Shown here one piece after another: positions 1-64,000 of a stretch of 64,000 nucleotides of DNA (its first letter is position 1; each line of letters opens with the position of its first letter). Under the pieces are notes generated by a model. The model made no database searches. It was not told the DNA's origin and was given only the letters and a program-made list of their open reading frames with translations. Source of the stretch: Saprospiraceae bacterium (GTDB lineage Bacteria; Bacteroidota; Bacteroidia; Chitinophagales; Saprospiraceae); contig CATQHI010000027.1 in NCBI GenBank assembly GCA_958295895.1, positions 124,001 through 188,000 of the forward strand. The letters are read 5' to 3'. Made by a program: the position numbers and the translations under genes.

Positions 1-221
1 TTCTTGGTGGCTACGAAGAGGATTTTTTTACCCGCACGGGCGATCTGCCGCATCGCGTTTCCGGCGCGGTCGAGGTTCTCCAGGGTACGGTTAAGGTCAA
101 TGAGGTGGATGCCGTTCTTCTCACTAAAGATATAGGGCGACATCTTGGGGTTCCACTTGCGGCGCAGGTGACCGAAGTGTACGCCGGCTTCCAGCAACTG
201 CTGGTGGGTGGGCTTTGCCAT
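1..221 (-). CDS. rpsB: 30S ribosomal protein S2, N-terminal part (runs off the window)
   Basis: The complement of the first 221 bases reads MAKPTHQQLLEAGVHFGHLR followed by KWNPKMSPYIF and a DLNRTLENLDRAG stretch, which is the conserved N-terminus of bacterial S2. About 73 codons are visible; the rest lies beyond the left edge. S2 binds the 30S body near S1 in the cytoplasm. It sits 63 bp downstream of rpsI on the same strand, with no TAnnTTTG promoter in between, so it is most likely the third gene of an rplM-rpsI-rpsB transcript, the order usual in Bacteroidota (tsf would be expected next). The start is the ATG complementary to 219-221. Confidence 0.97.
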   Translation of the reverse strand, partial: MAKPTHQQLLEAGVHFGHLRRKWNPKMSPYIFSEKNGIHLIDLNRTLENLDRAGNAMRQIARAGKKILFVATK

Positions 222-284
222 GGTTGATTTGTTAGAGGGGGGACGAAGAGATGGGGGACGGGGGTACCGCTGCAGGGAGGGGAA

Positions 285-674
285 TTAACGCTTGGAGAAC
301 TGGAAGCTCTTACGGGCCTTGGGCTTACCGTATTTTTTACGTTCTACCACGCGGGCATCGCGGGTGAGGTACTTCTGCGACTTGAGCGGGCTACGGAAGT
401 CTTCATTGAGCTTCACCAGGGCGCGGCTGATCCCCATACGGATGGCCTCGGCCTGCCCCTTGTAACCACCGCCGTCGACGTTGACGCGCACGTCGTAAAT
501 GCCGTTGTCGACCTCGATGGCCTGGAAGGGTTGAGTGATCTTACCCTGTACGTGCGTCTGCGGGAAGTATTCCTTGTAGTCCTTACCGTTGACGATGATA
601 TTGCCCTTCCCCTGCATGAGGTAGATGCGGGCGACGGCGGCTTTGCGGCGGCCGATGGCGTTGATTTGTTCCAT
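285..674 (-). CDS. rpsI: 30S ribosomal protein S9
   Basis: 129-residue protein with the S9 signatures: an N-terminal INAIGRRKAAVARIYL block, the internal GGGYKGQAEAIRMGISRAL block at about residues 69-87, and the basic C-terminal tail KKYGKPKARKSFQFSKR that reaches the P-site tRNA in the ribosome. Length is normal for the family. Its ATG shares one base with the rplM stop codon (TAATG), so the two are translationally coupled. Belongs to the small-subunit head; cytoplasmic. Confidence 0.98.
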   Translation of the reverse strand: MEQINAIGRRKAAVARIYLMQGKGNIIVNGKDYKEYFPQTHVQGKITQPFQAIEVDNGIYDVRVNVDGGGYKGQAEAIRMGISRALVKLNEDFRSPLKSQKYLTRDARVVERKKYGKPKARKSFQFSKR

Positions 675-1114
675 TACTTGAGTTCTTGTGGTTGTTGGGC
701 GGTGTGGGGGTGCTCGGCACCGGCGTAGACGTACAACTTCTTGTACTGGGCGCGGCCGAGTTTGGTCTTAGGTAGCATCCCCTTAATGGCGTGCTCCAGG
801 ATCATTTCCGGCTTGCGGGCCATGATCTGACGGGGGGTCGCCTTGCGCTGTCCGCCGGGGTAGCCGGTGTGGCGCAGGTATTCCTTGTTCTGGAACTTGA
901 GGCCGGTGAAGCGGACCTTGTCGGCGTTGATGACGATGACGTGGTCGCCGTTGTCGAAGTGAGGAGTAAAGTCGGGCTTGTGCTTGCCGCGCAGGACGTG
1001 GGCGATCTTGGTGGCCAGGCGGCCGACGATCTCGCCCTCGGCATCCACGACGTGCCACTTGCGTTCGACGGTGCTGGCGTTGGCCGACTGCGTCTTATAG
1101 GATAGCGTGTTCAC
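674..1114 (-). CDS. rplM: 50S ribosomal protein L13
   Basis: 146 residues with L13 landmarks: KWHVVDAEGEIVGRLATKIA near residue 19, a GDHVIVINADKVRFTG block at about 56-71, and RKPEMILEHAIKGMLPK near residues 105-121. It is an early-assembly large-subunit protein. First gene of the rplM-rpsI-rpsB cluster; a Bacteroidota-type promoter lies 37-44 bases upstream of the ATG. Nothing unusual in length or composition. Confidence 0.98.
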   Translation of the reverse strand: MNTLSYKTQSANASTVERKWHVVDAEGEIVGRLATKIAHVLRGKHKPDFTPHFDNGDHVIVINADKVRFTGLKFQNKEYLRHTGYPGGQRKATPRQIMARKPEMILEHAIKGMLPKTKLGRAQYKKLYVYAGAEHPHTAQQPQELK

Positions 1115-1150
1115 GGGAACTTAAATTTTTCGTTTCGATAAAAGCGGACG

Positions 1151-1186
1151 CAAAGGTACATAGCTCACGCCATAACTCACTGAAAA
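1151..1186 (-). promoter_or_regulatory. Promoter of the rplM-rpsI-rpsB operon
   Basis: On the minus strand, TACCTTTG (1151-1158) matches the Bacteroidota -7 consensus TAnnTTTG exactly, and a T-rich GTTTTT block (about 1182-1187) lies about 25 bases upstream at the -33 position. The predicted start site gives a leader of roughly 30 nt before rplM. Confidence 0.7.
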
Positions 1187-1231
1187 ACAGTAGAATTTTC
1201 GCTTGGTAAAACGAATGGGCTTCAGGTATAC

Positions 1232-1267
1232 AAAAAACCGCCCCTCGGATACATGCAGAGGGGCGGT
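1232..1267 (-). terminator. Rho-independent terminator of the Dps-like gene
   Basis: Perfect 10-bp stem (1237-1246 with 1258-1267, ACCGCCCCTC/GAGGGGCGGT) with an 11-nt loop, followed on the minus strand by a run of five to six T. It starts 22 bases after the stop of the Dps-like gene. Confidence 0.9.
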
Positions 1268-1288
1268 GTTGACTCACTGAACGCCTGC

Positions 1289-1864
1289 CTATTTCATGAA
1301 TGAGCGCATTTGCCACAGTTGGTAGTCGATCATGTCCTTGACACTGATGAGCAGGTCCTGGGTCACCAGATCCGTTTCTCCGGTGGCGGTGATCCGCTCA
1401 GCCAAGCGTTCGGTGAGCTGTAGGTGACGCGCACTAAGAATGTCCAGCGATTCCTTATCGGTCGTGAAGCCGGCGGGGGTGGCCGGGCTAAGGTTAGCGT
1501 TCTGGGCTACGGCGGCGGGGCGGTTATCGGCGGCCCGGTCCAGGGCGAGTTTACGCTCGGCCACCTCATCCATCTTCTGAGCGATGGCTTCGTAGAATTC
1601 CTGGTAGAGCTCGTGGAGGCTGATGAAAAGAGGGCCGGTAACATTCCAGTGCAGTTGGTGCACAGCGTAGTACTCATCCGTGAGCTCGTACAGCGTAGCC
1701 TGCAAGTCATCCGCGGTGGGGGGAATATCGATCTCGGCACTGGGTACGCGACTGGCTCCCTCCGCATCCCGGTAGCCGGTGCGGAAGGAGGTGGTATCCT
1801 GGCTTTGCTGGGCGGAGACCAGCAGGGGCAGGATAAGCAATAAAGAACTCAGAATAGTTTTCAT
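1289..1864 (-). CDS. Dps-family ferritin-like protein with a signal peptide
   Basis: 191 residues. Residues 1-19 (MKTILSSLLLILPLLVSAQ) form a clear Sec signal peptide ending at VSA-Q, unusual because Dps proteins normally stay in the cytoplasm. From about residue 51 the Dps/ferritin four-helix fold is visible: HQLHWNVTGPLFISLHE with the two ferroxidase-site histidines, then KMDEVAER carrying the acidic pair; the aspartate found four residues after the second His in E. coli Dps is Gln here. The family oxidises and stores iron and protects against peroxide; a periplasmic form could not compact the chromosome, so an iron- or oxidant-scavenging role in the envelope is inferred. It starts 10 bp after the upstream oxidoreductase, probably cotranscribed, and ends at a strong terminator. 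Confidence 0.85.
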   Translation of the reverse strand: MKTILSSLLLILPLLVSAQQSQDTTSFRTGYRDAEGASRVPSAEIDIPPTADDLQATLYELTDEYYAVHQLHWNVTGPLFISLHELYQEFYEAIAQKMDEVAERKLALDRAADNRPAAVAQNANLSPATPAGFTTDKESLDILSARHLQLTERLAERITATGETDLVTQDLLISVKDMIDYQLWQMRSFMK

Positions 1865-1874
1865 GGTTGGTAGA

Positions 1875-3077
1875 TTATAAGGTTACTTCTTTCCCACTAT
1901 CGGCGGCACGGTAGATGGCTTGCATAATTGTGACGTCACGCAGCCCTTCCTCACCGGGGGTTTTCGGGGTACGATTTTCGCGGGCGGCCAGGGCCATCTC
2001 GTCGAGCATGGCGGTGAATTGATTCGCCTGCGGAATAATCAACTGCGTGTTCTTCTCCTTGGTTTTGACGTACAGATTGCGCACGTAGTAGTCCGTGGCC
2101 GGGTCCAACGTCACCTCCCCCTCGGTGCCCTGCACGAAGATGCGCTTGGCCTGCTCCACGCGGTAGCTGCTGGAGCAATTAGCCGTGGCCCCACTGGGAA
2201 ATTTCATGGTCCAGGCTACCCCTTCCTCTACATCGACCTCTTTCTCCGACGGCTCCCGGTAATTGGCCGTCACGCTCACCGGCTCCTCACCGAGGAGATA
2301 GCGGGCACCATTGAGACTGTAGATGCCGATGTCATAGAGCGAGCCGCCACCGGCCAGTTCCTTCACCGCTCGCCATTCGTCGCGCTGCTCCTCCTTGGGT
2401 TTAAGCATCCGGCCGTGCTCGGTAAAGACCAGGTGGGGCTCCCCGATCGCCTTTTCTTCCCCGCGTACCAGCTCGATGGCCCGCAGATTGTACGGATCAT
2501 ACTGGGCCCGGTACCCGATCATCAACTGCTTGCCGGCCCGCTTTCCGGCGTCGATCATGGCCCGGCAGTCCTCAGCGGTCACCGCCATCGGCTTTTCACA
2601 CAGCACGTGCTTACCGGCGGCAAAAGCGCGCTCGGTCCACTCCCGGTGCAGGGCATTGGGCAGGATGATGTAGATGACATCCACGCTATCGTCCTCGGCG
2701 ATGCGATCAAAGTCATCGTAGCTGTACTGGTGCTCCTCCATGACGCCGTAGGCCCTACCCACCGTCCTAGCCTTCTCTGCGTTACCGGACACTAGGGCGG
2801 TAAGCTTAGCGTGCTGGGTACTACCCAGATTGGGAATGATTTGATTGAGGGCGTAAGCACCCAGCCCTACGACAGCAAAACCTACCTTTTCGTCCGGCGC
2901 ATCCGGCAGGGGCTGCTGTAGTTCGGGCATTCCCTTACCCGTCGGGTCAGGAGCGGGCAGTACAGGGGGCGGGGCCGCAGGTGCAATGGTTGTTGAAGTG
3001 GCACCAAGCAACGTAGGAAGTGCAAGCAGCCCACTCGACTGCTGAATGAACCTGCGGCGGGAACTAGGAAACGACAT
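1875..3077 (-). CDS. Tat-exported Gfo/Idh/MocA family oxidoreductase
   Basis: About 400 residues from the ATG at 3077, chosen because it places the twin-arginine motif SRRRFIQQ at residues 6-13 with a hydrophobic stretch behind it; an upstream in-frame ATG at 3125 would add 16 unlikely residues. The Rossmann motif VVGLGAYA lies near residues 69-76, the family EKP motif (CEKPMAV) at about 161-163, and GGGSLYDIGIYSLNGARYLLG follows in the C-terminal domain. This resembles periplasmic glucose-fructose oxidoreductase-like enzymes that carry tightly bound NAD(P) and act on sugars; the substrate cannot be read from sequence. An APAAPPP linker behind the signal is encoded by a copy of the dispersed GC-rich word (2967-2985). 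Confidence 0.9.
   Translation of the reverse strand: MSFPSSRRRFIQQSSGLLALPTLLGATSTTIAPAAPPPVLPAPDPTGKGMPELQQPLPDAPDEKVGFAVVGLGAYALNQIIPNLGSTQHAKLTALVSGNAEKARTVGRAYGVMEEHQYSYDDFDRIAEDDSVDVIYIILPNALHREWTERAFAAGKHVLCEKPMAVTAEDCRAMIDAGKRAGKQLMIGYRAQYDPYNLRAIELVRGEEKAIGEPHLVFTEHGRMLKPKEEQRDEWRAVKELAGGGSLYDIGIYSLNGARYLLGEEPVSVTANYREPSEKEVDVEEGVAWTMKFPSGATANCSSSYRVEQAKRIFVQGTEGEVTLDPATDYYVRNLYVKTKEKNTQLIIPQANQFTAMLDEMALAARENRTPKTPGEEGLRDVTIMQAIYRAADSGKEVTL
2967..2985 (+). repeat. Dispersed GC-rich word, copy 1
   Basis: Exact GGGCGGGGCCGCAGGTGC plus A. It lies inside the Gfo/Idh/MocA gene, on the non-coding strand, and encodes the Ala/Pro linker behind the Tat signal. Confidence 0.8.
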
Positions 3078-3257
3078 GGATGGGTTTTTTTGAGTAACCC
3101 GTTCACAAATCACGTTTGTTCGCACTTGCCCGCCGAGTTCCCGTAGGGCTCGTCGGCCAAGCTTCTTTATTAGTTCTGCACCTGCGCGCGCGCGCCCCTG
3201 AACCCTATGGCAGCTTTTTTTGCTCTATAGTTAGTTCCTCTCATTAGTTTTCCCCAG

Positions 3258-5702
3258 ATGTCAGTTGTGCAGGTGTTCGTTCTGTGGTGCTTGCCCGTTT
3301 TGTTATGTGCCCAGGGTAAGCCCAGCCTGGAGGCCGTGCGCATCGATGGAGAAGTGAAGGTGGACGGCATTTTGGACGAGGCAGTCTGGCAGGAGGTACC
3401 GGTAGCAACTGATTTTGTCGTCCTGCGGCCAAACCCCGGGGAAGCCGCCAGCCAGTCGACGGAAGTGCGGGTCGTCTACGACGACCGCGGTATCTACTTC
3501 GGAGCTACCCTGCTAGATAGTAAGGCCGACAGTATCCAGGCCGAATTAACGGAGCGTGATGACCTGGGGAATACTGACCTATTCGGTATCGTGCTGGATC
3601 CCTACCAGAGTGGTATTAACGGCTTCACCTTCATTGTCACCCCCGCCAATGTGCAGCGTGATGCAAAGCAACTAGACGGAAACGAGGATGGAAGCTGGGA
3701 CGCAGTATGGGTGAGCGGTGCTACCCGCACCGAGGAAGGCTGGTCGGCGGAGATATTCCTCCCCTACTCCGCCCTGCGCTTTCCCTCCACCCCCGTGCAG
3801 GAGTGGACGATCAACTTTTCCCGGACCATTCAGCGGGAAAACGAGCAGAGCTTCTGGTCGGAGATCAATCCCAACGTGGATGGATTTCTAAACCAATCGG
3901 GGACACTGACCGGCCTGCGCGACATCAAGGCACCGCTGCGTTTACAGGCTACCCCCTTTTTGGCTGTCTACGGACAGCACGGGCGCGATGCGAATGAACC
4001 CACGGAAGTAAGCGCGATCATCACCGGCGGTATGGACGTGAAGCTGGGCCTCAATGACGCCTTCACTTTGGATATGACGCTAATCCCTGATTTCGGGCAG
4101 GTGCGTAGTGACAACCAGGTGCTGAACCTGGGCCCCTTCGAGCAACGCTTTGACGAGCAGCGGGCCTTCTTTACCGAGGGTACGGAGCTGTTTAATAAGG
4201 GCGGATTATTCTACAGCCGCCGCGTAGGTGGGTTCAACTATTACCAAAGTCGAGTGGGTGAACAATTGCTGGAGGGCGAGGAGGTGATCGAGAATCCCCG
4301 CCGCGCCCCATTGTACAACGCTACCAAAGTGAGTGGACGAACGGCCAGGGGCACCGGCATCGGCTTTTTCAACGCCGTGGAGCAGGAAAATTTTGCCATC
4401 ATTCGTGGAATAGAAGGTAAAGAGCGCGAGGTACAGACCAATCCCCTTACTAACTACAACGTGCTTACCGTAGACCAGAACCTGCCCAACAACTCCTCGG
4501 TCACCCTCATCAATACCAATGTGATCCGTGAGGGCAAGGCGCGCGACGCTAATGTGACCGGACTGCTCTTCGACATTCACAATGGGACCAATGCCTACGC
4601 CGTACGTGGGGAAGCCAAGCACAGCCGGCAGTATGAACCGGGCAACGATCGCAGTGGACACGCCCTACAACTCGGCCTAGCGCGCATCTCCGGACAATTC
4701 ACCTGGGAACTGGGCTACGGTGAGGAGAGCGATACCTACGACGTCAATGACCTGGGTATTTTATTTGCCAATAATTCCCGCTACTGGCGCGGCGAGCTCG
4801 ACTATTCCCAGCCCAAAGCTTTCTTCAACGGCTTTTTTCTCAACGGCCGCACGGGGCTCGACCTCGACTATAGCCGCCTCTTTGCGCCGAGCCGTTATAC
4901 GGGGGTGAATGTGCGGGCCTACGTGCGGGCTACGACGCGGCACTTCTGGGACTTTTACCTCAGCAGCCGCAATGACGTGGGTGATCAGTTCGACTACTTC
5001 GAGCCCCGGGTACAGGGGCGGTACTGGCGGGTGCCGGGGTACAATAACCTGAGTGCCTACGTCGGCACCGATGGTCGCAAACGGCTTCGGTTGGGTCTCG
5101 ATGTGGACTATAACCGCTTCGTCGGCGGGACCAAACGGCGGGGGGTGAATCTCAGATTCGACGCTCGCTATCGCTTCAGCAACCGCTTCAGCATGAACGC
5201 CTCCCTCAATCAGGGTGGTGACCGCAACGACGTAGGTTACGTCAACCGGGAGGATGTCCTGGTGGATGATATCGTGGAGCGCACGGATGTCTTCTTCGGT
5301 ACCCGTGACCGCAACAGCGTGGAGGCAGGGCTAAACGGCAAGTATAGCTTCTCGGCTAATATGACGCTCAATCTGCGTGTACGGCACTACTGGAGTGGGG
5401 TGGCGTACAGCCGCTTTCACTTACTGGATGCCGAGGGGCTACTGGTCGATACGGACTACACGGGTAGCCACGATCAGGACTTTGATGCCTTCAACGTCGA
5501 CGTAGTATACCGCTGGCGGTTCGCACCGGGCAGCGATCTCTTCGTAGTGTATAAAGGTAATATCTCGGACCTCGACGAGCGCCGGTCGGATAACTACTTC
5601 GGCAGCTTCTCCCAGCTCTGGGGTCGGGACGTGCCGCGGTCGGGCTCGCTGTCGGTGAAGGTGGTGTACTGGCTAGATTATGCTAGCTTGTTTCCGGGGT
5701 AG
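3258..5702 (+). CDS. DUF5916 outer-membrane barrel with CBM9-like N-terminal domain
   Basis: 814 residues. A signal peptide (to about residue 19, ending LLCAQ) is followed by a carbohydrate-binding family 9-like domain (VRIDGEVKVDGILDEAVWQE, then STEVRVVYDDRGIYFGATL) up to about residue 200, and then by a long DUF5916 region with alternating aromatic beta-strands typical of an outer-membrane barrel, ending in a hydrophobic strand (SLSVKVVYWLDYASLFPG). Contains the family segment LIPDFGQVRSDNQVLNLGPFE. The family is very common in Bacteroidota; its role is unknown, with surface binding or import of glycans or peptides suggested by the CBM9-like head. A second member lies at 25122-27377. Confidence 0.88.
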   Translation: MSVVQVFVLWCLPVLLCAQGKPSLEAVRIDGEVKVDGILDEAVWQEVPVATDFVVLRPNPGEAASQSTEVRVVYDDRGIYFGATLLDSKADSIQAELTERDDLGNTDLFGIVLDPYQSGINGFTFIVTPANVQRDAKQLDGNEDGSWDAVWVSGATRTEEGWSAEIFLPYSALRFPSTPVQEWTINFSRTIQRENEQSFWSEINPNVDGFLNQSGTLTGLRDIKAPLRLQATPFLAVYGQHGRDANEPTEVSAIITGGMDVKLGLNDAFTLDMTLIPDFGQVRSDNQVLNLGPFEQRFDEQRAFFTEGTELFNKGGLFYSRRVGGFNYYQSRVGEQLLEGEEVIENPRRAPLYNATKVSGRTARGTGIGFFNAVEQENFAIIRGIEGKEREVQTNPLTNYNVLTVDQNLPNNSSVTLINTNVIREGKARDANVTGLLFDIHNGTNAYAVRGEAKHSRQYEPGNDRSGHALQLGLARISGQFTWELGYGEESDTYDVNDLGILFANNSRYWRGELDYSQPKAFFNGFFLNGRTGLDLDYSRLFAPSRYTGVNVRAYVRATTRHFWDFYLSSRNDVGDQFDYFEPRVQGRYWRVPGYNNLSAYVGTDGRKRLRLGLDVDYNRFVGGTKRRGVNLRFDARYRFSNRFSMNASLNQGGDRNDVGYVNREDVLVDDIVERTDVFFGTRDRNSVEAGLNGKYSFSANMTLNLRVRHYWSGVAYSRFHLLDAEGLLVDTDYTGSHDQDFDAFNVDVVYRWRFAPGSDLFVVYKGNISDLDERRSDNYFGSFSQLWGRDVPRSGSLSVKVVYWLDYASLFPG

Positions 5703-5969
5703 GGTTGCCAGGTTATTCCACCACTTATAAGTCTCTGCTGCCCTTTCGGCCAGGGCACCTCCGGCGGTGGCTTCCTCGGTGCTGGCGGGGGGCAGTTGTG
5801 GGGGAGTATGCGAATCGGCTTGCATACTGAGGTAAGCGGGGCGATCGAACCAAAGTTCACCGCCTTCCGCCCAGGTATGCAGTCGCTTACTGTCGCGGGC
5901 TGGCAATCCACCGAGCAAAGCGGGGACGTAAGTGTTGGGAGACAAACGCCGCCGCGCATGATCCGTCAA
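5673..5969 (-). CDS. Possible small hypothetical protein (weakly supported)
   Basis: An open frame of 98 codons runs antisense across the 255-bp gap between the DUF5916 and DUF547 genes, overlapping the end of the former by 30 bp and the start of the latter by 12 bp. The only start in frame is TTG at 5967-5969. Its codons look natural for this genome and the peptide has a well-mixed composition (SPNTYVPALLGGLPARDSKR, then WAEGGELWFDRPAYLSM), but I recognise no family. It could be a real divergent gene, a gene remnant, or chance. Confidence 0.25.
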   Translation of the reverse strand: MTDHARRRLSPNTYVPALLGGLPARDSKRLHTWAEGGELWFDRPAYLSMQADSHTPPQLPPASTEEATAGGALAERAAETYKWWNNLATLPRKQASII

Positions 5970-6749
5970 TTTCTTCTGTTTACGCTCCTTTTGTCCCTCA
6001 CGGCCTGCGGTCGGTACCAGCCTCCAACCAACGCCCAGCCCTTGGAGCTGGACCCGAATGCACTGAGCGAAGGGTTCCTGACGGGACTTAAGGCGGGCCG
6101 CGACGTTTCCGCCGAGGTTACCCAGTTAGCTGAGCTCGACCCCGGCACCCTTGCCGTTGCACTGGACACCCGCGATAAGCGGCTTGCCTTCTGGGTCAAC
6201 GTCTACAACGGTATGGTACAATACCTACTAACCGAGAACCCCTCCCTTTATGACGACCGCAGTAGCTTTTTCAGCACCCCCAATTTTACCGTGGCTGGTA
6301 AGGAGCTCAGCCCCAATGACATGGAGCATGGCATCATCCGCGGCGGGGAGAACCGGCTCGGACTGGGCTTCATCCCGCAGTTGTTTCCCAATAAATTCGA
6401 GCGCACTTTTCGCGTTAAGGGCGGAGACTCCCGCGTGCACTTTGCCCTCAACTGCGGGGCCAGCGACTGCCCACCCGTAGAAATTTACCGCCCGGAGACC
6501 TACGACGAGCAGATTGATGCCCGGGTGCGCAGCTACCTGGCCGATCACAGCGAGCTCAAGGAACTAGATGGAGAGGAGGTACTGGTCACCTCCCCCCTCT
6601 TCTCCTGGTTCAAGGGCGACTTTCGCGACCACGACGGGGTCGATGACTTCCTGGTCGACTACGGCGTCCTCGAAGAAGAGAATAAAGACATCAAGCGCGA
6701 GTACGCCGACTACGACTGGACGCTCGAGACCGGCATCTGGGCCAAATAA
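5958..6749 (+). CDS. DUF547 domain lipoprotein
   Basis: 263 residues from the ATG at 5958; the longer upstream frame is rejected because this ATG gives a clean lipoprotein signal (IRQFLLFTLLLSLTACG, lipobox Cys near residue 17). The DUF547 core follows, with KRLAFWVNVYNGMVQYLLT near residues 74-92, RGGENRLGLG, and VHFALNCGASDCPPVEIY with the paired cysteines usual in this family. Function of DUF547 is unknown; structural similarity to transglutaminase/papain-like folds has been proposed. Lipid-anchored in the envelope by inference. A strong bidirectional terminator follows immediately. Confidence 0.88.
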   Translation: MIRQFLLFTLLLSLTACGRYQPPTNAQPLELDPNALSEGFLTGLKAGRDVSAEVTQLAELDPGTLAVALDTRDKRLAFWVNVYNGMVQYLLTENPSLYDDRSSFFSTPNFTVAGKELSPNDMEHGIIRGGENRLGLGFIPQLFPNKFERTFRVKGGDSRVHFALNCGASDCPPVEIYRPETYDEQIDARVRSYLADHSELKELDGEEVLVTSPLFSWFKGDFRDHDGVDDFLVDYGVLEEENKDIKREYADYDWTLETGIWAK

Positions 6750-6750
6750 A

Positions 6751-6785
6751 AAATGGACCGCCTCCCGGGGGGAAGCGGTCCATTT
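6751..6785. terminator. Bidirectional terminator between DUF547 and tRNA-Met
   Basis: Perfect 11-bp stem AAATGGACCGC/GCGGTCCATTT (6751-6761 with 6775-6785) with a 13-nt loop. A and T tracts flank it on both sides, so it can stop the DUF547 transcript (plus) and the tRNA transcript (minus). Confidence 0.88.
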
Positions 6786-6788
6786 AGG

Positions 6789-6862
6789 TAGCGCGAGGGT
6801 GACTTGAACACCCGACCTCAGGATTATGAATCCTGCGCTCTAACCGGCTGAGCTACCGCGCC
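6789..6862 (-). tRNA. tRNA-Met (anticodon CAT)
   Basis: 74-nt cloverleaf on the minus strand. The acceptor starts GGCGCGG and pairs with TCGCGCT (two G-U pairs), the D arm contains AGCTCAGCCGGTTAGAGC, the anticodon stem CAGGA/TCCTG carries loop TTCATAA (anticodon CAT), and the T arm is GGGTG TTCAAGT CACCC. CCA is not encoded. CAT could also belong to the lysidine-modified tRNA-Ile; initiator is unlikely because the acceptor lacks a 1-72 mismatch of the C-A type. Served by its own promoter. Confidence 0.93.
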
Positions 6863-6871
6863 AAGCGGCCG

Positions 6872-6903
6872 CAAAGATAGTACAGCTATCTGATGTTTTC
6901 AAA
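6872..6903 (-). promoter_or_regulatory. Promoter of the tRNA gene
   Basis: Minus-strand TATCTTTG (6872-6879) is a perfect TAnnTTTG -7 element, 9 bases before the tRNA 5' end; TTTG (6900-6903) stands 20 bases further upstream at the -33 position. This is the best complete promoter in the window. Confidence 0.8.
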
Positions 6904-6914
6904 CAATCGGATGG

Positions 6915-7877
6915 CTAAGCTACCGCTTCGGCAATGGCGCGAATCGTAGAGCTATCGCCCATAGTGTAGTAGTGTAGACACGGGGCACCGCGCTCCTTCA
7001 GCTCCTGGCTCTGAGTCGTACACCACTCGATGCCAGCCTGAGTGCGTGCTTCGGCCGTTTTGGCCTTGGTGATCTCGCAGACCAGGTCGTCCGGTAGGTC
7101 GACGTGAAACAGGCGGGGTAGCGCGTTAAGCTGGTAAAGTTTGGTGACCGGTTTGAGACCTGGTACGATGGGCACGTTGATGCCTACCTTCCGGCAGGCG
7201 TCCACGTACTCGAAGTACTTAGTATTATCGAAGAACATCTGAGTGACGATATAGTCCGCGCCGGCCTCCACCTTGGCCTTTACGTAGCGTAGGTCGTGCT
7301 CCAGGTTAGCGGCCTCGAAGTGCTTTTCCGGGTAGCCGGCCACGCCTACGCAGAAGTTCGTCTTGCTGACGTGCTCGTCCTTAACCAGCTCGTCGAGGTA
7401 GTGCCCCTCGTTCATACACACGATCTGCTCCACCAACTCGGAAGCGTAATGGTGCCCATCCTTTTCGGGCGTGAAACGCCCCTCGAACTTACGGGCGTCG
7501 CCCCGCAGCGCCAGTACATTCTGCACATCAAGGAAGGCCAGGTCGATCAGGGCGTTTTCCGTCTCCTGTTTGGTGAAGCCACCGCAGAGCATGTGCGGTA
7601 CCGCATCCACCCCGTAGCGGTGCATGATGGCCGCGCAGATACCTACCGTACCGGGCCGCTTACGGATGGCCGTCTTTTCGTAGTACCCGCTGGGCCGCTT
7701 CTTGTACACGTACTCCTCGCGGTGGTAGGTCACGTCGATAAAGGGCGGCTTAAACTCCATCAGCGGGTCGAGGGTGTCGAAGATGGCCTGCATACTACCG
7801 CCCTTTAGGGGGGGAAGAACCTCAAAACTGACGAGGGTTTGGCCCTTGGCCTGCTCAAAATGCTCGGTTACACGCAT
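6915..7877 (-). CDS. metF: Methylenetetrahydrofolate reductase
   Basis: 320 residues from the ATG at 7877 (MRVTEHFEQAKGQ), close to the usual 290-320; the longer frame to 7988 has a non-conserved 37-residue extension running into the promoter. Family marks: VSFEVLPPLKGG near residue 16, FIDVTYHRE, LALRGD near residue 124, VEAGADYIVTQMFFDN near 190, PIVPGLKPVTK near 223. Reduces 5,10-methylene-THF to 5-methyl-THF with FAD, feeding methionine synthesis; cytoplasmic. Monocistronic by spacing, between the tRNA gene and the MoxR gene. Confidence 0.97.
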   Translation of the reverse strand: MRVTEHFEQAKGQTLVSFEVLPPLKGGSMQAIFDTLDPLMEFKPPFIDVTYHREEYVYKKRPSGYYEKTAIRKRPGTVGICAAIMHRYGVDAVPHMLCGGFTKQETENALIDLAFLDVQNVLALRGDARKFEGRFTPEKDGHHYASELVEQIVCMNEGHYLDELVKDEHVSKTNFCVGVAGYPEKHFEAANLEHDLRYVKAKVEAGADYIVTQMFFDNTKYFEYVDACRKVGINVPIVPGLKPVTKLYQLNALPRLFHVDLPDDLVCEITKAKTAEARTQAGIEWCTTQSQELKERGAPCLHYYTMGDSSTIRAIAEAVA

Positions 7878-7909
7878 AGAATAGATCGCTTCGCCGGTTA
7901 GGCGGGGTG

Positions 7910-7917
7910 CAAAGCTA
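7910..7917 (-). promoter_or_regulatory. -7 element upstream of metF
   Basis: TAGCTTTG on the minus strand matches TAnnTTTG; the predicted transcript starts roughly 25 bases before the metF ATG at 7877. It lies outside metF but close to the 3' end of the MoxR gene. No clear -33 element was seen. Confidence 0.6.
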
Positions 7918-7956
7918 CAAAGCGATTCAGGGTAGATTTGGTTGCATGCAGGTAGG

Positions 7957-9036
7957 CTACCCTTGCAGCGCAGCGAAGAGGTCTTCATACCCCCTGCGGT
8001 TCCGCATCACTACGTCCAAGTACTCCCTCCACACCACCCCGTCCTGCTCCGGGTCCTTGACCACCGCTCCGGCCAGACTAGCGGCTAGGTACTCGGCCTC
8101 AATGTCGCCACTACCAAAATGATGACTCAGGGCGCGGCTCTGATTGACGACCGAGATTGCCTCGGCCGTAGAGAGCGTCGAGCTCGGTGATTTAAGCTGG
8201 GTTCGCCCATCCTCGGTCCGGCCACTCCGTAGCTCCCGGAAGATGGTGACTAGGCGGGTAATTTCAGCGGCAGCATCCTGCTTCACGGGCGGCAGTTGCA
8301 TGCGCTCGGCGGCGGCCAGGCTGCGGTCGGTAACGATCCGCACCTCCTCTTCTAGGGTAGCCGGCAGCGGCATAACCACGGTGTTGAAACGGCGGCGCAG
8401 GGCACTCGAAAGCTCATTCACTCCCCGGTCCCGATCATTGGCCGTAGCGATGACGTTGAAGCCGCGGCGGGCCTGTGTCTCGCGATTGAGCTCGGGGATG
8501 GGTAAAATCTTCTCGCTAAGCACGGTGATCAGGGCATCCTGCACGTCGCTCGGGATGCGCGTCAATTCTTCGATGCGCACCAGCTTACCCTCCCGCATCC
8601 CCACCATGATGGGCGAGGGCACCAGGGCAGCCTCACTCGGCCCTTCGGCCAGCAATCGGGCGTAGTTCCAGCCGTAGCGCAGCGCATCCTCACTCATCCC
8701 GGCCGTGCCCTGCACCAGCAGTGTCGACTGCCCGCTGATGGCTGCCGTCAGGTGCTCGCTCACCCAGGTCTTAGCCGTACCCGGCACCCCCACCAGTAGC
8801 AGCGCCCGGTCCGTGACCAGGCTGGCCACCGCCACCTCGATCAGCCGTCGGTCGCCGAAGTACTTCGGGGTGATCTCCGTGCCGTCCTCCAGCGTATCGC
8901 CCAGTAGGTAGCGCACCACGGCGCGGGGACTGAGCCGCCAGCCACCCGGCTTCACGCCGGTGTCCGCCGCTTCCAGTGCCTTCAGCTCATGCGCATAGGC
9001 CGTCTCCGCATGGGGTCGTAGTATTTCTTGTTCCAT
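7957..9036 (-). CDS. MoxR-type AAA+ ATPase, YehL-like
   Basis: 359 residues. Walker A GVPGTAKT at 83-90, Walker B LVRIEE at 152-157, sensor NVIATAND near 194-201 and Arg-finger region SALRRRF at 211-217 define an AAA_5/MoxR ATPase. The N-terminus (LRPHAETAYAHELKAL, GGWRLSPRAVVRYLLG) and overall length resemble E. coli YehL, whose neighbours YehM (DUF5682) and YehP (VWA) have equivalents here at 44949-47243 and 48626-49726, 36 kb away. MoxR ATPases act as chaperones, often inserting cofactors or remodelling VWA-protein complexes; the client is unknown. Its own neighbour upstream is DUF6702 (53-bp gap, same strand). Confidence 0.88.
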   Translation of the reverse strand: MEQEILRPHAETAYAHELKALEAADTGVKPGGWRLSPRAVVRYLLGDTLEDGTEITPKYFGDRRLIEVAVASLVTDRALLLVGVPGTAKTWVSEHLTAAISGQSTLLVQGTAGMSEDALRYGWNYARLLAEGPSEAALVPSPIMVGMREGKLVRIEELTRIPSDVQDALITVLSEKILPIPELNRETQARRGFNVIATANDRDRGVNELSSALRRRFNTVVMPLPATLEEEVRIVTDRSLAAAERMQLPPVKQDAAAEITRLVTIFRELRSGRTEDGRTQLKSPSSTLSTAEAISVVNQSRALSHHFGSGDIEAEYLAASLAGAVVKDPEQDGVVWREYLDVVMRNRRGYEDLFAALQG

Positions 9037-9089
9037 AGTCTCCTACTCGTATGCCGCCTCCCCCTCGTCGGCCAAGTTCTTCCAATGTC

Positions 9090-9602
9090 TCACTCCCCCA
9101 TTTTCAAACTGCCCCCTTCTCTCCCCCGCCCCATCAGCAAGGTTCCCAGCCGCTCCTCCCCCGCATACACCTTCACGATATTCTTCTGATCGGCGTAGTA
9201 CTCCGTGAGCACACTGTTCTGCATGCGTACCTCCCGGGCCGGCTCCACTCCCTCGGCCGCCAGGTAGATCCACAGCCCGTGCAAGTCATCCTCCAGCTCC
9301 CAGCCCACTATAGTCACCGGCAGCGGCTCCCCATTCCAGTCGATTCCGAAGTGCTTACCGAGATAGGCCGTCAGGTAGCGCTCGCTTTCGGGGTTCTCCT
9401 CCGTGGTGCCTAGTTCTAGGAGCGGGGCACCGGCATCCTGCATGGCCAGTTCCAGGTCATCGACGAAGACATGCATCTCCACCTGTACCTGCTGCCGCTC
9501 GGCCACGTAGCGCACGTTGGTCTTGCTGACGTGGTAGTCGTGGGTGGGGGCGGGGCCGCTGGTGCAAGGCAGTAGGGTAAGGAGCAGTACGAGCAGGTGC
9601 AT
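9090..9602 (-). CDS. DUF6702 family secreted protein
   Basis: 170 residues with an N-terminal signal (MHLLVLLLTLLPCTSG). The body, YHVSKTNVRYVAERQQVQVE then MHVFVDDLELAM, followed by YLGKHFGIDWNGEPLP and a WELEDDLHGLWIYL strand, fits the DUF6702 family of Bacteroidota, a small beta-rich periplasmic protein often encoded next to metallopeptidases or barrels. No catalytic residues are evident; function unknown. It reads toward the MoxR gene and may share its transcript. Confidence 0.75.
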   Translation of the reverse strand: MHLLVLLLTLLPCTSGPAPTHDYHVSKTNVRYVAERQQVQVEMHVFVDDLELAMQDAGAPLLELGTTEENPESERYLTAYLGKHFGIDWNGEPLPVTIVGWELEDDLHGLWIYLAAEGVEPAREVRMQNSVLTEYYADQKNIVKVYAGEERLGTLLMGRGREGGSLKMGE

Positions 9603-9665
9603 AGGCTAGGAACTTCCCCACGAGGCCGTTCGTTGTAACTTAGTCACAAAACTACGCCCCCCGCC

Positions 9666-9971
9666 ATGGGAATACCAATCGAGAAGAGCTGGCTGGATAC
9701 GATCCTTGCGCTGTCTGACGAAGATAAACGCGAGTTCATCGCGTTGTTAAACAATAGTTTATCCACTCGTGAGGGATCCGCCGCCCCTACGAGTTCATTA
9801 CCTACTCCCTGGTACGCAGGCACCCGAACGGTAGATGATCTATCCGAGACGGAGTGGCTTGCCAAGGTTCGCGAGTTGTCCGGAGCCTGGAGCGATATGC
9901 CAGACGACATTGCAGCGCAAATCGTCAATTCTCGTACCATTTCTACCCGTGAGATCAATCTGGATGACTAG
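9666..9971 (+). CDS. Antitoxin of a VapBC-type pair
   Basis: 101 residues, acidic, with an N-terminal segment (DTILALSDEDKREFIALLNNS) like that of prevent-host-death/addiction-module small proteins, and a toxin-wrapping type C-terminus. I do not recognise a defined DNA-binding fold. The identification rests mainly on position: its stop codon overlaps the start of a PIN-domain toxin by 8 bp. The region has lower GC than its surroundings, as expected of a mobile module. Confidence 0.65.
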   Translation: MGIPIEKSWLDTILALSDEDKREFIALLNNSLSTREGSAAPTSSLPTPWYAGTRTVDDLSETEWLAKVRELSGAWSDMPDDIAAQIVNSRTISTREINLDD

Positions 9972-10365
9972 GTACCTTCTAGACACAGACATCTGTATAT
10001 TTTACTTTCGTCGGAAACATGATGCCGAAGCGAAGATCGAAGCTGCAGGGCAAGGCAACATTCACATATCGGAGATAACGCTAGCTGAGCTCTTCGTTGG
10101 GATGTACAAGAGCGAGCACCTTGCAAAGCGCCAGCAAGAGTTACGGACTTTACTAGAGATAGCAGGAGTAGTGCCCATCCGCGATAGCCTTCCCCTATAC
10201 GGTCAGGAGCGTGCTCGGTTAGAGGAGCTTGGCACTCCCATCGCCGACTTCGATCTTCTCATCGCCACCACCGCCCTGCACCACGGCATGACACTGGTCA
10301 CGAATAATACTAAACACCACGCCCGCGTGGCCGATCTTCAGCTAGCAAACTGGGCCACCTCCTAG
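9964..10365 (+). CDS. vapC: VapC-type PIN domain toxin ribonuclease
   Basis: 133 residues from the ATG at 9964 (MTRYLLDTDICIFYF), inside the last codons of the antitoxin gene. PIN-domain residues are all visible: D7 in LLDTD, E42 in TLAELFVGM, D97 in ADFDLLIA and N114 in LVTNNTKHH. The family cleaves tRNA or rRNA with Mg2+ and is silenced by the cognate antitoxin. Full length, apparently intact. Confidence 0.92.
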   Translation: MTRYLLDTDICIFYFRRKHDAEAKIEAAGQGNIHISEITLAELFVGMYKSEHLAKRQQELRTLLEIAGVVPIRDSLPLYGQERARLEELGTPIADFDLLIATTALHHGMTLVTNNTKHHARVADLQLANWATS

Positions 10366-10371
10366 ACCATC

Positions 10372-10389
10372 GCACCCGCGGCCCCGCCC
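10372..10389 (-). repeat. Dispersed GC-rich word, copy 2
   Basis: GGGCGGGGCCGCGGGTGC on the minus strand, in the 23-bp gap between the convergent vapC and M56 genes; one base from the exact word. Confidence 0.78.
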
Positions 10390-11699
10390 TAGTCCTCTAG
10401 CGAAAAAGTAAAGGCATAGTATAGCGTCGTAGCCACCGGCTCACCATCCACCCGCGCCGGTTCGAAGCCAATCTGACCGAGAAGACCCACCGTACGGAGT
10501 GCCTCTTCGATAAGCGGATCGGTACCCCCCTCACCGACCGGGTAATCCACGCGTGCTTTAGCATCCGAGTAACCTACTATAACCACTTCCAGGGCCGTGG
10601 CCCCCTCCGGAAGCTCATCAATCGTACCGCTGATGTCCGGCTTACCAGCCGCATCGAGTAGCTGCATGGTATAGACGGTACCGGTCTCCCCCGCCTCCCG
10701 GGCCGCGTCGGGATAGCGAATCTGCCCATAGATCGTGCCTACAAGGTGCCGCGTAGCATCCACGGTATCCGGCTTGCCGCGCAGTACCGGCGGCTCATAC
10801 GTATCCTGTAGCGTTACAGCGGGGACAGTGGGCGCCAAGCGCACGACTTCACTACAGGCTAGAAGCAAACCTCCGACGAGCATGAGTAAGGACGTCCACT
10901 GCTTCATGTTGATGGACGAAGAATTGGGTTGAGTCAGCATAGCAATACATTGTTTGAGGGGGGAAGAAAAGAGCGCCGGCACCGTGTGTGGAGCTAGTGT
11001 GGTCTGCAGGAGCTGCCGGCCGTACGTACCGAGAGGTATGGTCCGCACCACTTCACCATCGGCTTCATACTCATGCACCGTAGTCAGCAGGTGGAGGTAG
11101 TACCAGGCCAGGGGGTGGAACCAGAGTGCACAGGCACCTACTGTCAGTAGCAATTGCTCGTAGTGGTGACCCCGACGCAGGTGAGCCGCCTCGTGGAGCA
11201 GGGCCGTACGCTCCAGTTCGGGTGCTAGGTCATGCGGCAAATAGATGGTACAAAAAGCGGTATACGGTGTGGTCACCTGGGTACTCCGTACAATCCTGAA
11301 CCCCGCACTCCACTCCACCTGCAGGGGGCGGGGCCGCAGGTGCGCAGCCAGTCGTATAAATACCACTAATAGACAACTAGCAGCGCCTACCAGCCAAACA
11401 CCGAGTAAGTACGTAGACCAATCCGTGGGACTCCCTGAGGAGGAGGCAGCTCCTACTCCCGTGGTAGGAGGAGCGAAGTACCGCAGTACCTGGGTTGGCA
11501 ACTGCCGGCTCACCTCCCCGCCAAGGGTGTACAGCGTAGGCAGTAGCGGTAGGCATAATCCCAGCAACCAACTACCGATCAGGTAGCACCTACGCAATGG
11601 CCACTGTTTGTTGTGGCGTAGCGTAGAGTAGTAGTACGCCAGTAGGATCGTCCACACCAGTGTAAGCTCCAGCAGGTAGGTAGTCAGCTCCGTACTCAT
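10389..11699 (-). CDS. BlaR1-like M56 membrane metalloprotease/sensor with TonB-like tail
   Basis: 436 residues. Three to four membrane helices (about residues 5-25, 38-58, 96-118) frame the M56 protease domain with the zinc motif HEAAH at 169-173 and EYEAD near residue 210. A further helix at about 272-282 (SLLMLVGGLLLAC) leads into a C-terminal domain of about 130 residues with an IRYPDAAREAGETGTV block like TonB energy-transducer C-termini. In BlaR1/MecR1 systems the protease destroys the partner repressor upon a signal; here the penicillin-binding sensor is replaced by the TonB-like domain. Overlaps blaI by 4 bp (ATGA). Confidence 0.88.
   Translation of the reverse strand: MSTELTTYLLELTLVWTILLAYYYSTLRHNKQWPLRRCYLIGSWLLGLCLPLLPTLYTLGGEVSRQLPTQVLRYFAPPTTGVGAASSSGSPTDWSTYLLGVWLVGAASCLLVVFIRLAAHLRPRPLQVEWSAGFRIVRSTQVTTPYTAFCTIYLPHDLAPELERTALLHEAAHLRRGHHYEQLLLTVGACALWFHPLAWYYLHLLTTVHEYEADGEVVRTIPLGTYGRQLLQTTLAPHTVPALFSSPLKQCIAMLTQPNSSSINMKQWTSLLMLVGGLLLACSEVVRLAPTVPAVTLQDTYEPPVLRGKPDTVDATRHLVGTIYGQIRYPDAAREAGETGTVYTMQLLDAAGKPDISGTIDELPEGATALEVVIVGYSDAKARVDYPVGEGGTDPLIEEALRTVGLLGQIGFEPARVDGEPVATTLYYAFTFSLED
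11326..11343 (+). repeat. Dispersed GC-rich word, copy 3
   Basis: Exact GGGCGGGGCCGCAGGTGC inside the M56 gene, where the coding strand reads it as HLRPRP, a different frame from copy 1. Confidence 0.8.
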
Positions 11700-12061
11700 T
11701 CCTCCTCCAGTTGACGGACCAACTCACCGAGCTCGTCCAGGCTCAAATTCTCATCCTTCACCAGGTAGCTGACCGCCGCCGCACCCGAGCCCCCGAAGAA
11801 GCGCCGCACTAGTCGGCCGAGCCGCTGCCGCCCGTAGGCCTCCCGACTGATCGCGGGCGTGTACACGAAGGTGCGACCGTACTGCCGGTGGGTGACGAAG
11901 CCCCGCTCGTCGAGGGCCAGGATGAGGGTGGAAATGGTGGAGTGGGCCGGGAGCTTACCGGACTGGGCCTGCACGGCGCGGCGTAGGTCGGCTACGGTGC
12001 ACTCGCCGAGCTGCCAGACGTGCTGCATGAGGTCTTCCTGGGCGCGGGTTAGTTTTTGCAT
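11696..12061 (-). CDS. BlaI/MecI/CopY family transcriptional repressor
   Basis: 121 residues. Winged-helix domain: LTRAQEDLMQHVWQLGECTV, then HSTISTLILALDERGFVTHR and FVYTPAISREAYGRQRL, exactly the BlaI layout, followed by a dimerisation helix region. It is the repressor expected to be cleaved through the adjacent M56 protease. A perfect palindrome lies 13-30 bases upstream of its start and is the likely operator, making the pair self-regulated. Confidence 0.93.
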   Translation of the reverse strand: MQKLTRAQEDLMQHVWQLGECTVADLRRAVQAQSGKLPAHSTISTLILALDERGFVTHRQYGRTFVYTPAISREAYGRQRLGRLVRRFFGGSGAAAVSYLVKDENLSLDELGELVRQLEEE

Positions 12062-12073
12062 GGATTAGTTATA

Positions 12074-12091
12074 TAACGTAAAGTTACGTTA
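12074..12091. promoter_or_regulatory. Palindromic operator for the BlaI-like repressor
   Basis: TAACGTAA-AG-TTACGTTA: perfect 8-bp arms around a 2-base centre. It lies between the -7 element at 12107-12114 and the blaI start, so a bound dimer would block transcription start. The word differs from the staphylococcal TACA/TGTA operator. Confidence 0.75.
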
Positions 12092-12098
12092 CTATTAT

Positions 12099-12114
12099 CA
12101 TTTGTGCAAATGTA
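12099..12114 (-). promoter_or_regulatory. -7 element and second small palindrome upstream of blaI
   Basis: Minus-strand TACATTTG (12107-12114) fits TAnnTTTG. It is also one half of a CATTTG-TG-CAAATG palindrome (12099-12112), a possible second regulatory site. Confidence 0.55.
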
Positions 12115-12123
12115 TTTCCCAGT

Positions 12124-12163
12124 GCAGTCGTAGACTGCTTGCCACAGCGCTGCCGGAGGCAGC
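12124..12163. repeat. Pair of 6-bp mini-hairpins with 3-nt loops
   Basis: GCAGTC-GTA-GACTGC (12124-12138) and GCTGCC-GGA-GGCAGC (12149-12163), in the intergenic region between blaI and the 12245 gene. The first contains GTAGAC and resembles the units at 22262-22309 and 43931-44013. Confidence 0.5.
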
Positions 12164-12244
12164 ATTGTACTGCGCCAAACCGGACGCTTGATGCATCTAT
12201 TTGACCACTAGCGTGTTGTATTTTTCCCCAAAACGCAACGCCCT

Positions 12245-12565
12245 ATGGCATTTCTTCGCCTCTTCAAGACACCCAAGGCCCAACAGTTCTCCTATAAGCC
12301 CCGGTACTGGGATCCTAAGAAGGAAGAAGCGGAAGAGCGGCGGTTGCGTATTGAGACACTACAGAACGGTGGCGTAGAGGGCATGAAGCAACGCCTGCGC
12401 GGTGGCTTCCGCCAGGGGGCCGGCGGGGAGGCAGCCGGTCGCTACCGCAACGAGCGGGTGGCGAAGTCGAACTACTCCCTGGTCATCATCATGGTGGTAC
12501 TGGTAGTGATTAGCTACCTGCTTATCCAGGTGTACTTTCCCGATCTGGAGCAGTTGCTCGGCTAA
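12245..12565 (+). CDS. Small single-pass membrane protein, unknown function
   Basis: 106 residues: a basic N-terminal half (FSYKPRYWDPKKEEAEERR) and one membrane helix near residues 78-96 (YSLVIIMVVLVVISYLLIQ), with a short C-terminal tail FPDLEQLLG. Similar short proteins with a KPRYWDP-type motif are found next to mutL in other Bacteroidota, so it is likely a conserved lineage-specific gene. 37 bp upstream of mutL, probably the same transcript. Function unknown. Confidence 0.75.
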   Translation: MAFLRLFKTPKAQQFSYKPRYWDPKKEEAEERRLRIETLQNGGVEGMKQRLRGGFRQGAGGEAAGRYRNERVAKSNYSLVIIMVVLVVISYLLIQVYFPDLEQLLG

Positions 12566-12602
12566 ATAGTACGTAGCTTGTCCCCGAACCCCTAGCCCAG
12601 TC

Positions 12603-14423
12603 ATGACGGACAATCTCGTCCAGCTGCTTCCCGATGCCATTGCCAACCAGATTGCCGCCGGTGAGGTCATCCAGCGACCGGCCAGCGTGGTCAAGGAACT
12701 GGTGGAGAACGCCGTAGACGCCGGTGCCGACGAGATCACCCTCATCATCAAGGACGCCGGCAAGACCCTCATCCAGGTCGTCGACAACGGTTGCGGTATG
12801 TCGGAGACCGACGCCCGCATGTCACTTGAGCGCCACGCCACCAGTAAGCTGCGCACAGCCGAGGACCTCTATACGCTGCACACCATGGGCTTTCGCGGCG
12901 AGGCCCTGGCCAGTATCGTAGCCATTGCCCAGTTAGAGCTCCGCACCCGCCGCGCCCCCGACGACCTCGGCACCCGCCTGGTGGTAGAAGGCACCGAGGT
13001 TATCACCCAGGAACCCGTGGCTGCCCCGCCCGGTACCAGTATGGCGGTACGTAACCTGTTCTACAATGTACCCGCCCGCCGCAACTTTCTTAAGTCCGAT
13101 TCCGTCGAGCTGCGGCACATCCGCGAGGAGTACATCCGCATTGCGCTGGCCCACCCCTCGGTGCGCTTCGAGCTCTACGTCGATGACCGGCTCGATCTGA
13201 GTCTCGCGGCCGGTAAGCTGCGCCAGCGCATCATTGCCGTGTTCGGTAAGAAGTACCGCGACCTGCTCGTGCCCATCGAGGAGGCTACCGACATCCTCCG
13301 CATCGGGGGTTACGTCGGTAAGCCCGAGGCCGCCCGCAAGACCAAGGTGGGGCAGTTCTTCTTCATCAACGACCGCTACATCAGATCGAGCTACCTGCAC
13401 CACGCGGTCACCATGGCCTACGACGAGCTGCTGGGCAAGGATGCCTACCCCTTCTACGTCATCTTCCTACAGATCGACCCGGCGCGCATCGACGTCAACG
13501 TCCACCCCACCAAGCAGGAAATTAAGTTTGAGGACGAGCGCCTGATCTACAACTACCTCAAGGCCACCATCCGCCACGGGCTCGGCCGGGCCAGCATCAT
13601 GCCCACCATCGACTTCGAGTCCGACAACCCCTTTTCGCCCTCGCGTACTAGCATCCAGACCGTACCCGGTCAGCCCGACACCGGCGAGGCCCTGCCCAGC
13701 AAGATGAATAGCGACACGCCCCGCAGCGAGGCGCAGCGGCACGCGAACAACCTGCGGCACTGGGAGACGATGTACCAGGATCTTACCGTCGACACCGACA
13801 CCGGCGAAATCCTCCAGAGCCGCATGGGTCGGGAGGAGGACGAGGGGGCTCCCCCCACCCAGGGCCGCGCCCCCTACCAGCTGCACCACCGCTACATCGT
13901 CAGCGCCATCAAGAGCGGCTGGATCCTGGTCGACCAGCAGGCCGCCCACGAGCGTATCCTCTACGAAGGCTTCCTTAACACGCTGCGCGAAAAGCCGGCG
14001 GCCACCCAGCAGTCACTTTTCCCCCAAGCCATCGACCTGGCCCACGCCGACGCTGAGCTCATGCAGTCGCTACTTCCCGAGCTCAACCAACTCGGCTTCG
14101 ACCTAGAGGCCTTCGGGGGTGGCAGCTTCATCGTGCGCGGCATCCCCGCCGAGCTAGCCGGTCGCAACAGCGAGCTCGATCTGCTGGAGGGCCTGCTCGA
14201 GCAGTACAAGACCAATGTAGACTTCCAGAGCGACGGCCACGAACGGCTCGCCCGGGGCCTGGCCCGCGCCGCGGCCATCAAGCGCGGCACCGCCCTGGAC
14301 GAGGCCGAGATGCGTAGCCTCATCGACCGGCTCTTCGCCTGCAGCCAGCCCCGCCTGGCTCCCAATGGCCGCAAGTGCTACGTGCGCTACGAACTGGTGG
14401 AGGTGGAGCGGCTATTCGCCTAA
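12603..14423 (+). CDS. mutL: DNA mismatch repair protein MutL
   Basis: 606 residues. N-terminal GHKL ATPase: ELVENAVDAGA (E33, N36), DNGCGM at 61-66, GFRGEAL at 96-102; transducer domain to about residue 330; a polar linker; C-terminal dimerisation domain. The endonuclease motif reads DQQAAHERILYE near residue 444, with Gln in place of the usual His of DQHA, and the later metal-binding CPHGR motif is replaced by APNGRKC, so nicking activity is doubtful. MutL couples MutS mismatch recognition to strand removal. Confidence 0.97.
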   Translation: MTDNLVQLLPDAIANQIAAGEVIQRPASVVKELVENAVDAGADEITLIIKDAGKTLIQVVDNGCGMSETDARMSLERHATSKLRTAEDLYTLHTMGFRGEALASIVAIAQLELRTRRAPDDLGTRLVVEGTEVITQEPVAAPPGTSMAVRNLFYNVPARRNFLKSDSVELRHIREEYIRIALAHPSVRFELYVDDRLDLSLAAGKLRQRIIAVFGKKYRDLLVPIEEATDILRIGGYVGKPEAARKTKVGQFFFINDRYIRSSYLHHAVTMAYDELLGKDAYPFYVIFLQIDPARIDVNVHPTKQEIKFEDERLIYNYLKATIRHGLGRASIMPTIDFESDNPFSPSRTSIQTVPGQPDTGEALPSKMNSDTPRSEAQRHANNLRHWETMYQDLTVDTDTGEILQSRMGREEDEGAPPTQGRAPYQLHHRYIVSAIKSGWILVDQQAAHERILYEGFLNTLREKPAATQQSLFPQAIDLAHADAELMQSLLPELNQLGFDLEAFGGGSFIVRGIPAELAGRNSELDLLEGLLEQYKTNVDFQSDGHERLARGLARAAAIKRGTALDEAEMRSLIDRLFACSQPRLAPNGRKCYVRYELVEVERLFA

Positions 14424-14468
14424 ACCGTCCGCCGACTAGCCGGGTTTCCCCCTAAACCACCCGTCCGC

Positions 14469-15335
14469 ATGCCGCCGCTGACCCCCATCGTAAAGAACCT
14501 ACTCATCATCAATGTAGCGGTCTTTGCGATCCTCTTCCTGCTGCCCAATCTCGGCGTCGCTACCGGTCAGTGGTCCGACTTTCTGGCCCTGCACTACCCC
14601 ACCAGCGAGCGTTTTCATCCCATTCAGTTGGTCACCCACTTCTTCGTGCACGGGGGGCTGACTCACATTTTCTTCAATATGTTCGGCCTGTTCATGTTTG
14701 GGCCGCTGCTGGAGATGCGCTACGGGCCGCGCCGCTTTCTAATTCTTTACTTGGCCGCCGCCGCCGGGGCCGTCGCCCTGCACTTCGGCTTTACCTGGTT
14801 TCAGCTCGGGCAGATGCAGGAGCAGCTCCAGGCCTTTCAGCAGGACCCCACCCTGGTCCACTTCAACGACTTTTTTGGCCATCTCGATACTAAGGGGCTC
14901 AGCATGGACAACGGCCAGCGCGTAAGCACCGTCGTGGCCAACATTCAGAATGAGCTCGTCCTGCGCACCGGCGACCCCGCCCAGGCCCTGCGTGACGGCG
15001 TGGGTATGATGCAGGAGTACATCGACTACCAGCGCAACATCCCCATGGTCGGGGCATCGGGGGCCATCTACGGCATCGTGGGGGCCTTTGCCATTCTGTA
15101 CCCTGACTTCAAGTTAGCCCTTATCTTCCTACCTATCCCCGTCAAGGCGCGCTACTTCGTGCCGGTCATCCTGGCCGTAGAGGTCTTCCTGGGCTTCATG
15201 CAGTTCAGTTGGGACCCCATCGCGCACTGGGCCCACATCGGGGGGGCCCTTACCGGGGGGCTACTGGCCTATCTTTGGTACCGGAGCGACCCGCCGGCCG
15301 GGGCGCAGCGGTGGGACCGTGGCGTACCGCGCTAA
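14469..15335 (+). CDS. Rhomboid-family intramembrane serine protease (1)
   Basis: 288 residues with about six membrane helices. HIFFNMFGLFMFGPLLEMRYG near residue 60 and the catalytic GASGAIYG (Ser near 199) in helix 4 with His in AHWAHIGGALTGG near residue 258 make an active enzyme likely. An insertion of about 85 residues (about 110-195) between helices is longer than in GlpG-type rhomboids. Adjacent to a second rhomboid in the same orientation; substrates unknown. Confidence 0.93.
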   Translation: MPPLTPIVKNLLIINVAVFAILFLLPNLGVATGQWSDFLALHYPTSERFHPIQLVTHFFVHGGLTHIFFNMFGLFMFGPLLEMRYGPRRFLILYLAAAAGAVALHFGFTWFQLGQMQEQLQAFQQDPTLVHFNDFFGHLDTKGLSMDNGQRVSTVVANIQNELVLRTGDPAQALRDGVGMMQEYIDYQRNIPMVGASGAIYGIVGAFAILYPDFKLALIFLPIPVKARYFVPVILAVEVFLGFMQFSWDPIAHWAHIGGALTGGLLAYLWYRSDPPAGAQRWDRGVPR

Positions 15336-15418
15336 ATTCGTAGTTTGTAGGCCTTTATCCGCGGGGCGGTAAATCTTTTTGCCCGCCAGACGTTTTTAAG
15401 GGCGAAGCCGCCACCGTT

Positions 15419-16430
15419 ATGCTACAATCCATCTGGGACGACATCCGCCGCGAGTTCGACTATGGCAACATGGTCAACCGGATCATCATCGTCAACGTGG
15501 CCGTGTACCTGGTGATCAACCTGGCCTGGGCGGGGCTTAGCCTCTTCAATCAGCAGTCAACTCCGGAGTCGTACTACGCCATCGTTCACTTCTTCTCGAT
15601 CTCCAATTCGGGTTGGCACATGCTCACCCACCCCTGGACGGTACTCACCCACATGTTCCTGCACGAGGGCTTCTGGCACATTCTGTTCAATATGCTGTGG
15701 CTCTTCTGGTTCGGCCGCATCTTTGGGGATTTGCTGGGCGATCGTCGGGTACTTCCCCTCTACATTTTGGGCGGGCTCGCGGGTGCAGTGTTCTTCTTTC
15801 TGGGTGCTAGTCTGACCGGATTTGCCGGCGACGGAGCCATCAACCATTACGCCCTCGGGGCCAGCGCCGCGGTGATGTGTATCGTGGTCGCCACCGGCGT
15901 GTTCGCCCCCGACTACAGCATTCGACTGCTTTTTCTGGGCAACGTGCGCATCAAGTACATCGTCGCTTTCGTCGTGTTGATGAACGTGATCAGCCTCGGT
16001 AACAGTGTAAATACCGGCGGCACCGTCGGTCACCTCGGTGGTATTGCCATGGGCTTCCTGTTTACCTGGTACCTGAAGCGGGGCACCGACCTGACCACGC
16101 CCATCCAGTCCACCCTCACCGGCGTGCAGAACCTCTACCACAGCATCCTGAGCCCCAGTAAGGAGCACCCCCAAGCGCGGCCCCCACGCTGCCTTTCGCG
16201 GCGGCCGCTCCGTGAAGGAAACGGCCACCACCAAGGAGCGCCCCGGCTTCATGCGCCGGGCGGGCGGGGCGGCCAAATCTAGCGGTGGTAGGAAGTCGGT
16301 GATCCTGGACAGCGAGGCCAGCCACCAGGAGCAGCTCGATGCCATCCTCGACAAGATCAAGGAGCGGGGCTATAATAGCCTGAGTAAGGAAGAAAAGGAA
16401 TTCCTGTTCCAGGCCAGCAACCGCGGCTAG
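15419..16430 (+). pseudogene. Rhomboid-family protease (2) with DUF6576-like tail, one frameshift
   Basis: The first frame (15419-16170) encodes a six-helix rhomboid: HMFLHEGFWHILFNMLWLFW, catalytic GASAAVMCIVV and GTVGHLGGIAMGF. At a run of five C (16168-16172) the frame breaks; one C fewer restores EHPKRGPHAAFRGGRSVKET and the C-terminal block QEQLDAILDKIKERGYNSLS up to 16430, which is the DUF6576-type tail usual on Bacteroidota rhomboids. The break lies in a homopolymer and the rest is intact, so a sequencing error is as likely as a true mutation. Without the tail the protease core would still be complete. Confidence 0.88.
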
Positions 16431-16438
16431 CGCTGGGG

Positions 16439-17482
16439 ATGAGTCGTTTCCTCACCTTTCTTGGTACCTTCATTACCCTAGCCACGGGCTTCGGACTGCT
16501 AGCGCGCTACGTTTCTCCACACACCTTCTGGCCCCCGGCCGTGGTGGCCCTGCTACTACCGCTGCTGCTGCTATTTACCCTCCTCTTTGCCCTGCTGCAA
16601 TTGCTCCGTGGCCGGTGGCGTACGGCGGTGTTTCCCGCACTCGTACTGCTGGGTGCCGTGCCCATTCTGGGTAGACTCTTTGCCTGGCCGGAGCCCGCTC
16701 CTCCCCTACCGCCCGACTCCCCCACGCTGACCCTCCTTACTGGCAACCAGCGCTTCTTCCGCTCCGCCGACGGGGCTGATGCCGACACCAGCCGCGTGGG
16801 CCGCACGTTTCGCAAGTACAATGCCGATATTGCCCTGCTACAGGAGGTACGCACCACCAGGTACCGGCTAGACTACATTCCCGAGGTGGAGTCGGCCGAT
16901 CACCTCAAGCAGCGACACCAGAAGGAGGGTACCCTCATTGCTACCTACGGTACGGCCCCCGAGCCCATCAGCGCCAGCTTTTCCGAGCCGAACGAGTACA
17001 ATGGCTTCATCGTCACGGATATGCCTACCCCCATCGGCAAATTGCGCATCATCAATGCCCACTTAGAAACCAACAGGATCAGTAACCTAGCGCAGGACAT
17101 CGGCGGCGGCAGCAAGTCCCTCGGTGACCGCCTGGAGACCTTCGGACAGATGCTCGCCGGCTACAGCCGCGCTACCCGCGTCAGAGCCCAACAGGCCGAT
17201 GCCATCCGCACGGCGGTAAACGAAAGCCCCTACCCCGTTATCCTGGGCGGTGATTTCAACGATGTACCCTCGTCCTACACCTACAACCAGATTCTATCGC
17301 CGCGGCTACGTGACGCCTGGTCGCAGCGCGGCTCGGGCCTCGGCGCCACCTTTACCGGACCGCTACCGGGGCTACGCATCGACTACTTTTTAGTCGATAC
17401 GAGCCTGACCATCGTAGATATCGAGCGGCTCGCCCCGCAGTGGTCGGACCACCGGCCATTGCGGCTTACCGTGGCGCGGTAG
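16439..17482 (+). CDS. Endonuclease/exonuclease/phosphatase family protein, membrane-anchored
   Basis: 347 residues. Two to three N-terminal membrane helices (about 3-22, 32-58, 66-82), then an EEP-fold domain with IALLQEVRTT near residue 133, INAHLETN near 204, GGDFNDVPSS near 265 and the terminal SDHRPL motif. The catalytic His, Asp and Asn set is present. EEP proteins cleave phosphodiesters of nucleic acids, lipids or nucleotides; the helical anchor with an external domain resembles lipid-directed or secreted members. It starts 8 bp after the rhomboid gene. Confidence 0.9.
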   Translation: MSRFLTFLGTFITLATGFGLLARYVSPHTFWPPAVVALLLPLLLLFTLLFALLQLLRGRWRTAVFPALVLLGAVPILGRLFAWPEPAPPLPPDSPTLTLLTGNQRFFRSADGADADTSRVGRTFRKYNADIALLQEVRTTRYRLDYIPEVESADHLKQRHQKEGTLIATYGTAPEPISASFSEPNEYNGFIVTDMPTPIGKLRIINAHLETNRISNLAQDIGGGSKSLGDRLETFGQMLAGYSRATRVRAQQADAIRTAVNESPYPVILGGDFNDVPSSYTYNQILSPRLRDAWSQRGSGLGATFTGPLPGLRIDYFLVDTSLTIVDIERLAPQWSDHRPLRLTVAR

Positions 17483-17486
17483 TATA

Positions 17487-18890
17487 CTACACATGTAGCG
17501 CCCGGTCACCCGTAGCCGCCAGCGCAGCCTCCCGGAAGGCCTCCGTATACGTCGGATGCGCATGACTCATCCGCGCAGCATCCTCCGCACTAGCCCGAAA
17601 TTCCATCAGCGCCACGGCCTCGGAGATCATATCGGCGGCGCGGGCACCTACCATGTGTACGCCCAGGATTTCGTCGGTCTCGGCGTCGGTGAGCACCTTG
17701 ACCATGCCTTCGGTATCCGTACTGGCACGGGCGCGGCCCAGGGCCTTGAAGGGGAATTTGCCGGACTTATAATTCACGCCGGCTTCCTTGAGCTCTTCCT
17801 CGGTCTTGCCGACGGCGGCCACCTCGGGCCAGGTGTAGACGACGCCGGGGATGAGGTTATAATCGATGTGGGGGTCCTGACCGGCAATCTTTTCGACTAC
17901 GTAGATGCCTTCCTCCTCGGCCTTGTGGGCGAGCATGGCGCCGCGGATGACGTCGCCGATGGCGTAGATGTGGGGCACGTTGGTCTGCAGGTGCTTGTCG
18001 ACGGCAACGCGACCTTTTTCGTCTACCTCGACGCCGGCCTTGTCGAGGCCGAGGTGCTCGGTGTAGGGGCGGCGACCTATGGCAACCAGGCAGTAATCGT
18101 ACTTTTTAGTGGTCACCTCCCCATCGCTCTGCTTCTCGTACGTGACGGTTGCACCGGCGGACCCGCCCTGCACGTCCGTCACCTTGTACTTGAAGAAGAA
18201 GTTGAGGCCGATTTTTTTGAGCGCGCGCATAAGCTCCTTGGAGCAGTCCTTGTCCATGAGGGGCAGGATGCGGTCCTGGAACTCGATCACGTCGACCTCC
18301 GTGCCGAGACGGCCGAACACGCTGCCCAATTCGAGCCCGATGACGCCGCCGCCGATAATGGCCATACTCTTGGGCACCTCGGTGATGTTAAGCGCCTCGG
18401 TACTGGTAATGACGCGCTTCTTGTCGTAGTTAAAGTTGTCGGGCGTGATGGGCTTGGAACCGGTGGCGATGACGAAGTGCTCGCTGCTGATGTCCTTGTC
18501 CTCCCCCTCGTTCATCGCTATGTGAAGCGTATGCGGGTCGGTGAAGCTGCCGTGGCCGTAGAACACCTCGATCTTGTTCTTCTTCATCAGGAACTCCACC
18601 CCCTTGACGGTCTGCTCGACCACCTCATTCTTCCGCTTGATCATCTGCGGCATATTGACCTTGAGGTCCTTGATATCAATACCGAAGTCGGCAAACTTAT
18701 CGTGGGCGGTATGGTAGTGCTCGGTGGCATCGAGCAGAGCCTTGGAGGGGATGCAGCCTACGTTGAGGCAGGTGCCGCCGAGGCTGTTGTACTTCTCTAC
18801 GATGGCGGTGCGGAGGCCGAGCTGGGCGGCGCGGATGGCGGCTACGTAGCCTCCGGGGCCGCTACCGATGATAGTCACGTCAAAATCCAT
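17487..18890 (-). CDS. lpdA: Dihydrolipoyl dehydrogenase
   Basis: 467 residues. FAD site GSGPGGYVAAIRAAQLG at 10-26, redox disulfide GGTCLNVGCIPSKAL at about 38-52, NAD site IGGGVIGLELGSVFGRLG near 178-195, second FAD site YAIGDVIRGAMLAHKAEEEG near 311-330, and C-terminal HAHPTYTEA with the catalytic His-Glu dyad. E3 component of pyruvate and 2-oxoglutarate dehydrogenase complexes and glycine cleavage. Convergent with the EEP gene (4-bp gap) and downstream of ricT by 50 bp. Confidence 0.98.
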   Translation of the reverse strand: MDFDVTIIGSGPGGYVAAIRAAQLGLRTAIVEKYNSLGGTCLNVGCIPSKALLDATEHYHTAHDKFADFGIDIKDLKVNMPQMIKRKNEVVEQTVKGVEFLMKKNKIEVFYGHGSFTDPHTLHIAMNEGEDKDISSEHFVIATGSKPITPDNFNYDKKRVITSTEALNITEVPKSMAIIGGGVIGLELGSVFGRLGTEVDVIEFQDRILPLMDKDCSKELMRALKKIGLNFFFKYKVTDVQGGSAGATVTYEKQSDGEVTTKKYDYCLVAIGRRPYTEHLGLDKAGVEVDEKGRVAVDKHLQTNVPHIYAIGDVIRGAMLAHKAEEEGIYVVEKIAGQDPHIDYNLIPGVVYTWPEVAAVGKTEEELKEAGVNYKSGKFPFKALGRARASTDTEGMVKVLTDAETDEILGVHMVGARAADMISEAVALMEFRASAEDAARMSHAHPTYTEAFREAALAATGDRALHV

Positions 18891-18940
18891 GAAGTCGGGG
18901 GTGAAGGGGTTAGGGAGCTAAGGTGTAAAGGGTTGGGGGG

Positions 18941-20200
18941 CTATTCTGGTTTCTGTTTGGGGCCACGGCGGCGGTTGCGGTTCTTACTGCGCCGCTTGTT
19001 GCTTTTACTCTTAGGCTTATCGCCCGAAGAACTTTCGGCCTTACCACTACTCATTGGCTTGCGGTCTCCGCTGCTCCGGCTACCGGACTTCTTCTTCCGG
19101 CGGCGCTTTTCGGTGGGTAGCTCGACGGCTCCGGTGACGTCTTCGTACTCAAACACCTCTTCCTTGGTTTCGATCACTTCCTGGAAGCCCTGTAGGTCGG
19201 CGGGCTGCTTGCCGGCCTTGTTGAGGGCCAGAATCTCGTGCACCTTCTCGACGGGGATGGGGAGGAGTACCCCGCGGTTCTCCTTATAGGTGTAGTACAT
19301 CAGGCCCTTAAAGATGTCGGTCTTGATGAGGATACCGAGGCCGGCGTCGGTCCGCAGTTTATCGGCCTTTTTGGGAAAGGCTTCGAGGGCTTCCATGTAG
19401 GTATCGAGCTCGTAGTTGAGGCAGCACTTCAGGCGGCCGCACTGTCCGGAGAGCTTGCTCTGGTTGATGGCGATATTCTGGTAGCGGGCCGCGGCGGTGT
19501 TGACGCTATGGAAATCGCTCAGCCAGGTCGAGCAGCAGAGCTCGCGACCGCAACTGCCGATACCACCGATGCGGCCGGATTCCTGACGGGGACCGATCTG
19601 CCGCATCTCGATCTTCACCCGCAACTGGTGACTAAACTGGCGCACCAGCTCGCGGAAATCAACGCGGCTATCGGCCGTGTAGTAGATGGTGGCCTTGCGG
19701 CAGTCGCCCTGGTACTCCACGTCGGTCACCTTCATGGGCGAGTGGTTGGTGCGGACAATCGCGCGGGCCTTGATCAGGGCGGGGAATTCCAGTTGACGGG
19801 CCTCGTGCATCTTCTCCAGGTCGCGGTCGTTGGCCTTACGTAGAATGCTCTCGGTGACCTTGGCCTCCTTGACGCCTTTTTTCTTGAGTTGCAGCAAAAC
19901 CAGCTCTCCGCTCAGCGAGATGGAGCCTACGTTGTAGCCGTTCTTGGTTTCTACAGCTACGTAGTCGCCGGTGTAAACTTGTAGCTCGGGCGGAGCGTGG
20001 TAGAAGTCCTTAGAGGCTCCGTTCTTGAAGGATACTTCGACAATATCGGTAGTATAGGCATCGTCGACGCCCAGGTGGCTGAGCCAGTCGAAGGTGCTCA
20101 TTTTATTACAGCTCCCGGTGCCGCAGTTGCCTTTGCTGCCGCAGCCCTGGGGGGTTCCGCAGGATGTACATCCATGATTCGGTGATTTATGATTACGCAC
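18941..20200 (-). CDS. ricT: PSP1/RicT (YaaT)-family regulator
   Basis: About 419 residues. A Cys-rich head (HGCTSCGTPQGCGSKGNCG) precedes the PSP1 domain, with YYTADSRVDFRELVRQFSHQ, then CGRELCCSTWL and CGRLKCCLNYEL, cysteine motifs that bind FeS in the Bacillus RicAFT complex. A basic low-complexity tail of about 80 residues ends in RRGPKQKPE. In Bacillus RicT affects RNA maturation and development; in Bacteroidota its role is less defined. Start: GTG at 20200 keeps the Cys-rich head and overlaps the holB stop by 8 bp; an ATG at 20275 would add 25 residues read from inside holB. Confidence 0.85.
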   Translation of the reverse strand: MRNHKSPNHGCTSCGTPQGCGSKGNCGTGSCNKMSTFDWLSHLGVDDAYTTDIVEVSFKNGASKDFYHAPPELQVYTGDYVAVETKNGYNVGSISLSGELVLLQLKKKGVKEAKVTESILRKANDRDLEKMHEARQLEFPALIKARAIVRTNHSPMKVTDVEYQGDCRKATIYYTADSRVDFRELVRQFSHQLRVKIEMRQIGPRQESGRIGGIGSCGRELCCSTWLSDFHSVNTAAARYQNIAINQSKLSGQCGRLKCCLNYELDTYMEALEAFPKKADKLRTDAGLGILIKTDIFKGLMYYTYKENRGVLLPIPVEKVHEILALNKAGKQPADLQGFQEVIETKEEVFEYEDVTGAVELPTEKRRRKKKSGSRSSGDRKPMSSGKAESSSGDKPKSKSNKRRSKNRNRRRGPKQKPE

Positions 20201-21353
20201 GGGCGGCTTGTGGTGCCTCTTTAATATGGGCGGGTTCGCGGGTGCGGAGTAGGTGGTGGATGCGCAGACCGGCATCCAGGAACAGGATTTTCGGGTTAGC
20301 GTTGCGCTCGACGTATTCGGCGCATTCGCTCAGAATCCCGGTGATGCCCGCCAGTTGGTCGTGGTTGACCAGGGGCAAAAGTTTGGTGGCGCTGGCTAGT
20401 TCCTCGGCCGGTAGGCGCACACCATTATATTGATTTCCGGTTACTGAGAGCAGCAAGAATTCCCGCCAAAAGTGCAGGCAGTACCGAATGAAGTGTTTCT
20501 GGGTCTCGCGGCCCAGCGTGGCAAACTCGTCGGTCCAGGTGATGAGCTGGCTGGCACTGCCCTGGTAGCAGGCGCGCGTCCAGTCGAGCAGGCGGGGGCC
20601 GTGGGAGTCCGTGTCACTGTCGGCCAGGGACAGCGCCAGGTTATAGTTGCCGGCGGCCAGGCGGGCGGCGGCGGTGGCGGCCGGGGCGGGGGTACCGCGG
20701 GCCTGGAGGGCGGCGGCCATTTCGGCGGCGGTGGGGGCGTTCAGCTTCGTGAGCTGGCAGCGACTGAGGATGGTAGTGAGGATGAGGTCGACACGCTCGG
20801 CCACCAGGAAGAAGATGGTACGCTCGGGGGGCTCCTCGATCATCTTGAGTAGGCGGTTGCCCTCATTGCCGAGGTACTCGGGTAGCCAGACGAGCATGAT
20901 CTTATACTTGCCCTCGAAAATTTTCAGACTGAGCTTGCGTAGGATGCCGGCGCAGGCCTCGCGGGTGATATTACCCTGCTTGTTTTCCGCTCCGATGCGC
21001 TGCAGCCAGTCGTTGGCTTCCTGATAGGGGCTTTCCTTCAGCGCCTCGCGCCACTGCGGCAGGAAGGGGTCGCTGGTCATCTTCGAGCCCACGGTGGGAA
21101 AGGCGAAGTGCAGATCGGGGTGTACGGTACTGACGGTCTTGCGGCAGGCCCGGCACCGACCACAACTTGTATCCCCCTCCGCACCCTGACGGTCTTCGCA
21201 GAGCAGGAGGTTGGCGACGGCCAGGGCGGCGGGCAGTCCACCGGTGCCGGGCGGGCTCACGATCAGGTTGGCGTGGGGCAGCCGGTCGGCGGCCGCTAGT
21301 TGCCGCAGCTGATCGAGCCCGGGGGATTGGTGGATAAGATGGTGAAACTGCAT
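20193..21353 (-). CDS. holB: DNA polymerase III delta' subunit
   Basis: 386 residues. Clamp-loader AAA+ fold: HANLIVSPPGTGGLPAALA near residue 27, where the Walker A lysine is absent as in delta' subunits; a four-Cys zinc module CGRCRACRKTVSTVHPDLH near 64-82; IMLVWLPEYLGNEGNRLLKM and EEPPERTIFFLV (about 145-180), and LILTTILSRCQ. Loads the sliding clamp with tau/gamma and delta. A promoter sits 12 bases before its ATG, giving an almost leaderless mRNA, and ricT follows with overlap. Confidence 0.93.
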   Translation of the reverse strand: MQFHHLIHQSPGLDQLRQLAAADRLPHANLIVSPPGTGGLPAALAVANLLLCEDRQGAEGDTSCGRCRACRKTVSTVHPDLHFAFPTVGSKMTSDPFLPQWREALKESPYQEANDWLQRIGAENKQGNITREACAGILRKLSLKIFEGKYKIMLVWLPEYLGNEGNRLLKMIEEPPERTIFFLVAERVDLILTTILSRCQLTKLNAPTAAEMAAALQARGTPAPAATAAARLAAGNYNLALSLADSDTDSHGPRLLDWTRACYQGSASQLITWTDEFATLGRETQKHFIRYCLHFWREFLLLSVTGNQYNGVRLPAEELASATKLLPLVNHDQLAGITGILSECAEYVERNANPKILFLDAGLRIHHLLRTREPAHIKEAPQAARA

Positions 21354-21364
21354 GATGTGGGGGG

Positions 21365-21372
21365 CAAAGGTA
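21365..21372 (-). promoter_or_regulatory. -7 element of holB-ricT
   Basis: TACCTTTG on the minus strand, ending 11 bases before the holB ATG; transcription would start within about 5 bases of the start codon. Confidence 0.68.
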
Positions 21373-21384
21373 CGGCGCGTTCAC

Positions 21385-21403
21385 TGCACCCGCGAACCCG
21401 CCC
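21385..21403 (-). repeat. Dispersed GC-rich word, copy 4 (variant)
   Basis: GGGCGGGTTCGCGGGTGCA on the minus strand, three differences from the exact word, in the divergent intergenic region between holB and uspA, next to the holB -7 element. Confidence 0.6.
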
Positions 21404-21438
21404 TAGTCTTGCTCGTTGTACCACAAACTCCCCTTACG

Positions 21439-22254
21439 ATGAAAAAGATAATGGTCGCCACTGACTACTCCGAAAGCGCCAGCAATGCCGTGCAGTACGG
21501 GGTAAGCCTCGCCAACCACTTCGGTAGTGCGCTCTCCCTGGTCTCGGCCGTAGAGGAGCCCTACTCAGCCGCCGCCGGGGCCCTGGTGGACATCAAAGAT
21601 CACATCCGCGAGGAGGCGATGGAGACGATGGGTGGGGTCAAGGAGCAGGTCACTCCCCAGCTCAAGAACGGTGCTACGGTCGATACCCATACCGTTGACG
21701 GCGATCCCGGTCCTACTATCACCCGCGTGGCTAAGGCTAAGGGCTACGACCTGATCGTGATGGGTACGAAGGGCTCTACGGCCGCCCGCGAGCTCTTCAC
21801 CGGTAGCGTAGCCAACTCCGTCATCAAGAATAGCAAACTACCCGTGCTAGCCGTACCGGACGAGGTAGGCTTCCACGACTTCCGGCGGGTACTCCTCTCC
21901 GTCGACGAGCGCAAGCTGGCCGGGGTGCACGTCATTCAACCACTGCTCGACCTGGTCAGGGCCTACAACGCCGAGCTCATCGTGTACCACGGCGATGCCG
22001 ACGGCGACGGGAAGGGCTACGACCCACAGCTACCGACCTACCTGGCGGGGGTAAATCACCGCTTTGAGGTACGCAGTGGCGATGAGGATGACGTAAGCGG
22101 TGGCATCCAGCAAGCCGTGAAGCTGCACGATGCCGATCTACTCGCGATGATTTACCACGACCACGGTTTTTTCGGCCGGCTATTTAATGAGAGTACGGTG
22201 AGTAAGGTGGTGTTTGATAGTGCGGTGGCTTTGCTGGTGCTGCAGGATCATTAG
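21439..22254 (+). CDS. Universal stress protein, tandem UspA domains
   Basis: 271 residues from the ATG at 21439 (MKKIMVATDYSESASNAVQY); the upstream frame crosses the holB promoter. Domain 1 (1-140) ends with the ATP-binding signature VMGTKGSTAARELFTGSVAN. Domain 2 (about 147-271) has FRRVLLSVDERKL but its C-terminal loop reads IYHDHGFFGRLFNESTVSK, lacking the Gly pattern, so only the first half is expected to bind ATP. Cytoplasmic stress protein, targets unknown. Confidence 0.92.
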   Translation: MKKIMVATDYSESASNAVQYGVSLANHFGSALSLVSAVEEPYSAAAGALVDIKDHIREEAMETMGGVKEQVTPQLKNGATVDTHTVDGDPGPTITRVAKAKGYDLIVMGTKGSTAARELFTGSVANSVIKNSKLPVLAVPDEVGFHDFRRVLLSVDERKLAGVHVIQPLLDLVRAYNAELIVYHGDADGDGKGYDPQLPTYLAGVNHRFEVRSGDEDDVSGGIQQAVKLHDADLLAMIYHDHGFFGRLFNESTVSKVVFDSAVALLVLQDH

Positions 22255-22261
22255 TAAATCG

Positions 22262-22309
22262 CCTTCGGCGAGTTAGACGCCTGCCGGCTGGTTAGACCGT
22301 CTAACCAGC
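22262..22309. repeat. GTTAGAC/hairpin element and 11-bp palindrome before pyrD
   Basis: Mini-hairpin GCCTTCGGC, then GTTAGAC, GCCTGCCGGC, and a near-perfect palindrome with arms GCTGGTTAGAC/GTCTAACCAGC (22287-22297 and 22299-22309, one base between). It covers the expected -33 region of the pyrD promoter, so it could be a repressor site or a transcribed hairpin. Confidence 0.7.
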
Positions 22310-22318
22310 GCAGCGATC

Positions 22319-22326
22319 TAACTTTG
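22319..22326 (+). promoter_or_regulatory. -7 element giving a leaderless pyrD mRNA
   Basis: TAACTTTG fits TAnnTTTG; only 5 bases separate it from the pyrD ATG at 22332, so transcription should begin at or next to the start codon. Confidence 0.7.
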
Positions 22327-22331
22327 TACGC

Positions 22332-23417
22332 ATGTACAACTTTCTCAAACCCCTCCTCTTCCGCCTCCCCCCAGAGCGGGCCCACGCCCTTACTGTACAG
22401 GGGCTGGCCGCGACGCTGGCCCTACCCGGTGTGAGTGAGGTATTTCGAGCACGGTACCGTTTCGAGGATCCTAGGTTGGAGACGGAGCTGTTCGGTATCC
22501 CCTTCCCGAATCCGGTGGGGCTGGCGGCGGGCTTCGATAAGGACGGGAAGTACTATCGAGATATGTCAAGTCTGGGCTTCGGCTTTCTGGAGCTGGGCAC
22601 GGTGACGCCGCTTCCGCAGCACGGTAATACACAGCCGCGGCTTTTTCGGCTACCGGCGGATCGGGCGCTGATCAACCGGATGGGCTTCAATAACGAGGGG
22701 GTGGAGGCGCTGGCGCGGCGGCTGCTGCGCGATGGGCGGCCCGGCAAGGTGGTGCTGGGGGGCAACATTGGTAAGAATAAGGTGACGCCTAATGAGCAGG
22801 CGACCTCAGATTACGTGAGTTGCTTTAAGCGGCTTTTCCCGCTAGTAGACTATTTCGTGGTCAACGTGAGCTCGCCGAATACACCCAATCTGCGGGAATT
22901 ACAGGATCGGGAACCGCTTACGGCCTTACTCTCTACCCTTCAGGAGCTTAATCTCGACTTAGCCCGCAGTGCGCAGCGGCAGACCGAAGAGCTCGGTACT
23001 CCGGGAGAGCTCTGGCACCAAAAACCTATATTGCTCAAGATCGCTCCGGACCTTTCCGATGGGCAACTGGATGATATACTGGCTATTGTACGGAATACCG
23101 GTATTGCCGGGCTTATTGCTACGAATACGACCATCGCAAGGGAGCCACTGGTTACGGATATGCAGGCGGTGGAGGGGATCGGAAACGGAGGCCTGAGTGG
23201 GGCACCGCTGCGTAGGCGGGCTACGGAGGTGATTCGCTATTTATACGATCGCAGTGAGGGTAGTGTGGATATCGTGGGTGTGGGGGGGATTGATAGTGTG
23301 GAGGCTGCGGTGGAGAAGTTCGCGGCTGGGGCTAAACTGGTGCAGTTGTATAGTGGGATGGTGTATGCTGGGCCTGGCTTGGTGCGGGATGTGAAACTGG
23401 GATTGTTGGGGGCCTAG
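22332..23417 (+). CDS. pyrD: Quinone-dependent dihydroorotate dehydrogenase (class 2)
   Basis: 361 residues. The N-terminal membrane-associated helices (YNFLKPLLFRLPPERAHALT) mark class 2. FMN barrel motifs: NPVGLAAGFDKDGKY near residue 58, FGFLELGTVTPLPQHGNTQPR (about 77-97), FVVNVSSPNTPNLRELQ with the catalytic Ser near 180, LLKIAPDLSD and TNTTI near 260, GVGGIDSVEAAVEKFAAGA near 315. Oxidises dihydroorotate to orotate in pyrimidine synthesis and passes electrons to the quinone pool. Confidence 0.98.
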   Translation: MYNFLKPLLFRLPPERAHALTVQGLAATLALPGVSEVFRARYRFEDPRLETELFGIPFPNPVGLAAGFDKDGKYYRDMSSLGFGFLELGTVTPLPQHGNTQPRLFRLPADRALINRMGFNNEGVEALARRLLRDGRPGKVVLGGNIGKNKVTPNEQATSDYVSCFKRLFPLVDYFVVNVSSPNTPNLRELQDREPLTALLSTLQELNLDLARSAQRQTEELGTPGELWHQKPILLKIAPDLSDGQLDDILAIVRNTGIAGLIATNTTIAREPLVTDMQAVEGIGNGGLSGAPLRRRATEVIRYLYDRSEGSVDIVGVGGIDSVEAAVEKFAAGAKLVQLYSGMVYAGPGLVRDVKLGLLGA

Positions 23418-23470
23418 CGACCTTGGTAGGTAACTACAGATTGATCAGAAGGTCTGGCGGCCTTGGTTTT

Positions 23471-23500
23471 GAACCACAGAGTGCACAGAGGGCCACAGAG
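23471..23500 (+). repeat. CACAGAG repeat, left inverted copy flanking GxxExxY
   Basis: GAACCACAGAG-TG-CACAGAG-GG-CCACAGAG, roughly 10-base period. Its reverse complement matches the copy at 24034-24064 (both ends CTCTGTGGTTC), so the two form terminal inverted repeats around the GxxExxY gene. Confidence 0.78.
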
Positions 23501-23513
23501 AAGGCGAGGCAGA

Positions 23514-23892
23514 TTAGGTATCTTGTATGAAGCGTTTGATGCCATCCCGCATACGGTGCACGTTGAAATTCATGAGTAGGCCCTACTGTCAACCCTGATA
23601 GACGGAGGTAAGCTAGAACTTGGGCGTGATGTACCGGCTCTAGCTCCTTCACCGCTTTCAGTTCTAGTAACACTTGATTCTCAACGATCATATCTGCGCG
23701 GTATCCGTCTCCAAGTTCTATACCCTTATAGGTAAGGGGGATCCTAACCTGACTTATCGCACTGAAACCTCGCGTTTGAAGTTCATGGACTAAACATTGT
23801 TCGTACGCAGATTCTAGAAGTCCAGGTCCTAGTTCGGTATGTACAGCAAACGCAGCTGCTCGGATCTCATAGGTAAGCTCATTCGTATTCAT
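23514..23892 (-). pseudogene. GxxExxY family protein, one frameshift near its 3' end
   Basis: Matches the GxxExxY family: AAFAVHTELGPGLLESAYEQ (about residues 12-31), RADMIVENQVLLELKAVKEL and VHHAQVLAYLRLSGLTVG. After VG the frame breaks in the GGGCC/CCC stretch at about 23579-23583; removing one base restores LLMNFNVHRMRDGIKRFIQD and a stop at 23514, the canonical ending. The unshifted frame would run on to 23434 through the CACAGAG repeat. The family resembles PD-(D/E)XK nucleases (the E-LKAVKEL segment) and has no established function. Lower GC than neighbours and flanked by inverted repeats, so possibly mobile. Confidence 0.85.
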
Positions 23893-24033
23893 GGCCGCAA
23901 GGTCCAGCCTCTTACTCTACTATATGTGGAGTTGTGTTAAATATGGGTCTGGTACACCATCAACACGCGTTAAAAAAAATGCAGCTATAACACGAAGAAT
24001 TGACCCATCGCAACCAGTATAACTATCACTACC

Positions 24034-24064
24034 CCTCTGTGTATCTCTGCGCCCTCTGTGGTTC
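24034..24064 (+). repeat. CTCTGTG repeat, right inverted copy flanking GxxExxY
   Basis: CTCTGTG-TAT-CTCTG-CGCC-CTCTGTGGTTC. Inverted relative to 23471-23500; together they delimit a unit of about 594 bp. Confidence 0.78.
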
Positions 24065-24100
24065 AACAAAAGCGCCGCAGGCGCCCCGGCCGCCAGGCCC

Positions 24101-25021
24101 CTACCCCCGCCGAGCCCGCTTCCGCTTGGCCTGCTCCTTCCCCCGCTCCTTCGCCGCCCGCTTCTGCCGCCGCCGCGTCTTCTTATCCTTCGTCACCGTA
24201 GGGCAGATCACGTCGCCGAAGTAGTAGTTCAAGCCAACTCCCAGGAAGAAATAGCGGTCATTCACCGTAGCATCACCGCGCTGGGTACCCTCGCGGTCGA
24301 GGCGGGGACCGCCATCCTCGGGCGGCAGACTGCGGTCGCTGAGGAAGAACGCCGCATCGCCGTTGCTAGCCCGCAGGGCCACCGGATCGGGGTAAACGGT
24401 GCTGACGTCATCGAGGTAATCGGTGGTGGTGTTACGCAGGCTCAGGTGGGCATCCATACTCCAGGCGTAGGAAAGATCCCAACGGATACCGACGCCGTAG
24501 GCCAGGGCCAGACCGAAGGGACTGTACCGCTCGCCCTGCCGCTGCCCCTCGGTACCCAGTTGGCGTAGCTTCACGCTCTGGCCCCCGTCGGCAATCGTCT
24601 TCGGTACGTAGTGAAAGGCCGAGAAACCCACGAAGGCGTAGGGCGTAAAGAAGTACTGCCGGCTACCGTGGTAGTAGGGCAGGAAATTGAACTCGAACTG
24701 CCCGCTGAGCTCGGTGAGCCGCGTCTGGAAGCTGAGGTTGCGAATGCGCTCGAAGGTATTCTCGCTCTCGCTGTCGTAGGCCTCGATGCGGCCGTGGTTG
24801 AGGCTGCCCCGCACGGCGATGCGGTGATTAAAATTGTAACGGACCATGATGCCCCCGGCCAAATTCGGGTGATTGAAGCGAAACTGGGTGTTGAGGTCAC
24901 CGAGGTAGAAGGAGCTACCGAGCCAGCCGCCCAGCTCCAGACCGCGCATCTGGAGTTGGGCGTGAGCGGAGAAGGAAAACAGGAAACAGAGGATCAGTAG
25001 TCCGGAGGTAGCTAGCCGCAT
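24101..25021 (-). CDS. DUF6089 family outer-membrane barrel protein
   Basis: 306 residues. Signal peptide ending FSAHAQ (about 22), then LELGGWLGSSFYLGDLN, MVRYNFNHRIAVRGSLNHG, ELSGQFEFNFLPYY and YFFTPYAFVGFSAFHY, the usual DUF6089 pattern of an eight-strand OmpA/OmpW-like barrel. A strongly basic C-terminal tail (KDKKTRRRQKRAAKERGKEQ) extends past the last strand (FFLGVGLNYYFGD), which is odd for a barrel and probably faces the periplasm. Function unknown; its own promoter is seen upstream. Confidence 0.87.
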   Translation of the reverse strand: MRLATSGLLILCFLFSFSAHAQLQMRGLELGGWLGSSFYLGDLNTQFRFNHPNLAGGIMVRYNFNHRIAVRGSLNHGRIEAYDSESENTFERIRNLSFQTRLTELSGQFEFNFLPYYHGSRQYFFTPYAFVGFSAFHYVPKTIADGGQSVKLRQLGTEGQRQGERYSPFGLALAYGVGIRWDLSYAWSMDAHLSLRNTTTDYLDDVSTVYPDPVALRASNGDAAFFLSDRSLPPEDGGPRLDREGTQRGDATVNDRYFFLGVGLNYYFGDVICPTVTKDKKTRRRQKRAAKERGKEQAKRKRARRG

Positions 25022-25101
25022 GTACAGAGGTAGAATGGCCTACTTAACGCCGGAGTTCGGCGCTACGGTATGTAGGCGGGCGGGTTGGGGATGGGGGGCG
25101 A

Positions 25102-25109
25102 CAAAGATA
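25102..25109 (-). promoter_or_regulatory. -7 element of the DUF6089 gene
   Basis: TATCTTTG on the minus strand, an exact TAnnTTTG match, about 80 bases before the DUF6089 start. A partial GC-rich word (GGTGGCCCCGCCCTAA, 25110-25125) abuts it. Confidence 0.62.
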
Positions 25110-25121
25110 GGTGGCCCCGCC

Positions 25122-27377
25122 CTAAAGATTAAGCCAGTAGGTCACCTTAGCTACCAGTGACCGGTTCTTGACCCCGAAGTCGAGACTGTCGTAGTTGTCG
25201 GTGTAGACCAGGAAAAAGTCGCTCACCGGGGCAAAGCGCCACTGTAGGCGGGCGTTGACGTTGATGTTGTCGATCTGGTCGTTGTACTGTAGGAAGGTGG
25301 TGAGGAAGACCGACTTGGAGAAGGTGAAGTCAATACGCGGACCGATCAGAAACAGGGCCGTGCTCGCGTAGGGCTCCGGCAGATCGAGGTAGGAATAGCT
25401 TACCCGCAGGTCGATGCTGCCGAAGGGCTGGTACCGGTACTGGAGGTTACCGGCGACGCCGTAGGACTGCCCGTTGAAAAACTGCCCGGCATCTACGCTA
25501 AACTCGGTGCTGAACTTACGGCGGCGGTCGCTCCGGTAATTGAGAAAGCCGGCCCAGGCGCCGTAGCCCCGGTTGCCGGGCAGCGGCGTGGCACCCGTGC
25601 GGGAGGGGTCGAAGTCCTCGAAAAGGAAGATATAGTTGTAGCCCCCGCCCAGACTCAGCTCGCTGGTGTTGGCGTAGCGCCACTCGTAGCCGACCGAACC
25701 GTTGCGGTCGGTGAGCCCGTCGCCCGGCTGAAAGAAGGCGCGCAGCTCGGTGAAGGGACCCTTCGTGATCACGTTGGGGTTTTTGGGATAGTCGATGCGG
25801 GCCGCCTCCACCCCACTCGAGAAGTAGCCCCGCCGCGGCACGAACCCTACCTCGGCGTTGAAGTCCTCCCCGACGTAGATGTGGTCGTACTGCACGTTCC
25901 AGTTGCGGTGGCGATACTCGAGGTTGAGCCCGTGGGTGTAATCGTCGCCGCCCTCTTTGTCCGAAAAGCTGCGGTGCAGGAACGTCTTGCCGTTCCAGGC
26001 GTTGTCGCGGGTGGCGAGGTTGTAGTCAAGGCCTACGACGCGGTTGAAGTTAGCGTTGGTTTCGGTGGTGTCCGTGAAGTTGGTGAAGTTCTGCTTGTTG
26101 ACGAAGATGCCGCCGACGTTGCTGCGTGCGCCCACCCGTTGCTGTAGGGCGGCCACGGTGTAGTTGAAGCTCGGTAGGCCCTGATCGCGGTTGTGGGCAG
26201 CCTGCATGTTGAGCAGTCCCACCCGCAGGTCGTCGGTGAGCTTGCCACTCAGACGGGCCCCGAAGTAGATGGGGTTTTGCAGTCCCTCGCCCGTGGTGGT
26301 ATCCCGCGTCACCCCGATGCGCCGGCTGAAGAAGGGATTGGCCCGCTCGAAGCCGAAGCTGCCGAACAGGTCGGCGTTCTCCAGAAAAAACTGCCGCCGC
26401 TCCGGAAAGAAGACCTCGAAGCGGGTGGTGTTGATCACCTGCTGGTCCACCTCCACCTGGCTGAAGTCGGGATTCACCGTCAGGTCCAGGTTCAGTCCGC
26501 TGCCGATACCGACCTTGGCATCGCCCCCCAAGTTGCCGTCAAAGTCGGTGGGGGTTTCGGCCTGGTAGTCGCGCCGCATACTGCCCCCGGCGTAGGGGAT
26601 CAGCACCAGGTTCTTGCCCTGGGCCTGCGGCGCTCCGCCCTCGAAGCGCAGGGCGCCCATGTAGGCCAAACTCATGATGGTTTGGTTCTGGGGGATGCGG
26701 TGCCAGGTCGAGCGGGTGTTGCTCTGGGTATCCATCCGGTAGCTATTGAAAAACCACTCGGCCGCGCCGTTGGGAAAACGCAGGCTGGAGAAGGGGATGA
26801 TCATCTCGCAGCTCCAGTACCCATCGCCGATATAGCTCTCGCCGCGCCACTTATTGTCCCACTCCTCACGGAAGTCGTCGCTGCTCTCGCCCCCGTTGTA
26901 GATCAGCGCCTCGCGGGTCACGCCGTAGGGATTCATACCGAAGACGATAGCATTGGTCTTATCCCGGAAGGGGTTGAGCACGAAGGTGATGTTGTCGTTG
27001 CCCCCGGCCCGGTAATCGCGCCGCAGGCTCGGGATGATGTACTTATTACCGGGCGTGCGGCACAGGGCGGCTACGTAGAAGTTGTGGTCATCGTAGCCGA
27101 AATAGATCTCCGTGGGGTAGGCAGCGTGCTGGCGGTCGGTCGGGAAGGTCTCCCAGAAGTCCCGGGCCGGCTGCCCGTTCTGCCACTCCAGCTCGTCGAG
27201 TTTTCCGTCGAGCGTGATACCTTCACTGAAGCGCACGGCCGTAGCGGTCGGCGCCTCGTTGGCGGTCACCTCGTCGAAGGGAGCTTGGGCGGTAAGGGGG
27301 GCGGCAAGCAGCACAAGGAGCAGCAGGCCGAACGGGGGCAGGTTCACGGGGGACCAAGATAGGTGCTCCCCCCTCAC
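25122..27377 (-). CDS. DUF5916 outer-membrane barrel, second member
   Basis: 751 residues. Signal peptide near residues 11-31 (VNLPPFGLLLLVLLAAPLTA), CBM9-like head (SEGITLDGKLDELEWQNGQP and PTEIYFGYDDHNFYVAALC), then the DUF5916 barrel with NPDFSQVEVDQQVINTTRFE, FFPERRQFFLENADLFGSF and a C-terminal strand SLVAKVTYWLNL. Shares architecture with the protein at 3258-5702 but is clearly divergent. An alternative GTG start at 27347 begins exactly at the signal peptide and is preceded by TATCTTGG, one base from a -7 element, so it could be a leaderless start. Function unknown. Confidence 0.88.
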   Translation of the reverse strand: MRGEHLSWSPVNLPPFGLLLLVLLAAPLTAQAPFDEVTANEAPTATAVRFSEGITLDGKLDELEWQNGQPARDFWETFPTDRQHAAYPTEIYFGYDDHNFYVAALCRTPGNKYIIPSLRRDYRAGGNDNITFVLNPFRDKTNAIVFGMNPYGVTREALIYNGGESSDDFREEWDNKWRGESYIGDGYWSCEMIIPFSSLRFPNGAAEWFFNSYRMDTQSNTRSTWHRIPQNQTIMSLAYMGALRFEGGAPQAQGKNLVLIPYAGGSMRRDYQAETPTDFDGNLGGDAKVGIGSGLNLDLTVNPDFSQVEVDQQVINTTRFEVFFPERRQFFLENADLFGSFGFERANPFFSRRIGVTRDTTTGEGLQNPIYFGARLSGKLTDDLRVGLLNMQAAHNRDQGLPSFNYTVAALQQRVGARSNVGGIFVNKQNFTNFTDTTETNANFNRVVGLDYNLATRDNAWNGKTFLHRSFSDKEGGDDYTHGLNLEYRHRNWNVQYDHIYVGEDFNAEVGFVPRRGYFSSGVEAARIDYPKNPNVITKGPFTELRAFFQPGDGLTDRNGSVGYEWRYANTSELSLGGGYNYIFLFEDFDPSRTGATPLPGNRGYGAWAGFLNYRSDRRRKFSTEFSVDAGQFFNGQSYGVAGNLQYRYQPFGSIDLRVSYSYLDLPEPYASTALFLIGPRIDFTFSKSVFLTTFLQYNDQIDNINVNARLQWRFAPVSDFFLVYTDNYDSLDFGVKNRSLVAKVTYWLNL

Positions 27378-27386
27378 TTTAGTGCA

Positions 27387-27691
27387 CTACCAGCTGTGGT
27401 GGGCGCTGAGCTGCAGTTGATCCTTCTCCCATACCGCCGTCGTCTGGTTCATCCACCCCGGCTGCACCCGCAGCCGGTCGGTGAGTCCGTTGCGCAGCAG
27501 CAGTTGTTCCAGGTCGCCGCCGGGGTTCCAGAACCGGAACTGCGCATCCCATATACTCCGAAGGTACCACCGCCGAACTGGGCGGTGTAGAAATACACGT
27601 ACCAGGCCCCGAGCTGCTCTTCCGGTACCGACTGGACGTGGGTAAACTGTGTACCGGTAAAGCAGGAGAACAGGAGTAGGGTGCGTAGCAT
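27387..27691 (-). pseudogene. DUF2490 family remnant, frameshifted and short
   Basis: The first frame encodes a signal peptide and LGAWYVYFYTAQFGGGTFGV, then breaks near 27549-27556. In the shifted frame DAQFRFWNPGGDLEQLLLRN continues to GLTDRLRVQPGWMNQTTAVW and ends QLSAHHSW at a stop at 27387. GAWYxYF plus QLLLRxGL is the signature of DUF2490 barrels, but these are normally about 230 residues; here only about 100 codons remain, so the middle also seems deleted. A decaying gene is more likely than a sequencing error alone. 9 bp upstream of the second DUF5916 gene. Confidence 0.6.
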
Positions 27692-27734
27692 GGAGATTCA
27701 GTAGTACGTTGCTGGTGAGGTATAGTTCGGGAGT

Positions 27735-27752
27735 GGGCGGGGCCGCGGGTGC
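27735..27752 (+). repeat. Dispersed GC-rich word, copy 5
   Basis: GGGCGGGGCCGCGGGTGC in the intergenic region between the GT39 gene and the DUF2490 remnant. Confidence 0.78.
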
Positions 27753-27766
27753 GGAGATAATCGCTA

Positions 27767-29206
27767 TTACCGTCGTACCCGGTAAAGCCGGTACCGCTCC
27801 GTCGCCCCCACCGCCACCGTATCCAAGCCCTCCACCACCTCCGTCTTGCGGGCGACCAGGAAGTCATGATCCAGCCGCCGGCCCACCGCCGTGTCGATGC
27901 TCACCTCGTTCGTGCGGTACAGGTAGCTGACGATCTCGCCGATATCACCCTGGGAGCCGATCGTGGTGCCCTTAGGCAGTACGGTATTCATGGCCTCCAC
28001 GTCGCCCAGTACGACGCGGTCGCGGCGGGTGACCTGCCCCCAGTGGCGGGCGGTGTTGGCGAGCGAGAGGACCAGCAGTACGCCAGCAAGTCCGGTTACC
28101 CATCTACCCGTGCGGCCTGACCAGGGAGTAGCCATAAAGTGCGCGGCCGCGGGTGCAAGCAACAGCGCAAAGCCCAACGCGAAGTACGCCATCGACGGCA
28201 GCAGGTAGTAAAACGACTGCTTGGGACTAATGGCTAGGGGGAAGGAGGCCGCTACCCCCAGACTGAGGAAAAGGTACGCCGCCTGCACCTGCGTCCCCCG
28301 CCCGATCGTGTTGCCCAGTTTACGGTACCCATAATAGAGGCCGAGAAGCGTAAGCAGCACCGTCGGCAGCAGGATCTCAAAGGTGCGCCCGATGATGTAA
28401 AAGCGGTTGGTACGGTAATGACGCTCCCAGCTCCGCTCGGAGTTCAGACTGGCCAGTACCTGGGAGTCGAAGTAGCTGGTGAGGGAATCGCGGGCGGCGT
28501 CGACCTGCCAGAGTAAGGCATAGAAAACAACTACGGTGGCAGTCATACCGAGCGTAAGCAGCAGGGCACGCGGCAGATGCTGACGGCGGTACACGAGCCA
28601 GTGCAGCACGAAAAACCCGAGGGGGAAGAGCGCTACGAAACCTTTACAGAGATTAGCCAGCGCTACGAGTAGGCCAGCCAGCACCGCCCAAATCAGCTGC
28701 CTCCACAATCCGGCGGCGCGTACCCCCCGGAGTCCGGCCCAGACCGCCCCAAGCGTAAATAGTGTCATGGTGGGCTCCAGCACATTGGCCGGATAGAAGT
28801 GGTAGACCACCTCGTTGGCCAGCCACAGCGTGAGCGGCACGAACCAGCACCTCCGGGCGGCCGGCAGTTCCCGTAGCGCCTCCCGCCAGAGGACTACGAT
28901 GAGCAGCGCCGATAATAGGAAGATGGTAAGGGCATAGAAGCGCTCCGTAGCGATGCCCTCCCCCAGCACCTCGAAGAAAAGTGACTGAATGCCGAAGACC
29001 AACGGCGGATGCTCGTGGAAACTGAAGTGATGAATCTCGGAGAGCTTCGGATCCCAGAAGGTGCCTACCCCGCGGGCGAGGTTTTTGGAGAGGCCGGCGT
29101 AGGCTAGTCCGTCGGTATACATGCTGCGCTCGACGAGCTCGGAGGCTACGAGAAAAAAGAAGAGGATTAGGGGAAGTAGGTAGAGGGCGCGTTTACTGGT
29201 GGGCAT
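27767..29206 (-). CDS. Glycosyltransferase family 39 (ArnT/PMT-like) membrane protein
   Basis: 479 residues with about ten membrane helices. The first extracytoplasmic loop has YTDGLAYAGLSKNLARGVGTFW and HHFSFHEHPPLVFGIQSLFF, matching the PMT_2/GT39 layout in which an acidic residue in loop 1 is catalytic. Such enzymes transfer a sugar from a polyprenyl-phosphate donor to lipid, protein or glycan outside the inner membrane; acceptor unknown. The ATG follows TAGCTTTA by 4 bases, suggesting a leaderless mRNA, divergent from the DUF2064 gene. Confidence 0.87.
   Translation of the reverse strand: MPTSKRALYLLPLILFFFLVASELVERSMYTDGLAYAGLSKNLARGVGTFWDPKLSEIHHFSFHEHPPLVFGIQSLFFEVLGEGIATERFYALTIFLLSALLIVVLWREALRELPAARRCWFVPLTLWLANEVVYHFYPANVLEPTMTLFTLGAVWAGLRGVRAAGLWRQLIWAVLAGLLVALANLCKGFVALFPLGFFVLHWLVYRRQHLPRALLLTLGMTATVVVFYALLWQVDAARDSLTSYFDSQVLASLNSERSWERHYRTNRFYIIGRTFEILLPTVLLTLLGLYYGYRKLGNTIGRGTQVQAAYLFLSLGVAASFPLAISPKQSFYYLLPSMAYFALGFALLLAPAAAHFMATPWSGRTGRWVTGLAGVLLVLSLANTARHWGQVTRRDRVVLGDVEAMNTVLPKGTTIGSQGDIGEIVSYLYRTNEVSIDTAVGRRLDHDFLVARKTEVVEGLDTVAVGATERYRLYRVRR
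28139..28157 (+). repeat. Dispersed GC-rich word, copy 6 (variant)
   Basis: GTGCGCGGCCGCGGGTGCA, two differences from the GCGGGTGC form; inside the GT39 gene, coding LAPAAAH. Confidence 0.55.
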
Positions 29207-29210
29207 GGGG

Positions 29211-29218
29211 TAAAGCTA
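29211..29218 (-). promoter_or_regulatory. -7-like element giving a leaderless GT39 mRNA
   Basis: TAGCTTTA (7 of the 8 expected positions) on the minus strand, 4 bases from the ATG at 29206. Confidence 0.5.
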
Positions 29219-29267
29219 CTGTGGGGGTGCCCGTTGTGTTGTAAGAACTTTCCTCACACTTCCTACG

Positions 29268-29275
29268 TAGCTTTG
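29268..29275 (+). promoter_or_regulatory. -7 element giving a leaderless DUF2064 mRNA
   Basis: TAGCTTTG, an exact TAnnTTTG match, 4 bases before the GTG at 29280; supports the GTG as the true start. Confidence 0.65.
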
Positions 29276-29279
29276 TACT

Positions 29280-29981
29280 GTGAGCGCGCCCACCGCCATC
29301 CTCTTTTTCTCCCGCACCGCCTCCGCCGAGGCGCAGGCTAAGGCCTTTGGACCTAGAGGAGAACGGGTGGCCGCTGCCCTCATTCGCCGTACCGAGCGTA
29401 CCCTGGCCCGCGCCGGCCTACCGGTGTACCGTAGCGACGAGCGCCAGCAGTTGGAGGATCGAGACTTTGGCGGTAAGCTATCCGCAGCGGTAGCCGACGT
29501 ATTCGCCCGGGGCCACGCCCACGTGATCGTGGTGAGCAACGACTGCCCCCGGCTGAATGTAGCGGCGATCCGGCAGGCTACCCGTACGCTGGAGGCCGGC
29601 CGGCATGTGGTTGGCCCCGACACCCGTGGCGGTGCCTGGCTGATCGGGCTACGGGCCGACACCTTCGATCCACACACCTTCGCCGCCCTCAACTGGCAGA
29701 GCCCCGCGGTAGCCGAGGAACTGCTCCTGCACCTCCAGGATTGCACCCAGCTCACCTGCCGCACCGACTATAATGAGCTTAGGGAGCTACGGGCCGACTG
29801 GCACCAACTCGCCACCCACCTCCCCACCCTAGCCTTCCTCTTCCTGGTTCCCACCGCCTTTGCGTCTTGGAACACTCCCCCTCCCCAGCTCGCAGGCATG
29901 CCCCACGCCCGAGCTCCGCGGTCCCCCACGCGCCCTGTAGCGCACCTGGCCTCCCTGAGCCGCCGCCCCTTTATTCCTTAA
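29280..29981 (+). CDS. DUF2064 family glycosyltransferase-like protein
   Basis: 233 residues from a GTG start. SAPTAILFFSRTASAEAQAK at the start, then FGGKLSAAVADVFARGHAHV, IVVSNDCPRLNVAAIRQATR and VVGPDTRGGAWLIGLRADTF match the DUF2064/TIGR04282 family, GT-A-like proteins that include an arsenosugar-pathway member. The nucleotide-sugar fold is inferred from family; substrate unknown. The last 50 residues are proline-rich and probably not conserved. Leaderless promoter; 50 bp upstream of the TonB receptor gene, so it may or may not belong to the transport cluster. Confidence 0.82.
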   Translation: MSAPTAILFFSRTASAEAQAKAFGPRGERVAAALIRRTERTLARAGLPVYRSDERQQLEDRDFGGKLSAAVADVFARGHAHVIVVSNDCPRLNVAAIRQATRTLEAGRHVVGPDTRGGAWLIGLRADTFDPHTFAALNWQSPAVAEELLLHLQDCTQLTCRTDYNELRELRADWHQLATHLPTLAFLFLVPTAFASWNTPPPQLAGMPHARAPRSPTRPVAHLASLSRRPFIP

Positions 29982-30031
29982 GCCCTTTTCTCCCTTACCC
30001 TTAGCTCCCCCAGAGCCAAGCCCCTTACCCT

Positions 30032-33013
30032 ATGAAACACTTTCTCCTCCTCCTCGCCCTGGCGATCCCCCCCCTCGTGTACGCCCAGCAGGACATCACC
30101 GTCGAACTCATCGACTACCAGTCTAACGGACCCGCCCCGGCTGAGCTGTCTGTGACGCTGACCAACACTAACCAGGGCATCAACCGCGCGGCCGTCACCG
30201 ACGCCCAGGGCCGCGTCATCTTCCGCGCCCTACCGGCCCTGGCCGGCTACCGCATCACCGTGCCGGAGTCGGAGGACTACCTGGACGGCGAGAGCGAGCC
30301 CATCGACCTGCGGGCCAACCAGAGCCGGACGGTGCAGCTCATTCTGTTTAGCCGGCAGACGGTCGACCTCGACGTCATCAGCGTAGCGGCCACCAGCTCG
30401 GCGCGGATCAACCGCCAGGATGCCGAGGTGGCCTTTGAGCTCTCGGAGGAGGAATTACAGGCCCTGCCCATCGAGGGCCGCGACATCACCCGGGCGCTGT
30501 ACCGGCTACCGAACGTGAGCCAGGCCACCGGCTTCTATCCCGAGGCACCGAACGTGGCGATTAACGGGGCTAATCCGCTGTTCACCAGCTACCTCATCGA
30601 CGGACTGGACAACAACGAGCGCTTTCTGGGCGGACAAAAATTTGCCATCCCGAGCGGCTTCGTGCGCAACCTGACCGTACTGACCAACAACTACTCGGCG
30701 CAGTACGGACTGACGAGTAACGGCGTGATCAACGTCACGACCCGCTCCGGCTCCAATGAACTGACGGGAGAGGTCTTCGGCCTTTACCGCCCCAGCAGCG
30801 GTAACCTCGGCGATGACGACTTCACCCTGCGCGACCTGAGCGGTAACCCCGTGCGCGACGGCTTCCAGCGCTTCCAGGGCGGCTTCGCGCTCGGCGGACC
30901 GATCAAGAAGGACCGGACCTTTTTCTACGTTGACGTGGAGCATACCACCGACCTCAAGGGCAATACCCTGAGCAGTCCCGCCCTCGGTGTCAACGAGACC
31001 GTGCAGGGCACCAATACCTTCACCTACCTCAGCGGTAAGGTGGATCATAACTGGAGCGATAAGTTCCGTTCGAGCCTGCGCACCAATATCGGCCGGGTGG
31101 GTATCGAGCGGCAGGGCGGCGGACTGGAGGGCGGCGTCACCTTCCCATCGGCCGGCAACCAGCAGGACCGCAATTCCTTCCTACTGGCCAATACTAACAC
31201 TTACCTGGGCACCAACTTCAGCTCGCAGACCAACCTACAGTACGCCCGCTTCCGCTGGAACTACGCTCAACCTACGGACAATGACAACCCGCAGGTGACC
31301 GTGCTGGGCCCTACCGGTGAGAACATCGCCATACTCGGCCACCCCGGTTACGTCTTCGACGAGGTCGAAAACACCCTACAGCTGCAGCAAAACTTGTCGT
31401 TCTACCTCGACCGCCACACCCTCAAGACCGGCTTCAATGTGATCAGTGCCGACCATCAACTCTTCGGCGGCGGGGTGCCTAACGGGGCGTACCAGGTGAT
31501 GCTCGACGAGGGGCAACTCGGGGCGCTGCGCGAGCGGAACCTGGGTAGCAATATCAGTCCCCAGGATATCCCCGCCGACGTAAACGTACTCGGCTACAAC
31601 ATCGAGCTACGCCCCAGTAGCTTCGGTACCCGGCAGAATATCTACAGCCTGTACGTCGAGGACCAGTTCGCGCTCGACGACCGACTCAACCTCACCGCCG
31701 GCCTGCGTTACGATTACGATAACTTAAGTAAGGGCGGCAGCAACCGCGGCGACTACAACAACATTGCCCCCCGCCTCAACTTCAATTACAAGCTAGGCAA
31801 TCTCTCGGCCCTGCGCGGCGGCTACGGCATCTTTTACGATAAGGTGCTCTACGCCGTATACAGCGACGCCCTGCAGCAGAACACCACCGACCCCGGCTAC
31901 CGGGCACAGCTGCAGGAGCTCATTCGCCAGGGCATTCTGCCCTCTGACACCGACCTCGACCGCATCACCTTTGACGGCAACCTCGGTGCCTCGGCCAGTA
32001 ACGTGACCTACCTCCAGGGGCCCACCGCCGCCCAACTACAGGGTCAGCGCGCCGGCGTCTTCAGTGGCGAGCGCCGCATCCTTAATCCCAATGGCTACGA
32101 CAATCCCTACACCCACCAGCTGACCCTGGGCTACCAGTACCAGGTCAACGACCGTACGCTCTTCTACGTGGACCTAGTCCACAACCGCTCCGAGAACCTC
32201 TACCGCCTGCGCAACCTCAACGCGGCGGCCGAGTATCCGATCACCGATCCGAATAACGTAGTGGTGCGCACCACCGATCAGGCCGATGCCACCCGCCCGG
32301 TACCCATCGTAGGCGATCGGGGCGTCATTAGGGGGGACACCATCACCGGCGTGGCCCGCAACGTCACGGTCACCGAGGCCGGAGGCAAGGCTCGCTACTA
32401 CGCGGCTAGCTTCGTGCTGCAACAGGCCGAGGGGGCCAACCACCTGAGCTGGCGGCTCAACTACACCCTCTCCTCCCTCAAGAACGACACCGAGGACATC
32501 AACTTCCGGGCCATGGACGGCAACAACTTCGCCGCCGAGTACGGGCCCAGCATCAACGACCGCCGCCACATCATCAACGCCATCGGCACCTACGCCGCCC
32601 CCTTCGGCCTGCGGGCTACCCTGGCGGCTCTGGTGCAGAGCGGTCAACCCGTGAACCGTATCCCCGACGCCACGATCTACGGCACGGCCGACCTCAACGG
32701 CGACGGGGCCGGCTTCGGCGACGCCTACGTCGGCAACTCCGACCGCTTCCCGGGCGAGGCCCGCAACTCCGACCGCCTGCCCTGGTCATACGTCTTTGAT
32801 CTCTCTTTGGAATACCGCCTGCCCTTCGCCGGCGAGCACCTGGCCGTCTCCGCCGATGTCTTCAACCTCCTCAACACCCGTAACCTCAGCGGCTACAGCA
32901 ACAACGCCACCCAGAGCAATCAGATCCAGGTCGGGGCGGCCGGCTCCGGCATCGTACAGCGCAACGCCGACGCCCCCCGCCAGGTGCAGCTCGGCCTCCG
33001 CTACTTGTTTTAA
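30032..33013 (+). CDS. TonB-dependent receptor with carboxypeptidase-regulatory-like head
   Basis: 993 residues. Signal peptide to about residue 19 (LVYAQQ); a CarboxypepD_reg-like beta-sandwich at about 23-110; plug domain with LPIEGRDITRALYRLPNVSQ, then AINGANPLFTSYLIDGLDNN and VLTNNYSAQYGLTSNGVINV; and a large barrel ending in PRQVQLGLRYLF with terminal Phe for BAM recognition. The layout matches OmpA/TonB receptors such as Oar-like proteins rather than SusC (no SusC plug signature, no SusD gene nearby). Directly upstream, with the same orientation, of two amidotransferase-fold genes and an ABC importer, so it is the likely outer-membrane gate for that substrate. Confidence 0.93.
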   Translation: MKHFLLLLALAIPPLVYAQQDITVELIDYQSNGPAPAELSVTLTNTNQGINRAAVTDAQGRVIFRALPALAGYRITVPESEDYLDGESEPIDLRANQSRTVQLILFSRQTVDLDVISVAATSSARINRQDAEVAFELSEEELQALPIEGRDITRALYRLPNVSQATGFYPEAPNVAINGANPLFTSYLIDGLDNNERFLGGQKFAIPSGFVRNLTVLTNNYSAQYGLTSNGVINVTTRSGSNELTGEVFGLYRPSSGNLGDDDFTLRDLSGNPVRDGFQRFQGGFALGGPIKKDRTFFYVDVEHTTDLKGNTLSSPALGVNETVQGTNTFTYLSGKVDHNWSDKFRSSLRTNIGRVGIERQGGGLEGGVTFPSAGNQQDRNSFLLANTNTYLGTNFSSQTNLQYARFRWNYAQPTDNDNPQVTVLGPTGENIAILGHPGYVFDEVENTLQLQQNLSFYLDRHTLKTGFNVISADHQLFGGGVPNGAYQVMLDEGQLGALRERNLGSNISPQDIPADVNVLGYNIELRPSSFGTRQNIYSLYVEDQFALDDRLNLTAGLRYDYDNLSKGGSNRGDYNNIAPRLNFNYKLGNLSALRGGYGIFYDKVLYAVYSDALQQNTTDPGYRAQLQELIRQGILPSDTDLDRITFDGNLGASASNVTYLQGPTAAQLQGQRAGVFSGERRILNPNGYDNPYTHQLTLGYQYQVNDRTLFYVDLVHNRSENLYRLRNLNAAAEYPITDPNNVVVRTTDQADATRPVPIVGDRGVIRGDTITGVARNVTVTEAGGKARYYAASFVLQQAEGANHLSWRLNYTLSSLKNDTEDINFRAMDGNNFAAEYGPSINDRRHIINAIGTYAAPFGLRATLAALVQSGQPVNRIPDATIYGTADLNGDGAGFGDAYVGNSDRFPGEARNSDRLPWSYVFDLSLEYRLPFAGEHLAVSADVFNLLNTRNLSGYSNNATQSNQIQVGAAGSGIVQRNADAPRQVQLGLRYLF

Positions 33014-33056
33014 TCGCATCTGCTCCGACTTTGTCGGGGCCCAACTCCCTTTCCCC

Positions 33057-33683
33057 ATGCTCCAAGCCGCCGTCTACAGCAACCAAATCGTAGGACTCGA
33101 AGACTACTTCCAGTCCAACCCGAAGGTCGCCTACCACTTCCTGATCGTGGATGGGAAGACCCGCCACGACCTGCGCCCCTATGACCTGCTGATCGTCCCC
33201 AACGGCACCGACCAGATCGCGGTAGGCCGCTTGAAGCGAGACATCCACGCCTTCCTGGACGCCGGCAAGACCGTCTTCTGCTTCGACGGCTGGTTCACCG
33301 ACTGGGTACCCGGCAACCAGTGGGTCATGGACAATAGCCGCAAAACCATCAACATCCGCTACACGGTCCGCAGCGATCGCCACGGGCTTTTCGACGGCAT
33401 CTCCGTAGAGGACTTCACCTTCCTGCACGGCATGAGCGGCTGGTGGGCCTGCGGCTACATCAACCCCGCCCCCGCGGCCGACGTAGTCCTGGAAGATACC
33501 TGGGGCCGCGCCATCATCGTCCTTGATGAGCACACCACCCCCGGCACCCTGCTCCTCACCGCCAGCGGCCCCCTGGGCGATAGCTCCTACGGCCTCACCG
33601 ACAACGCGGGCACCTTCGCCTCCCTCGCCCGCTTCTACCACCGCCTGCTGGACCGCCTGGTCATCCCCACTCCAGTCTCCTGA
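33057..33683 (+). CDS. Class I amidotransferase-fold (ThuA-like) protein A
   Basis: 208 residues, no signal peptide; start at ATG 33057, 43 bp after the receptor stop. The core YDLLIVPNGTDQIAVGRLKR, IHAFLDAGKTVFCFDGWF and a late GTLLLTASGPLG strand resemble the flavodoxin-like GATase1/ThuA fold. No nucleophile Cys-His-Glu triad can be seen (the Cys in VFCFDG is not in the usual nucleophile elbow), so a binding or hydrolase-like role is more likely than glutamine hydrolysis. Paralogous to the next gene across the central region. Function not recognised; role in processing or sensing the transported compound is inferred from context. Confidence 0.6.
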   Translation: MLQAAVYSNQIVGLEDYFQSNPKVAYHFLIVDGKTRHDLRPYDLLIVPNGTDQIAVGRLKRDIHAFLDAGKTVFCFDGWFTDWVPGNQWVMDNSRKTINIRYTVRSDRHGLFDGISVEDFTFLHGMSGWWACGYINPAPAADVVLEDTWGRAIIVLDEHTTPGTLLLTASGPLGDSSYGLTDNAGTFASLARFYHRLLDRLVIPTPVS

Positions 33684-33733
33684 TCCCCCATCCCTCGTCC
33701 CCAAATCCCCCCCATCCCTAAATCCTACCCCCC

Positions 33734-34387
33734 ATGATCGGTCTAATCTTCAACGGCGTCTGGTCCCAGTACACCTTCGCCCGGGCGGCCAAGTACCGCG
33801 CGCTCTACCGGCTCATCTACGTCCACGATCTCGACGCTACTCAACTCGAGGGGCTGGAGGCGCTGGTCATTCCCTTTCAGTCGAACCAGGTGGCGCTGAG
33901 TGCGCGCAAAGAGTTGATCTACGACTTCCTGGCCGCCGGCAAAAAAGTCTTCGTCGAGGGCGACAGCTCCGCCAGTTGGCTCGATGCCCGGTGGGAGGAC
34001 CGGCCAGTCAATAACTACTGGTGGGTCACCGATCCGGACAATCCGCCGGTGAGCGCTACCGATTACACCCACCCCGTGTACCAAGGTCTGAAGCCCCGCC
34101 ACGCCTGCTGGCACACCCACGGCGCTTACACCCGCATACCGGAGGGGGCCGAGATCGTACAGACCAACGCCGCCGGCGAGGTGATCAGCTGGCAGACCGG
34201 CACCTACGGCGGCACCCTCTTCGCTACTACCCTGGACCCGGTGGTGGAGCACGGCATTCAGCAGATCACCCACCTGGACAACTACGTGGATCGCATGACC
34301 GCCTGGCTGTGCGGCAAGACGCCTGCGGGGGAGTTCACCTTCGCGGCGGCCGACTTCGGCGTGACCCCCGAACGGGCGCTGGCATGA
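33734..34387 (+). CDS. Class I amidotransferase-fold (ThuA-like) protein B
   Basis: 217 residues, no signal peptide. Aligns with protein A through LEALVIPFQSNQVALSARKE, IYDFLAAGKKVFVEGDSSAS and a C-terminal THLDNYVDRMTAWLCGK helix, but adds HPVYQGLKPRHACWHTHGAY, where a His-Ala-Cys-Trp-His cluster could bind metal or be catalytic; protein A has GLFDGI...HGMSGWWACGY there, also with His and Cys. ThuA-like proteins often occur in sugar-utilisation operons. Its stop overlaps the start of the binding-protein gene (ATGA), so it is part of the transport operon. Confidence 0.6.
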   Translation: MIGLIFNGVWSQYTFARAAKYRALYRLIYVHDLDATQLEGLEALVIPFQSNQVALSARKELIYDFLAAGKKVFVEGDSSASWLDARWEDRPVNNYWWVTDPDNPPVSATDYTHPVYQGLKPRHACWHTHGAYTRIPEGAEIVQTNAAGEVISWQTGTYGGTLFATTLDPVVEHGIQQITHLDNYVDRMTAWLCGKTPAGEFTFAAADFGVTPERALA

Positions 34388-35589
34388 GGGGGTGGTGGAT
34401 CGGTTTGCTGTTGCTGCTACTTGCCTGCGGAGAGGAGCAGGATACCTCCGCAGGGGAACTACCCGCGGACTGGGACGGCATCGTCGCCGCCGCCCGCGGC
34501 CAGACCGTCGACTGGATGATGTGGGCCGGCGACCCCCTGATTAACGACTACGTCACCTCCTACGTGGCCCCTACCGTACGGGAGCGTTACGGCATCGAGC
34601 TCAACGTCATTCCCGGACAGGGCAGCCAGATCGTGCAGCTCCTACTGGGCGAGTTGGAGGCCGGACGGGAGCGCAGCGAGATCGACCTGGGCTGGATCAA
34701 CGGGGAAACCTTCTACCAGCTCCGCCAGATCGACGGCCTCTACGGTCCCTGGACCGAGCGGCTGCCCAACGCGCGCTACATCGACTTCGACAATCCCTTC
34801 ATCGGTACCGACTTCCAGCAACCCATTGCGGGCTACGAGCTGCCGTGGGGCAATGTGCAGATGACCGTGATCTATGACAGCTCCAAGGTGGCTACCCCAC
34901 CCCGTACGCGGGCCGAGCTGCTTGCTTTCGTGCGGGCGAATCCCGGTCGCCTCACCTGGCCCACGGAGTTCACCGGACTGACATTCCTCAAGGCGCTACT
35001 GATCGACATTGCGGGCGGCGGGCAGGCGCTGTCGGGCGACTTCAACGAGGCCGACTACGCTCGGTACAGCAAGGAGCTCTGGGCCTACGTCAATCAGCTC
35101 AAACCCTATCTCTGGCGCGAGGGCCGGACCTTCCCCGAGACCCTGGCCGCCCTGCACCAGATGTTCGCCAACGGGGAGTTGTGGTTCACGATGAGCAACA
35201 ACGACGTAGAGGTCGATAACAAGATCGGCGAGGGGCTCTTCCCCGCTACGGCACGGGCCTACGTACCGGACTTCGGTAGCATCCAGAACAGTCACTACCT
35301 CGGCATCACCAGGCTAAGCGATGACAAGGCAGCGGCTATGGTGGTGGCCAACTTTTTGATCAGTCCGGAAGCGCAGCTGCGCAAAGCCGACCCGGCCGTC
35401 TGGGGCGATGGCACGGTATACGCCCTGGATCAGTTGCCGGACAGCCTCCGCACGGCCTTCCAAAACCTGCCCGGCCGGGTACACGCGCCGCAACGGGCGG
35501 CGATCCAGGCCAATGCCCTCCAGGAGCTTGCCCCCGAGTACATGATCCGGCTGGCGGAAGATTTTCGCACCCAGGTAATCAACCGGTAG
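34384..35589 (+). CDS. YnjB-like ABC transporter substrate-binding lipoprotein
   Basis: 401 residues from the ATG at 34384. Lipoprotein signal GWWIGLLLLLLACGEE with the lipobox Cys near residue 15. Mature domain: ARGQTVDWMMWAGDPLINDY, EIDLGWINGETFYQLRQ, LYGPWTERLPN, ELPWGNVQMTVIYDSSKVAT, RLTWPTEFTGLTFLKALL and WFTMSNNDVEV follow E. coli YnjB closely as remembered, a type II binding protein of unknown ligand in the AfuA/ThiB/PotD superfamily. The permease and ATPase genes follow directly, as in ynjBCD. Coupled by ATGA overlap to gene B. Confidence 0.88.
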   Translation: MRGWWIGLLLLLLACGEEQDTSAGELPADWDGIVAAARGQTVDWMMWAGDPLINDYVTSYVAPTVRERYGIELNVIPGQGSQIVQLLLGELEAGRERSEIDLGWINGETFYQLRQIDGLYGPWTERLPNARYIDFDNPFIGTDFQQPIAGYELPWGNVQMTVIYDSSKVATPPRTRAELLAFVRANPGRLTWPTEFTGLTFLKALLIDIAGGGQALSGDFNEADYARYSKELWAYVNQLKPYLWREGRTFPETLAALHQMFANGELWFTMSNNDVEVDNKIGEGLFPATARAYVPDFGSIQNSHYLGITRLSDDKAAAMVVANFLISPEAQLRKADPAVWGDGTVYALDQLPDSLRTAFQNLPGRVHAPQRAAIQANALQELAPEYMIRLAEDFRTQVINR

Positions 35590-36447
35590 ATGAGGCGCCG
35601 CGGCATACCCTGGCTTTTTCTGCTCCTGGCCGTGGGGCCGGTGGTGCTGGGCCTGGGCTACGCCTTGCTGTACAGTTTGGGCTTGGTCGGCCTGCTCGGT
35701 CGCGGCTTCACCCTGGAGCACTGGGGGGCGGTGGTGCGCAGCGCGGACTTCTGGGGGGCACTGGGGCTAAGTACCTTCATCGCTGTAGTAACTATCACCC
35801 TCAGTACGGCCCTGGCGCTGGCGGCGGTGCTCCGCTGGCAAGAGCACACCCTGCGGGGACTACGTACTTACGCTTTCTACCTTCCCCTGGCGCTGCCGGC
35901 GACCGTCATGGCCTTCCTCATCTTTCAGTGGCTGGGAGATGCGGGTTTGCTTTCCCGGCTGGCCTTTGCGCTCGGGCTCACCAACTCCACCACCGACTTT
36001 CCCAGCCTGATCAACGACCGCTGGGGCACTGGCATCATCGTGGCCCATACCCTGATGGCCACCCCCTTTCTGACCATCTTTCTGGCCAATCTCTACCGCA
36101 GCGAGCGGGTCCGGGAGGTCAGTCAGGTAGCGGCTACGCTGGGGCTGCCACCGGGCAGGGTCGCCCGCCGGCTCGTCATTCCGCTGTTGTTGCGGCAGGG
36201 CCGGTCGACGCTGTTGCTCTACGCCGTTTTCGTCTTCAGCAGCTACGAGATCCCGCTATTGCTGGGCAGTCAGTCGCCGGCGATGCTCTCGGTGCTCACC
36301 ATTCGTAAGCTGCAGCGCTACAACCTGGCCGATATCCCCCAGGCCTACGTGATCAGCGTACTCTACGCCCTCCTCCTGGTGGCCGTGCTACTCCTCTGGC
36401 TGGGCTGGAGCCGCTACCGCAGAAACACCGCGCTGCATGAAGCCTAG
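35590..36447 (+). CDS. ABC transporter permease, YnjC N-half-like
   Basis: 285 residues, six membrane helices, BPD_transp_1 fold. The cytoplasmic coupling helix EAA-type loop is visible as EVSQVAATLGLPPGRVARRL near residues 176-195. Other marks: LPLALPATVMAFLIFQW and NDRWGTGIIVAHTLMATPFL. Begins directly after the binding-protein stop (TAGATG). E. coli YnjC is a single fused protein of two such halves; here they are two genes, with this one equivalent to the first. Confidence 0.9.
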   Translation: MRRRGIPWLFLLLAVGPVVLGLGYALLYSLGLVGLLGRGFTLEHWGAVVRSADFWGALGLSTFIAVVTITLSTALALAAVLRWQEHTLRGLRTYAFYLPLALPATVMAFLIFQWLGDAGLLSRLAFALGLTNSTTDFPSLINDRWGTGIIVAHTLMATPFLTIFLANLYRSERVREVSQVAATLGLPPGRVARRLVIPLLLRQGRSTLLLYAVFVFSSYEIPLLLGSQSPAMLSVLTIRKLQRYNLADIPQAYVISVLYALLLVAVLLLWLGWSRYRRNTALHEA

Positions 36448-37198
36448 GCTCGGATCGGCACTGCTCTTTCTGCTCGCGCTCTTCCCCTTCGCGTTCCTGC
36501 TGCTGCTTTCGGTGAGTCAGCGGTGGGTGTATCCCGACCTACTACCGGCCGGCTGGTCGCTGCGGCCCTGGGGGGATGCCCTCGGGCGGGGGGACGATCT
36601 GGGCGTGGCCCTGCTTACCTCCCTGCTTATCGCCCTTACGGTGGGGGCGGTGGGTACCCTGCTGGGCTTTGCTACGGCGCGGCGACTGAGTCTGCTTCCC
36701 CGGGGCCGGCGGTGGTTGCGGTTGGCTTATCTACCCTACGTGTTTGCGCCGGTCCTTCTGGCGGCCTGTTTGCAGTTCTATTTTCTGCGGCTGGGGCTGA
36801 GTGGCCGGGTGGCGGGGGTGTTGCTGGCGCAGCTGTTCATCGTCTATCCCTATGCCGTCATTCTGGCCAGTAGCTTCTACACCTCCCGGTTGCGCGACAT
36901 GGAAGATCTGGCGGGGACGCTGGGTGCAACGCCGGTGGAGGTAGCCCGCACGGTCTCCTGGTACCTACTGCGCGGTCCGCTGGCGATCGTCTTCTTTCAG
37001 TCCTTTCTGATCAGCTGGTTCGAGTATGGCCTGACGCTGCTGATCGGGGTAGGTAAGGTGGCTACCCTGCCGCTGAAGGTCTTTCAGTTTGTCAACGAGG
37101 CGAATATTTTTTACGCGGCCATGGCGGCTAGCTTGCTGGTGGTGCCGCCGGTGCTGCTACTGTGGATCAATAAGCGGCTCTTATTCGTTACCCGCTAA
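36437..37198 (+). CDS. ABC transporter permease, YnjC C-half-like
   Basis: 253 residues, six helices. EAA-type loop MEDLAGTLGATPVEVARTVS near residues 155-174; SFLISWFEYGLTLLIGVGKV and NEANIFYAAMAASLLVVPP are typical of the second half of YnjC-like permeases. Overlaps the first permease by 11 bp and shares one base with the ATPase start (TAATG), so production of the two halves and the ATPase is coupled. Confidence 0.9.
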   Translation: MKPRLGSALLFLLALFPFAFLLLLSVSQRWVYPDLLPAGWSLRPWGDALGRGDDLGVALLTSLLIALTVGAVGTLLGFATARRLSLLPRGRRWLRLAYLPYVFAPVLLAACLQFYFLRLGLSGRVAGVLLAQLFIVYPYAVILASSFYTSRLRDMEDLAGTLGATPVEVARTVSWYLLRGPLAIVFFQSFLISWFEYGLTLLIGVGKVATLPLKVFQFVNEANIFYAAMAASLLVVPPVLLLWINKRLLFVTR

Positions 37199-37938
37199 TG
37201 GAAGGCTACCTCGACGCACGGCAGATCAGTAAAACCTTCGGGCGGGAGCGTGTCCTGAACGATTGCTCGCTGCAATTGGCGAAAAGCAGCACCCTCAGCG
37301 TCCTCGGCCGCTCCGGCAGCGGTAAGACCACCCTACTCAAGATCATCGCCGGACTGGAGACGGCCGACAGCGGCACGATCACCCTGGACGGCACCTCACT
37401 CTACCGCGTCCCTCCGCACCAACGCGGGGTGGTGTACCTCTACCAGGAGGCACTGCTCTTCCCCCACCTCAACGTCTTTGAGAACGTCGCCTTCGGACTA
37501 CGCATCCGCAAGGTGCCCGAGCCGGAGCTCCGCGAGCGGGTAGACCGGATGCTGGGCGAACTACGTATACAGGATCAGGCCCGTAAGTCGCCCAACCACC
37601 TCAGCGGCGGGCAGCGGCAGCGGGTGGCCTTCGGGCGGGCGCTCATCATCAACCCCCGCGTACTGCTCCTCGACGAGCCCTTCGGCGCCCTGGATGCCCG
37701 TACGCGGGGGGAGATGCAGGAGTTTTACCGGCGTATTGCGGCTGAGTTTCGTATCACCTCCGTCTTCGTCACCCACGACCTGAAGGAGGCCCTGCTGATG
37801 GGCGACCGGCTGGCGGTGATGGAGGGGGGTAGTCTTACGCACTACGCTAGTCGGGAGGCCTTCGTGGCGGATGCGCGTACGGGAGTCGCCGCGGAGGTCT
37901 CGTTCTGGCAACATCTTCAGCTGAAAAATCATGAATAG
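37198..37938 (+). CDS. ABC transporter ATPase, YnjD-like
   Basis: 246 residues. Walker A GRSGSGKTT at 37-45, Q-loop YLYQEALLFPHL near 80-91, signature LSGGQRQRV at 135-143, Walker B LLLDEPFGALD at 156-166, H-loop VFVTHD near 190-195. No C-terminal TOBE domain, in line with the short YnjD/ThiQ type. Drives the importer formed by the two preceding permeases. Its last 8 bp overlap the radical SAM gene. Confidence 0.94.
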   Translation: MEGYLDARQISKTFGRERVLNDCSLQLAKSSTLSVLGRSGSGKTTLLKIIAGLETADSGTITLDGTSLYRVPPHQRGVVYLYQEALLFPHLNVFENVAFGLRIRKVPEPELRERVDRMLGELRIQDQARKSPNHLSGGQRQRVAFGRALIINPRVLLLDEPFGALDARTRGEMQEFYRRIAAEFRITSVFVTHDLKEALLMGDRLAVMEGGSLTHYASREAFVADARTGVAAEVSFWQHLQLKNHE

Positions 37939-38881
37939 CGACTTTGACCATATAGAATCCGTCTACTGGGTCTTCACCCAGCTCTGCAACGACCACTGCG
38001 ACCACTGCTACAACGCCAGCGGACCGCAGGGCAGCCGCATCTCCCACGCCGAGTGCATGGCCATCATCGAGAACCTGCCCGAGCGGATGGACCGGCTCAT
38101 CCTCAGCGGTGGGGAGCCCCTGGCCGACCGGAAGCTGCTCTTCGCCATCCTCGACCGCATCCGGGAGCGCTACGGCGACACGGTGCAGCTCATGCTCCAG
38201 ACCAACGGCGACCTACTCACCCCGGCCCACCTCGACACCCTCATCGAAAAGGGAGTCACCCGCTTTGACATTGCCAGCATCGACCGCTTCCATAAGGCCG
38301 CCGGCTCGCGGTTGATGGAGCTGGCTGAGCTCTTTGAGTCCCGCGGCGTCGACGGCCAGGACAGGGACCCCCTCATCGAGAAAGAAACCTACCTCAAAAA
38401 ATCCAGGCTCAGCTGGGGCTACTGGGGTGCCAACGAGGAGATGTGGCTCGGCGGCAACTGGGCCCGCGGTCGCGCCCTGGAAAAGGACATCTGGCTGCGC
38501 GATCCCCGCCACAACTTTTGCACCATCCTCTCCGGGGCCCGCAACTTCCTGGGCGGCTACACCGACATCCCGCAGGAGATCAGCATCCAGCTCTGGCGCA
38601 TCAATCCCTGCTGCCCCGGCACCAAGTTCCCGATGGGCGATGCCCGCGTGGATAAGGTGAGTGAGGTACTCCAGCGCATGTCCACCCACCCTGTCTTCCG
38701 GCACCTCAACGACGGCAACCCCTACCGCATGGGCGAGCACCTGGGCATCAGTGAGGCCGAGGCGATGGCGCAGGGCACCGCCCTCCAGAACGTCTGCCTC
38801 TACTGCGATCACTTCTTCGGCGCGCACATGCGCGAACTGGAGCGGGGCAGCTTTGTGGCGTTGCCGGTTGCCGGTCGCTGA
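37931..38881 (+). CDS. Radical SAM protein coupled to the ABC importer
   Basis: 316 residues. The 4Fe-4S/SAM motif is C19-x3-C23-x2-C26 (VFTQLCNDHCDHCYN), followed by RLILSGGEPLADRKLL (SAM-binding GGEP) and VQLMLQTNGDLLTPAHLDTL, a canonical partial TIM barrel. The second half has GRALEKDIW, NPCCPGTKF and a C-terminal CLYC pair (289, 292), which could ligate a second cluster as in SPASM/twitch proteins. No precursor-peptide gene is visible. Translationally coupled to the ATPase, so it likely acts on the imported compound or makes a cofactor from it; this is inference. Confidence 0.85.
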   Translation: MNSDFDHIESVYWVFTQLCNDHCDHCYNASGPQGSRISHAECMAIIENLPERMDRLILSGGEPLADRKLLFAILDRIRERYGDTVQLMLQTNGDLLTPAHLDTLIEKGVTRFDIASIDRFHKAAGSRLMELAELFESRGVDGQDRDPLIEKETYLKKSRLSWGYWGANEEMWLGGNWARGRALEKDIWLRDPRHNFCTILSGARNFLGGYTDIPQEISIQLWRINPCCPGTKFPMGDARVDKVSEVLQRMSTHPVFRHLNDGNPYRMGEHLGISEAEAMAQGTALQNVCLYCDHFFGAHMRELERGSFVALPVAGR

Positions 38882-38961
38882 GCCGGTCGTCAGCCGAGTC
38901 ATTGCCCAACTACCACCCCTAAAAGACTTCCTATCTTCCCTACCCCAACCCCCCGCCCGGC

Positions 38962-39969
38962 ATGCCCCTCCGTCTCCTCCTCCCACTCCTGCTTGCCGCC
39001 ATCCACCTCCCCGCCCAGACCCTCATCGAAGGCCGTGCCCCCGCCGCCTACCGCAACGAGCTTGTCCAGCTCGACATTCTCGACGACCATATCGATGTGG
39101 TAACCATCGCGGACTACATGATCCTGGCGCAGACGGAGGTAGATTCCACGGGCTACTTCCGATTTAACGGGCTCACCCTGCCCGCAGAACCGAACTACTA
39201 CCGCATCCGCTACCGTAAACGGGCGGACCCTCCGGTGAGCATGGACTTCTTAAAGCGCCACTACCTACATGCCGTAATGCAGGCGGGAGACACGCTACGC
39301 ACCGACGGCCTCGGTCTAATAAGTGCGAGCGCAACCAACACCGCACTTATCCGCTTCGAAGCCCAGTTCGATACCTACGCAGATGCCGACAACCCCACCC
39401 TACCGACCCGTGCACGGGAGGAGCTCACCCAGCTTCGTAGTGACTACATTCACCGCACCATTCAGGATACGGAGGCTGATCCCTACGTCAGGGTATTCGC
39501 GCTCGGTAAACTCGGGGAGGATGCCCCCGACCAGCGAGCCCTCCAGGCCGGTAAGGAAGCCCTTGCCCTCACCGATCTCCCTCTCTCCTACGAGGAGCAA
39601 CTGATGCATGACCTCGGCGGATTCGTCTACCGGGACCTACAGCGGCAAAACACCTGGCTGAAGTTAGCGCTCGGCATCCTACTCATCATCACCGGGTACT
39701 GCTGCTGGTTACTCTATACTCGCCGACCCGTGGCAACTGTATCGCATGACTTATCGACGCCAGCAGCTACCGACGAGCTGACTGAAAAGGAGCGGGAGGT
39801 GCTGGAGCAGATCGCGGGCGGTCATAGTAACAAGGAAGTAGCCGCCCGGCTATTCATCTCCGTATCGACCGTCAAGTCGCACATCAACAGCATCTACCGA
39901 AAGCTAGGCGTGACGGACCGCCGCGGGGTGGTAGAGGTGTGGGAGGAGCAAAATTCCACCCCGGTCTAG
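38962..39969 (+). CDS. Membrane-anchored LuxR-type regulator with an exported sensor domain
   Basis: 335 residues. Signal-like N-terminus (LRLLLPLLLAAIHLPAQ), an exported domain of about 210 residues with an early beta-rich part (EGRAPAAYRNELVQLDILDD and GYFRFNGLTLPAEPNYYRIR) followed by helices, one membrane helix at about 233-251 (LKLALGILLIITGYCCWLL), and a C-terminal LuxR/GerE HTH (LTEKEREVLEQIAGGHSNKE, then STVKSHINSIYRKLGV). The topology joins outside sensing to DNA binding in one chain, without kinase or receiver. It follows the transport cluster in the same direction and may regulate it or the next gene. Confidence 0.85.
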   Translation: MPLRLLLPLLLAAIHLPAQTLIEGRAPAAYRNELVQLDILDDHIDVVTIADYMILAQTEVDSTGYFRFNGLTLPAEPNYYRIRYRKRADPPVSMDFLKRHYLHAVMQAGDTLRTDGLGLISASATNTALIRFEAQFDTYADADNPTLPTRAREELTQLRSDYIHRTIQDTEADPYVRVFALGKLGEDAPDQRALQAGKEALALTDLPLSYEEQLMHDLGGFVYRDLQRQNTWLKLALGILLIITGYCCWLLYTRRPVATVSHDLSTPAATDELTEKEREVLEQIAGGHSNKEVAARLFISVSTVKSHINSIYRKLGVTDRRGVVEVWEEQNSTPV

Positions 39970-40038
39970 TCCCCATTTCCACCCCCTAATCGTTGCGGTA
40001 GCGGGGGTAATCCGGGTTCTTGCGGCAAAACACGCTGC

Positions 40039-40803
40039 ATGAAATCCTTCTTCCTTTTCGTTCTTACCGTTTGCGTTTGCACCCGCGTCCCCGCCCAGAT
40101 CCGAGACTCCGTGTGGACACAGACCGATGCCGCTGACTACAAAGAGAGGCACAATGACTCTACCACCTGGGATATGGAGCTCTTCGCCGATGACCTAACC
40201 CACAAAACTGATACGGCCTGGACCTACCGCCTAAAGCCTGCCCTACACCCGCTACCCATTCCGGTGCCCGCCTACGACTGGGGCTACGTGAATATGCGGA
40301 TCACCGAACTTGCCATTCCGGGTAGAACGATTCTGGGGGCCACCTATGCCTATGCTTACGATCAGTACCGCCCCAAACCCGCGGGAGACTCCCTAGCCTA
40401 CTACGGTACCTTCTTCAATATTCTGATACTAACCGATACGGTAGGCGATGATACTCGCGCCCTAATGATCAACTCCCGCAACGCCCCCCACTACCTCGGT
40501 ACGGGCAAGCAACTGACCTCGGTAGGGCCGGTAGAATTCGCGCAGCTATCGCTAGCAAGCGGCGAGAACTTCGCGCTCATCAGTCAGCAGTACTTCGACC
40601 TGCGGCAGGGGCGTACCGTCCTGGTGGCCCCGCTGCGGGATGGCTCCGTACGCTTTCTGCAGCTCGCGGACTCACCGGAGAGTATGCGTAGTGGAGCGGC
40701 CGGCGATGCGTACAACAACGAAGTGATTCAGGCCTTTCAGCAGCAGTTGGAGATGGATCCCCGGGTGATCGCTTTCTTTACCCAGGCCGGTACGCTAGAG
40801 TAA
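40039..40803 (+). CDS. Secreted protein of unknown function
   Basis: 254 residues with a signal peptide ending CTRVPAQ (about 21). The mature part is mixed alpha/beta: YNNEVIQAFQQQLEMDPRVI near the end, MELFADDLTHKTDTAW near 42-57, and a central region DYGTFF-like with LILTDTVGDDTRALMINSRN. I recognise no family. It lies between the LuxR-type gene and the cobalamin riboswitch and may be cotranscribed with the regulator. The signal peptide C-region is encoded by a variant GC-rich word. Confidence 0.7.
   Translation: MKSFFLFVLTVCVCTRVPAQIRDSVWTQTDAADYKERHNDSTTWDMELFADDLTHKTDTAWTYRLKPALHPLPIPVPAYDWGYVNMRITELAIPGRTILGATYAYAYDQYRPKPAGDSLAYYGTFFNILILTDTVGDDTRALMINSRNAPHYLGTGKQLTSVGPVEFAQLSLASGENFALISQQYFDLRQGRTVLVAPLRDGSVRFLQLADSPESMRSGAAGDAYNNEVIQAFQQQLEMDPRVIAFFTQAGTLE
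40078..40096 (-). repeat. Dispersed GC-rich word, copy 7 (variant)
   Basis: GGGCGGGGACGCGGGTGCA on the minus strand, two differences from the exact word; encodes CTRVPA in the signal peptide of the 40039 gene. Confidence 0.55.
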
Positions 40804-40808
40804 TACTA

Positions 40809-40918
40809 CCTCCCTGCAACGCCGCTAGACGTTGGCCTCTGTCTACCTCATTCACACCCTATGCCGCCGGCTCTGTGGTACCTCCGTGAAGCCCTCCGAA
40901 TCCTCTGTAGTGAACCCT
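40809..40918 (-). repeat. CACAGAG/hairpin intergenic element, copy 1
   Basis: On the minus strand it opens GGGTTCACTACAGAGG, has further CGGAGG and CACAGAG words, and closes ACAGAGGCCAACGTCTAG then CGGCGTTGCAGGG, a hairpin (CAACG/CGTTG). Same order as copies at 43160-43260 and 58853-58961. It lies directly before the riboswitch. Confidence 0.78.
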
Positions 40919-40921
40919 ACC

Positions 40922-41100
40922 AATGCCAGCAAATAGCACACTACCTTCGCCCCCGCGAAGCGGTAAGGGAATCCGGTGGAAAGCCGGAGCTGTCCCCGCA
41001 GCTGTAAGCCCCACCACGGGTGCTCTCCACGTACGCCACTGGGCCCCACCGGGTCTGGGAAGGCGGGGAGTACCGGGGCGAGCCAGAAGACCTGCCGCGG
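40922..41100 (+). ncRNA. Cobalamin riboswitch
   Basis: Diagnostic blocks in order: AAGGGAATCCGGTG, AAAGCCGGAGCTGTCCCCGC, AGCTGTAA, GCCACTG, GGGAAGGC and GAGCCAGAAGACCTGCC. These match the B12-element core. About 140 bp separates it from the start of the btuB-like gene, with a possible hairpin (CCCTTCG/CGAAGGG, about 41118-41135) as expression platform. B12 binding should shut the receptor gene off. Confidence 0.96.
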
Positions 41101-41236
41101 CGCGCCATATCCTACCAGCCCTTCGGTGCGAAGGGGCGGGGAGCCGGGTGTACGATCTAGCGGGCAGTCGACGGGGCAAGTCCCGAGCGGTCGTTGCCGT
41201 GCCCCGCCCAGCAGCGCCGGTTTTACCCGCCCGACC

Positions 41237-43138
41237 ATGATCCAGCGCCTGCTTTCCCTTACCCCCTTACTCCTTCTCTCCCTAACTCCTTGCTTAGCTC
41301 AGGAGGCCCCCACCCTCTCCACCACCGGCGAGGAGGTCGTGGTGACCGGGGCCCGCTACGCCCGCACGCTAGCCGAGAGCCCCGACAAGGTGACCGTCAA
41401 ATCGACTCGGCTACCATTGCCCGCTCGCCCGATCTGGGGCAGTTGCTGCAGGAGCAGGCCGGCATCGTGGTCAACGGGGCCTACGCCAATCCGGGCAAAG
41501 ACAAGAGTATCTTCCTCCGCAACGGCGCCAACCAGTACACCCTGATCCTGGTCGACGGCCAGCCGCTGGTCGACCCCTCCTCGCTCGGCGGGGCGGTGGA
41601 CCTGCGGCTGCTTTCCCTGGAGGGCATCCAGCGGATCGAGATTCTACGGGGTGCCCGCTCCCTACTTTACGGCTCAGATGCGGTGGCTGGAGTCATTAAC
41701 CTCATCACGACTGGAGCCGCTTCGCCCGATCCATTTACGCTGCACCTGCGCGCCGCCGCCCAGCGGTACGACACCTACGAGGGAAACGTGGCGGTATCGG
41801 GCACTACCGAAAAACTCGACTACCGCCTGGGCTACGACTACTTTACGACGGGGGGACTGAGCGAGGCCGTGGAGCCAGCTTCTAGTCCGGAGACATTCGA
41901 CCGGGACGGGGCTACGCGGCAGACCCTAACGGCCAGTCTCAGCTACCGGCCTACGGAGCAGCTTACGATCCGTCCCGCGCTACGCCGGGCGAGCTTCGAC
42001 GGGGATTACGATGCCGGTTCCTTCCAGGATGCCGACAACAGCTATACGAACGAACTGTGGCTACCGAGCCTGGCCATCGACTACGTGCAGGACCGGTACA
42101 GCCTGGGCGCACGCTACAACTACGCGGCCACCGACCGGGTGTTTCAGGATGCGGCCTTCGGGGAGAGTCCCTTCCGGGGGCGGGCGCAGCAGGGGGATGT
42201 GTTCGGCAATCTCACGGTAGGCAAGCAGCTGCAGCTTACGGCGGGGACGCAGGTGCGGCATGAGTCGTTGGAGGCCGGCGCGGGCGTGGCGGATAGTCCT
42301 GGATGCGACCAACCTGGCCCCCTACGTACAGCTTAGCTGGCAGGCGGCCCGGCAGCTGCTACTAGAGGGGGGCTACCGCTATAACCACCACAGTGCCTTC
42401 GGGGGGCAGAGCAACTACTCCCTGGCCGGCCGGTTGCAGGTGACAGAACCCTGGAGCGTGCGGCTTTCGGTGGCGAGCGCCTTCCAGAGTCCTACCCTGG
42501 ATCAACTAGGCGGACCGTTCGGGGCCAATCCGGATCTCCAGCCGCAGGTGTCGACCTCGGTGGAATTAGGTACGCGGCTGGCGGGGGCCGGCGGGCGGTA
42601 TAGTCTGGACGTGAGTGTCTTCCAACGTAATATCGAGCAGCTGGTCGTGTACGACTTCGCGCTAGGCTACCAGAACCGCGACGAGCAGCGGGACCGGGGC
42701 GTAGAGGTGGAGGCCAGGGGCCGGCTGAGTGAGCGGTTTACGGCGAGTGGGAACTTCACCTACGTGCGCGGTCGGCTGACGGCGGCGGACGGTGCGGGGG
42801 GCACTACGGAGACAGAGGAGTTTCCCCGGCGGCCGCGGGTGACTGGGTTTTTAGGGCTGACCTATGCGGCTACGAAGGCTCCGTTCACCGCCCGGCTCAC
42901 GGGCACCTACGTGGGGGAGCGGCAGGATTTATTCTTCGATGCGGACTTCGTGGCCTTCCGTCCGCAATTGGATGCCTACGTGGTCGTGAATGCCTATGCG
43001 GAGTATAAGCTGCTGCGGGACCGCAGTCTGACGGTCTTTGGGGAGGTGCGGAACCTAACGGGGAGTGAGTTTGTGGAGGTGACGGGCTTTAGTACGTTGG
43101 GGGTTACTCCGCGGGTGGGGGTGGGATGGGTGTGGTAG
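41237..43138 (+). pseudogene. btuB: BtuB-like TonB-dependent vitamin B12 receptor, two frameshifts
   Basis: Three consecutive frames make one gene of about 630 codons. Part 1 (from ATG 41237): signal peptide ending CLAQ and TonB box EEVVVTGARYARTLAESPDK. A shift near 41397-41402 (one base lost) leads to IDSATIARSPDLGQLLQEQA, then the plug (LRNGANQYTLILVDGQPL, IEILRGARSLLYGSDAVAGV). A second shift near 42285-42300 (one base gained) leads to the rest of the barrel, ending TLGVTPRVGVGWVW. Identity as a cobalamin receptor rests on the riboswitch. Both halves are otherwise well conserved, so assembly error is plausible, but two shifts may also mean true decay. Confidence 0.88.
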
Positions 43139-43159
43139 GGGATGTTGCTTTACGGCTTC

Positions 43160-43260
43160 GGGTTCACCACGGAGCGGCCTACGGCCTACACAGAGGGAGG
43201 CACAGAGGTCTCACAGAGTTGTGGAGGTAAACAGAGGCCAACGCCTGGCGGCGTTGCGGA
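43160..43260 (+). repeat. CACAGAG/hairpin intergenic element, copy 2
   Basis: Opens GGGTTCACCACGGAG, then CACAGAG three times (43189-43219) at 11-12-base spacing, and closes ACAGAGGCC then CAACGCC-TGG-CGGCGTTG hairpin and CGG. Lies between the convergent btuB-like and DtxR-family genes, inverted relative to copy 1. Confidence 0.78.
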
Positions 43261-43273
43261 AGGCCGTAAGGCA

Positions 43274-43924
43274 CTACTCCACCAGCAGCTTGCTAGCCAC
43301 CACCTTACTCAGCACCTCCCGGGGGTGGCCGGGATAGCTGACCGTCAGCGAGCCATCGTAAGCTTCCTTCTTTGCAATAGTAAGTTCGGTGCGCAGGCTG
43401 AGGTCACGGCCATTGAGATAATATAGGAAGTCATTGGAGGTATGGTCCAGGCCGCTGATAGTGACCGTTTCACCGACCAGGCACTCGTCGAGGCGGCGGT
43501 GATCAAAGTCGTCGATACCGCCCTCGGCGTCGGGGATGGGCGAGCCGTGGGGGTCGGTTTTGGGGTGGCCCATGAGCTTGTCCATGCGGGCGAAGAAGTC
43601 GGGGCTGTCGACGTGCTCGATCTGCTCGGCGATGGTGTGGACCTCCTCCCAGCCGAAGCCCATCACATCGACCAGAAACATCTCGGTGAGGCGGTGCTTG
43701 CGCACGACCAGGGCGGCGGCCTTGCGGCCGGCCTCGGTAAGGCGCAGGGGCTGGTACTTCTGGTAGTCGACCAGTCCGCGCTCGCTGAGCTTGCGCACCA
43801 TGCTGTTGGCCGAGGGGGTGCTGACCTGGAGGGCTTCGCCCAGTTTGGAGATGGTGGTGCGACCAGCTTCGTCGGCGAGGGCGAGTAATGCCTTGAGGTA
43901 ATTTTCTTCGGTGGGCGTGGCCAT
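43274..43924 (-). CDS. DtxR/MntR-family metal-dependent repressor
   Basis: 216 residues from the ATG at 43924 (MATPTEENYLKALLALADEA). N-terminal winged helix with STPSANSMVRKLSERGLVDY, dimerisation/metal domain with VVRKHRLTEMFLVDVMGFGW, EEVHTIAEQIEHVDSPDFFA and DPHGSPIPD, then a FeoA/SH3-like C-terminal domain (VGETVTISGLDHTSNDFLYY). Binds Fe2+ or Mn2+ and represses uptake genes; here most likely Mn or Fe. The long upstream frame to 44128 crosses a repeat array and is not coding. Confidence 0.93.
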   Translation of the reverse strand: MATPTEENYLKALLALADEAGRTTISKLGEALQVSTPSANSMVRKLSERGLVDYQKYQPLRLTEAGRKAAALVVRKHRLTEMFLVDVMGFGWEEVHTIAEQIEHVDSPDFFARMDKLMGHPKTDPHGSPIPDAEGGIDDFDHRRLDECLVGETVTISGLDHTSNDFLYYLNGRDLSLRTELTIAKKEAYDGSLTVSYPGHPREVLSKVVASKLLVE

Positions 43925-43930
43925 GGGGCT

Positions 43931-44013
43931 AAGGTAGACTTCCCTTCGGGAAGGTAGATGCCTTCGGCTGGGTAGACCGCTGCGGGGGTAGACCGCTTCG
44001 CGGGTAGACCCGT
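43931..44013. repeat. Array of five GGTAGAC words alternating with mini-hairpins
   Basis: GGTAGAC/GGTAGAT/GGTAGACC words at 43933, 43953, 43971, 43987 and 44003. The spacers are tiny hairpins: TTCCC-TTC-GGGAA, GCC-TTC-GGC, CGC-TGC-GGG (imperfect), CGC-TTC-GCG, CCG-T-CGG. Spacing 16-20 bases. It covers the leader and promoter region of the DtxR-family gene. Confidence 0.75.
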
Positions 44014-44035
44014 CGGAGTAGTCGTCAGCCGAATC

Positions 44036-44100
44036 CTTTTTGATCCGTTTCAGCGGATTAAAAAGTTTGTCTGCCGACTTTACTAAACAACTCGGCAGAC
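44036..44100 (-). terminator. Two hairpins after the SDR gene
   Basis: Stem GTCTGCCGA/TCGGCAGAC (44069-44077 with 44092-44100, 14-nt loop) followed on the minus strand by AAACTTTTT, then CTTTTT-ATCCG/CGGAT-AAAAAG (44036-44065), a second terminator-like hairpin. Together they would end the SDR transcript before the DtxR-family gene. Confidence 0.65.
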
Positions 44101-44111
44101 GAGGGACGAGA

Positions 44112-44867
44112 TTACCCCACCAGCGCATTCAGAATAGCTCCACCGTCCACGGTATACTCGCTCCCCGTCACGTAAGCCGCCTCATCGCTAGCCAGGAAGG
44201 CCGCTACGCTCGCCACCTCCTCCGGCTTACCGAAGCGCTTCAGCGGAACAGCGTCCTGCATGGCACCGGCGAAGTCCGTTAGCTGCTCCTCGGGCATACC
44301 GGTCTTACCAAAAATGGGGGTGTTGATGGGGCCGGGATTAACGGCATTGACCCGGATGCGGCGCGGGGCTAGCTCCGTAGCGGCGGTCTTCGTGTAGCTA
44401 TTCATGGCGGCCTTCGAGGCGGCGTATACGGCCGTATTGGTCATACCCGTATGGGCGTTGATGCTGCTGAGGTTGATGACCGAGGCGCCCTCGTTGAGGA
44501 TAGGCACGAACTTCTCCAGCGTGAAGAGGGCACCCTTGAAGTTGATGCCCATCTGCCGGTCAAACATCTCCTCGGAGATGCTGCCTACGGGAGCGGGCTC
44601 GAAAACTCCGGCGTTGATGAAAAGGATGTCTACGCCCCCGTACTGCTGCTTGATCCGATCGGCAAGCTGGGTGATGGCGGTGACGGATGTGACGTCAGCA
44701 ACCAGTCCGGTGACGCCGAGCCTGCTAGCGGCTTCCTGGACCCGGTCGGCTGAACGGCCGGTGATGATGACGGTAGCGCCGTCCCGCTTAAAGCGCTCGG
44801 CGGTGGCGTAGCCGATCCCCGAGTTACCGCCGGTGACGACGGCGATTTTTCCTGATAAATTAGGCAT
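44112..44867 (-). CDS. SDR family oxidoreductase
   Basis: 251 residues. Classical short-chain dehydrogenase: TGGNSGIG at 12-19, NAG in ILFINAG near 82-88, catalytic Ser in INLSSINAHTG, YAASK and NAVNPGPINTPIF. The C-terminal ASDEAAYVTGSEYTVDGGA is the usual ending. NAD(P)-dependent; substrate cannot be told. A perfect inverted repeat upstream suggests a dedicated repressor, not encoded next to it. Confidence 0.93.
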   Translation of the reverse strand: MPNLSGKIAVVTGGNSGIGYATAERFKRDGATVIITGRSADRVQEAASRLGVTGLVADVTSVTAITQLADRIKQQYGGVDILFINAGVFEPAPVGSISEEMFDRQMGINFKGALFTLEKFVPILNEGASVINLSSINAHTGMTNTAVYAASKAAMNSYTKTAATELAPRRIRVNAVNPGPINTPIFGKTGMPEEQLTDFAGAMQDAVPLKRFGKPEEVASVAAFLASDEAAYVTGSEYTVDGGAILNALVG

Positions 44868-44900
44868 GTGTATGCGGTTTTTGTGTTAGGTAATACAATC

Positions 44901-44916
44901 TGTAACGAACGTTACA
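44901..44916. promoter_or_regulatory. Palindromic operator upstream of the SDR gene
   Basis: TGTAACG-AA-CGTTACA, perfect 7-bp arms. It lies 34 bases before the SDR start, next to TTTG (44915-44918, minus strand), a -33 candidate, so a bound regulator would cover the promoter spacer. Confidence 0.65.
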
Positions 44917-44948
44917 AATTATAGTTTTACCGCTCGGGAAGAAAGTGC

Positions 44949-47243
44949 CTAGGCGATCCAGCCAATTAGTTGCTGTAGTAGGGGGTCGGCAGGGGGCGGG
45001 GCCGCAGGTGCAGGTTCCTCGGTGAATACGGGAGTAGTATCCCCGCTGCGTAGCACCAATTCCATCAGCCGCTGCCGGTCGTAGCGCGAGAAGCCGGAAA
45101 AGGTGCGCCGCAGCTGAGCCACTACTTCTTCGAAATCTTCCCACTCCAGTCCTGCTACCCAGGCATCGATGAGGTCGAATAGCGGGGGATAATGAAGGAG
45201 AAGCTGTCCGCTGCCGTGCAGGAAGCCCCCAATCCAGGCCGCCACCGCCCGAGCCCCGCGAGCCCGGCTCAGGGCGCGGGAAAAGCGGGTAGCGGCCTCC
45301 CGTCCGTCGATCCGCTCCCGGTCGTAGAGCAGGCGCAGGCAGTGCCCCTCTACGCCGGGATATACGCCGGCATCCGCGGTGCGCAGCAGCCCGTCGAGCC
45401 AGAGGGCGTCGAGTTCTTCGTTACCTAGTTGCGCCAGGTTGTAGTTGGCGGCAGAGAGCAGCTCGACCATGTTCTCGCCCCGTTCGTCATCGAGGTTGGT
45501 AGCTGCGGCGGGCAGTCCGGCGGTGAGGCGGGGTAGTAGCTCCTCGATGACTAGCAGCAGGGCCGTGGTGTCGGTCTTACGGCTATCGCCGTAGCGGCTG
45601 GTCTGCACCAGGGCGGGCAGGGCGGCTAATAGGGCGGTGATGTCGGTGGTCTCGGCGGCGCGCTCGCGGAGTAGCTGCATCATGCGGGGCACCACCTCGG
45701 GAAGGGCGGCGCGTAGGCAGTGTAGCGTGAGCTCGGCTAGTCCCTGCACCAGTTGTATACCGGCAGCGTGTTCCCGCGCGTAGGCCGCCGCCGCCGTAGC
45801 CAGCGTATTGCCGTAGCTACCGCGTTCGATCACGAACAGGCTGAACTCGGGCTGCCATTCTAACAGCCAGACCTCTTTGAAGCTGCTGAGGCTGTCCGGT
45901 CCGCCGGACTGCAGCTTGCCCCACTTGATGTCGAGGAGATTAAGCCGGTGCAGGAGATGACTTTTGCGCAGGTCGTTTGGCTGGCGCAGGTCGATGCCAC
46001 CCCGTGGGTCCGACTTGGTCGCCTTGAGGTAGTGCTGTCCGGCTGTCTCCCAGAGCTTACTCATACGGGTAGACTTAATCTCGGCCCGCAGGTCTTCCAG
46101 CAGCGGCACGGTGGTTACGTCGGGAGGTACGAAGCCAACCGCACCGCCCACCGTAAGCCGTTCGTGAATCAATGCCAACCGCTCTCCCACCCCACCGGCC
46201 AGGGTACTCAGCACAGCCTGCTCTAGCTCCTCGATGCCGGGGCGCTCGTGTCCGCGTAGGGTAGCCAGCGTAGTGACCAGTCCCACCCCCTCCGTAGCCA
46301 TGGCCGGACTGGCATCGAAGCCCTCCTCACGTAGCAGCCCGGCAGCGGCGGCCATCCACCGCTCCACCGCCGCCCGCGGAAAGTCGAACAGCGTAGCGTA
46401 CCAGGCCGGCGAGGTCACCCCCGCCCCGTAGCCCGCCCCCCGCGCCAGCCGCGGAAACGACCACGGCACCCAGGCCTGACTGATCTTTACCTTCGGCAGC
46501 CCGCGTAGGATGGCCTTGTCGGTGCTCGCCTTTCGCACCAGGGTATCGTGCACCGCCGGCCCGTGCCAGGCACCGACCACGATGGCCACCCGCTCAAAGT
46601 TTTCCTTCAGCGCCTTGCGGATCTCCTGGCGCATGTAGGCCTCCCGCTGTTCGTTCTCGGTATTCGAGGCTTCGGGGAAGGTCTCGCGTAGGTCGGTCAC
46701 GATCTCTAGAATAGCCGTGAACGTCTCCTCTGCACCTGCGGTCCCGCCCCGTTCCAACGTAGCATCCCACCAGCTTTCGCTATCGGGGTAGCCGGCCAGC
46801 TCCGCCACCACGGAAAGCGGATCGCGCCGCAGCTGCCGGGTCAGCTCCTGCTTACTCTTACCGGGAATGATGGAGGGCACGTTCAGCTCCTCCTTGGGAA
46901 AGAGAATAAACTGCTCCTCCTCCCGGTAAGCCAGGGAGTGCCGTGCCGGCAGATCGATGGGCCGTACTTCTACCCCGTGATCCTGTGCCCAGTCCATCGC
47001 CTGGTACTCCGGGCTAAAACGTGCGAAGGGGTAAAAACTAGCCCGCTCAATGTCCTTGCTGTCGTAAAGCACTAGAGCCAGCGGCGGGTGCATCCCGGGC
47101 AGGGTGAGCTGGCGCAGTGCGGGCAGGCTGTCGGCGGGGGCCTCCAGCAGGATCAGATCGGGCTGCCAGCGCTCCAGCACCGTGCGCAGCCGGCGGGCCG
47201 AGCCGGGCCCGTGGTGACGGATACCTAGGGTGCGCACTTGCAT
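44949..47243 (-). CDS. DUF5682 protein, YehM-like
   Basis: 764 residues. N-terminus LGIRHHGPGSARRLRTVLER and LILLEAPADSLPALRQL, then LALVLYDSKDIERASFYPFA, IVVGAWHGPAVHDTLVRKAS, a long helical middle and a C-terminal third of helical repeats. Length and layout fit DUF5682/E. coli YehM (about 760 residues), normally encoded between a MoxR ATPase and a VWA protein. Here the VWA gene is 1.4 kb away and divergent, the ATPase at 7957-9036. Function unknown; cytoplasmic. The Ala/Pro C-terminus (APAAPPPAD) and GGTAGAE near residue 167 are encoded by GC-rich words. Confidence 0.88.
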   Translation of the reverse strand: MQVRTLGIRHHGPGSARRLRTVLERWQPDLILLEAPADSLPALRQLTLPGMHPPLALVLYDSKDIERASFYPFARFSPEYQAMDWAQDHGVEVRPIDLPARHSLAYREEEQFILFPKEELNVPSIIPGKSKQELTRQLRRDPLSVVAELAGYPDSESWWDATLERGGTAGAEETFTAILEIVTDLRETFPEASNTENEQREAYMRQEIRKALKENFERVAIVVGAWHGPAVHDTLVRKASTDKAILRGLPKVKISQAWVPWSFPRLARGAGYGAGVTSPAWYATLFDFPRAAVERWMAAAAGLLREEGFDASPAMATEGVGLVTTLATLRGHERPGIEELEQAVLSTLAGGVGERLALIHERLTVGGAVGFVPPDVTTVPLLEDLRAEIKSTRMSKLWETAGQHYLKATKSDPRGGIDLRQPNDLRKSHLLHRLNLLDIKWGKLQSGGPDSLSSFKEVWLLEWQPEFSLFVIERGSYGNTLATAAAAYAREHAAGIQLVQGLAELTLHCLRAALPEVVPRMMQLLRERAAETTDITALLAALPALVQTSRYGDSRKTDTTALLLVIEELLPRLTAGLPAAATNLDDERGENMVELLSAANYNLAQLGNEELDALWLDGLLRTADAGVYPGVEGHCLRLLYDRERIDGREAATRFSRALSRARGARAVAAWIGGFLHGSGQLLLHYPPLFDLIDAWVAGLEWEDFEEVVAQLRRTFSGFSRYDRQRLMELVLRSGDTTPVFTEEPAPAAPPPADPLLQQLIGWIA
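44994..45012 (+). repeat. Dispersed GC-rich word, copy 8
   Basis: Exact GGGCGGGGCCGCAGGTGCA near the 3' end of the DUF5682 gene; read as APAAPP on the coding strand. Confidence 0.8.
46731..46749 (-). repeat. Dispersed GC-rich word, copy 9
   Basis: GGGCGGGACCGCAGGTGCA on the minus strand, one difference from the exact word, inside DUF5682, opposite orientation to copy 8; read as RGGTAGA. Confidence 0.7.
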
Positions 47244-47294
47244 GGGGTGAAGGTACCTTTACGCGTCCGTATCGCCCCCCATCCCCGCTCCCAA

Positions 47295-48633
47295 ATGCCC
47301 TCCTCCCCCCTAAAACGCTGGCTCGTAGGCCTCACCCTCCTAGCCGTGCTGCTCTTCTCGGCCTACCTGTGGCTAAAGCCGCTACTGAGCATTGGCGGCG
47401 GGTATGCAGCCAAGCATGCGTGTAGCTGTCACTTCTTGCAGGGGCGGGAGCTGGCGGAGATCAGTGCGCATGATCTGAATTTTAGTGTGTTGGGGTGGTA
47501 TGGGCTGAAGGTGGATGCGGATACCGTGCGCTCGTCCATCCTGGGTCTGGTAACCCGGCAGGCAGTGCATCTACCAGGTCGGGGCTGCGTACTAGTCAAT
47601 GCAGAGGGCCAGGCATTACCAACGGGCGGGGCCGCAGGTGCAAAAAACCTAGCGGAACGGCAGCCAGTACCCACTCAGCAAAGTAAGTTTGAAGCCGCCC
47701 TAACCTACGGCATGCAACCCGTCCCCGGCGGCGGGGCCCGCGGCATCGTCGTACTGCAGGATGGTAAGCTTGTCGCTGAGCGGTATGCGGATGGGTATGA
47801 TCGTAACACCCCCCTACTAGGTTGGTCGATGACCAAGACGGTGACGGGCTTACTTGTCGGCACGCTCAGTCAAGTGATGTCCGTAGACCCATACACTTAC
47901 GAACCCGTATCAAACTATGATTCTGCCCTTGTTTTTCGGGCCAACCTCTTCCCCGCCGCCTGGACCGACAAGCGCGCCGAGATCACCCTCGCCGACCTCC
48001 TCCACATGAACTCCGGCCTAGCCTGGAACGAGGGGCTACGGCTCCATCACCGACGCCACCGTCATGCTGCACGAGCGGCCTGATTTCGCCGATTTTGCCC
48101 TGCGCAGCCTGGTGATTGAAGAGCCCGGCACGGTGTGGAACTACTCAAGCGGCACCACCAACATCGTGATGGAGTATCTGCGCCAGGAACTAGGCGGCAA
48201 CGACCAACTCTACATCCTTATCGACTCTATCTTCGCTCCCATTGCCCCTTCCCTACTCATCGAGCCCGACCAGAGCGGCCGGCCGGTGGGCAGTAGCTAC
48301 GGCTGGGCCACGGCACGTGACTGGGCCCGCCTGGGGCAGTTCATGCTCCAGGATGGGGTATGGGACGGCCGGCGTATCCTCCCCGCCGGCTGGATCGACT
48401 TCATGCGCCAGCCTGCCACCGGCAGCGACGGCGTGTACGGCGGTCACCTCTGGCTACCGGGTCCCGACACGCCCTCACTGCCGGCCGATGCCTACATGAT
48501 GCGCGGCTTTCAGGACCAGCGGGTCTTCGTCATCCCGAGCCGGAATATGGTGATCGCGCGGCTCGGGCACGGGGAGGATAAGGTCACCGACTTCGACGGG
48601 CTGGTCAGCCGCATCCTTGCTGCCAGTGAGTGA
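47295..48633 (+). pseudogene. Serine hydrolase of the beta-lactamase fold, one frameshift
   Basis: About 445 codons. One N-terminal membrane anchor (LKRWLVGLTLLAVLLFSAYL), then a class C-like serine hydrolase domain: catalytic SxxK in LLGWSMTKTVTGLLVG, ITLADLLHMNSGLAWNEG, and YxN-type WNYSSGTTNIVMEYL, with HLWLPG late. The frame breaks in GGGG at 48032-48035; one G fewer restores GYGSITDATVMLHERPDFAD and the C-terminal part to 48633. Related to NylB-like esterases/6-aminohexanoate hydrolases; not expected to be a true lactamase. Divergent from DUF5682 and overlapping the VWA start, so it may belong to that cluster. Confidence 0.85.
47624..47642 (+). repeat. Dispersed GC-rich word, copy 10
   Basis: Exact GGGCGGGGCCGCAGGTGCA inside the serine hydrolase gene, read as GGAAGA, in the opposite orientation to the reading in most other genes. 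Confidence 0.8.
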
Positions 48634-49726
48634 TTACGACGAATACCAGCGCAAATGGCGCCTCATCCTCGGCCGCGACGCCCAGGGCACCGACGGCGGA
48701 CCAGAGCTCTCCGCCCGCGCCACCGGCATGGATGCCACCCTGGAGGCCCTCTACGGCTCCGATGAACGCAAAGGGGGGCTCGGTGCTTCCAATCCTAACG
48801 TCAACCGCTGGCTCGGCGACATCCGCAAGTACTTCCCCACGGATACCGTACAACTTCTGCAGCGTGATGCCTTGGAACGCCTCGGCCTGCAACAGATGCT
48901 GCTGGAGCCGGAACTACTCGAGACCATCACCCCCGATGTGCACCTGATTGGCACCCTGCTCACCCTCAAAAACGTCCTGCCCGAACGTAGCCGCGAGACC
49001 GCCCGCACGGTAGTCCGCAAGGTCGTCGAGGAGATCGAACGCCAGCTACGTCAGCCCCTGCAGCAAGCTATGGCCGGTCGCCGCCGCCAGCAACTACGCA
49101 CCCGCCGTCCCCGCCCTACGGACATTGACTGGGACCAGACCATCCGCGTGAACTTGAAGCACTATCAGCCGGAGTACCGTACCGTGCTACCGGTGAGCCT
49201 GCGGGGTCAGAAGCGGAGCAAGGCTGGACTGAAGCACGTCATCCTGCTCATCGACCAGAGTGGCTCCATGGCTACCTCGGTAGTGTACGCCGGGGTGCTT
49301 TCGTGTATCCTCGCGAGCCTGCCCAGCGTGAAGACCCATGTCGTAGCCTTCGACACCAGTGTGGTGGACCTGACCGCCCGGCTTCCCGACCCCATCGAAT
49401 TGCTCTTCGCCCTGCAACTTGGCGGCGGCACGGATATCGGCCGGGCGCTGAAGTACGCTGAGCAGCTCAATACGAGCCCACGCGATACGGTGCTAGTACT
49501 ACTGAGTGATCTTTTTGAGGGAGGCTCAGTAGCAAATATGCTGCAGAGTGTGCGCCGCCTGGTCAACACGGGCCTCACCTTCCTACCCGTACTAGCCCTC
49601 AACGACCAGGGTGCCCCGGCCTACGACCACGCGGTGGCCGCACAGTTGATGGAGCTGGGATTGAAGCCGTTTGCTAGTACGCCGAACGCCTTTGCGGAGG
49701 TACTGGCGAAGGCGCTGTACGATTAG
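48626..49726 (+). CDS. VWA domain protein, YehP/CoxE-like
   Basis: 366 residues from GTG 48626 (reads SDYDEYQRKWRLILG), overlapping the hydrolase stop by 8 bp. N-terminal helical region with ALERLGLQQMLLEPELLETI, basic linker GRRRQQLRTRRPRP, then a VWA domain with an intact MIDAS: DQSGS at about 210-214, LGGGTDIGRA (Thr) and LLSDLFEGG (Asp). Length matches E. coli YehP (about 378), partner of YehL and YehM. VWA proteins with MoxR ATPases form metal-dependent chaperone or assembly pairs. A SWIM zinc-finger protein equivalent to YehQ is not in this window. Confidence 0.9.
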   Translation: MSDYDEYQRKWRLILGRDAQGTDGGPELSARATGMDATLEALYGSDERKGGLGASNPNVNRWLGDIRKYFPTDTVQLLQRDALERLGLQQMLLEPELLETITPDVHLIGTLLTLKNVLPERSRETARTVVRKVVEEIERQLRQPLQQAMAGRRRQQLRTRRPRPTDIDWDQTIRVNLKHYQPEYRTVLPVSLRGQKRSKAGLKHVILLIDQSGSMATSVVYAGVLSCILASLPSVKTHVVAFDTSVVDLTARLPDPIELLFALQLGGGTDIGRALKYAEQLNTSPRDTVLVLLSDLFEGGSVANMLQSVRRLVNTGLTFLPVLALNDQGAPAYDHAVAAQLMELGLKPFASTPNAFAEVLAKALYD

Positions 49727-50298
49727 ACTAACGGTAGTAGGGCTACAACTTCGGTAGTTCCCAATAGCGGACTTTCAAAGGTTTGCCCTTCGGCGTAGTG
49801 GACGACGGATCCGTACTCACCTATCGGTGTGGGAAATAAGTGCAACTCAACACTGCGTGCATTCAAGTTAATGATCCAGTACTCTGGGATGCCCGCCGCG
49901 GCATAGATCGGTCCCTTCAAGTTGCGGTCTTTATTCACCGTAGCATGGGCTACTTCGATGAGAAGTAGAATATCCTCGGGAGTTGGATGCTGCCTACGGG
50001 TGTTGGGGGGTAGCTTACGTGCGATGACGAAGTCCGGCTCCGGCTCCGAGTTGTCCGGCAACGTAACCGGGTTTTCCGAGCGTAGGCGGTATTGACCCCT
50101 TAGGTTGCTAAAGTATTCGCCTAATCCCTCCAACGTGCTAGAATGGTCTTCCCCTACCGGCATTACCTCGATTAAATCTCCTCGTAATAGTTCTACGCGG
50201 TCCTCTTCCGTCAGTACACCCGCCGCAATAGCTTGGTGATACCGCTCTATGGTCCAGTTAAAGCCCTCCACCAGTGCCGACTGTAGAATACGCGTCAT
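49723..50298 (-). CDS. Uma2 family (DUF820) putative endonuclease
   Basis: 191 residues. DRVELLRGDLIEVMPVGEDH near residue 33, SEPEPDFVIARKLPPN near 88-103, and ILLLIEVAHATVNKDRNLKG near 110-129 supply the acidic and Lys residues of the PD-(D/E)XK fold typical of Uma2, followed by AAAGIPEYWIINLNARSVEL. Members spread widely in cyanobacteria and Bacteroidota with unknown role. Convergent with the VWA gene (4-bp overlap). Confidence 0.92.
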   Translation of the reverse strand: MTRILQSALVEGFNWTIERYHQAIAAGVLTEEDRVELLRGDLIEVMPVGEDHSSTLEGLGEYFSNLRGQYRLRSENPVTLPDNSEPEPDFVIARKLPPNTRRQHPTPEDILLLIEVAHATVNKDRNLKGPIYAAAGIPEYWIINLNARSVELHLFPTPIGEYGSVVHYAEGQTFESPLLGTTEVVALLPLV

Positions 50299-50319
50299 AT
50301 GCCTAAAGATAAGGACCTC

Positions 50320-50808
50320 CTAAAAACTGATGTCCACGATCCGCAGCCGCCGGTACTTCCCCGGCCGGAACTTCCGCGTACCCAGCACCTTGATCAACAA
50401 ATAACCTATCCCCACCGAGGTAGCCGTGACCAGCGCATCGTCCACGCTGTAGCTTGTCGTGGGATCTTTGTCGGTAGCGTAGCCCAGGGCGGCAAACACC
50501 GACCAGCCGGCCCCGAAGGTGATCAGTCCGTAGCCAAGCTTGGTAGCAACAGTATTGCCTTGATACACTGACTCGATCTCGTCCAGCAACACGTAGCGGT
50601 CGTTGATCACCAGGGCCTGAATATCGGGGCGCATCTCGCGGATGTAACCCTCCTGCCAGAACTTGTCCCCCTTCATCCGAAAGCGCAGCGCATCCCCCTC
50701 GTACACCCGCTCACTCTTCGAGCTGGTCAGTTTTTCGAACAGCAGCACCCGCTGGGCGCGCACGCAGGTGCAGACCAACAGGAGGAGAAGCAGTGAAATC
50801 AGGCGCAT
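50320..50808 (-). CDS. Secreted or envelope protein of unknown function
   Basis: 162 residues from the ATG at 50808 (MRLISLLLLLLVCTCVRAQ), chosen as it gives a clean signal peptide; the ATG at 50829 adds seven residues. Body: RVYEGDALRFRMKGDKFWQE, DIQALVINDRYVLLDEIESV, and two hydrophobic stretches with Gly (GYGLITFGAGWSVFAALGYA, TSVGIGYLLIKVLG) that may be membrane helices or strands. Similar short proteins are common in Lewinella-type genomes as I recall, but no function is known. 21 bp upstream of the Uma2 start. Confidence 0.72.
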   Translation of the reverse strand: MRLISLLLLLLVCTCVRAQRVLLFEKLTSSKSERVYEGDALRFRMKGDKFWQEGYIREMRPDIQALVINDRYVLLDEIESVYQGNTVATKLGYGLITFGAGWSVFAALGYATDKDPTTSYSVDDALVTATSVGIGYLLIKVLGTRKFRPGKYRRLRIVDISF

Positions 50809-50862
50809 GCCGTAGGGTTCGTTCGCCACAAAGAGCGTGGCTCGGCGAAGATAGTTGCCTAC

Positions 50863-53069
50863 TTAGTAGCTACCCACTCCGAGGATACGCTCTATGTGCT
50901 CAGCGTAGGTAGCCAACACCTCCCCCAGTCGGTCGATCTGCTGCTGCGCCTCGGTGAAGTTGCGCTGCTCGATGGCCTCCCGCACCCCGGGCAGGGTCTT
51001 GACGCCGTAGCCCGTGTAATAACCCGGCGCGTATACGTGGTGCACGAACCAGGGCCGCCGCGGAAGGCCCTCCTCGCGGGTCAGCTGCCGTTCCAGGTCG
51101 ATGAAGAGGTCGTTGAGGCGCTCGCGCTCGGTCGGTGGTAGCTTGACGGCCTCGGCCGTGCTGTACTTACCGGCCAGCGACTCGATGTGGTCTAGTCCGT
51201 TCTGTAGGGGGGCGAAGTTGAGGTAGGGCACCTCTTCCTTCGGTTTGGGGATGACGAATGACTCCGTAGGGTCGGCGGCTAGCTCGTAAGTGCCCTCCGC
51301 AATGAGCTTGTTCTCTTTTGTGGTCTGCTCGCGCATCTTGTCGCCAGGTCCATGACCTCCTTACCGTAGGTTTTCAGCGTAGTGGCCATGCGCTCGAACT
51401 CGAAGGGCAGTACCTCGGCATCCGCCAGCCGCAGCGTAGTCCGACCCGCCACCCGCACCAAGGCCGCCCCGTAGCTAAAGTCCGGGTCCTTGAAGCGCTT
51501 GTAGTGGGCGTAGCTATCGTACATGGTGTGGTACTCGCCCCCGCTGCTCTCGCCCCCAAAGCCCATATTGAAGGCCGCGATGCCGAGGTGCTGGAAGAAG
51601 GGCGAGTAGTCCGAGCCGGAGCCCAGGGCCGAGAGCTCGAAGTGCTCCAGTTTCTTGCCGTCGCTGACCTGGCTCTCGGCGTTGGCACGGGCAAAAACAG
51701 TGACCCCGGTCTGTGGGTCCTCCACATCCTCGGTGATCTCTGCGAAGAACTTCTCCAGGGTGTGCGAGCCCCCGGCGCCGAGGAAGCCGCGCCCCGTACC
51801 GTCGGTATTGATGTAGGCCACGGCCTTTTCGCGTAGCTCATCGGCGTGGGTCTCCACCCACTCGGTCGATCCCAGCAGACCAGGCTCCTCGGCCCCCCAG
51901 GCGCAGTACTTGATCGTGCGCTTGGGTTGCCAACCGGATTTTACGAGCTCACTGACCACCCTGGCCTCCTCCATGACGGCCACCATGCCGCTGATCGGGT
52001 CGTTAGCACCGTGCACCCAGGCGTCGTGGTGGTTGCCGCGCAGTACCCATTCGTCAGGGTACTCGCTGCCCTTCAGGGTGGCAATCACGTCGTAGGCCGG
52101 GGCTAGCTCCCAGTTGAACTCGAGTTGCAGGTGTACCCTGGCCGGCCCGGGACCGATGTGGTAGGTCACCGGCAGCGCGCCCCGCCAGCTGGCCGGGGCC
52201 ACGGGTCCGCTCAGCGCTTTGAGTAGTGGCAGAGCATCGTGGTAGCTGATGGGCAGTACGGGGATCTTGGTGAGCCCCTCCGCCTCGGTGTAATCCAGTC
52301 GCTCGGCATCCTCCGTAGCTCCGTAGCCGGGGGTGAGCGGGTCGCCGGGCTGGGCGGGTAGGTCCATCACCGCGCCGCGCTGTACGCCGTACTCATTCTT
52401 GAAGGCGCCGTCGGGGTAGGTCTCGCCCTGGTAGTAGCCATCGTCCTCGGGGTCGGAGTAGAGAATACAACCGATGGCTCCGTGCTCGGCGGCTACTTTG
52501 GGCTTGATGCCGCGCCAGCTGCCCTGGTATTTGGCCAGTACGATCTTTCCTTCTACGCTTATGCCGCGCTTGTCCAGCTCCTCGTAGTCGGCCGGCACCC
52601 CGTAATTGACGAACACCAGCTCGGCCGTCACGTCACCGTCGATGCTGAAGGCGTTGTAGGGCGGCAGGGCCTCGTCGGTCTGCTGGGTCGAGGGGTCACC
52701 GTCCACGGGCGGCTCCTCCAGCATGGCGGTGTAAGTCGTGGGCTCTAGCAATTCCAGCTTGCGCAACTTCGGCGTGGGGAAGAGCACGTCGAAGCGCTCT
52801 ACCTCGACCTCATACCCCCAACTGCGAAATTTTTCGGCCATATAGTCCACCACCTGCTTATCGTAGGGCGAGCCCACGTGGTGGGGCCGGGCGGTCATGT
52901 ACTGCATCCACTCGTCGAGGTTGCCGGGCCGGACGAGGGAGTCGAGCTCTGCTTCGATGCGGTGCTCGTCCTGACTGGCTTCGTCGGTGAAGCCCATTAG
53001 TGTCTGGGCGTGAGCGGGGACGCAGGTGCAGAGGAAAGCTACAAGGAGCGGGGTGAGTCTGATCAGCAT
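50863..53069 (-). pseudogene. M28 metallopeptidase, glutamate-carboxypeptidase-II-like, one frameshift
   Basis: Signal peptide from ATG 53069 (LIRLTPLLVAFLCTCVPAHA). PA domain with VEGKIVLAKYQGSWRGIKPK inserted, then the two-zinc site: RGNHHDAWVHGANDPISG (His, Asp), AWGAEEPGLLGSTEW (catalytic Glu pair), INTDGTG (Asp) and EYHTMYDSY (His). The frame ends early after VMDLA near 51341-51345; restoring one base gives DKMREQTTKENKLIAEGTYE and the transferrin-receptor-like dimerisation domain to 50863 (ERQLTREEGLPRRPWFVHHV). All active-site residues lie before the break. Hydrolyses peptides outside the cytoplasm; probably intact in reality and broken by assembly error, but not provable here. Confidence 0.92.
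53012..53030 (+). repeat. Dispersed GC-rich word, copy 12 (variant)
   Basis: GAGCGGGGACGCAGGTGCA, two differences; it encodes CTCVPA in the signal peptide of the M28 peptidase. A weaker copy 11 (GGGCGCGCACGCAGGTGCA, 50754-50772) encodes CTCVRA in the signal peptide of the 50320 gene. Confidence 0.5.
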
Positions 53070-53200
53070 ACCACAAGATAGGTTGGGTATGGCGATACCC
53101 TGCGTCGAACCCCATCGATTGGGGGTTCTACGGGGTACACCCAAGGTTGAGCAGTGTCCGGCGCGGGAGCGGGGAGGTGCTGTTCCTACCGTAGGTTAGG

Positions 53201-53836
53201 CTAGAACTCCAGATCGTCAACCAAAAAGCCGCGCACGTTGGCGTTAGCAAAGTCGATAGAAGAAGTGGGCTCGAGGAACATCTTCAGCGTCTCTCCGGGA
53301 GACACGACGAAAATCGGAGCCGTTTCGGAGAGTATGGGGCGGTTGTTAGTGGTATTTATCAAGAAAAAAAGCGAGCTACTGTTGTTGATGTTCGGTCTAG
53401 CACTTACTCCCATACTGAATTCGAAGTCCGCGTTCTTATCTATCGCATTGGGTTGGAAAAAGATAGCCGTGATGATTATGAACTTACCCGGTGGGGGCGT
53501 GGTGAAGGACAACGCATCGGTCCAGGTATTAAAGCTAAACTCACGGCTACCGCTCTTGGGAACACCCGGAACGCTTCCGAATAGCGGTATTGGATTAGCC
53601 GCTAAACGGTGCGATCTTCGTTCCGTGAAGGACTTCCACTCCGTGCCGTTGTACCCCTCGAAGGTGACCTCCGCGGAGTTGTAGCGCAGGGTGCCCGCAG
53701 AGGGCGCGGTGGCATCGTCCGTCAGCTTGATCTTGCCGTTGACGTCGAGGGCCTGCTCGGGGTTGTTGTTATTGACGCCGACCTGAGCGGTGAGGGCAAA
53801 GGAGGCGAGGCAGCAAAAGAGTAAAAAGCAGTACAT
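53201..53836 (-). CDS. Secreted protein with tail-fibre-like N-terminal domain
   Basis: 211 residues. Signal peptide MYCFLLFCCLASFALTAQ, then VGVNNNNPEQALDVNGKIKL and PSAGTLRYNSAEVTFEGYNG then TEWKSF, the repeat-like module common in secreted Bacteroidota proteins and phage tail collars. The C-terminal 130 residues are beta-rich (FIIITAIFFQPNAIDKNADF, FLINTTNNRPILSETAPIFV) and not recognised. Lower GC than the neighbours. Preceded by a strong terminator hairpin and a 300-bp gene-free stretch. Confidence 0.75.
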   Translation of the reverse strand: MYCFLLFCCLASFALTAQVGVNNNNPEQALDVNGKIKLTDDATAPSAGTLRYNSAEVTFEGYNGTEWKSFTERRSHRLAANPIPLFGSVPGVPKSGSREFSFNTWTDALSFTTPPPGKFIIITAIFFQPNAIDKNADFEFSMGVSARPNINNSSSLFFLINTTNNRPILSETAPIFVVSPGETLKMFLEPTSSIDFANANVRGFLVDDLEF

Positions 53837-53936
53837 GTATTAGGTATTGTTGCGGTTCATAGTAGGGCGGCCGGATGGAGGCGCACCGTGTACCGTGCCC
53901 TTATACTTACCTACCGTACCGCGTTACGCACCCGCC

Positions 53937-53976
53937 AAAAAAAGGCCGGGGGCTGCACTCGCGCACAGCCCCCGGC
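53937..53976 (-). terminator. Strong terminator in a 305-bp gene-free stretch, possibly of a small RNA or leader
   Basis: Perfect 11-bp stem GCCGGGGGCTG/CAGCCCCCGGC (53945-53955 with 53966-53976, 10-nt loop) followed on the minus strand by seven T. No minus-strand gene lies to its right (the next genes are plus), so it would end an unannotated RNA from about 53980-54140, or act as an attenuator for the 53201 gene about 100 bp downstream. The rest of 53837-54141 holds one GC-rich word and a small CGAGT/ACTCG hairpin (about 54057-54071). Confidence 0.7.
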
Positions 53977-54090
53977 GGGGTACCAATTCAGCCTTACAAA
54001 ATTACTGGGGTTGAGCGGCTCATCGGGTCTCTCTCGTATCTTTATGCGGTACGGTGGCGAGTTGTTACTCGGGGGTCCCACAAATTGCGT

Positions 54091-54109
54091 TGCACCGGCG
54101 GCCCCGCCC
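54091..54109 (-). repeat. Dispersed GC-rich word, copy 13
   Basis: GGGCGGGGCCGCCGGTGCA on the minus strand, one difference from the exact word, 33 bp before the 54142 gene. Confidence 0.75.
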
Positions 54110-54141
54110 TAACCTTTCCCGGCTGGTGTGTTTAAGGGGGT

Positions 54142-54959
54142 ATGGATATTCGCTTCGTGCCCCAGGACCAGATCGACAAGCAGCTCTACAACAGCTGCGT
54201 GCATTTTGCCACCAACGGCAGCCTGTACGGCTACGACTGGTACCTCAACGCCACGGCCAAGGAGTGGGACCTGCTGGTGGAGGGCGATAATTACGTCACG
54301 GCCATGCCCCTACCTAAGCGCAAGAACTGGTGGGGACGTACCTACCTGACCCAGCCCGGACTCATCCCCGACCTGGCCGTCTACAGCGTCAAACCCCTGA
54401 GCCCCAAGCGGATCCAGTCGTTCTGGGATGCCATACCGGAGGAGTTCCGCGGCGGTAGTCTCACCGTCGAGCCCGCCAGCGTACCCAAGGACCCCGGTCG
54501 CTTCGACGTCGTACAGGCCTCCGGTGACGCGCTGTTCCTCAACAAGCCCTACGAGGAGATCACCGACGACTTCCGGCCGACTACTACGCCCGCATGGCCC
54601 GCTCCGAGGCCGCCGATCTACTGCCCGCCTCCAACCTAAAGCCCGAGGCCGTGGCCGATTTCTGGCTCCGGGTCAACGGCAGAACGGCCGACAACGAGTG
54701 GACCTACCACGCCATGCAGCGCATCATGTACCAGATCATTCACCGCAGCTGGGGCAGTGCGCAGGGGGTGCAGACGCGTGACGGGGAGCTACTGGCTGTG
54801 AGCTTTAACGCCTATAGTCACAACCGCATCTTCCCCCTGTTTCGGGCAGAAAGTGCAGCGGGCGCGGCCGCGGGTGCCATGACGTTGTTGACGGATACGA
54901 TACTGCGGAGTCATGCCGAGCGAAATCTGAAATTAGACCGGCGCTTTGTGGTGGGGTAG
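54142..54959 (+). pseudogene. Unrecognised conserved Bacteroidota-type protein, one frameshift
   Basis: About 272 codons across two frames. First frame: IRFVPQDQIDKQLYNSCVHF, VHFATNGSLYGYDWYLNATA, AKEWDLLVEGDNYVTAMPLP and DLAVYSVKPLSPKRIQSFWD. Near 54570 one base is missing; the next frame continues YYARMARSEAADLLPASNLK, RVNGRTADNEWTYHAMQRIM and ends SHAERNLKLDRRFVVG. The layout recalls FemAB/GNAT-like proteins of this phylum (a WDLLVEGDY-type core and a late SHNRIFPLF segment), but the expected C-terminal segment after NLKLD seems missing, so it may be truncated. Function unknown. A GC-rich word at 54860-54877 encodes AAGAAAGA. Confidence 0.7.
54860..54877 (+). repeat. Dispersed GC-rich word, copy 14
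   Basis: GGGCGCGGCCGCGGGTGC, one base from the GCGGGTGC form, inside the 54142 gene. Confidence 0.65.
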
Positions 54960-55010
54960 GCGTCTAATATTCTCTATTATTGTGTTTTCTAAACTAAGTA
55001 AGTACCCCCA

Positions 55011-56441
55011 ATGACCGACCACCAGAACACCAAGATCGTTGCCACCGTAGGCCCCGCATGTAGTTCGTACGACGGACTGATGGGCCTGGTCGAGGCCGGC
55101 GTGGACGTATTTCGCCTAAATTTTAGCCACGGTAACCACGAAGACCACAAAAAAGTAGTGGACCACATCGTGCGCATCAATAAGGAACGGGGTACCCATG
55201 TGAGCATCCTGGCCGACCTGCAGGGGCCGAAGCTGCGGGTGGGTAAGATGGAGGGCGATGGCCTAGAATTAGAGCCGGGGCAGATCGTCACCTTCACCAA
55301 TACGGAGTGCGTCGGCAACGCGGAGCGGGTGTACATGAGCTACCCCCAGTTCGCGCAGGACGTGACGGTGGGCGAGCGGGTACTGGTGGATGACGGTACG
55401 CTGGTCTTCGAGGTGACCGATACCAACGGCCGCGATACCGTGAAGCTGAAGGCCCTTTACGCCGGTACCCTGAAGTCGAATAAGGGGGTAAACTTACCCA
55501 ATACGAAAATCAGTCTGCCGAGCCTCACGGATAAGGACCTGGAGGACCTCCAGTATATCCTCACTATCCCGGAGATCAACTGGATCGCACTGAGTTTCGT
55601 GCGCCAGTCGCAGGACTGTAAGGAGCTGCGCCAGCACATCGACCGGGCCGGCCACCAGGCCAAGATCATCTCTAAAATTGAGAAACCGGAGGCGATCGAG
55701 AACATCGATAAGATCATCAAGCACTCCAACGCCATCATGGTGGCCCGGGGCGACCTAGGTATCGAGATGCCGATGGAGCGGCTGCCGATCATCCAGAAGG
55801 AGATCATCCAGAAGTGCATCCAGCGGGCCCGCCCGGTCATCGTGGCTACGCAGATGATGGACTCGATGATCACCAACCCCGGTCCTACCCGCGCCGAGGT
55901 CACCGACGTAGCCAACGCCGTGCTAGACGGTACCGATGCGGTCATGCTCAGCGGCGAGACCAGCGTGGGCCGCCACCCCGCCCTGGTGGTGAAGTGGATG
56001 AACCGCATCATCGAGGAGGCCGAAAAGATCTACGAGATCGGCAGTAAGCGCCCCAAGGCCAACTCCAAGAGCGGCACCTTCGTCAGTGACGTGGTCACCT
56101 CGGCCGCCGCCTGGGCCGCCCAGAACGTCGGAGCCCGTGCCATCACCGGCATGACCCGCACGGGCTATACGGCCTTCAAACTCTCCAGCTTTCGGCCTAC
56201 GTCCAAGATCTACATCTTCTCCGACCTCCCCGAGATTCTTAACACCCTCAACCTCTGCTGGGGTGTGCGGGGCTACTACTACGATGGCTTCCAGAGCACG
56301 GACAGCACCGTCGATGATGTCACCAACATCCTGAAGGAAAACGGCCACGTACAGCCGGGCGACATGATCGTCAACACCGGCAGCATGCCGCTGGAGAAGC
56401 GGGGGCGGGTGAATATGATGAAGATTACGGAGGTGGAGTAG
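55011..56441 (+). CDS. pyk: Pyruvate kinase
   Basis: 476 residues. NTKIVATVGPACSSYDGLMG at the start, FRLNFSHGNHEDHKK, ILADLQGPKLRVGKM (about 64-78), the B domain at about 70-170, ISKIEKPEAIENIDKIIKHS with IMVARGDLGIEMP (catalytic Lys and Mg2+ ligands), VIVATQMMDSMITNPGPTRA and DAVMLSGETSVGRHPALVV. Converts PEP and ADP to pyruvate and ATP. The C-terminal domain follows with FVSDVVTSAAAWAAQ. A TATTATTG near-consensus -7 (54975-54982) lies about 29 bases upstream. Confidence 0.98.
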   Translation: MTDHQNTKIVATVGPACSSYDGLMGLVEAGVDVFRLNFSHGNHEDHKKVVDHIVRINKERGTHVSILADLQGPKLRVGKMEGDGLELEPGQIVTFTNTECVGNAERVYMSYPQFAQDVTVGERVLVDDGTLVFEVTDTNGRDTVKLKALYAGTLKSNKGVNLPNTKISLPSLTDKDLEDLQYILTIPEINWIALSFVRQSQDCKELRQHIDRAGHQAKIISKIEKPEAIENIDKIIKHSNAIMVARGDLGIEMPMERLPIIQKEIIQKCIQRARPVIVATQMMDSMITNPGPTRAEVTDVANAVLDGTDAVMLSGETSVGRHPALVVKWMNRIIEEAEKIYEIGSKRPKANSKSGTFVSDVVTSAAAWAAQNVGARAITGMTRTGYTAFKLSSFRPTSKIYIFSDLPEILNTLNLCWGVRGYYYDGFQSTDSTVDDVTNILKENGHVQPGDMIVNTGSMPLEKRGRVNMMKITEVE

Positions 56442-56511
56442 CTCGGTAGTCGGGAACTAAACTACACCACCACCTAAATCCGTTCTTTCTAGACCTACGC
56501 TTCCCACCGCT

Positions 56512-58056
56512 ATGCGTCTACTCGCCCTACTCCTCCTCCTATCCCCCCTCCTACCCGCCCAGGGTGAAGTCACCGAGCTAGAGGTAAAGCAGCAGGCCCA
56601 GTTCATCGAAGCGAAGCGGGAGGCGCTGCTGGGAAAGACCGAGGAGGCGATCACCTTATTCCGGACCCTGCTGGAGGCCGAGCCGAAGAACGATGCTATC
56701 CTCTTCGAGCTGGCCCGTCTGGAGCACGCCGCCGGCAATTCCAGCGCCGCCATCGACGCCCTGCGCCAGGCCTACGCCGCCCGCCCGAACGACGTCTATG
56801 CCGCCTTTTTAGCCGAGCTCTACCAGTCGTCGGGACGCTATCAGGAAGGTGCGGACCTTTACGCCGAACTCATCACCCAAAACCCCGCCGCGGCCGAGAA
56901 CTACCTGGAGCGCGCCGCCTTCCAGGTGCGGGATCAGGACATTAGGGGGGCCATCAAAACCTATGAGGAGCTGGAAGCACGTAGCGGTATCAACCCCGAG
57001 GTATCGCGCCGTAAGCACACCCTCTACCTGGGTATGGGCGACCAGAAGCGAGCCGAGCGGGAACTCGTAGTGCTCGTAGAGGCTTTCCCCCAGCAGATCA
57101 GCTACCGCCACCTCCTGGCCGGTTACTACGCCAGTCAGGGCGAGGACAAAGAGGCCCGCCGGGTGTACGGAGATATCCTGACCATCGAGCCGGCCGACGT
57201 GCGGGCCCAGTTGGCACTGCAGGATGCCGGTCCGCAGAGTAGTGGCACCGGGGGCACCGACGATAGCGAGCTAATGGCCCTACTGGCCCGCACCGATGTA
57301 GACCTCGACCTCAAGATCGGTAAGCTCCTACCCATGATCCAGCAGGTGGCCAGCACCAACGACCGCGCCCTAGCCGATCGCCTGCTTGCCCTCACCACCG
57401 AATTGCGACGCGTGCATCCGGATGCGGCTAAGGCCGCCGCCATCGAGGGCGATCTGTACTACCACTCGGGCCGACTCACCGAGGCCGCTGCCGCCTACGA
57501 AGCCACCCTGAAATTGGACGACACGGTTTACCCGGTCTGGGAGCAGCTTCTGGCTACGCTCTACCTAAATAACCAGTCGGTTGCGCTACGGGAGTATGCC
57601 GAGGAAGCTCTCGACATCTTTCCCAACCGCCCCTCCGTCTACGTACACTACGCCCTTGGCGAGGCTTTTCGCGGCGATTTCGGTGAGGCGAATAGTCTAT
57701 TACAGCAGGCGCAATTAATGGTCAGCGCCAGTCCGGACGCCGCCGCCGCCCTCGAAGAGTTCGCTAAGGCCCTGAAGCAGGTGGAGGATGGCAAAGACGG
57801 TAAGTTAGACACCGCCCTCCTGCCCGGCGGCCCTACCGCTCCCCTGGCCTTTTACCTGAGTCAGCGCGCCCAGCCGGATGCCCCTGCCCTCCTCGCCGCC
57901 GATCAACCGGAAAACACCAACGCCCTGCTACTGGAGTTAATGGGCGACGCCCAGAGCAGCGCCGGCAACAAAGCCGCCGCCGCCGACCTTTACCAACGGG
58001 CAAAAGCCGCGGGTAGTAAGTCTGCCACCCTGGCCCAGAAGATCGCTCAGCTCTAA
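56512..58056 (+). CDS. Tetratricopeptide repeat protein, secreted
   Basis: 514 residues. Signal peptide MRLLALLLLLSPLLPAQ, then TPR units over most of the length: EAITLFRTLLEAEPKNDAIL, AAIDALRQAYAARPNDVYAA, YQEGADLYAELITQNPAAAE and EAAAAYEATLKLDDTVYPVW, with AEEALDIFPNRPSVYVHYAL later. Such periplasmic TPR proteins often scaffold envelope complexes. It is 9 bp upstream of the DUF4292 lipoprotein gene, a pairing seen in other Bacteroidota (TPR protein followed by DUF4292) as I recall, so they probably act together in the envelope. Confidence 0.9.
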   Translation: MRLLALLLLLSPLLPAQGEVTELEVKQQAQFIEAKREALLGKTEEAITLFRTLLEAEPKNDAILFELARLEHAAGNSSAAIDALRQAYAARPNDVYAAFLAELYQSSGRYQEGADLYAELITQNPAAAENYLERAAFQVRDQDIRGAIKTYEELEARSGINPEVSRRKHTLYLGMGDQKRAERELVVLVEAFPQQISYRHLLAGYYASQGEDKEARRVYGDILTIEPADVRAQLALQDAGPQSSGTGGTDDSELMALLARTDVDLDLKIGKLLPMIQQVASTNDRALADRLLALTTELRRVHPDAAKAAAIEGDLYYHSGRLTEAAAAYEATLKLDDTVYPVWEQLLATLYLNNQSVALREYAEEALDIFPNRPSVYVHYALGEAFRGDFGEANSLLQQAQLMVSASPDAAAALEEFAKALKQVEDGKDGKLDTALLPGGPTAPLAFYLSQRAQPDAPALLAADQPENTNALLLELMGDAQSSAGNKAAAADLYQRAKAAGSKSATLAQKIAQL

Positions 58057-58065
58057 GCTCACCCT

Positions 58066-58827
58066 ATGCGTATATCCTTTCTGGCTTTTCTCGCCGTCCT
58101 GCTCCTCGCTAACTGCAACCGTAAGGTGGCCGGTCCCGCGGTGGGTGGCGACTCCGGTGCTAGCTCCGGCAAACTACGCCTGGCCCAGGTACTGCGCACC
58201 ATCGACGAAAACCGCAGCGCCCCGGAGTGGATGGATGCAAAGGCCCGGGTGGACCTAGACAGCAAGAAGCTTAGCATCGGTGGTACGGCCTTCATCCGCC
58301 TGCACCGCGACGAGGCCATCTGGATGAGCGTTAAGAAGTTCGGCTTCGAGGGCGCGCGGGCGCTAATTCGTCCCGACTCTTTTTTTCTATACAACCGCCT
58401 GGAGGGCGAGTACATCGCCGAGCCGCTGAGCTACATCGAGGAGAAGTATAAGATCCCCGCCCGCTTCGACCTGTTGCAGGAGATCTTCTTCGGCAACGCC
58501 GTTTTCCTTACCGACGAGTTGGAGATCGGCCGGGCGGATGACGGGGCGATCCGGCTTACGGGGCGTAGCGATGAGTTTGCTACCCAGTACTTCATCGATC
58601 CGGTGACCTTTCGTCCGCAGCTGATGGAGTTGCAGGAGCTCGGCCAGTCACGCAGTATGGTGGTCACGAATAGTGACTACACCCAGGTGGAGGGGGTGGC
58701 CCAGACCTTCCCCCGGGGCCGTTTCGTGGAGGTTGACGATGGGAAGGGGGAGACGGCTAGTATGGAGATGGAGTTTACGGAGGTAAGCTTTTCGGGGCCG
58801 GTGGAGATGCCTTTTGAGCGGCGGTAG
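58066..58827 (+). CDS. DUF4292 domain lipoprotein
   Basis: 253 residues with a lipoprotein signal (ISFLAFLAVLLLANCNRK, Cys17). The DUF4292 domain shows WMDAKARVDLDSKKLSIGGT, IWMSVKKFGFEGARALIRPD, FFLYNRLEGEYIAEPLSYIE and VTFRPQLMELQELGQSRSMV, resembling a LolA/LolB-like half-barrel. Roles in lipid or lipoprotein transfer have been suggested from the fold. Cotranscribed with the TPR gene by spacing; no gene follows in the same direction, only a CACAGAG element. Confidence 0.9.
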   Translation: MRISFLAFLAVLLLANCNRKVAGPAVGGDSGASSGKLRLAQVLRTIDENRSAPEWMDAKARVDLDSKKLSIGGTAFIRLHRDEAIWMSVKKFGFEGARALIRPDSFFLYNRLEGEYIAEPLSYIEEKYKIPARFDLLQEIFFGNAVFLTDELEIGRADDGAIRLTGRSDEFATQYFIDPVTFRPQLMELQELGQSRSMVVTNSDYTQVEGVAQTFPRGRFVEVDDGKGETASMEMEFTEVSFSGPVEMPFERR

Positions 58828-58852
58828 TTAACGGCTTTGCTCGCTGCGCTCG

Positions 58853-58961
58853 TGGGGCTCACCACAGAGAGGGCTAGCACCCTTCCACAGAGTTCTCACC
58901 GAGCCGTCGTTGGAGGTGTTATTCGAAGTACACAGAGGCCAGCACCTGACGGTGTGGCGGG
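58853..58961 (+). repeat. CACAGAG/hairpin intergenic element, copy 3
   Basis: Opens GGGGCTCACCACAGAG, then CCACAGAG, TCACCGAG, TACACAGAGG and closes GGCCAG-CACC-TGA-CGGTG-TGGCGG. The closing hairpin differs in sequence from copy 2 (CAACGCC/GGCGTTG) yet keeps pairing. Between the convergent DUF4292 and 58972 genes. Confidence 0.78.
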
Positions 58962-58971
58962 AGTGGTCCTA

Positions 58972-60423
58972 TCAAAGTTTTCGGAGGTCGTTGCCGAATA
59001 GCCGGGTGAGGTAGGTGGCCGGGGCGTCCTGTAAGCGGAGGTATAGACCGTGGCGATATGGATTTGGATCGACGAGGAAGTAATAGGAACTAGAGAGGCT
59101 TGGTAGCGGATTGTTGCTGTTGATATCGGAGAAAAATTGCCCCTCAATCAAGTCGGCGTATAGTGTGGGAAAACAGCGGAAGAAGGCGGTGGCTCCCTTT
59201 ACGCTGTGACTTTCGACGCACTGCTTTCCTTCGGACCACTGCTGCTCGGTGAGGGGGTCGAAGAAGCCCAACTGGTGTAGGGAATCCAGTAGCTCCGATA
59301 CTTCTTCGGGGTCGAGGAAGGTGGTAGGCTCCGGACCCGAGAGGCGATCCTGTACCCGGGTGACCTCAGGGTTGACGACCGCGCGGGCCTGCCGCGAGTC
59401 TAGTGGTAAAATCAACAGGTCGCGCTCGTTCTGGCCGTCGTACTCGGTAGGGAAGGTGTAGTAGAGGCGGTAGGGGGCGTTCAGGGAATCTAGAAGGGCG
59501 TTGTAAGGCGACATGAATAGCTCGACGGGATAATACTCCAACCAGGAAAGGAAATCTCGGTCACTGGCCGGTTCGCCCCACGCTTCGGTAGTCATCAATG
59601 GTTTTCCCTGGTAGCGGGACCTTATCTGGAACTGGGGGGAGGATGGGTCACCGGAAAGCGAAACGACAACTATTTCTAGGTTACAGAGGGTGCTATCGAA
59701 ACTGCACAGGCTGGCACTTAGCTGTCGGGAGATATCGGCTAGGTCGGTCGGGGTACGGAAATCTACGGTGAATCCCGGGCGTAGGAGGAGGTACAGGTCT
59801 TTGGGATCGGTCGAGCCCAGGAAGGTAGAATCCTGCCGGAGCTGGGAAGCGATTCCCGGTTCAAGCAGGGCTGATTCGTCCAACCAAATTAGGGCACGGG
59901 AGCGTTGCTGCGTACGCCAGTCATGAGAGGCCGCCTCGCCGGCAGCTTCGGCTAGCTTTTCCAGCAGGTAGAAGTCCGGCACCAGTCCGTTCTGCCGCAG
60001 CTCTGCCAACTCAGTGCGGTAAGTAGCCTCGGGAATTAGTTTGAGGGTGCGTAGGCTGGCGAGGGTCATAAGGACCTCATAGTGTTCGAACAGTACTTCG
60101 AAGTGTATACCCATGCCTCTCCTGTGGGCGTAGGCTGATTGGTAGACCCTGCTCAGAAACGTCAAAATTTGATCGGCGTAGATTACACCGCTGGGTCTAC
60201 TTTTGGTACACAGCACCGGAGCACGGGAAGGCAAATACAGGCCACCTTCTCGCACCGCAAACTTCAACTCCTCCTTTCCCACCTCCGACAGCACATTATC
60301 GAGGTAGAGAAACTCGGCGATGGTCTCCGCCTCGGAGACCGAGAACGGCTGGGCGTGTAGGCCGGGGTGATTCGGCAGGGTCGGCAGCAGGATGACCAAG
60401 CAGAGGACCACGGGCATTTTCAT
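58972..60423 (-). CDS. Secreted protein of unknown function
   Basis: 483 residues from the ATG at 60423 (MKMPVVLCLVILLPTLPNHP); the longer frame to 60651 runs over a terminator and a GC-rich word and is not used. Signal peptide to about residue 23, then an all-alpha part with SVSEAETIAEFLYLDNVLSE, RVYQSAYAHRRGMGIHFEVL and a beta-rich second half (LEIVVVSLSGDPSSPQFQIR, LRLYYTFP-like strands) ending FGNDLRKL. I recognise no domain. Lower GC than the neighbours. No obvious partner genes. Confidence 0.7.
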   Translation of the reverse strand: MKMPVVLCLVILLPTLPNHPGLHAQPFSVSEAETIAEFLYLDNVLSEVGKEELKFAVREGGLYLPSRAPVLCTKSRPSGVIYADQILTFLSRVYQSAYAHRRGMGIHFEVLFEHYEVLMTLASLRTLKLIPEATYRTELAELRQNGLVPDFYLLEKLAEAAGEAASHDWRTQQRSRALIWLDESALLEPGIASQLRQDSTFLGSTDPKDLYLLLRPGFTVDFRTPTDLADISRQLSASLCSFDSTLCNLEIVVVSLSGDPSSPQFQIRSRYQGKPLMTTEAWGEPASDRDFLSWLEYYPVELFMSPYNALLDSLNAPYRLYYTFPTEYDGQNERDLLILPLDSRQARAVVNPEVTRVQDRLSGPEPTTFLDPEEVSELLDSLHQLGFFDPLTEQQWSEGKQCVESHSVKGATAFFRCFPTLYADLIEGQFFSDINSNNPLPSLSSSYYFLVDPNPYRHGLYLRLQDAPATYLTRLFGNDLRKL

Positions 60424-60509
60424 AGAACAGTACTTCGGATACCTCTCAAGGTACGATGGTCTCTGAATGCGGCTGCCAATCGGGAGATCCTGACCATTCC
60501 ACCACCTCC

Positions 60510-60527
60510 GCACCGGCGGCCCCGCCC
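60510..60527 (-). repeat. Dispersed GC-rich word, copy 15
   Basis: GGGCGGGGCCGCCGGTGC on the minus strand, in the intergenic space before the 58972 gene, one difference from the exact word. Confidence 0.75.
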
Positions 60528-60605
60528 ATAGATTCCACAACGATCGACCGGCACATCGCGGAGCTGGCGGGGAAACGAGTGCGTTTTTTGTGGAGCGGCA
60601 CCCAT

Positions 60606-60643
60606 AAAAAAAGCCATCCCCGGTTTGCGACCGGAGATGGCTT
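60606..60643 (-). terminator. Terminator of the fasciclin gene
   Basis: Stem AAGCCATCTCCGGT/ACCGGGGATGGCTT (60611-60624 with 60630-60643, one mismatch, 5-nt loop) followed on the minus strand by seven T. 33 bases after the fasciclin stop. Confidence 0.92.
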
Positions 60644-60675
60644 AGTTTCACTGCTAGATGCAGTGGCAGGGGAAG

Positions 60676-61431
60676 TTAACGCTGTATCGACACCTTCCGC
60701 TGAATGGCCTCGTTACCGGCCCGAATTTCGAGTAGGTACATGCCGGCGGCTAAATTGCCGACCTGGAGGGGCTCCCGCTGACTAGCGGCCCGACGGGTCA
60801 GTACGGTGCGGCCGCTCATGTCACGCAGGGTGAGGGTCGCCTGGTTTACGATGCTTACCGGCAGGCCGACGTTGAGGTAACTGCGCGCCGGGTTGGGCGA
60901 GATGGTGACCTCACGGGCGAAGGCGGGTTCGACCCGCCGCACGCTGGTCGAGGTGGTGTCAACCATGAGGATACCATCAATGGAATGAACCACGCCGTTG
61001 CTGGCCGTCAGGTCGGGCATACCGATCACTACCCCATTGACCATAATTGTGTCTCCCATTACGGTCACCAGAAGGGAATCTCCGCTAAGGGCAACAAGCT
61101 TCATGCTATCCATCAGTTGCGCAGACGTGAAGCTCCCGCGTACAACGTGTAACCGTAGCAGGTCGGCCAGCGAGCCGGTTGAGTCGGCCAGCAGGCTGTC
61201 TAGCATACCCGTCGGCAGGGCGGCGAAGGCCGAGTCCGTGGGGGCGAAAACGGTGAAGGGGCCGGCTGTTCGTAAAGTGCTATCGAGTCCAGCGGCGATA
61301 ATGGCGGTTTCCAGGGTGTTGTGGTTCTCACTGTTGGCAATCACGTCGACAACCGTAGTGTCCTGGGCGATCAGGGGGCCGCCCACGGCGGCCAGTATAA
61401 GGGTGAAAATACAGGGTAATAGTCTGTTCAT
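60676..61431 (-). CDS. Fasciclin-domain protein with type IX secretion sorting domain
   Basis: 251 residues. Signal peptide (LLPCIFTLILAAVGGPLIAQ), one fasciclin domain at about 25-155: VDVIANSENHNTLETAIIAA, GPFTVFAPTDSAFAALP, LLRLHVVRGSFTSAQLMDSM and NGVVHSIDGILM. The last 75 residues are a T9SS type A sorting domain: ISPNPARSYLNVGLPVSI, LRDMSGRTVLTRRAAS and LAAGMYLLEIRAGNEAIQRK, which directs secretion through the type IX system and surface attachment. Role in cell adhesion or matrix is inferred from family. Ends at a strong terminator. Confidence 0.94.
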   Translation of the reverse strand: MNRLLPCIFTLILAAVGGPLIAQDTTVVDVIANSENHNTLETAIIAAGLDSTLRTAGPFTVFAPTDSAFAALPTGMLDSLLADSTGSLADLLRLHVVRGSFTSAQLMDSMKLVALSGDSLLVTVMGDTIMVNGVVIGMPDLTASNGVVHSIDGILMVDTTSTSVRRVEPAFAREVTISPNPARSYLNVGLPVSIVNQATLTLRDMSGRTVLTRRAASQREPLQVGNLAAGMYLLEIRAGNEAIQRKVSIQR

Positions 61432-61571
61432 GATGATTTGGTTTAAGAAAGAATAGATTCAAAAAATCTGTCTACGTAGTTAGCAATCTTTTAGCGCGCA
61501 AGTTCAGGAAAAGGGCAAACAAATCCAGTTTAAACCCCTAATTTTTGTGTTTCAACCGCTCGCAAGGCCGC

Positions 61572-62900
61572 CTACCCAACCCCTGATCCTGCCGTAGCAG
61601 CATGCGCTTCGGTGAGCTCTTCCTCCAGCGTAGGCTCGATCACTAGCCGCACCGCGCGGTTGTAAGTGATGTAGTTGCCCACCCAGCTCAGGAAGGTGAA
61701 CAGGCGGTTGCGCCAGCCGATGAGGTAAAAGATGTGCACGAAGGCCCAGATGAACCAGGCGATCACGCCGTGGAAATGAATATTCCTGGGCAGATCGGCC
61801 ACGGCGCGGTTGCGGCCGATGATGGCCAGGTTGCCCTTGTCGTGGTACACGAAGCCGGCAGTCGGCTTGCCCTTAGCGATGGCGTTGAAGTTTTTGGCTA
61901 GCCGCTTGCCCATCTGTATGGCGACCTGGGCCACGCCGGGGTGCCCCTTGAGCCACTTATCGCTGGTCAGGTACGTCACGTCGCCGATGGCGTATACATT
62001 GTTGTAGCCCTGTACCCGCATGCGATCGTCGATGTTGTAGTGGCCCTTCTGGGCGCTTCTCTCCTGGAGGCCCTCGATGATGGAGCCCGTCACGCCCGCG
62101 CCCCAGATTACGGTATGGGTAGCCAGCGTACTACCGTCCTTAAAGGTAGCCACGCGGCCGTCGTAATCGGCAATCAGCTTATTGAACCAGAGCTCGATGT
62201 GCATTTCGTCCAGGTTGCGGTGGGCGTCCTTACTCGACTTATCGGAAAACTGAGCCAGTAACTCCTCGCCTCCGTCGACCAGGATAAAGCGCAGCTGCAT
62301 CGTGTCGGTATCGGGATAATCACGCTGCAGGACGTGGCGGCGCAGTTCGCTCAGGGCGCCGGCTATCTCTACGCCGCTGGGCCCGCCGCCGACGATCAGG
62401 AAGGTCATCAGGCTGGCCTTTTCGGCCGGGTCGTCGGTCATGTCGGCCCGCTCCAGGGTCTGGAAGATGTGGTTGCGCAGCTTGCGGGCGTCGGGTACGG
62501 TCTTTAGGGGCAGGGTGTGGGTCTCCAGATTTTGGTTCCCAAAAAAGTTAGCCCGCGTACCGGTCGCCAGCACCAGGTGATCGTAGTGGATGGGGCCGGC
62601 CTCGGTATGTACCTGCTGGGTCCCGTCGTCGATACCGCGCACCCGCAGCATCCGGAAGTGGAAGTCGCGTTTGTGGCGGAAGGACTTTCGCAGCGCGCCG
62701 CAGATATCGGGCGCATCGAGCCCCGCCGTAGCTACCTGGTACAGCAGGGGGGCGAAGGTGTGGTAATTGTACTGGTCCAGCAGCACCACCTGATACTGCC
62801 GCGTATCGAGTGTGTCGACAAAGTTCAGCCCTCCAAAACCGCCGCCAATTACTATAATGCGGGGTTTGCCCTGGGGGGAAGGGAGGTTGAGTGCATTCAT
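61572..62900 (-). CDS. NDH-2-like NAD(P)/FAD-dependent oxidoreductase
   Basis: 442 residues from the ATG at 62900 (NALNLPSPQGKPRIIVIGGG). FAD site VIGGGFGGLNFVDTL (17-31), the YNYHTFAPLLYQVATAGLDA block of type II NADH dehydrogenases, second Rossmann FLIVGGGPSGVEIAGALSE, VIWGAGVTGS and NVYAIGDVTYL, and a C-terminal hydrophobic anchor (HGVIAWFIWAFVHIFYLIGW). Transfers electrons from NADH to quinone without proton pumping, at the inner face of the membrane. The upstream extended frame (to 63140) would be antisense to the GH15 gene and is rejected. Confidence 0.94.
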   Translation of the reverse strand: MNALNLPSPQGKPRIIVIGGGFGGLNFVDTLDTRQYQVVLLDQYNYHTFAPLLYQVATAGLDAPDICGALRKSFRHKRDFHFRMLRVRGIDDGTQQVHTEAGPIHYDHLVLATGTRANFFGNQNLETHTLPLKTVPDARKLRNHIFQTLERADMTDDPAEKASLMTFLIVGGGPSGVEIAGALSELRRHVLQRDYPDTDTMQLRFILVDGGEELLAQFSDKSSKDAHRNLDEMHIELWFNKLIADYDGRVATFKDGSTLATHTVIWGAGVTGSIIEGLQERSAQKGHYNIDDRMRVQGYNNVYAIGDVTYLTSDKWLKGHPGVAQVAIQMGKRLAKNFNAIAKGKPTAGFVYHDKGNLAIIGRNRAVADLPRNIHFHGVIAWFIWAFVHIFYLIGWRNRLFTFLSWVGNYITYNRAVRLVIEPTLEEELTEAHAATAGSGVG

Positions 62901-62915
62901 AAAAGTACAACAAAT

Positions 62916-62933
62916 GGGCGGGGCCGCAGGTGC
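62916..62933 (+). repeat. Dispersed GC-rich word, copy 16
   Basis: Exact GGGCGGGGCCGCAGGTGC, 15 bases before the NDH-2-like start and between divergent genes; likely within the 5' leader or promoter. Confidence 0.8.
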
Positions 62934-63003
62934 GGTGAAGATAAAACACAACACCTCGCACATGCCGGAGTTTTGTGTTGTTGGCCGCAAAACTTTCGGC
63001 TCC

Positions 63004-64000
63004 ATGTCATCAGTAAATGGTACCGCACCGGGTGCGCCCGGTATCACTCCCCGCTGGACGACCAGCTCCAAGGACGGCGTCGGTGGCAGCATCAATGCGG
63101 CCAGCCAGCTCACCTTTACCCTTAGCCACGGCATCCTCAACGAAATTTACTTTCCCCGCGAGGACCAGGCGGCTACCCGCGACCTCGGCCTCCTGGTCAC
63201 CAACGGAACGGATTTCTTCTCGGAGGAAAAGCGCGACACCGAAACGGTGACTAAACAGCTCGCGCCGGGCGTACCCTCCTTCCTGCTGACCAATACCTGC
63301 CGGCAGGGACGCTACCGGATCGAGAAGCGGGTGATCGCCGACCCCCTGCGCAATACGGTCCTACAGCGGATCACCTTCACCCCGCTACTGGAGGATGACT
63401 ACCGCGTCTACGCCCTACTCGCCCCCCACCTGGCCAACGCCGGAGCGGGCAATACGGCCTGGGTCGGTAACTACAAGGGCCACCCCCTGCTCTTTGCGCA
63501 CCACGACGGCAGTACCCTGGCCCTTGCCTGCTCGCTGCCCTGGCGGAAGCGCTCGGTCGGTTTCGTGGGCACCTCCGATGGATGGCAGGACCTCTCGCAG
63601 CACTACGCGATGGAGTGGACCTACGAACGCGCCGAGAACGGTAACGTAGCCCTGACCGGTGAGGTCGACCTTGCCCAGGCTAGTGACCGCAGTTTCGAGC
63701 TGGCGGTAGGTTTCGGCACCACCGCCACGGAGGCAGCCCACCACGCCCTGTCGAGCCTGCTGGCGGGCTTCGACCAGGTAGCCGCCGCCTACGAAGCCGA
63801 ATGGAACGCCTGGCAGGAGGCCCTCAGGCCGCTGCACGAAACCGAGGAGGAGCTCGGGGGCATGTTTCGCCTGAGTGCGCAGATTTTGCGCAGCCACCAG
63901 TCCAAGCCCTTCCCCGGTGCGATGATCGCTAGTTTATCCATCCCCTGGGGCAACACCAAGGGCGACGATAACCGCAGCGGCTACCACCTGGTGTGGCCGC
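63004..64000 (+). CDS. GH15 glucoamylase/glucodextranase-like, N-terminal part (runs off the window)
   Basis: 332 codons are visible from ATG 63004 to the right edge without a stop. The N-terminus GTAPGAPGITPRWTTSSKDG, then SQLTFTLSHGILNEIYFPRE and LAPHLANAGAGNTAWVGNYK is the beta-sandwich domain N of GH15 glucoamylases/glucodextranases; the start of the alpha-barrel (RLSAQILRSHQSKPFPGAMI, SLSIPWGNTKGDDNRSGYHL) follows. No signal peptide is seen, so a cytoplasmic role on maltodextrins or glycogen-derived glucans is likely. Divergent from the NDH-2-like gene. Confidence 0.92.
   Translation, partial: MSSVNGTAPGAPGITPRWTTSSKDGVGGSINAASQLTFTLSHGILNEIYFPREDQAATRDLGLLVTNGTDFFSEEKRDTETVTKQLAPGVPSFLLTNTCRQGRYRIEKRVIADPLRNTVLQRITFTPLLEDDYRVYALLAPHLANAGAGNTAWVGNYKGHPLLFAHHDGSTLALACSLPWRKRSVGFVGTSDGWQDLSQHYAMEWTYERAENGNVALTGEVDLAQASDRSFELAVGFGTTATEAAHHALSSLLAGFDQVAAAYEAEWNAWQEALRPLHETEEELGGMFRLSAQILRSHQSKPFPGAMIASLSIPWGNTKGDDNRSGYHLVWP

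Follow-up and report, generated by a model that had tools for sequence, protein, structure and literature searches.

A conserved gene module in Bacteroidota linking a TonB-dependent receptor, a split YnjBCD-type importer and a radical SAM enzyme

Closest described systems and layout of the locus

Heme uptake by HutW systems joins a TonB receptor and a heme ABC importer to radical degradation, and in the E. coli YnjBCD importer the permease, YnjC, is a single fused protein. YnjBCD (COG4134-4136) is termed uncharacterized in PMC9207381; it is a widespread importer for which we found no statement of a ligand in the literature. Salvage of 5-deoxyribose and 5'-deoxynucleosides uses DrdK/DrdI/DrdA, the DHAP shunt (PMC6079011, PMC10986504), a pathway whose gene set encodes a kinase or a phosphorylase together with an isomerase and an aldolase (PMC6079011). 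Finally, an arsenosugar biosynthesis locus (ArsM, ArsS/TIGR04167, TIGR04282, TIGR04283 and PNP) adjoins a cluster of the kind described here in Aquimarina algicola.

We analysed a 64,000-nt stretch of a Saprospiraceae contig (the window) that carries a cluster of nine genes (Table 1). The cluster follows the scheme of the HutW system, with a TonB receptor for uptake, an ABC importer and a radical SAM (rSAM) enzyme for processing, but its importer is of the YnjBCD type, and no HutW-named model is among the best 25 of 53 NCBIfam matches. Relative to E. coli YnjBCD, the permease is split, and a TonB receptor, a CofC-like gene and an rSAM gene are added. The likeness to 5-deoxyribose salvage lies in the methylthioribose-kinase-like (MTR-kinase-like, MTRK-like) and nucleoside-cleaving enzymes of the sister clusters described below; however, by eye these sisters lack an isomerase or aldolase, the window cluster has none of the set, and the clusters here would have dedicated two-membrane uptake, with rSAM as a cluster gene. 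With the arsenosugar locus the cluster has a CofC-like partner in common and, in other Flavobacteriaceae, shared families, but the window-type rSAM is not ArsS and genome-level co-occurrence is absent. Neither a known pathway with the same gene set nor a description of the set was found in the literature, among the matches listed, with subscription papers mostly outside the search.

Table 1. Genes of the window cluster, with window coordinates
Gene product	Position	Strand	Basis
CofC/DUF2064-like gene	29280..29981	+	PF09837 61.2 bits vs. cut-off 25.8; TIGR04282-related, under its cut-off
TonB-dependent receptor, OMP_b-brl_4 type	30032..33013	+	Pfam matches above cut-off to OMP_b-brl_4 and to TonB barrel and plug
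GAT1, GATase1-like paralog, 208 aa	33057..33683	+	related to GAT2; no obvious triad; no family match
GAT2, class I GATase-fold protein, 217 aa	33734..34387	+	nucleophile elbow without Cys
YnjB-type solute-binding lipoprotein (SBP)	34384..35589	+	PRK11622 and SBP_bac_8 over cut-off; lipobox by eye; alignment
ABC permease 1, YnjC N-half-like	35590..36447	+	BPD_transp_1 over cut-off
ABC permease 2, YnjC C-half-like	36437..37198	+	NCBIfam similarity under cut-off, best PhnV
ABC ATPase, YnjD-like	37198..37938	+	ABC_tran over cut-off
rSAM enzyme, SPASM/twitch-like	37931..38881	+	Radical_SAM over cut-off; CxxxCxxC and five invariant C-terminal Cys

The gene junctions given in a preliminary description of this DNA were read again and agreed (ATGA overlap at 34384, TAGATG at 35587-35592, 11-bp overlap at 36437-36447, 1-nt TAATG overlap at 37198 and 8-bp overlap at 37931-37938); its picture of 33057-38881 as nearly gapless stands for these junctions, but not for the 50-bp gap between GAT1 and GAT2 (33683 to 33734). 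It had overlooked the CofC/DUF2064-like gene 50 bp upstream of the receptor gene, whose product, presumably of GT-A fold, matches TIGR04282 at 64.9 bits (cut-off 134) over profile positions 73-171 only. From 26000 to 42000, the only match at E≤0.5 was the cobalamin riboswitch of a later gene, with no riboswitch in the cluster, and at seven relatives' loci the only RNA families at gathering scores were tRNA and Flavo-1.

The proposed resemblance of the importer to E. coli YnjBCD was borne out by the SBP (388.6 bits against the YnjB-type NCBIfam model PRK11622, cut-off 203, full-length match; among 14 control genomes this model matches E. coli only) and by the same SBP-permease-ATPase order, and the proposed split of YnjC is seen in the two permease genes. 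The second of these has no Pfam match, and its best NCBIfam similarity is to PhnV (71.6 vs. cut-off 358.7). Among YnjB-like sets elsewhere, fused permeases of ~560 aa occur in two Rhodobacterales regions and one Sinorhizobium region, and in Deinococcus, Metabacillus and Peptoclostridium the YnjB-like SBP is likewise followed by a two-gene permease; the split is thus not special, and a fused YnjC is no strict criterion. By sequence, the window SBP has no PDB relatives at E≤0.01. Plasmid regions with YnjB-like genes (seven read of 75 records) have neighbours unlike the window's, namely CDP-alcohol phosphatidyltransferase in four, an AhpD/CMD-family protein in three, TVP38 in two, and a sulfurtransferase and a nucleoside hydrolase in one each. 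Import of thiamine or phosphonate was rejected as a candidate, the similarity being at family level alone with no neighbour in support.

Conservation of the gene set and replacement of its transporters

We surveyed 44 rSAM loci (34 first-round loci, nine second-round loci, L073-L081, and the window; G088 is left out, its contig being equal in length to that of L047) for partner genes on one strand, as far as 11 kb upstream and 5 kb downstream, with ≥25% coverage and identity thresholds of 45% (TonB receptor), 40% (SBP and GATs), 30% (permeases), 44% (ATPase) and 23% (CofC); a threshold of 50% was listed for rSAM, yet not applied to it. Setting aside nine loci with <9.3 kb upstream left 35 loci, window included, of which 30 have the split YnjBCD-type importer near rSAM (importer genes missing in L031, L042, L050, L073 and L079), 30 have the TonB receptor homolog (missing in L027, L046, L052, L054 and L079) and 29 have a CofC-like homolog, this being a second, TIGR04282-type paralog in L027 and a gene behind rSAM in L052. 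L079, whose rSAM copy is broken and lies where the contig ends, is kept in both sets and absent from the tree. This co-conservation is far above chance expectation, and the cluster is almost certainly a real, conserved module. The importer stands beside rSAM in relatives, so the link between the two that had been proposed holds; the same does not extend to the GATase-like pair, which was said to belong to the set but is optional, occurring in 7/44 loci at three positions with its members always adjacent. On the tree (43 rows), the GAT label needs at least two changes, set against six importer-less rows only, with 30 unlabelled rows outside that count.

The unit of importer, receptor and rSAM is spread over Bacteroidota, and one verrucomicrobial MAG has it as well, there with a different receptor. 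In 57 other genomes, a search for further rSAM relatives near this last locus found none at E≤1e-15; no plasmid-borne rSAM copies were found at E≤1e-10 among 72,556 plasmid records. Its distribution is patchy: in a class sample of 345 genomes (the samples of this size taken as one same draw; another draw has 295), the YnjB-type SBP is present in six and rSAM in three, all among the six (hypergeometric 1.7e-4 without the window's own genome, kinship ignored). Among 34 rSAM genomes the SBP was found in 29 and not in five, many being incomplete MAGs; completeness figures are absent for genomes reached via loci, so absences there may be gaps. Three genomes of the window's family (G332, G451 and G472) have the importer without an rSAM ortholog (E≤1e-30).

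The window receptor has an N-terminal carboxypeptidase-regulatory-like domain just under cut-off. Beside the same importer, it is replaced by another TonB receptor in L054 and by a SusC-type receptor in L052 and L092; that the receptor changes while the importer stays backs the earlier proposal of import across both membranes, and import is very probably the direction of transport. The inner-membrane transporter is swapped as well: in L031, L035 and L050, which form one clade and belong to genomes without an SBP match, a SemiSWEET gene lies 7-8 bp after rSAM, and none was seen in L042 and L053, also SBP-less. SemiSWEETs are common small transporters.

The radical SAM enzyme and the GATase-fold pair

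The rSAM family is highly conserved, with column identity averaging 72% across 25 sequences. The CxxxCxxC for the SAM-binding cluster (C19, C23 and C26) is invariant in 25/25, as are the C-terminal cysteines C197, C227, C228, C289 and C292, the structural model being weak at 226-229; we take the spacing of the latter to depart from the SPASM consensus. Among the best 25 of 53 NCBIfam matches, the protein came nowhere near the cut-off of any model. Structural neighbours of its model are EpeE (best), BtrN, which acts on an aminocyclitol, and viperins, which act on nucleotides; since EpeE is a peptide epimerase, the fold match gives no preference for a sugar. We think it probable that the enzyme acts on the imported ligand, which would then be modified by radical chemistry.

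For both paralogs of the GATase-like pair, searches of Pfam and NCBIfam gave no match at E≤0.1, with ThuA models included. The suggested likeness to GATase1 fared better: the GAT2 structure model has a class I GATase fold, and GAT1 and GAT2 are related (hhalign P 87.8%, E 3.3e-6), with no PDB relatives of GAT2 by sequence at E≤1. The suggested lack of a catalytic Cys triad stands for GAT2, in which no Cys follows strand 71-75 (EGDSS; elbow placed by eye) and C125 is the sole invariant Cys in an alignment of six sequences; in GAT1, C75 and C132 are invariant, C75 lying near the elbow position, two residues off by eye. GAT2 is apparently non-catalytic.

Ligand class and competing explanations

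The three rSAM-less clusters contain the window's importer family in the order CofC-SBP-permease 1-permease 2-ATPase-nucleoside hydrolase-MTRK-like kinase-SusC-type receptor (hydrolase and kinase by Pfam or NCBIfam in all three; the receptor by Pfam for L092 and by eye for the others). The most divergent rSAM locus, L052, joins both cluster forms (SBP-permease 1-permease 2-ATPase-hydrolase-MTRK-like kinase-rSAM-CofC-SusC-type receptor), its hydrolase being 64% identical to that of L093; among rSAM loci, it alone has hydrolase and kinase together. In Peptoclostridium, the YnjBCD set begins 81 bp behind a nucleoside hydrolase. Because hydrolase and MTRK-like kinase take the place of rSAM in the sister clusters, a nucleoside or related (5-deoxy)ribosyl compound is the ligand that we tentatively favour, even though the names carry no substrate assignment, the hydrolase and kinase scores being far under NCBIfam equivalog cut-offs. 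Beside the window cluster there is neither a nucleoside hydrolase gene nor one for PNP or a kinase. An MTRK-like gene elsewhere in the window's own genome was dropped as support, as it sits on another contig without cluster genes, and 40/46 genomes searched have no match to it.

The same neighbours could be uninformative on the ligand if PNP, hydrolase and kinase merely clear the 5'-deoxyadenosine released by rSAM. In L052 and L035 such genes do lie next to rSAM or next to the gene that follows it, and 5-deoxyribose salvage by MTR-kinase-like enzymes or MTA-phosphorylase homologs is described in PMC6079011, but G332, G451 and G472 join hydrolase and kinase to CofC, importer and SusC-type receptor in the absence of an rSAM ortholog at the threshold above, and we regard mere disposal as decidedly unlikely. 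Those SusC-type receptors, which better suit nutrient uptake, also speak against a module of biosynthesis and re-uptake, in which rSAM, CofC-like and GATase-fold proteins would make a secreted small metallophore or cofactor and receptor and ABC importer would retrieve its loaded form. Metal chelates are frequent among TonB receptor ligands, natural products are frequently built by SPASM/twitch enzymes, and an exporter-type ABC protein (family F17, by eye) follows rSAM in L038, L043 and L044; however, this exporter is confined to 3/34 clustered loci and one clade, no other biosynthetic gene recurs widely in those 34, and 5/34 rSAM genomes have no YnjB-type SBP match, which leaves this explanation unlikely.

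Import or processing of dimethylarsinoyl-ribosides, as part of arsenosugar metabolism, draws on L034 (A. algicola), where the cluster is flanked on one side by ArsS with a peroxidase-like partner and on the other by TIGR04282, PNP, arsenosugar ArsM and TIGR04283. In L028 and L029 an arsenite-methyltransferase-like gene immediately precedes rSAM (L028 copy 197.8 vs. 263), its products having three Cys at ArsM-like places by eye, and a second CofC-type paralog over the TIGR04282 cut-off occurs in L025, L027 and L034, within the operon in L025 and L027. Against this, ArsS over cut-off shows no enrichment (5/34 rSAM genomes vs. 54/345 class genomes), the window's own genome has no ArsS (TIGR04167) match at E≤1e-40, and a rhodanese-CofC-PNP block lies beside the cluster in L028, L029, L036 and L046, in genomes without ArsS over cut-off. 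A catabolic role would need no ArsS; we rejected the arsenosugar pathway as the answer, compelling at L034 only and failing the genome-level ArsS test, and consider an organoarsenic role very unlikely. Maturation of a peptide, or of the receptor itself, would agree with EpeE as best structural neighbour, yet the receptor type changes while rSAM persists (L052 and L054), and none of 1722 small ORFs from 8.5 kb upstream to 1.5 kb downstream of rSAM is conserved, the best family reaching 4/44 loci, antisense to a neighbouring gene. The locus thus showed no precursor gene for a RiPP maturation system, and peptide or protein modification in general is highly improbable.

The best explanation overall, held provisionally, is an uptake-and-processing module for a ribosyl- or nucleoside-type molecule. 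The TonB receptor would take a scarce polar small molecule through the outer membrane, the YnjB-type lipoprotein would bind it, and the two permeases and ATPase would move it into the cytosol, where the SPASM/twitch-type rSAM may oxidise or rearrange it; the CofC-like enzyme would probably act as a nucleotidyl- or glycosyltransferase on the rSAM product, and the GAT1/GAT2 pair may assist in some lineages. A bolder version, which we hold to be doubtful, is that YnjBCD imports 5'-modified nucleosides or ribosides, to which Bacteroidota added a TonB receptor and a new nucleoside-opening or nucleoside-oxidising rSAM, with the GATase-fold pair as substrate carrier. If true, this would be a two-membrane route of nucleoside acquisition ending in radical chemistry. 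The window cluster and its rSAM-less sisters make a concrete ligand class testable for YnjBCD, and the same test could give a first reaction to this rSAM family.

PNP genes, like the SemiSWEET genes after rSAM a further hint at the favoured ligand class, occur in seven loci, five of them flavobacterial with one common block that we counted as one event; in L035 the gene lies 2 bp after SemiSWEET, and in L051 about 8 kb off on the opposite strand. As a point against that ligand class, 5'-deoxynucleoside salvage enzymes could instead serve the rSAM by-product.

Gene order of the cluster in the window and its relatives

The preliminary description had joined genes at 30032–38881 of the window (bases 124001–188000 of contig 27 in a 4.77-Mb genome) into one tightly packed cluster, and its reading frames, overlaps and coordinates were correct when re-read in the sequence. 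Pfam and NCBIfam searches confirmed the assignments of receptor, YnjB-type solute-binding lipoprotein (SBP), permease 1, ATPase and radical SAM enzyme (rSAM); permease 2 was recognized solely by an NCBIfam similarity below cut-off, and the two GATase1-like genes, GAT1 and GAT2, gave zero matches in either database. A CofC-like gene had been overlooked (see table), and GC content is even across the nine genes (0.62–0.67).

A tblastn comparison of 44 loci returned a recurring order, CofC - receptor - (GAT1-GAT2) - SBP - permease 1 - permease 2 - ATPase - rSAM. Of the 35 loci whose upstream flank measures 9.3 kb or more, 30 carry the receptor, 30 each importer gene and 29 a CofC homolog; the GAT pair was found in 7 loci. 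The gene combination is real and conserved. The cluster belongs to the TonB-plus-ABC uptake kind, and no description of its gene set appeared among the literature matches listed; YnjBCD is termed uncharacterized in the part of PMC9207381 consulted, and the words 'transporter' and 'YnjB' are absent from the consulted part of PMC10986504.

Exceptions to this order are more informative than the rule. In four loci (L031, L042, L050 and L073) no importer genes stand between receptor and rSAM, L046 is without the window-type receptor, a different TonB receptor occupies that position in L054, and in L024 only a short piece similar to the GAT2 end is left. Unrelated insertions between cluster genes, named by eye as REP-transposase-like, KilA-N-like, DUF262-like and ATPase, occur in L030, L032, L025, L027 and L041 and leave gene order undisturbed.

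Coordinates of features in the window and in loci of relatives
Feature	Sequence	Position	Strand	Remark
CofC/DUF2064-like gene	window	29280–29981	+	50 bp before receptor
LuxR-type HTH protein	window	38962–39969	+	starts 80 bp behind rSAM gene
Cobalamin riboswitch RF00174	window	40944–41113	+	92.1 bits vs. cut-off 31.5; upstream of TonB receptor gene
TonB receptor behind riboswitch	window	41194–43138	+	two overlapping frames: plug 41194–42336, barrel 42260–43138
Iron-dependent repressor family protein	window	43274–44128	-	FeoA-like C-terminus
Insertion	L030	9382–9939
Insertion	L032	8201–8752
Seven-bladed lactonase (PF10282)	L023	3684–4853		316.6 bits; between permease 2 and ATPase
Fragmented rSAM ortholog	L079 (G071:C157)	13190–14441		close to contig end

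Distribution of the radical SAM gene and the GATase-like pair

A scan of genome contigs found the rSAM encoded in 34 loci at 56–75% identity, by their titles 32 Bacteroidota, one unnamed bacterium and one Chthoniobacterales MAG. Strong orthologs were present in 8 of 99 other relatives (one of the eight in pieces); the 20 genomes of the same genus gave weak matches to other radical SAM genes, or none. In the class sample, the gene was present in 2/344 other genomes. Cultivable carriers of the cluster include Phaeodactylibacter xiamenensis, Aequorivita echinoideorum and Pontibacter. The rows nearest the window in the rSAM tree are Bacteroidota, for example Phaeodactylibacter and Saprospiraceae MAGs, which suggests a source organism of this kind. 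The patchy distribution of the rSAM suggests loss or transfer. The fragmented L079 gene is either broken or misassembled.

GAT1 and GAT2 are paralogs by sequence comparison. The GAT2 model has a class I GATase fold whose nucleophile elbow is without Cys; GAT1, known from sequence alone, has an invariant Cys (C75) near the place of that elbow. The position of the pair varies: it is found upstream of the SBP in the window, L022 and L026, in the space separating the ATPase from the rSAM in L028 and L029, and downstream of the rSAM in L047 and L054; GAT1 precedes GAT2 in all cases. A genome-wide search placed GAT2 in 7/34 rSAM genomes, six times within the cluster and once, in the genome of L023, together with GAT1 on a separate 4.7-kb contig. 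No GAT2 was detected in the 344 other class genomes at E ≤ 1e-10. The pair is thus part of the system, yet optional.

The importer's ligand

The YnjB model scored over cut-off in 6/345 class genomes: three with the rSAM (our own, G194 and G337) and three of the same family without it (G332, G451 and G472). These last three share the order CofC - SBP - permease 1 - permease 2 - ATPase - nucleoside hydrolase - MTRK-like kinase - SusC-type receptor (a Pfam assignment in L092; identified by eye in the other two loci, L093 and L094). Their hydrolases exceed the PF01156 cut-off in 3/3 and retain DxD...DVDDG and NFDLDN stretches, typical of the nucleoside hydrolase family; their kinases stay below the TIGR01767 cut-off (112–120 bits vs. 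275). A SusD-like gene comes next in L092 (Pfam) and L094 (by eye), and the L093 stretch ends before that place. L052, the most divergent rSAM locus, reads SBP - permease 1 - permease 2 - ATPase - hydrolase - MTRK-like kinase - rSAM - CofC - SusC-type receptor and thereby unites the two cluster types; its hydrolase and the L093 hydrolase share 64% identity. On a Clostridia plasmid, a YnjBCD set stands directly behind another nucleoside hydrolase. PNP genes follow the rSAM in L028, L029, L034, L035, L036 and L046 (that of L051 is ~8 kb off, on the opposite strand), and SemiSWEET genes stand right behind it in L031, L035 and L050 (the L050 frame interrupted by N), which form one clade in the rSAM tree (support 98/91) and in whose genomes the SBP search gave none. 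Taken together, hydrolase-kinase clusters, L052, the plasmid, PNP and SemiSWEET moderately support a sugar- or nucleoside-like ligand, a hint from gene neighborhoods that is good but unproven.

Against such a ligand, the window cluster has no hydrolase, PNP or kinase, and the MTRK-like genes of our genome and of G042 lie apart from the cluster genes. Hydrolase relatives (about 28–35% identity) occur in 9/295 class genomes, among which the close form is in G332 only, and L042 and L053 have no SBP in their genomes and no SemiSWEET in the available stretch. The neighboring nucleoside enzymes could instead clear 5'-deoxyadenosine made by the rSAM, a by-product whose disposal is described as a known need in the consulted part of PMC6079011; the rSAM-less clusters argue against this being the full explanation. 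A secreted product would fit the exporter-type ABC gene found behind the rSAM in three related loci. An arsenic role would draw on L034, which by NCBIfam cut-offs lies inside an arsenosugar locus (ArsS, 442 bits; arsenosugar ArsM, 583 bits; TIGR04282, TIGR04283 and TIGR04169), and on an ArsM-like gene in L028 and L029 (the L028 copy below the arsenite methyltransferase cut-off); however, ArsS is no more frequent in rSAM genomes than in the class sample (5/34 rSAM genomes vs. 54/345 class genomes; Fisher p = 1), and arsenic stays a minor rival.

Further neighboring genes

The exporter-type protein of L038, L043 and L044 (~605 aa; F17, by eye) is accompanied behind the rSAM by a second conserved gene (F41). 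Plasmid YnjB-like importers (L069, L070, L072, L083 and L085) adjoin CDP-alcohol phosphatidyltransferase, AhpD/CMD-family, TVP38 or sulfurtransferase genes, and flavobacterial rSAM clusters, too, have rhodanese genes nearby and, in L034, one that is AhpD-like. The LuxR-type HTH protein of the window probably does not belong to the system, since a search of 34 loci from relatives gave no homolog at E ≤ 1e-5. Farther downstream, the TonB receptor behind the riboswitch looks frameshifted or wrongly assembled, since plug and barrel fall in separate overlapping frames.
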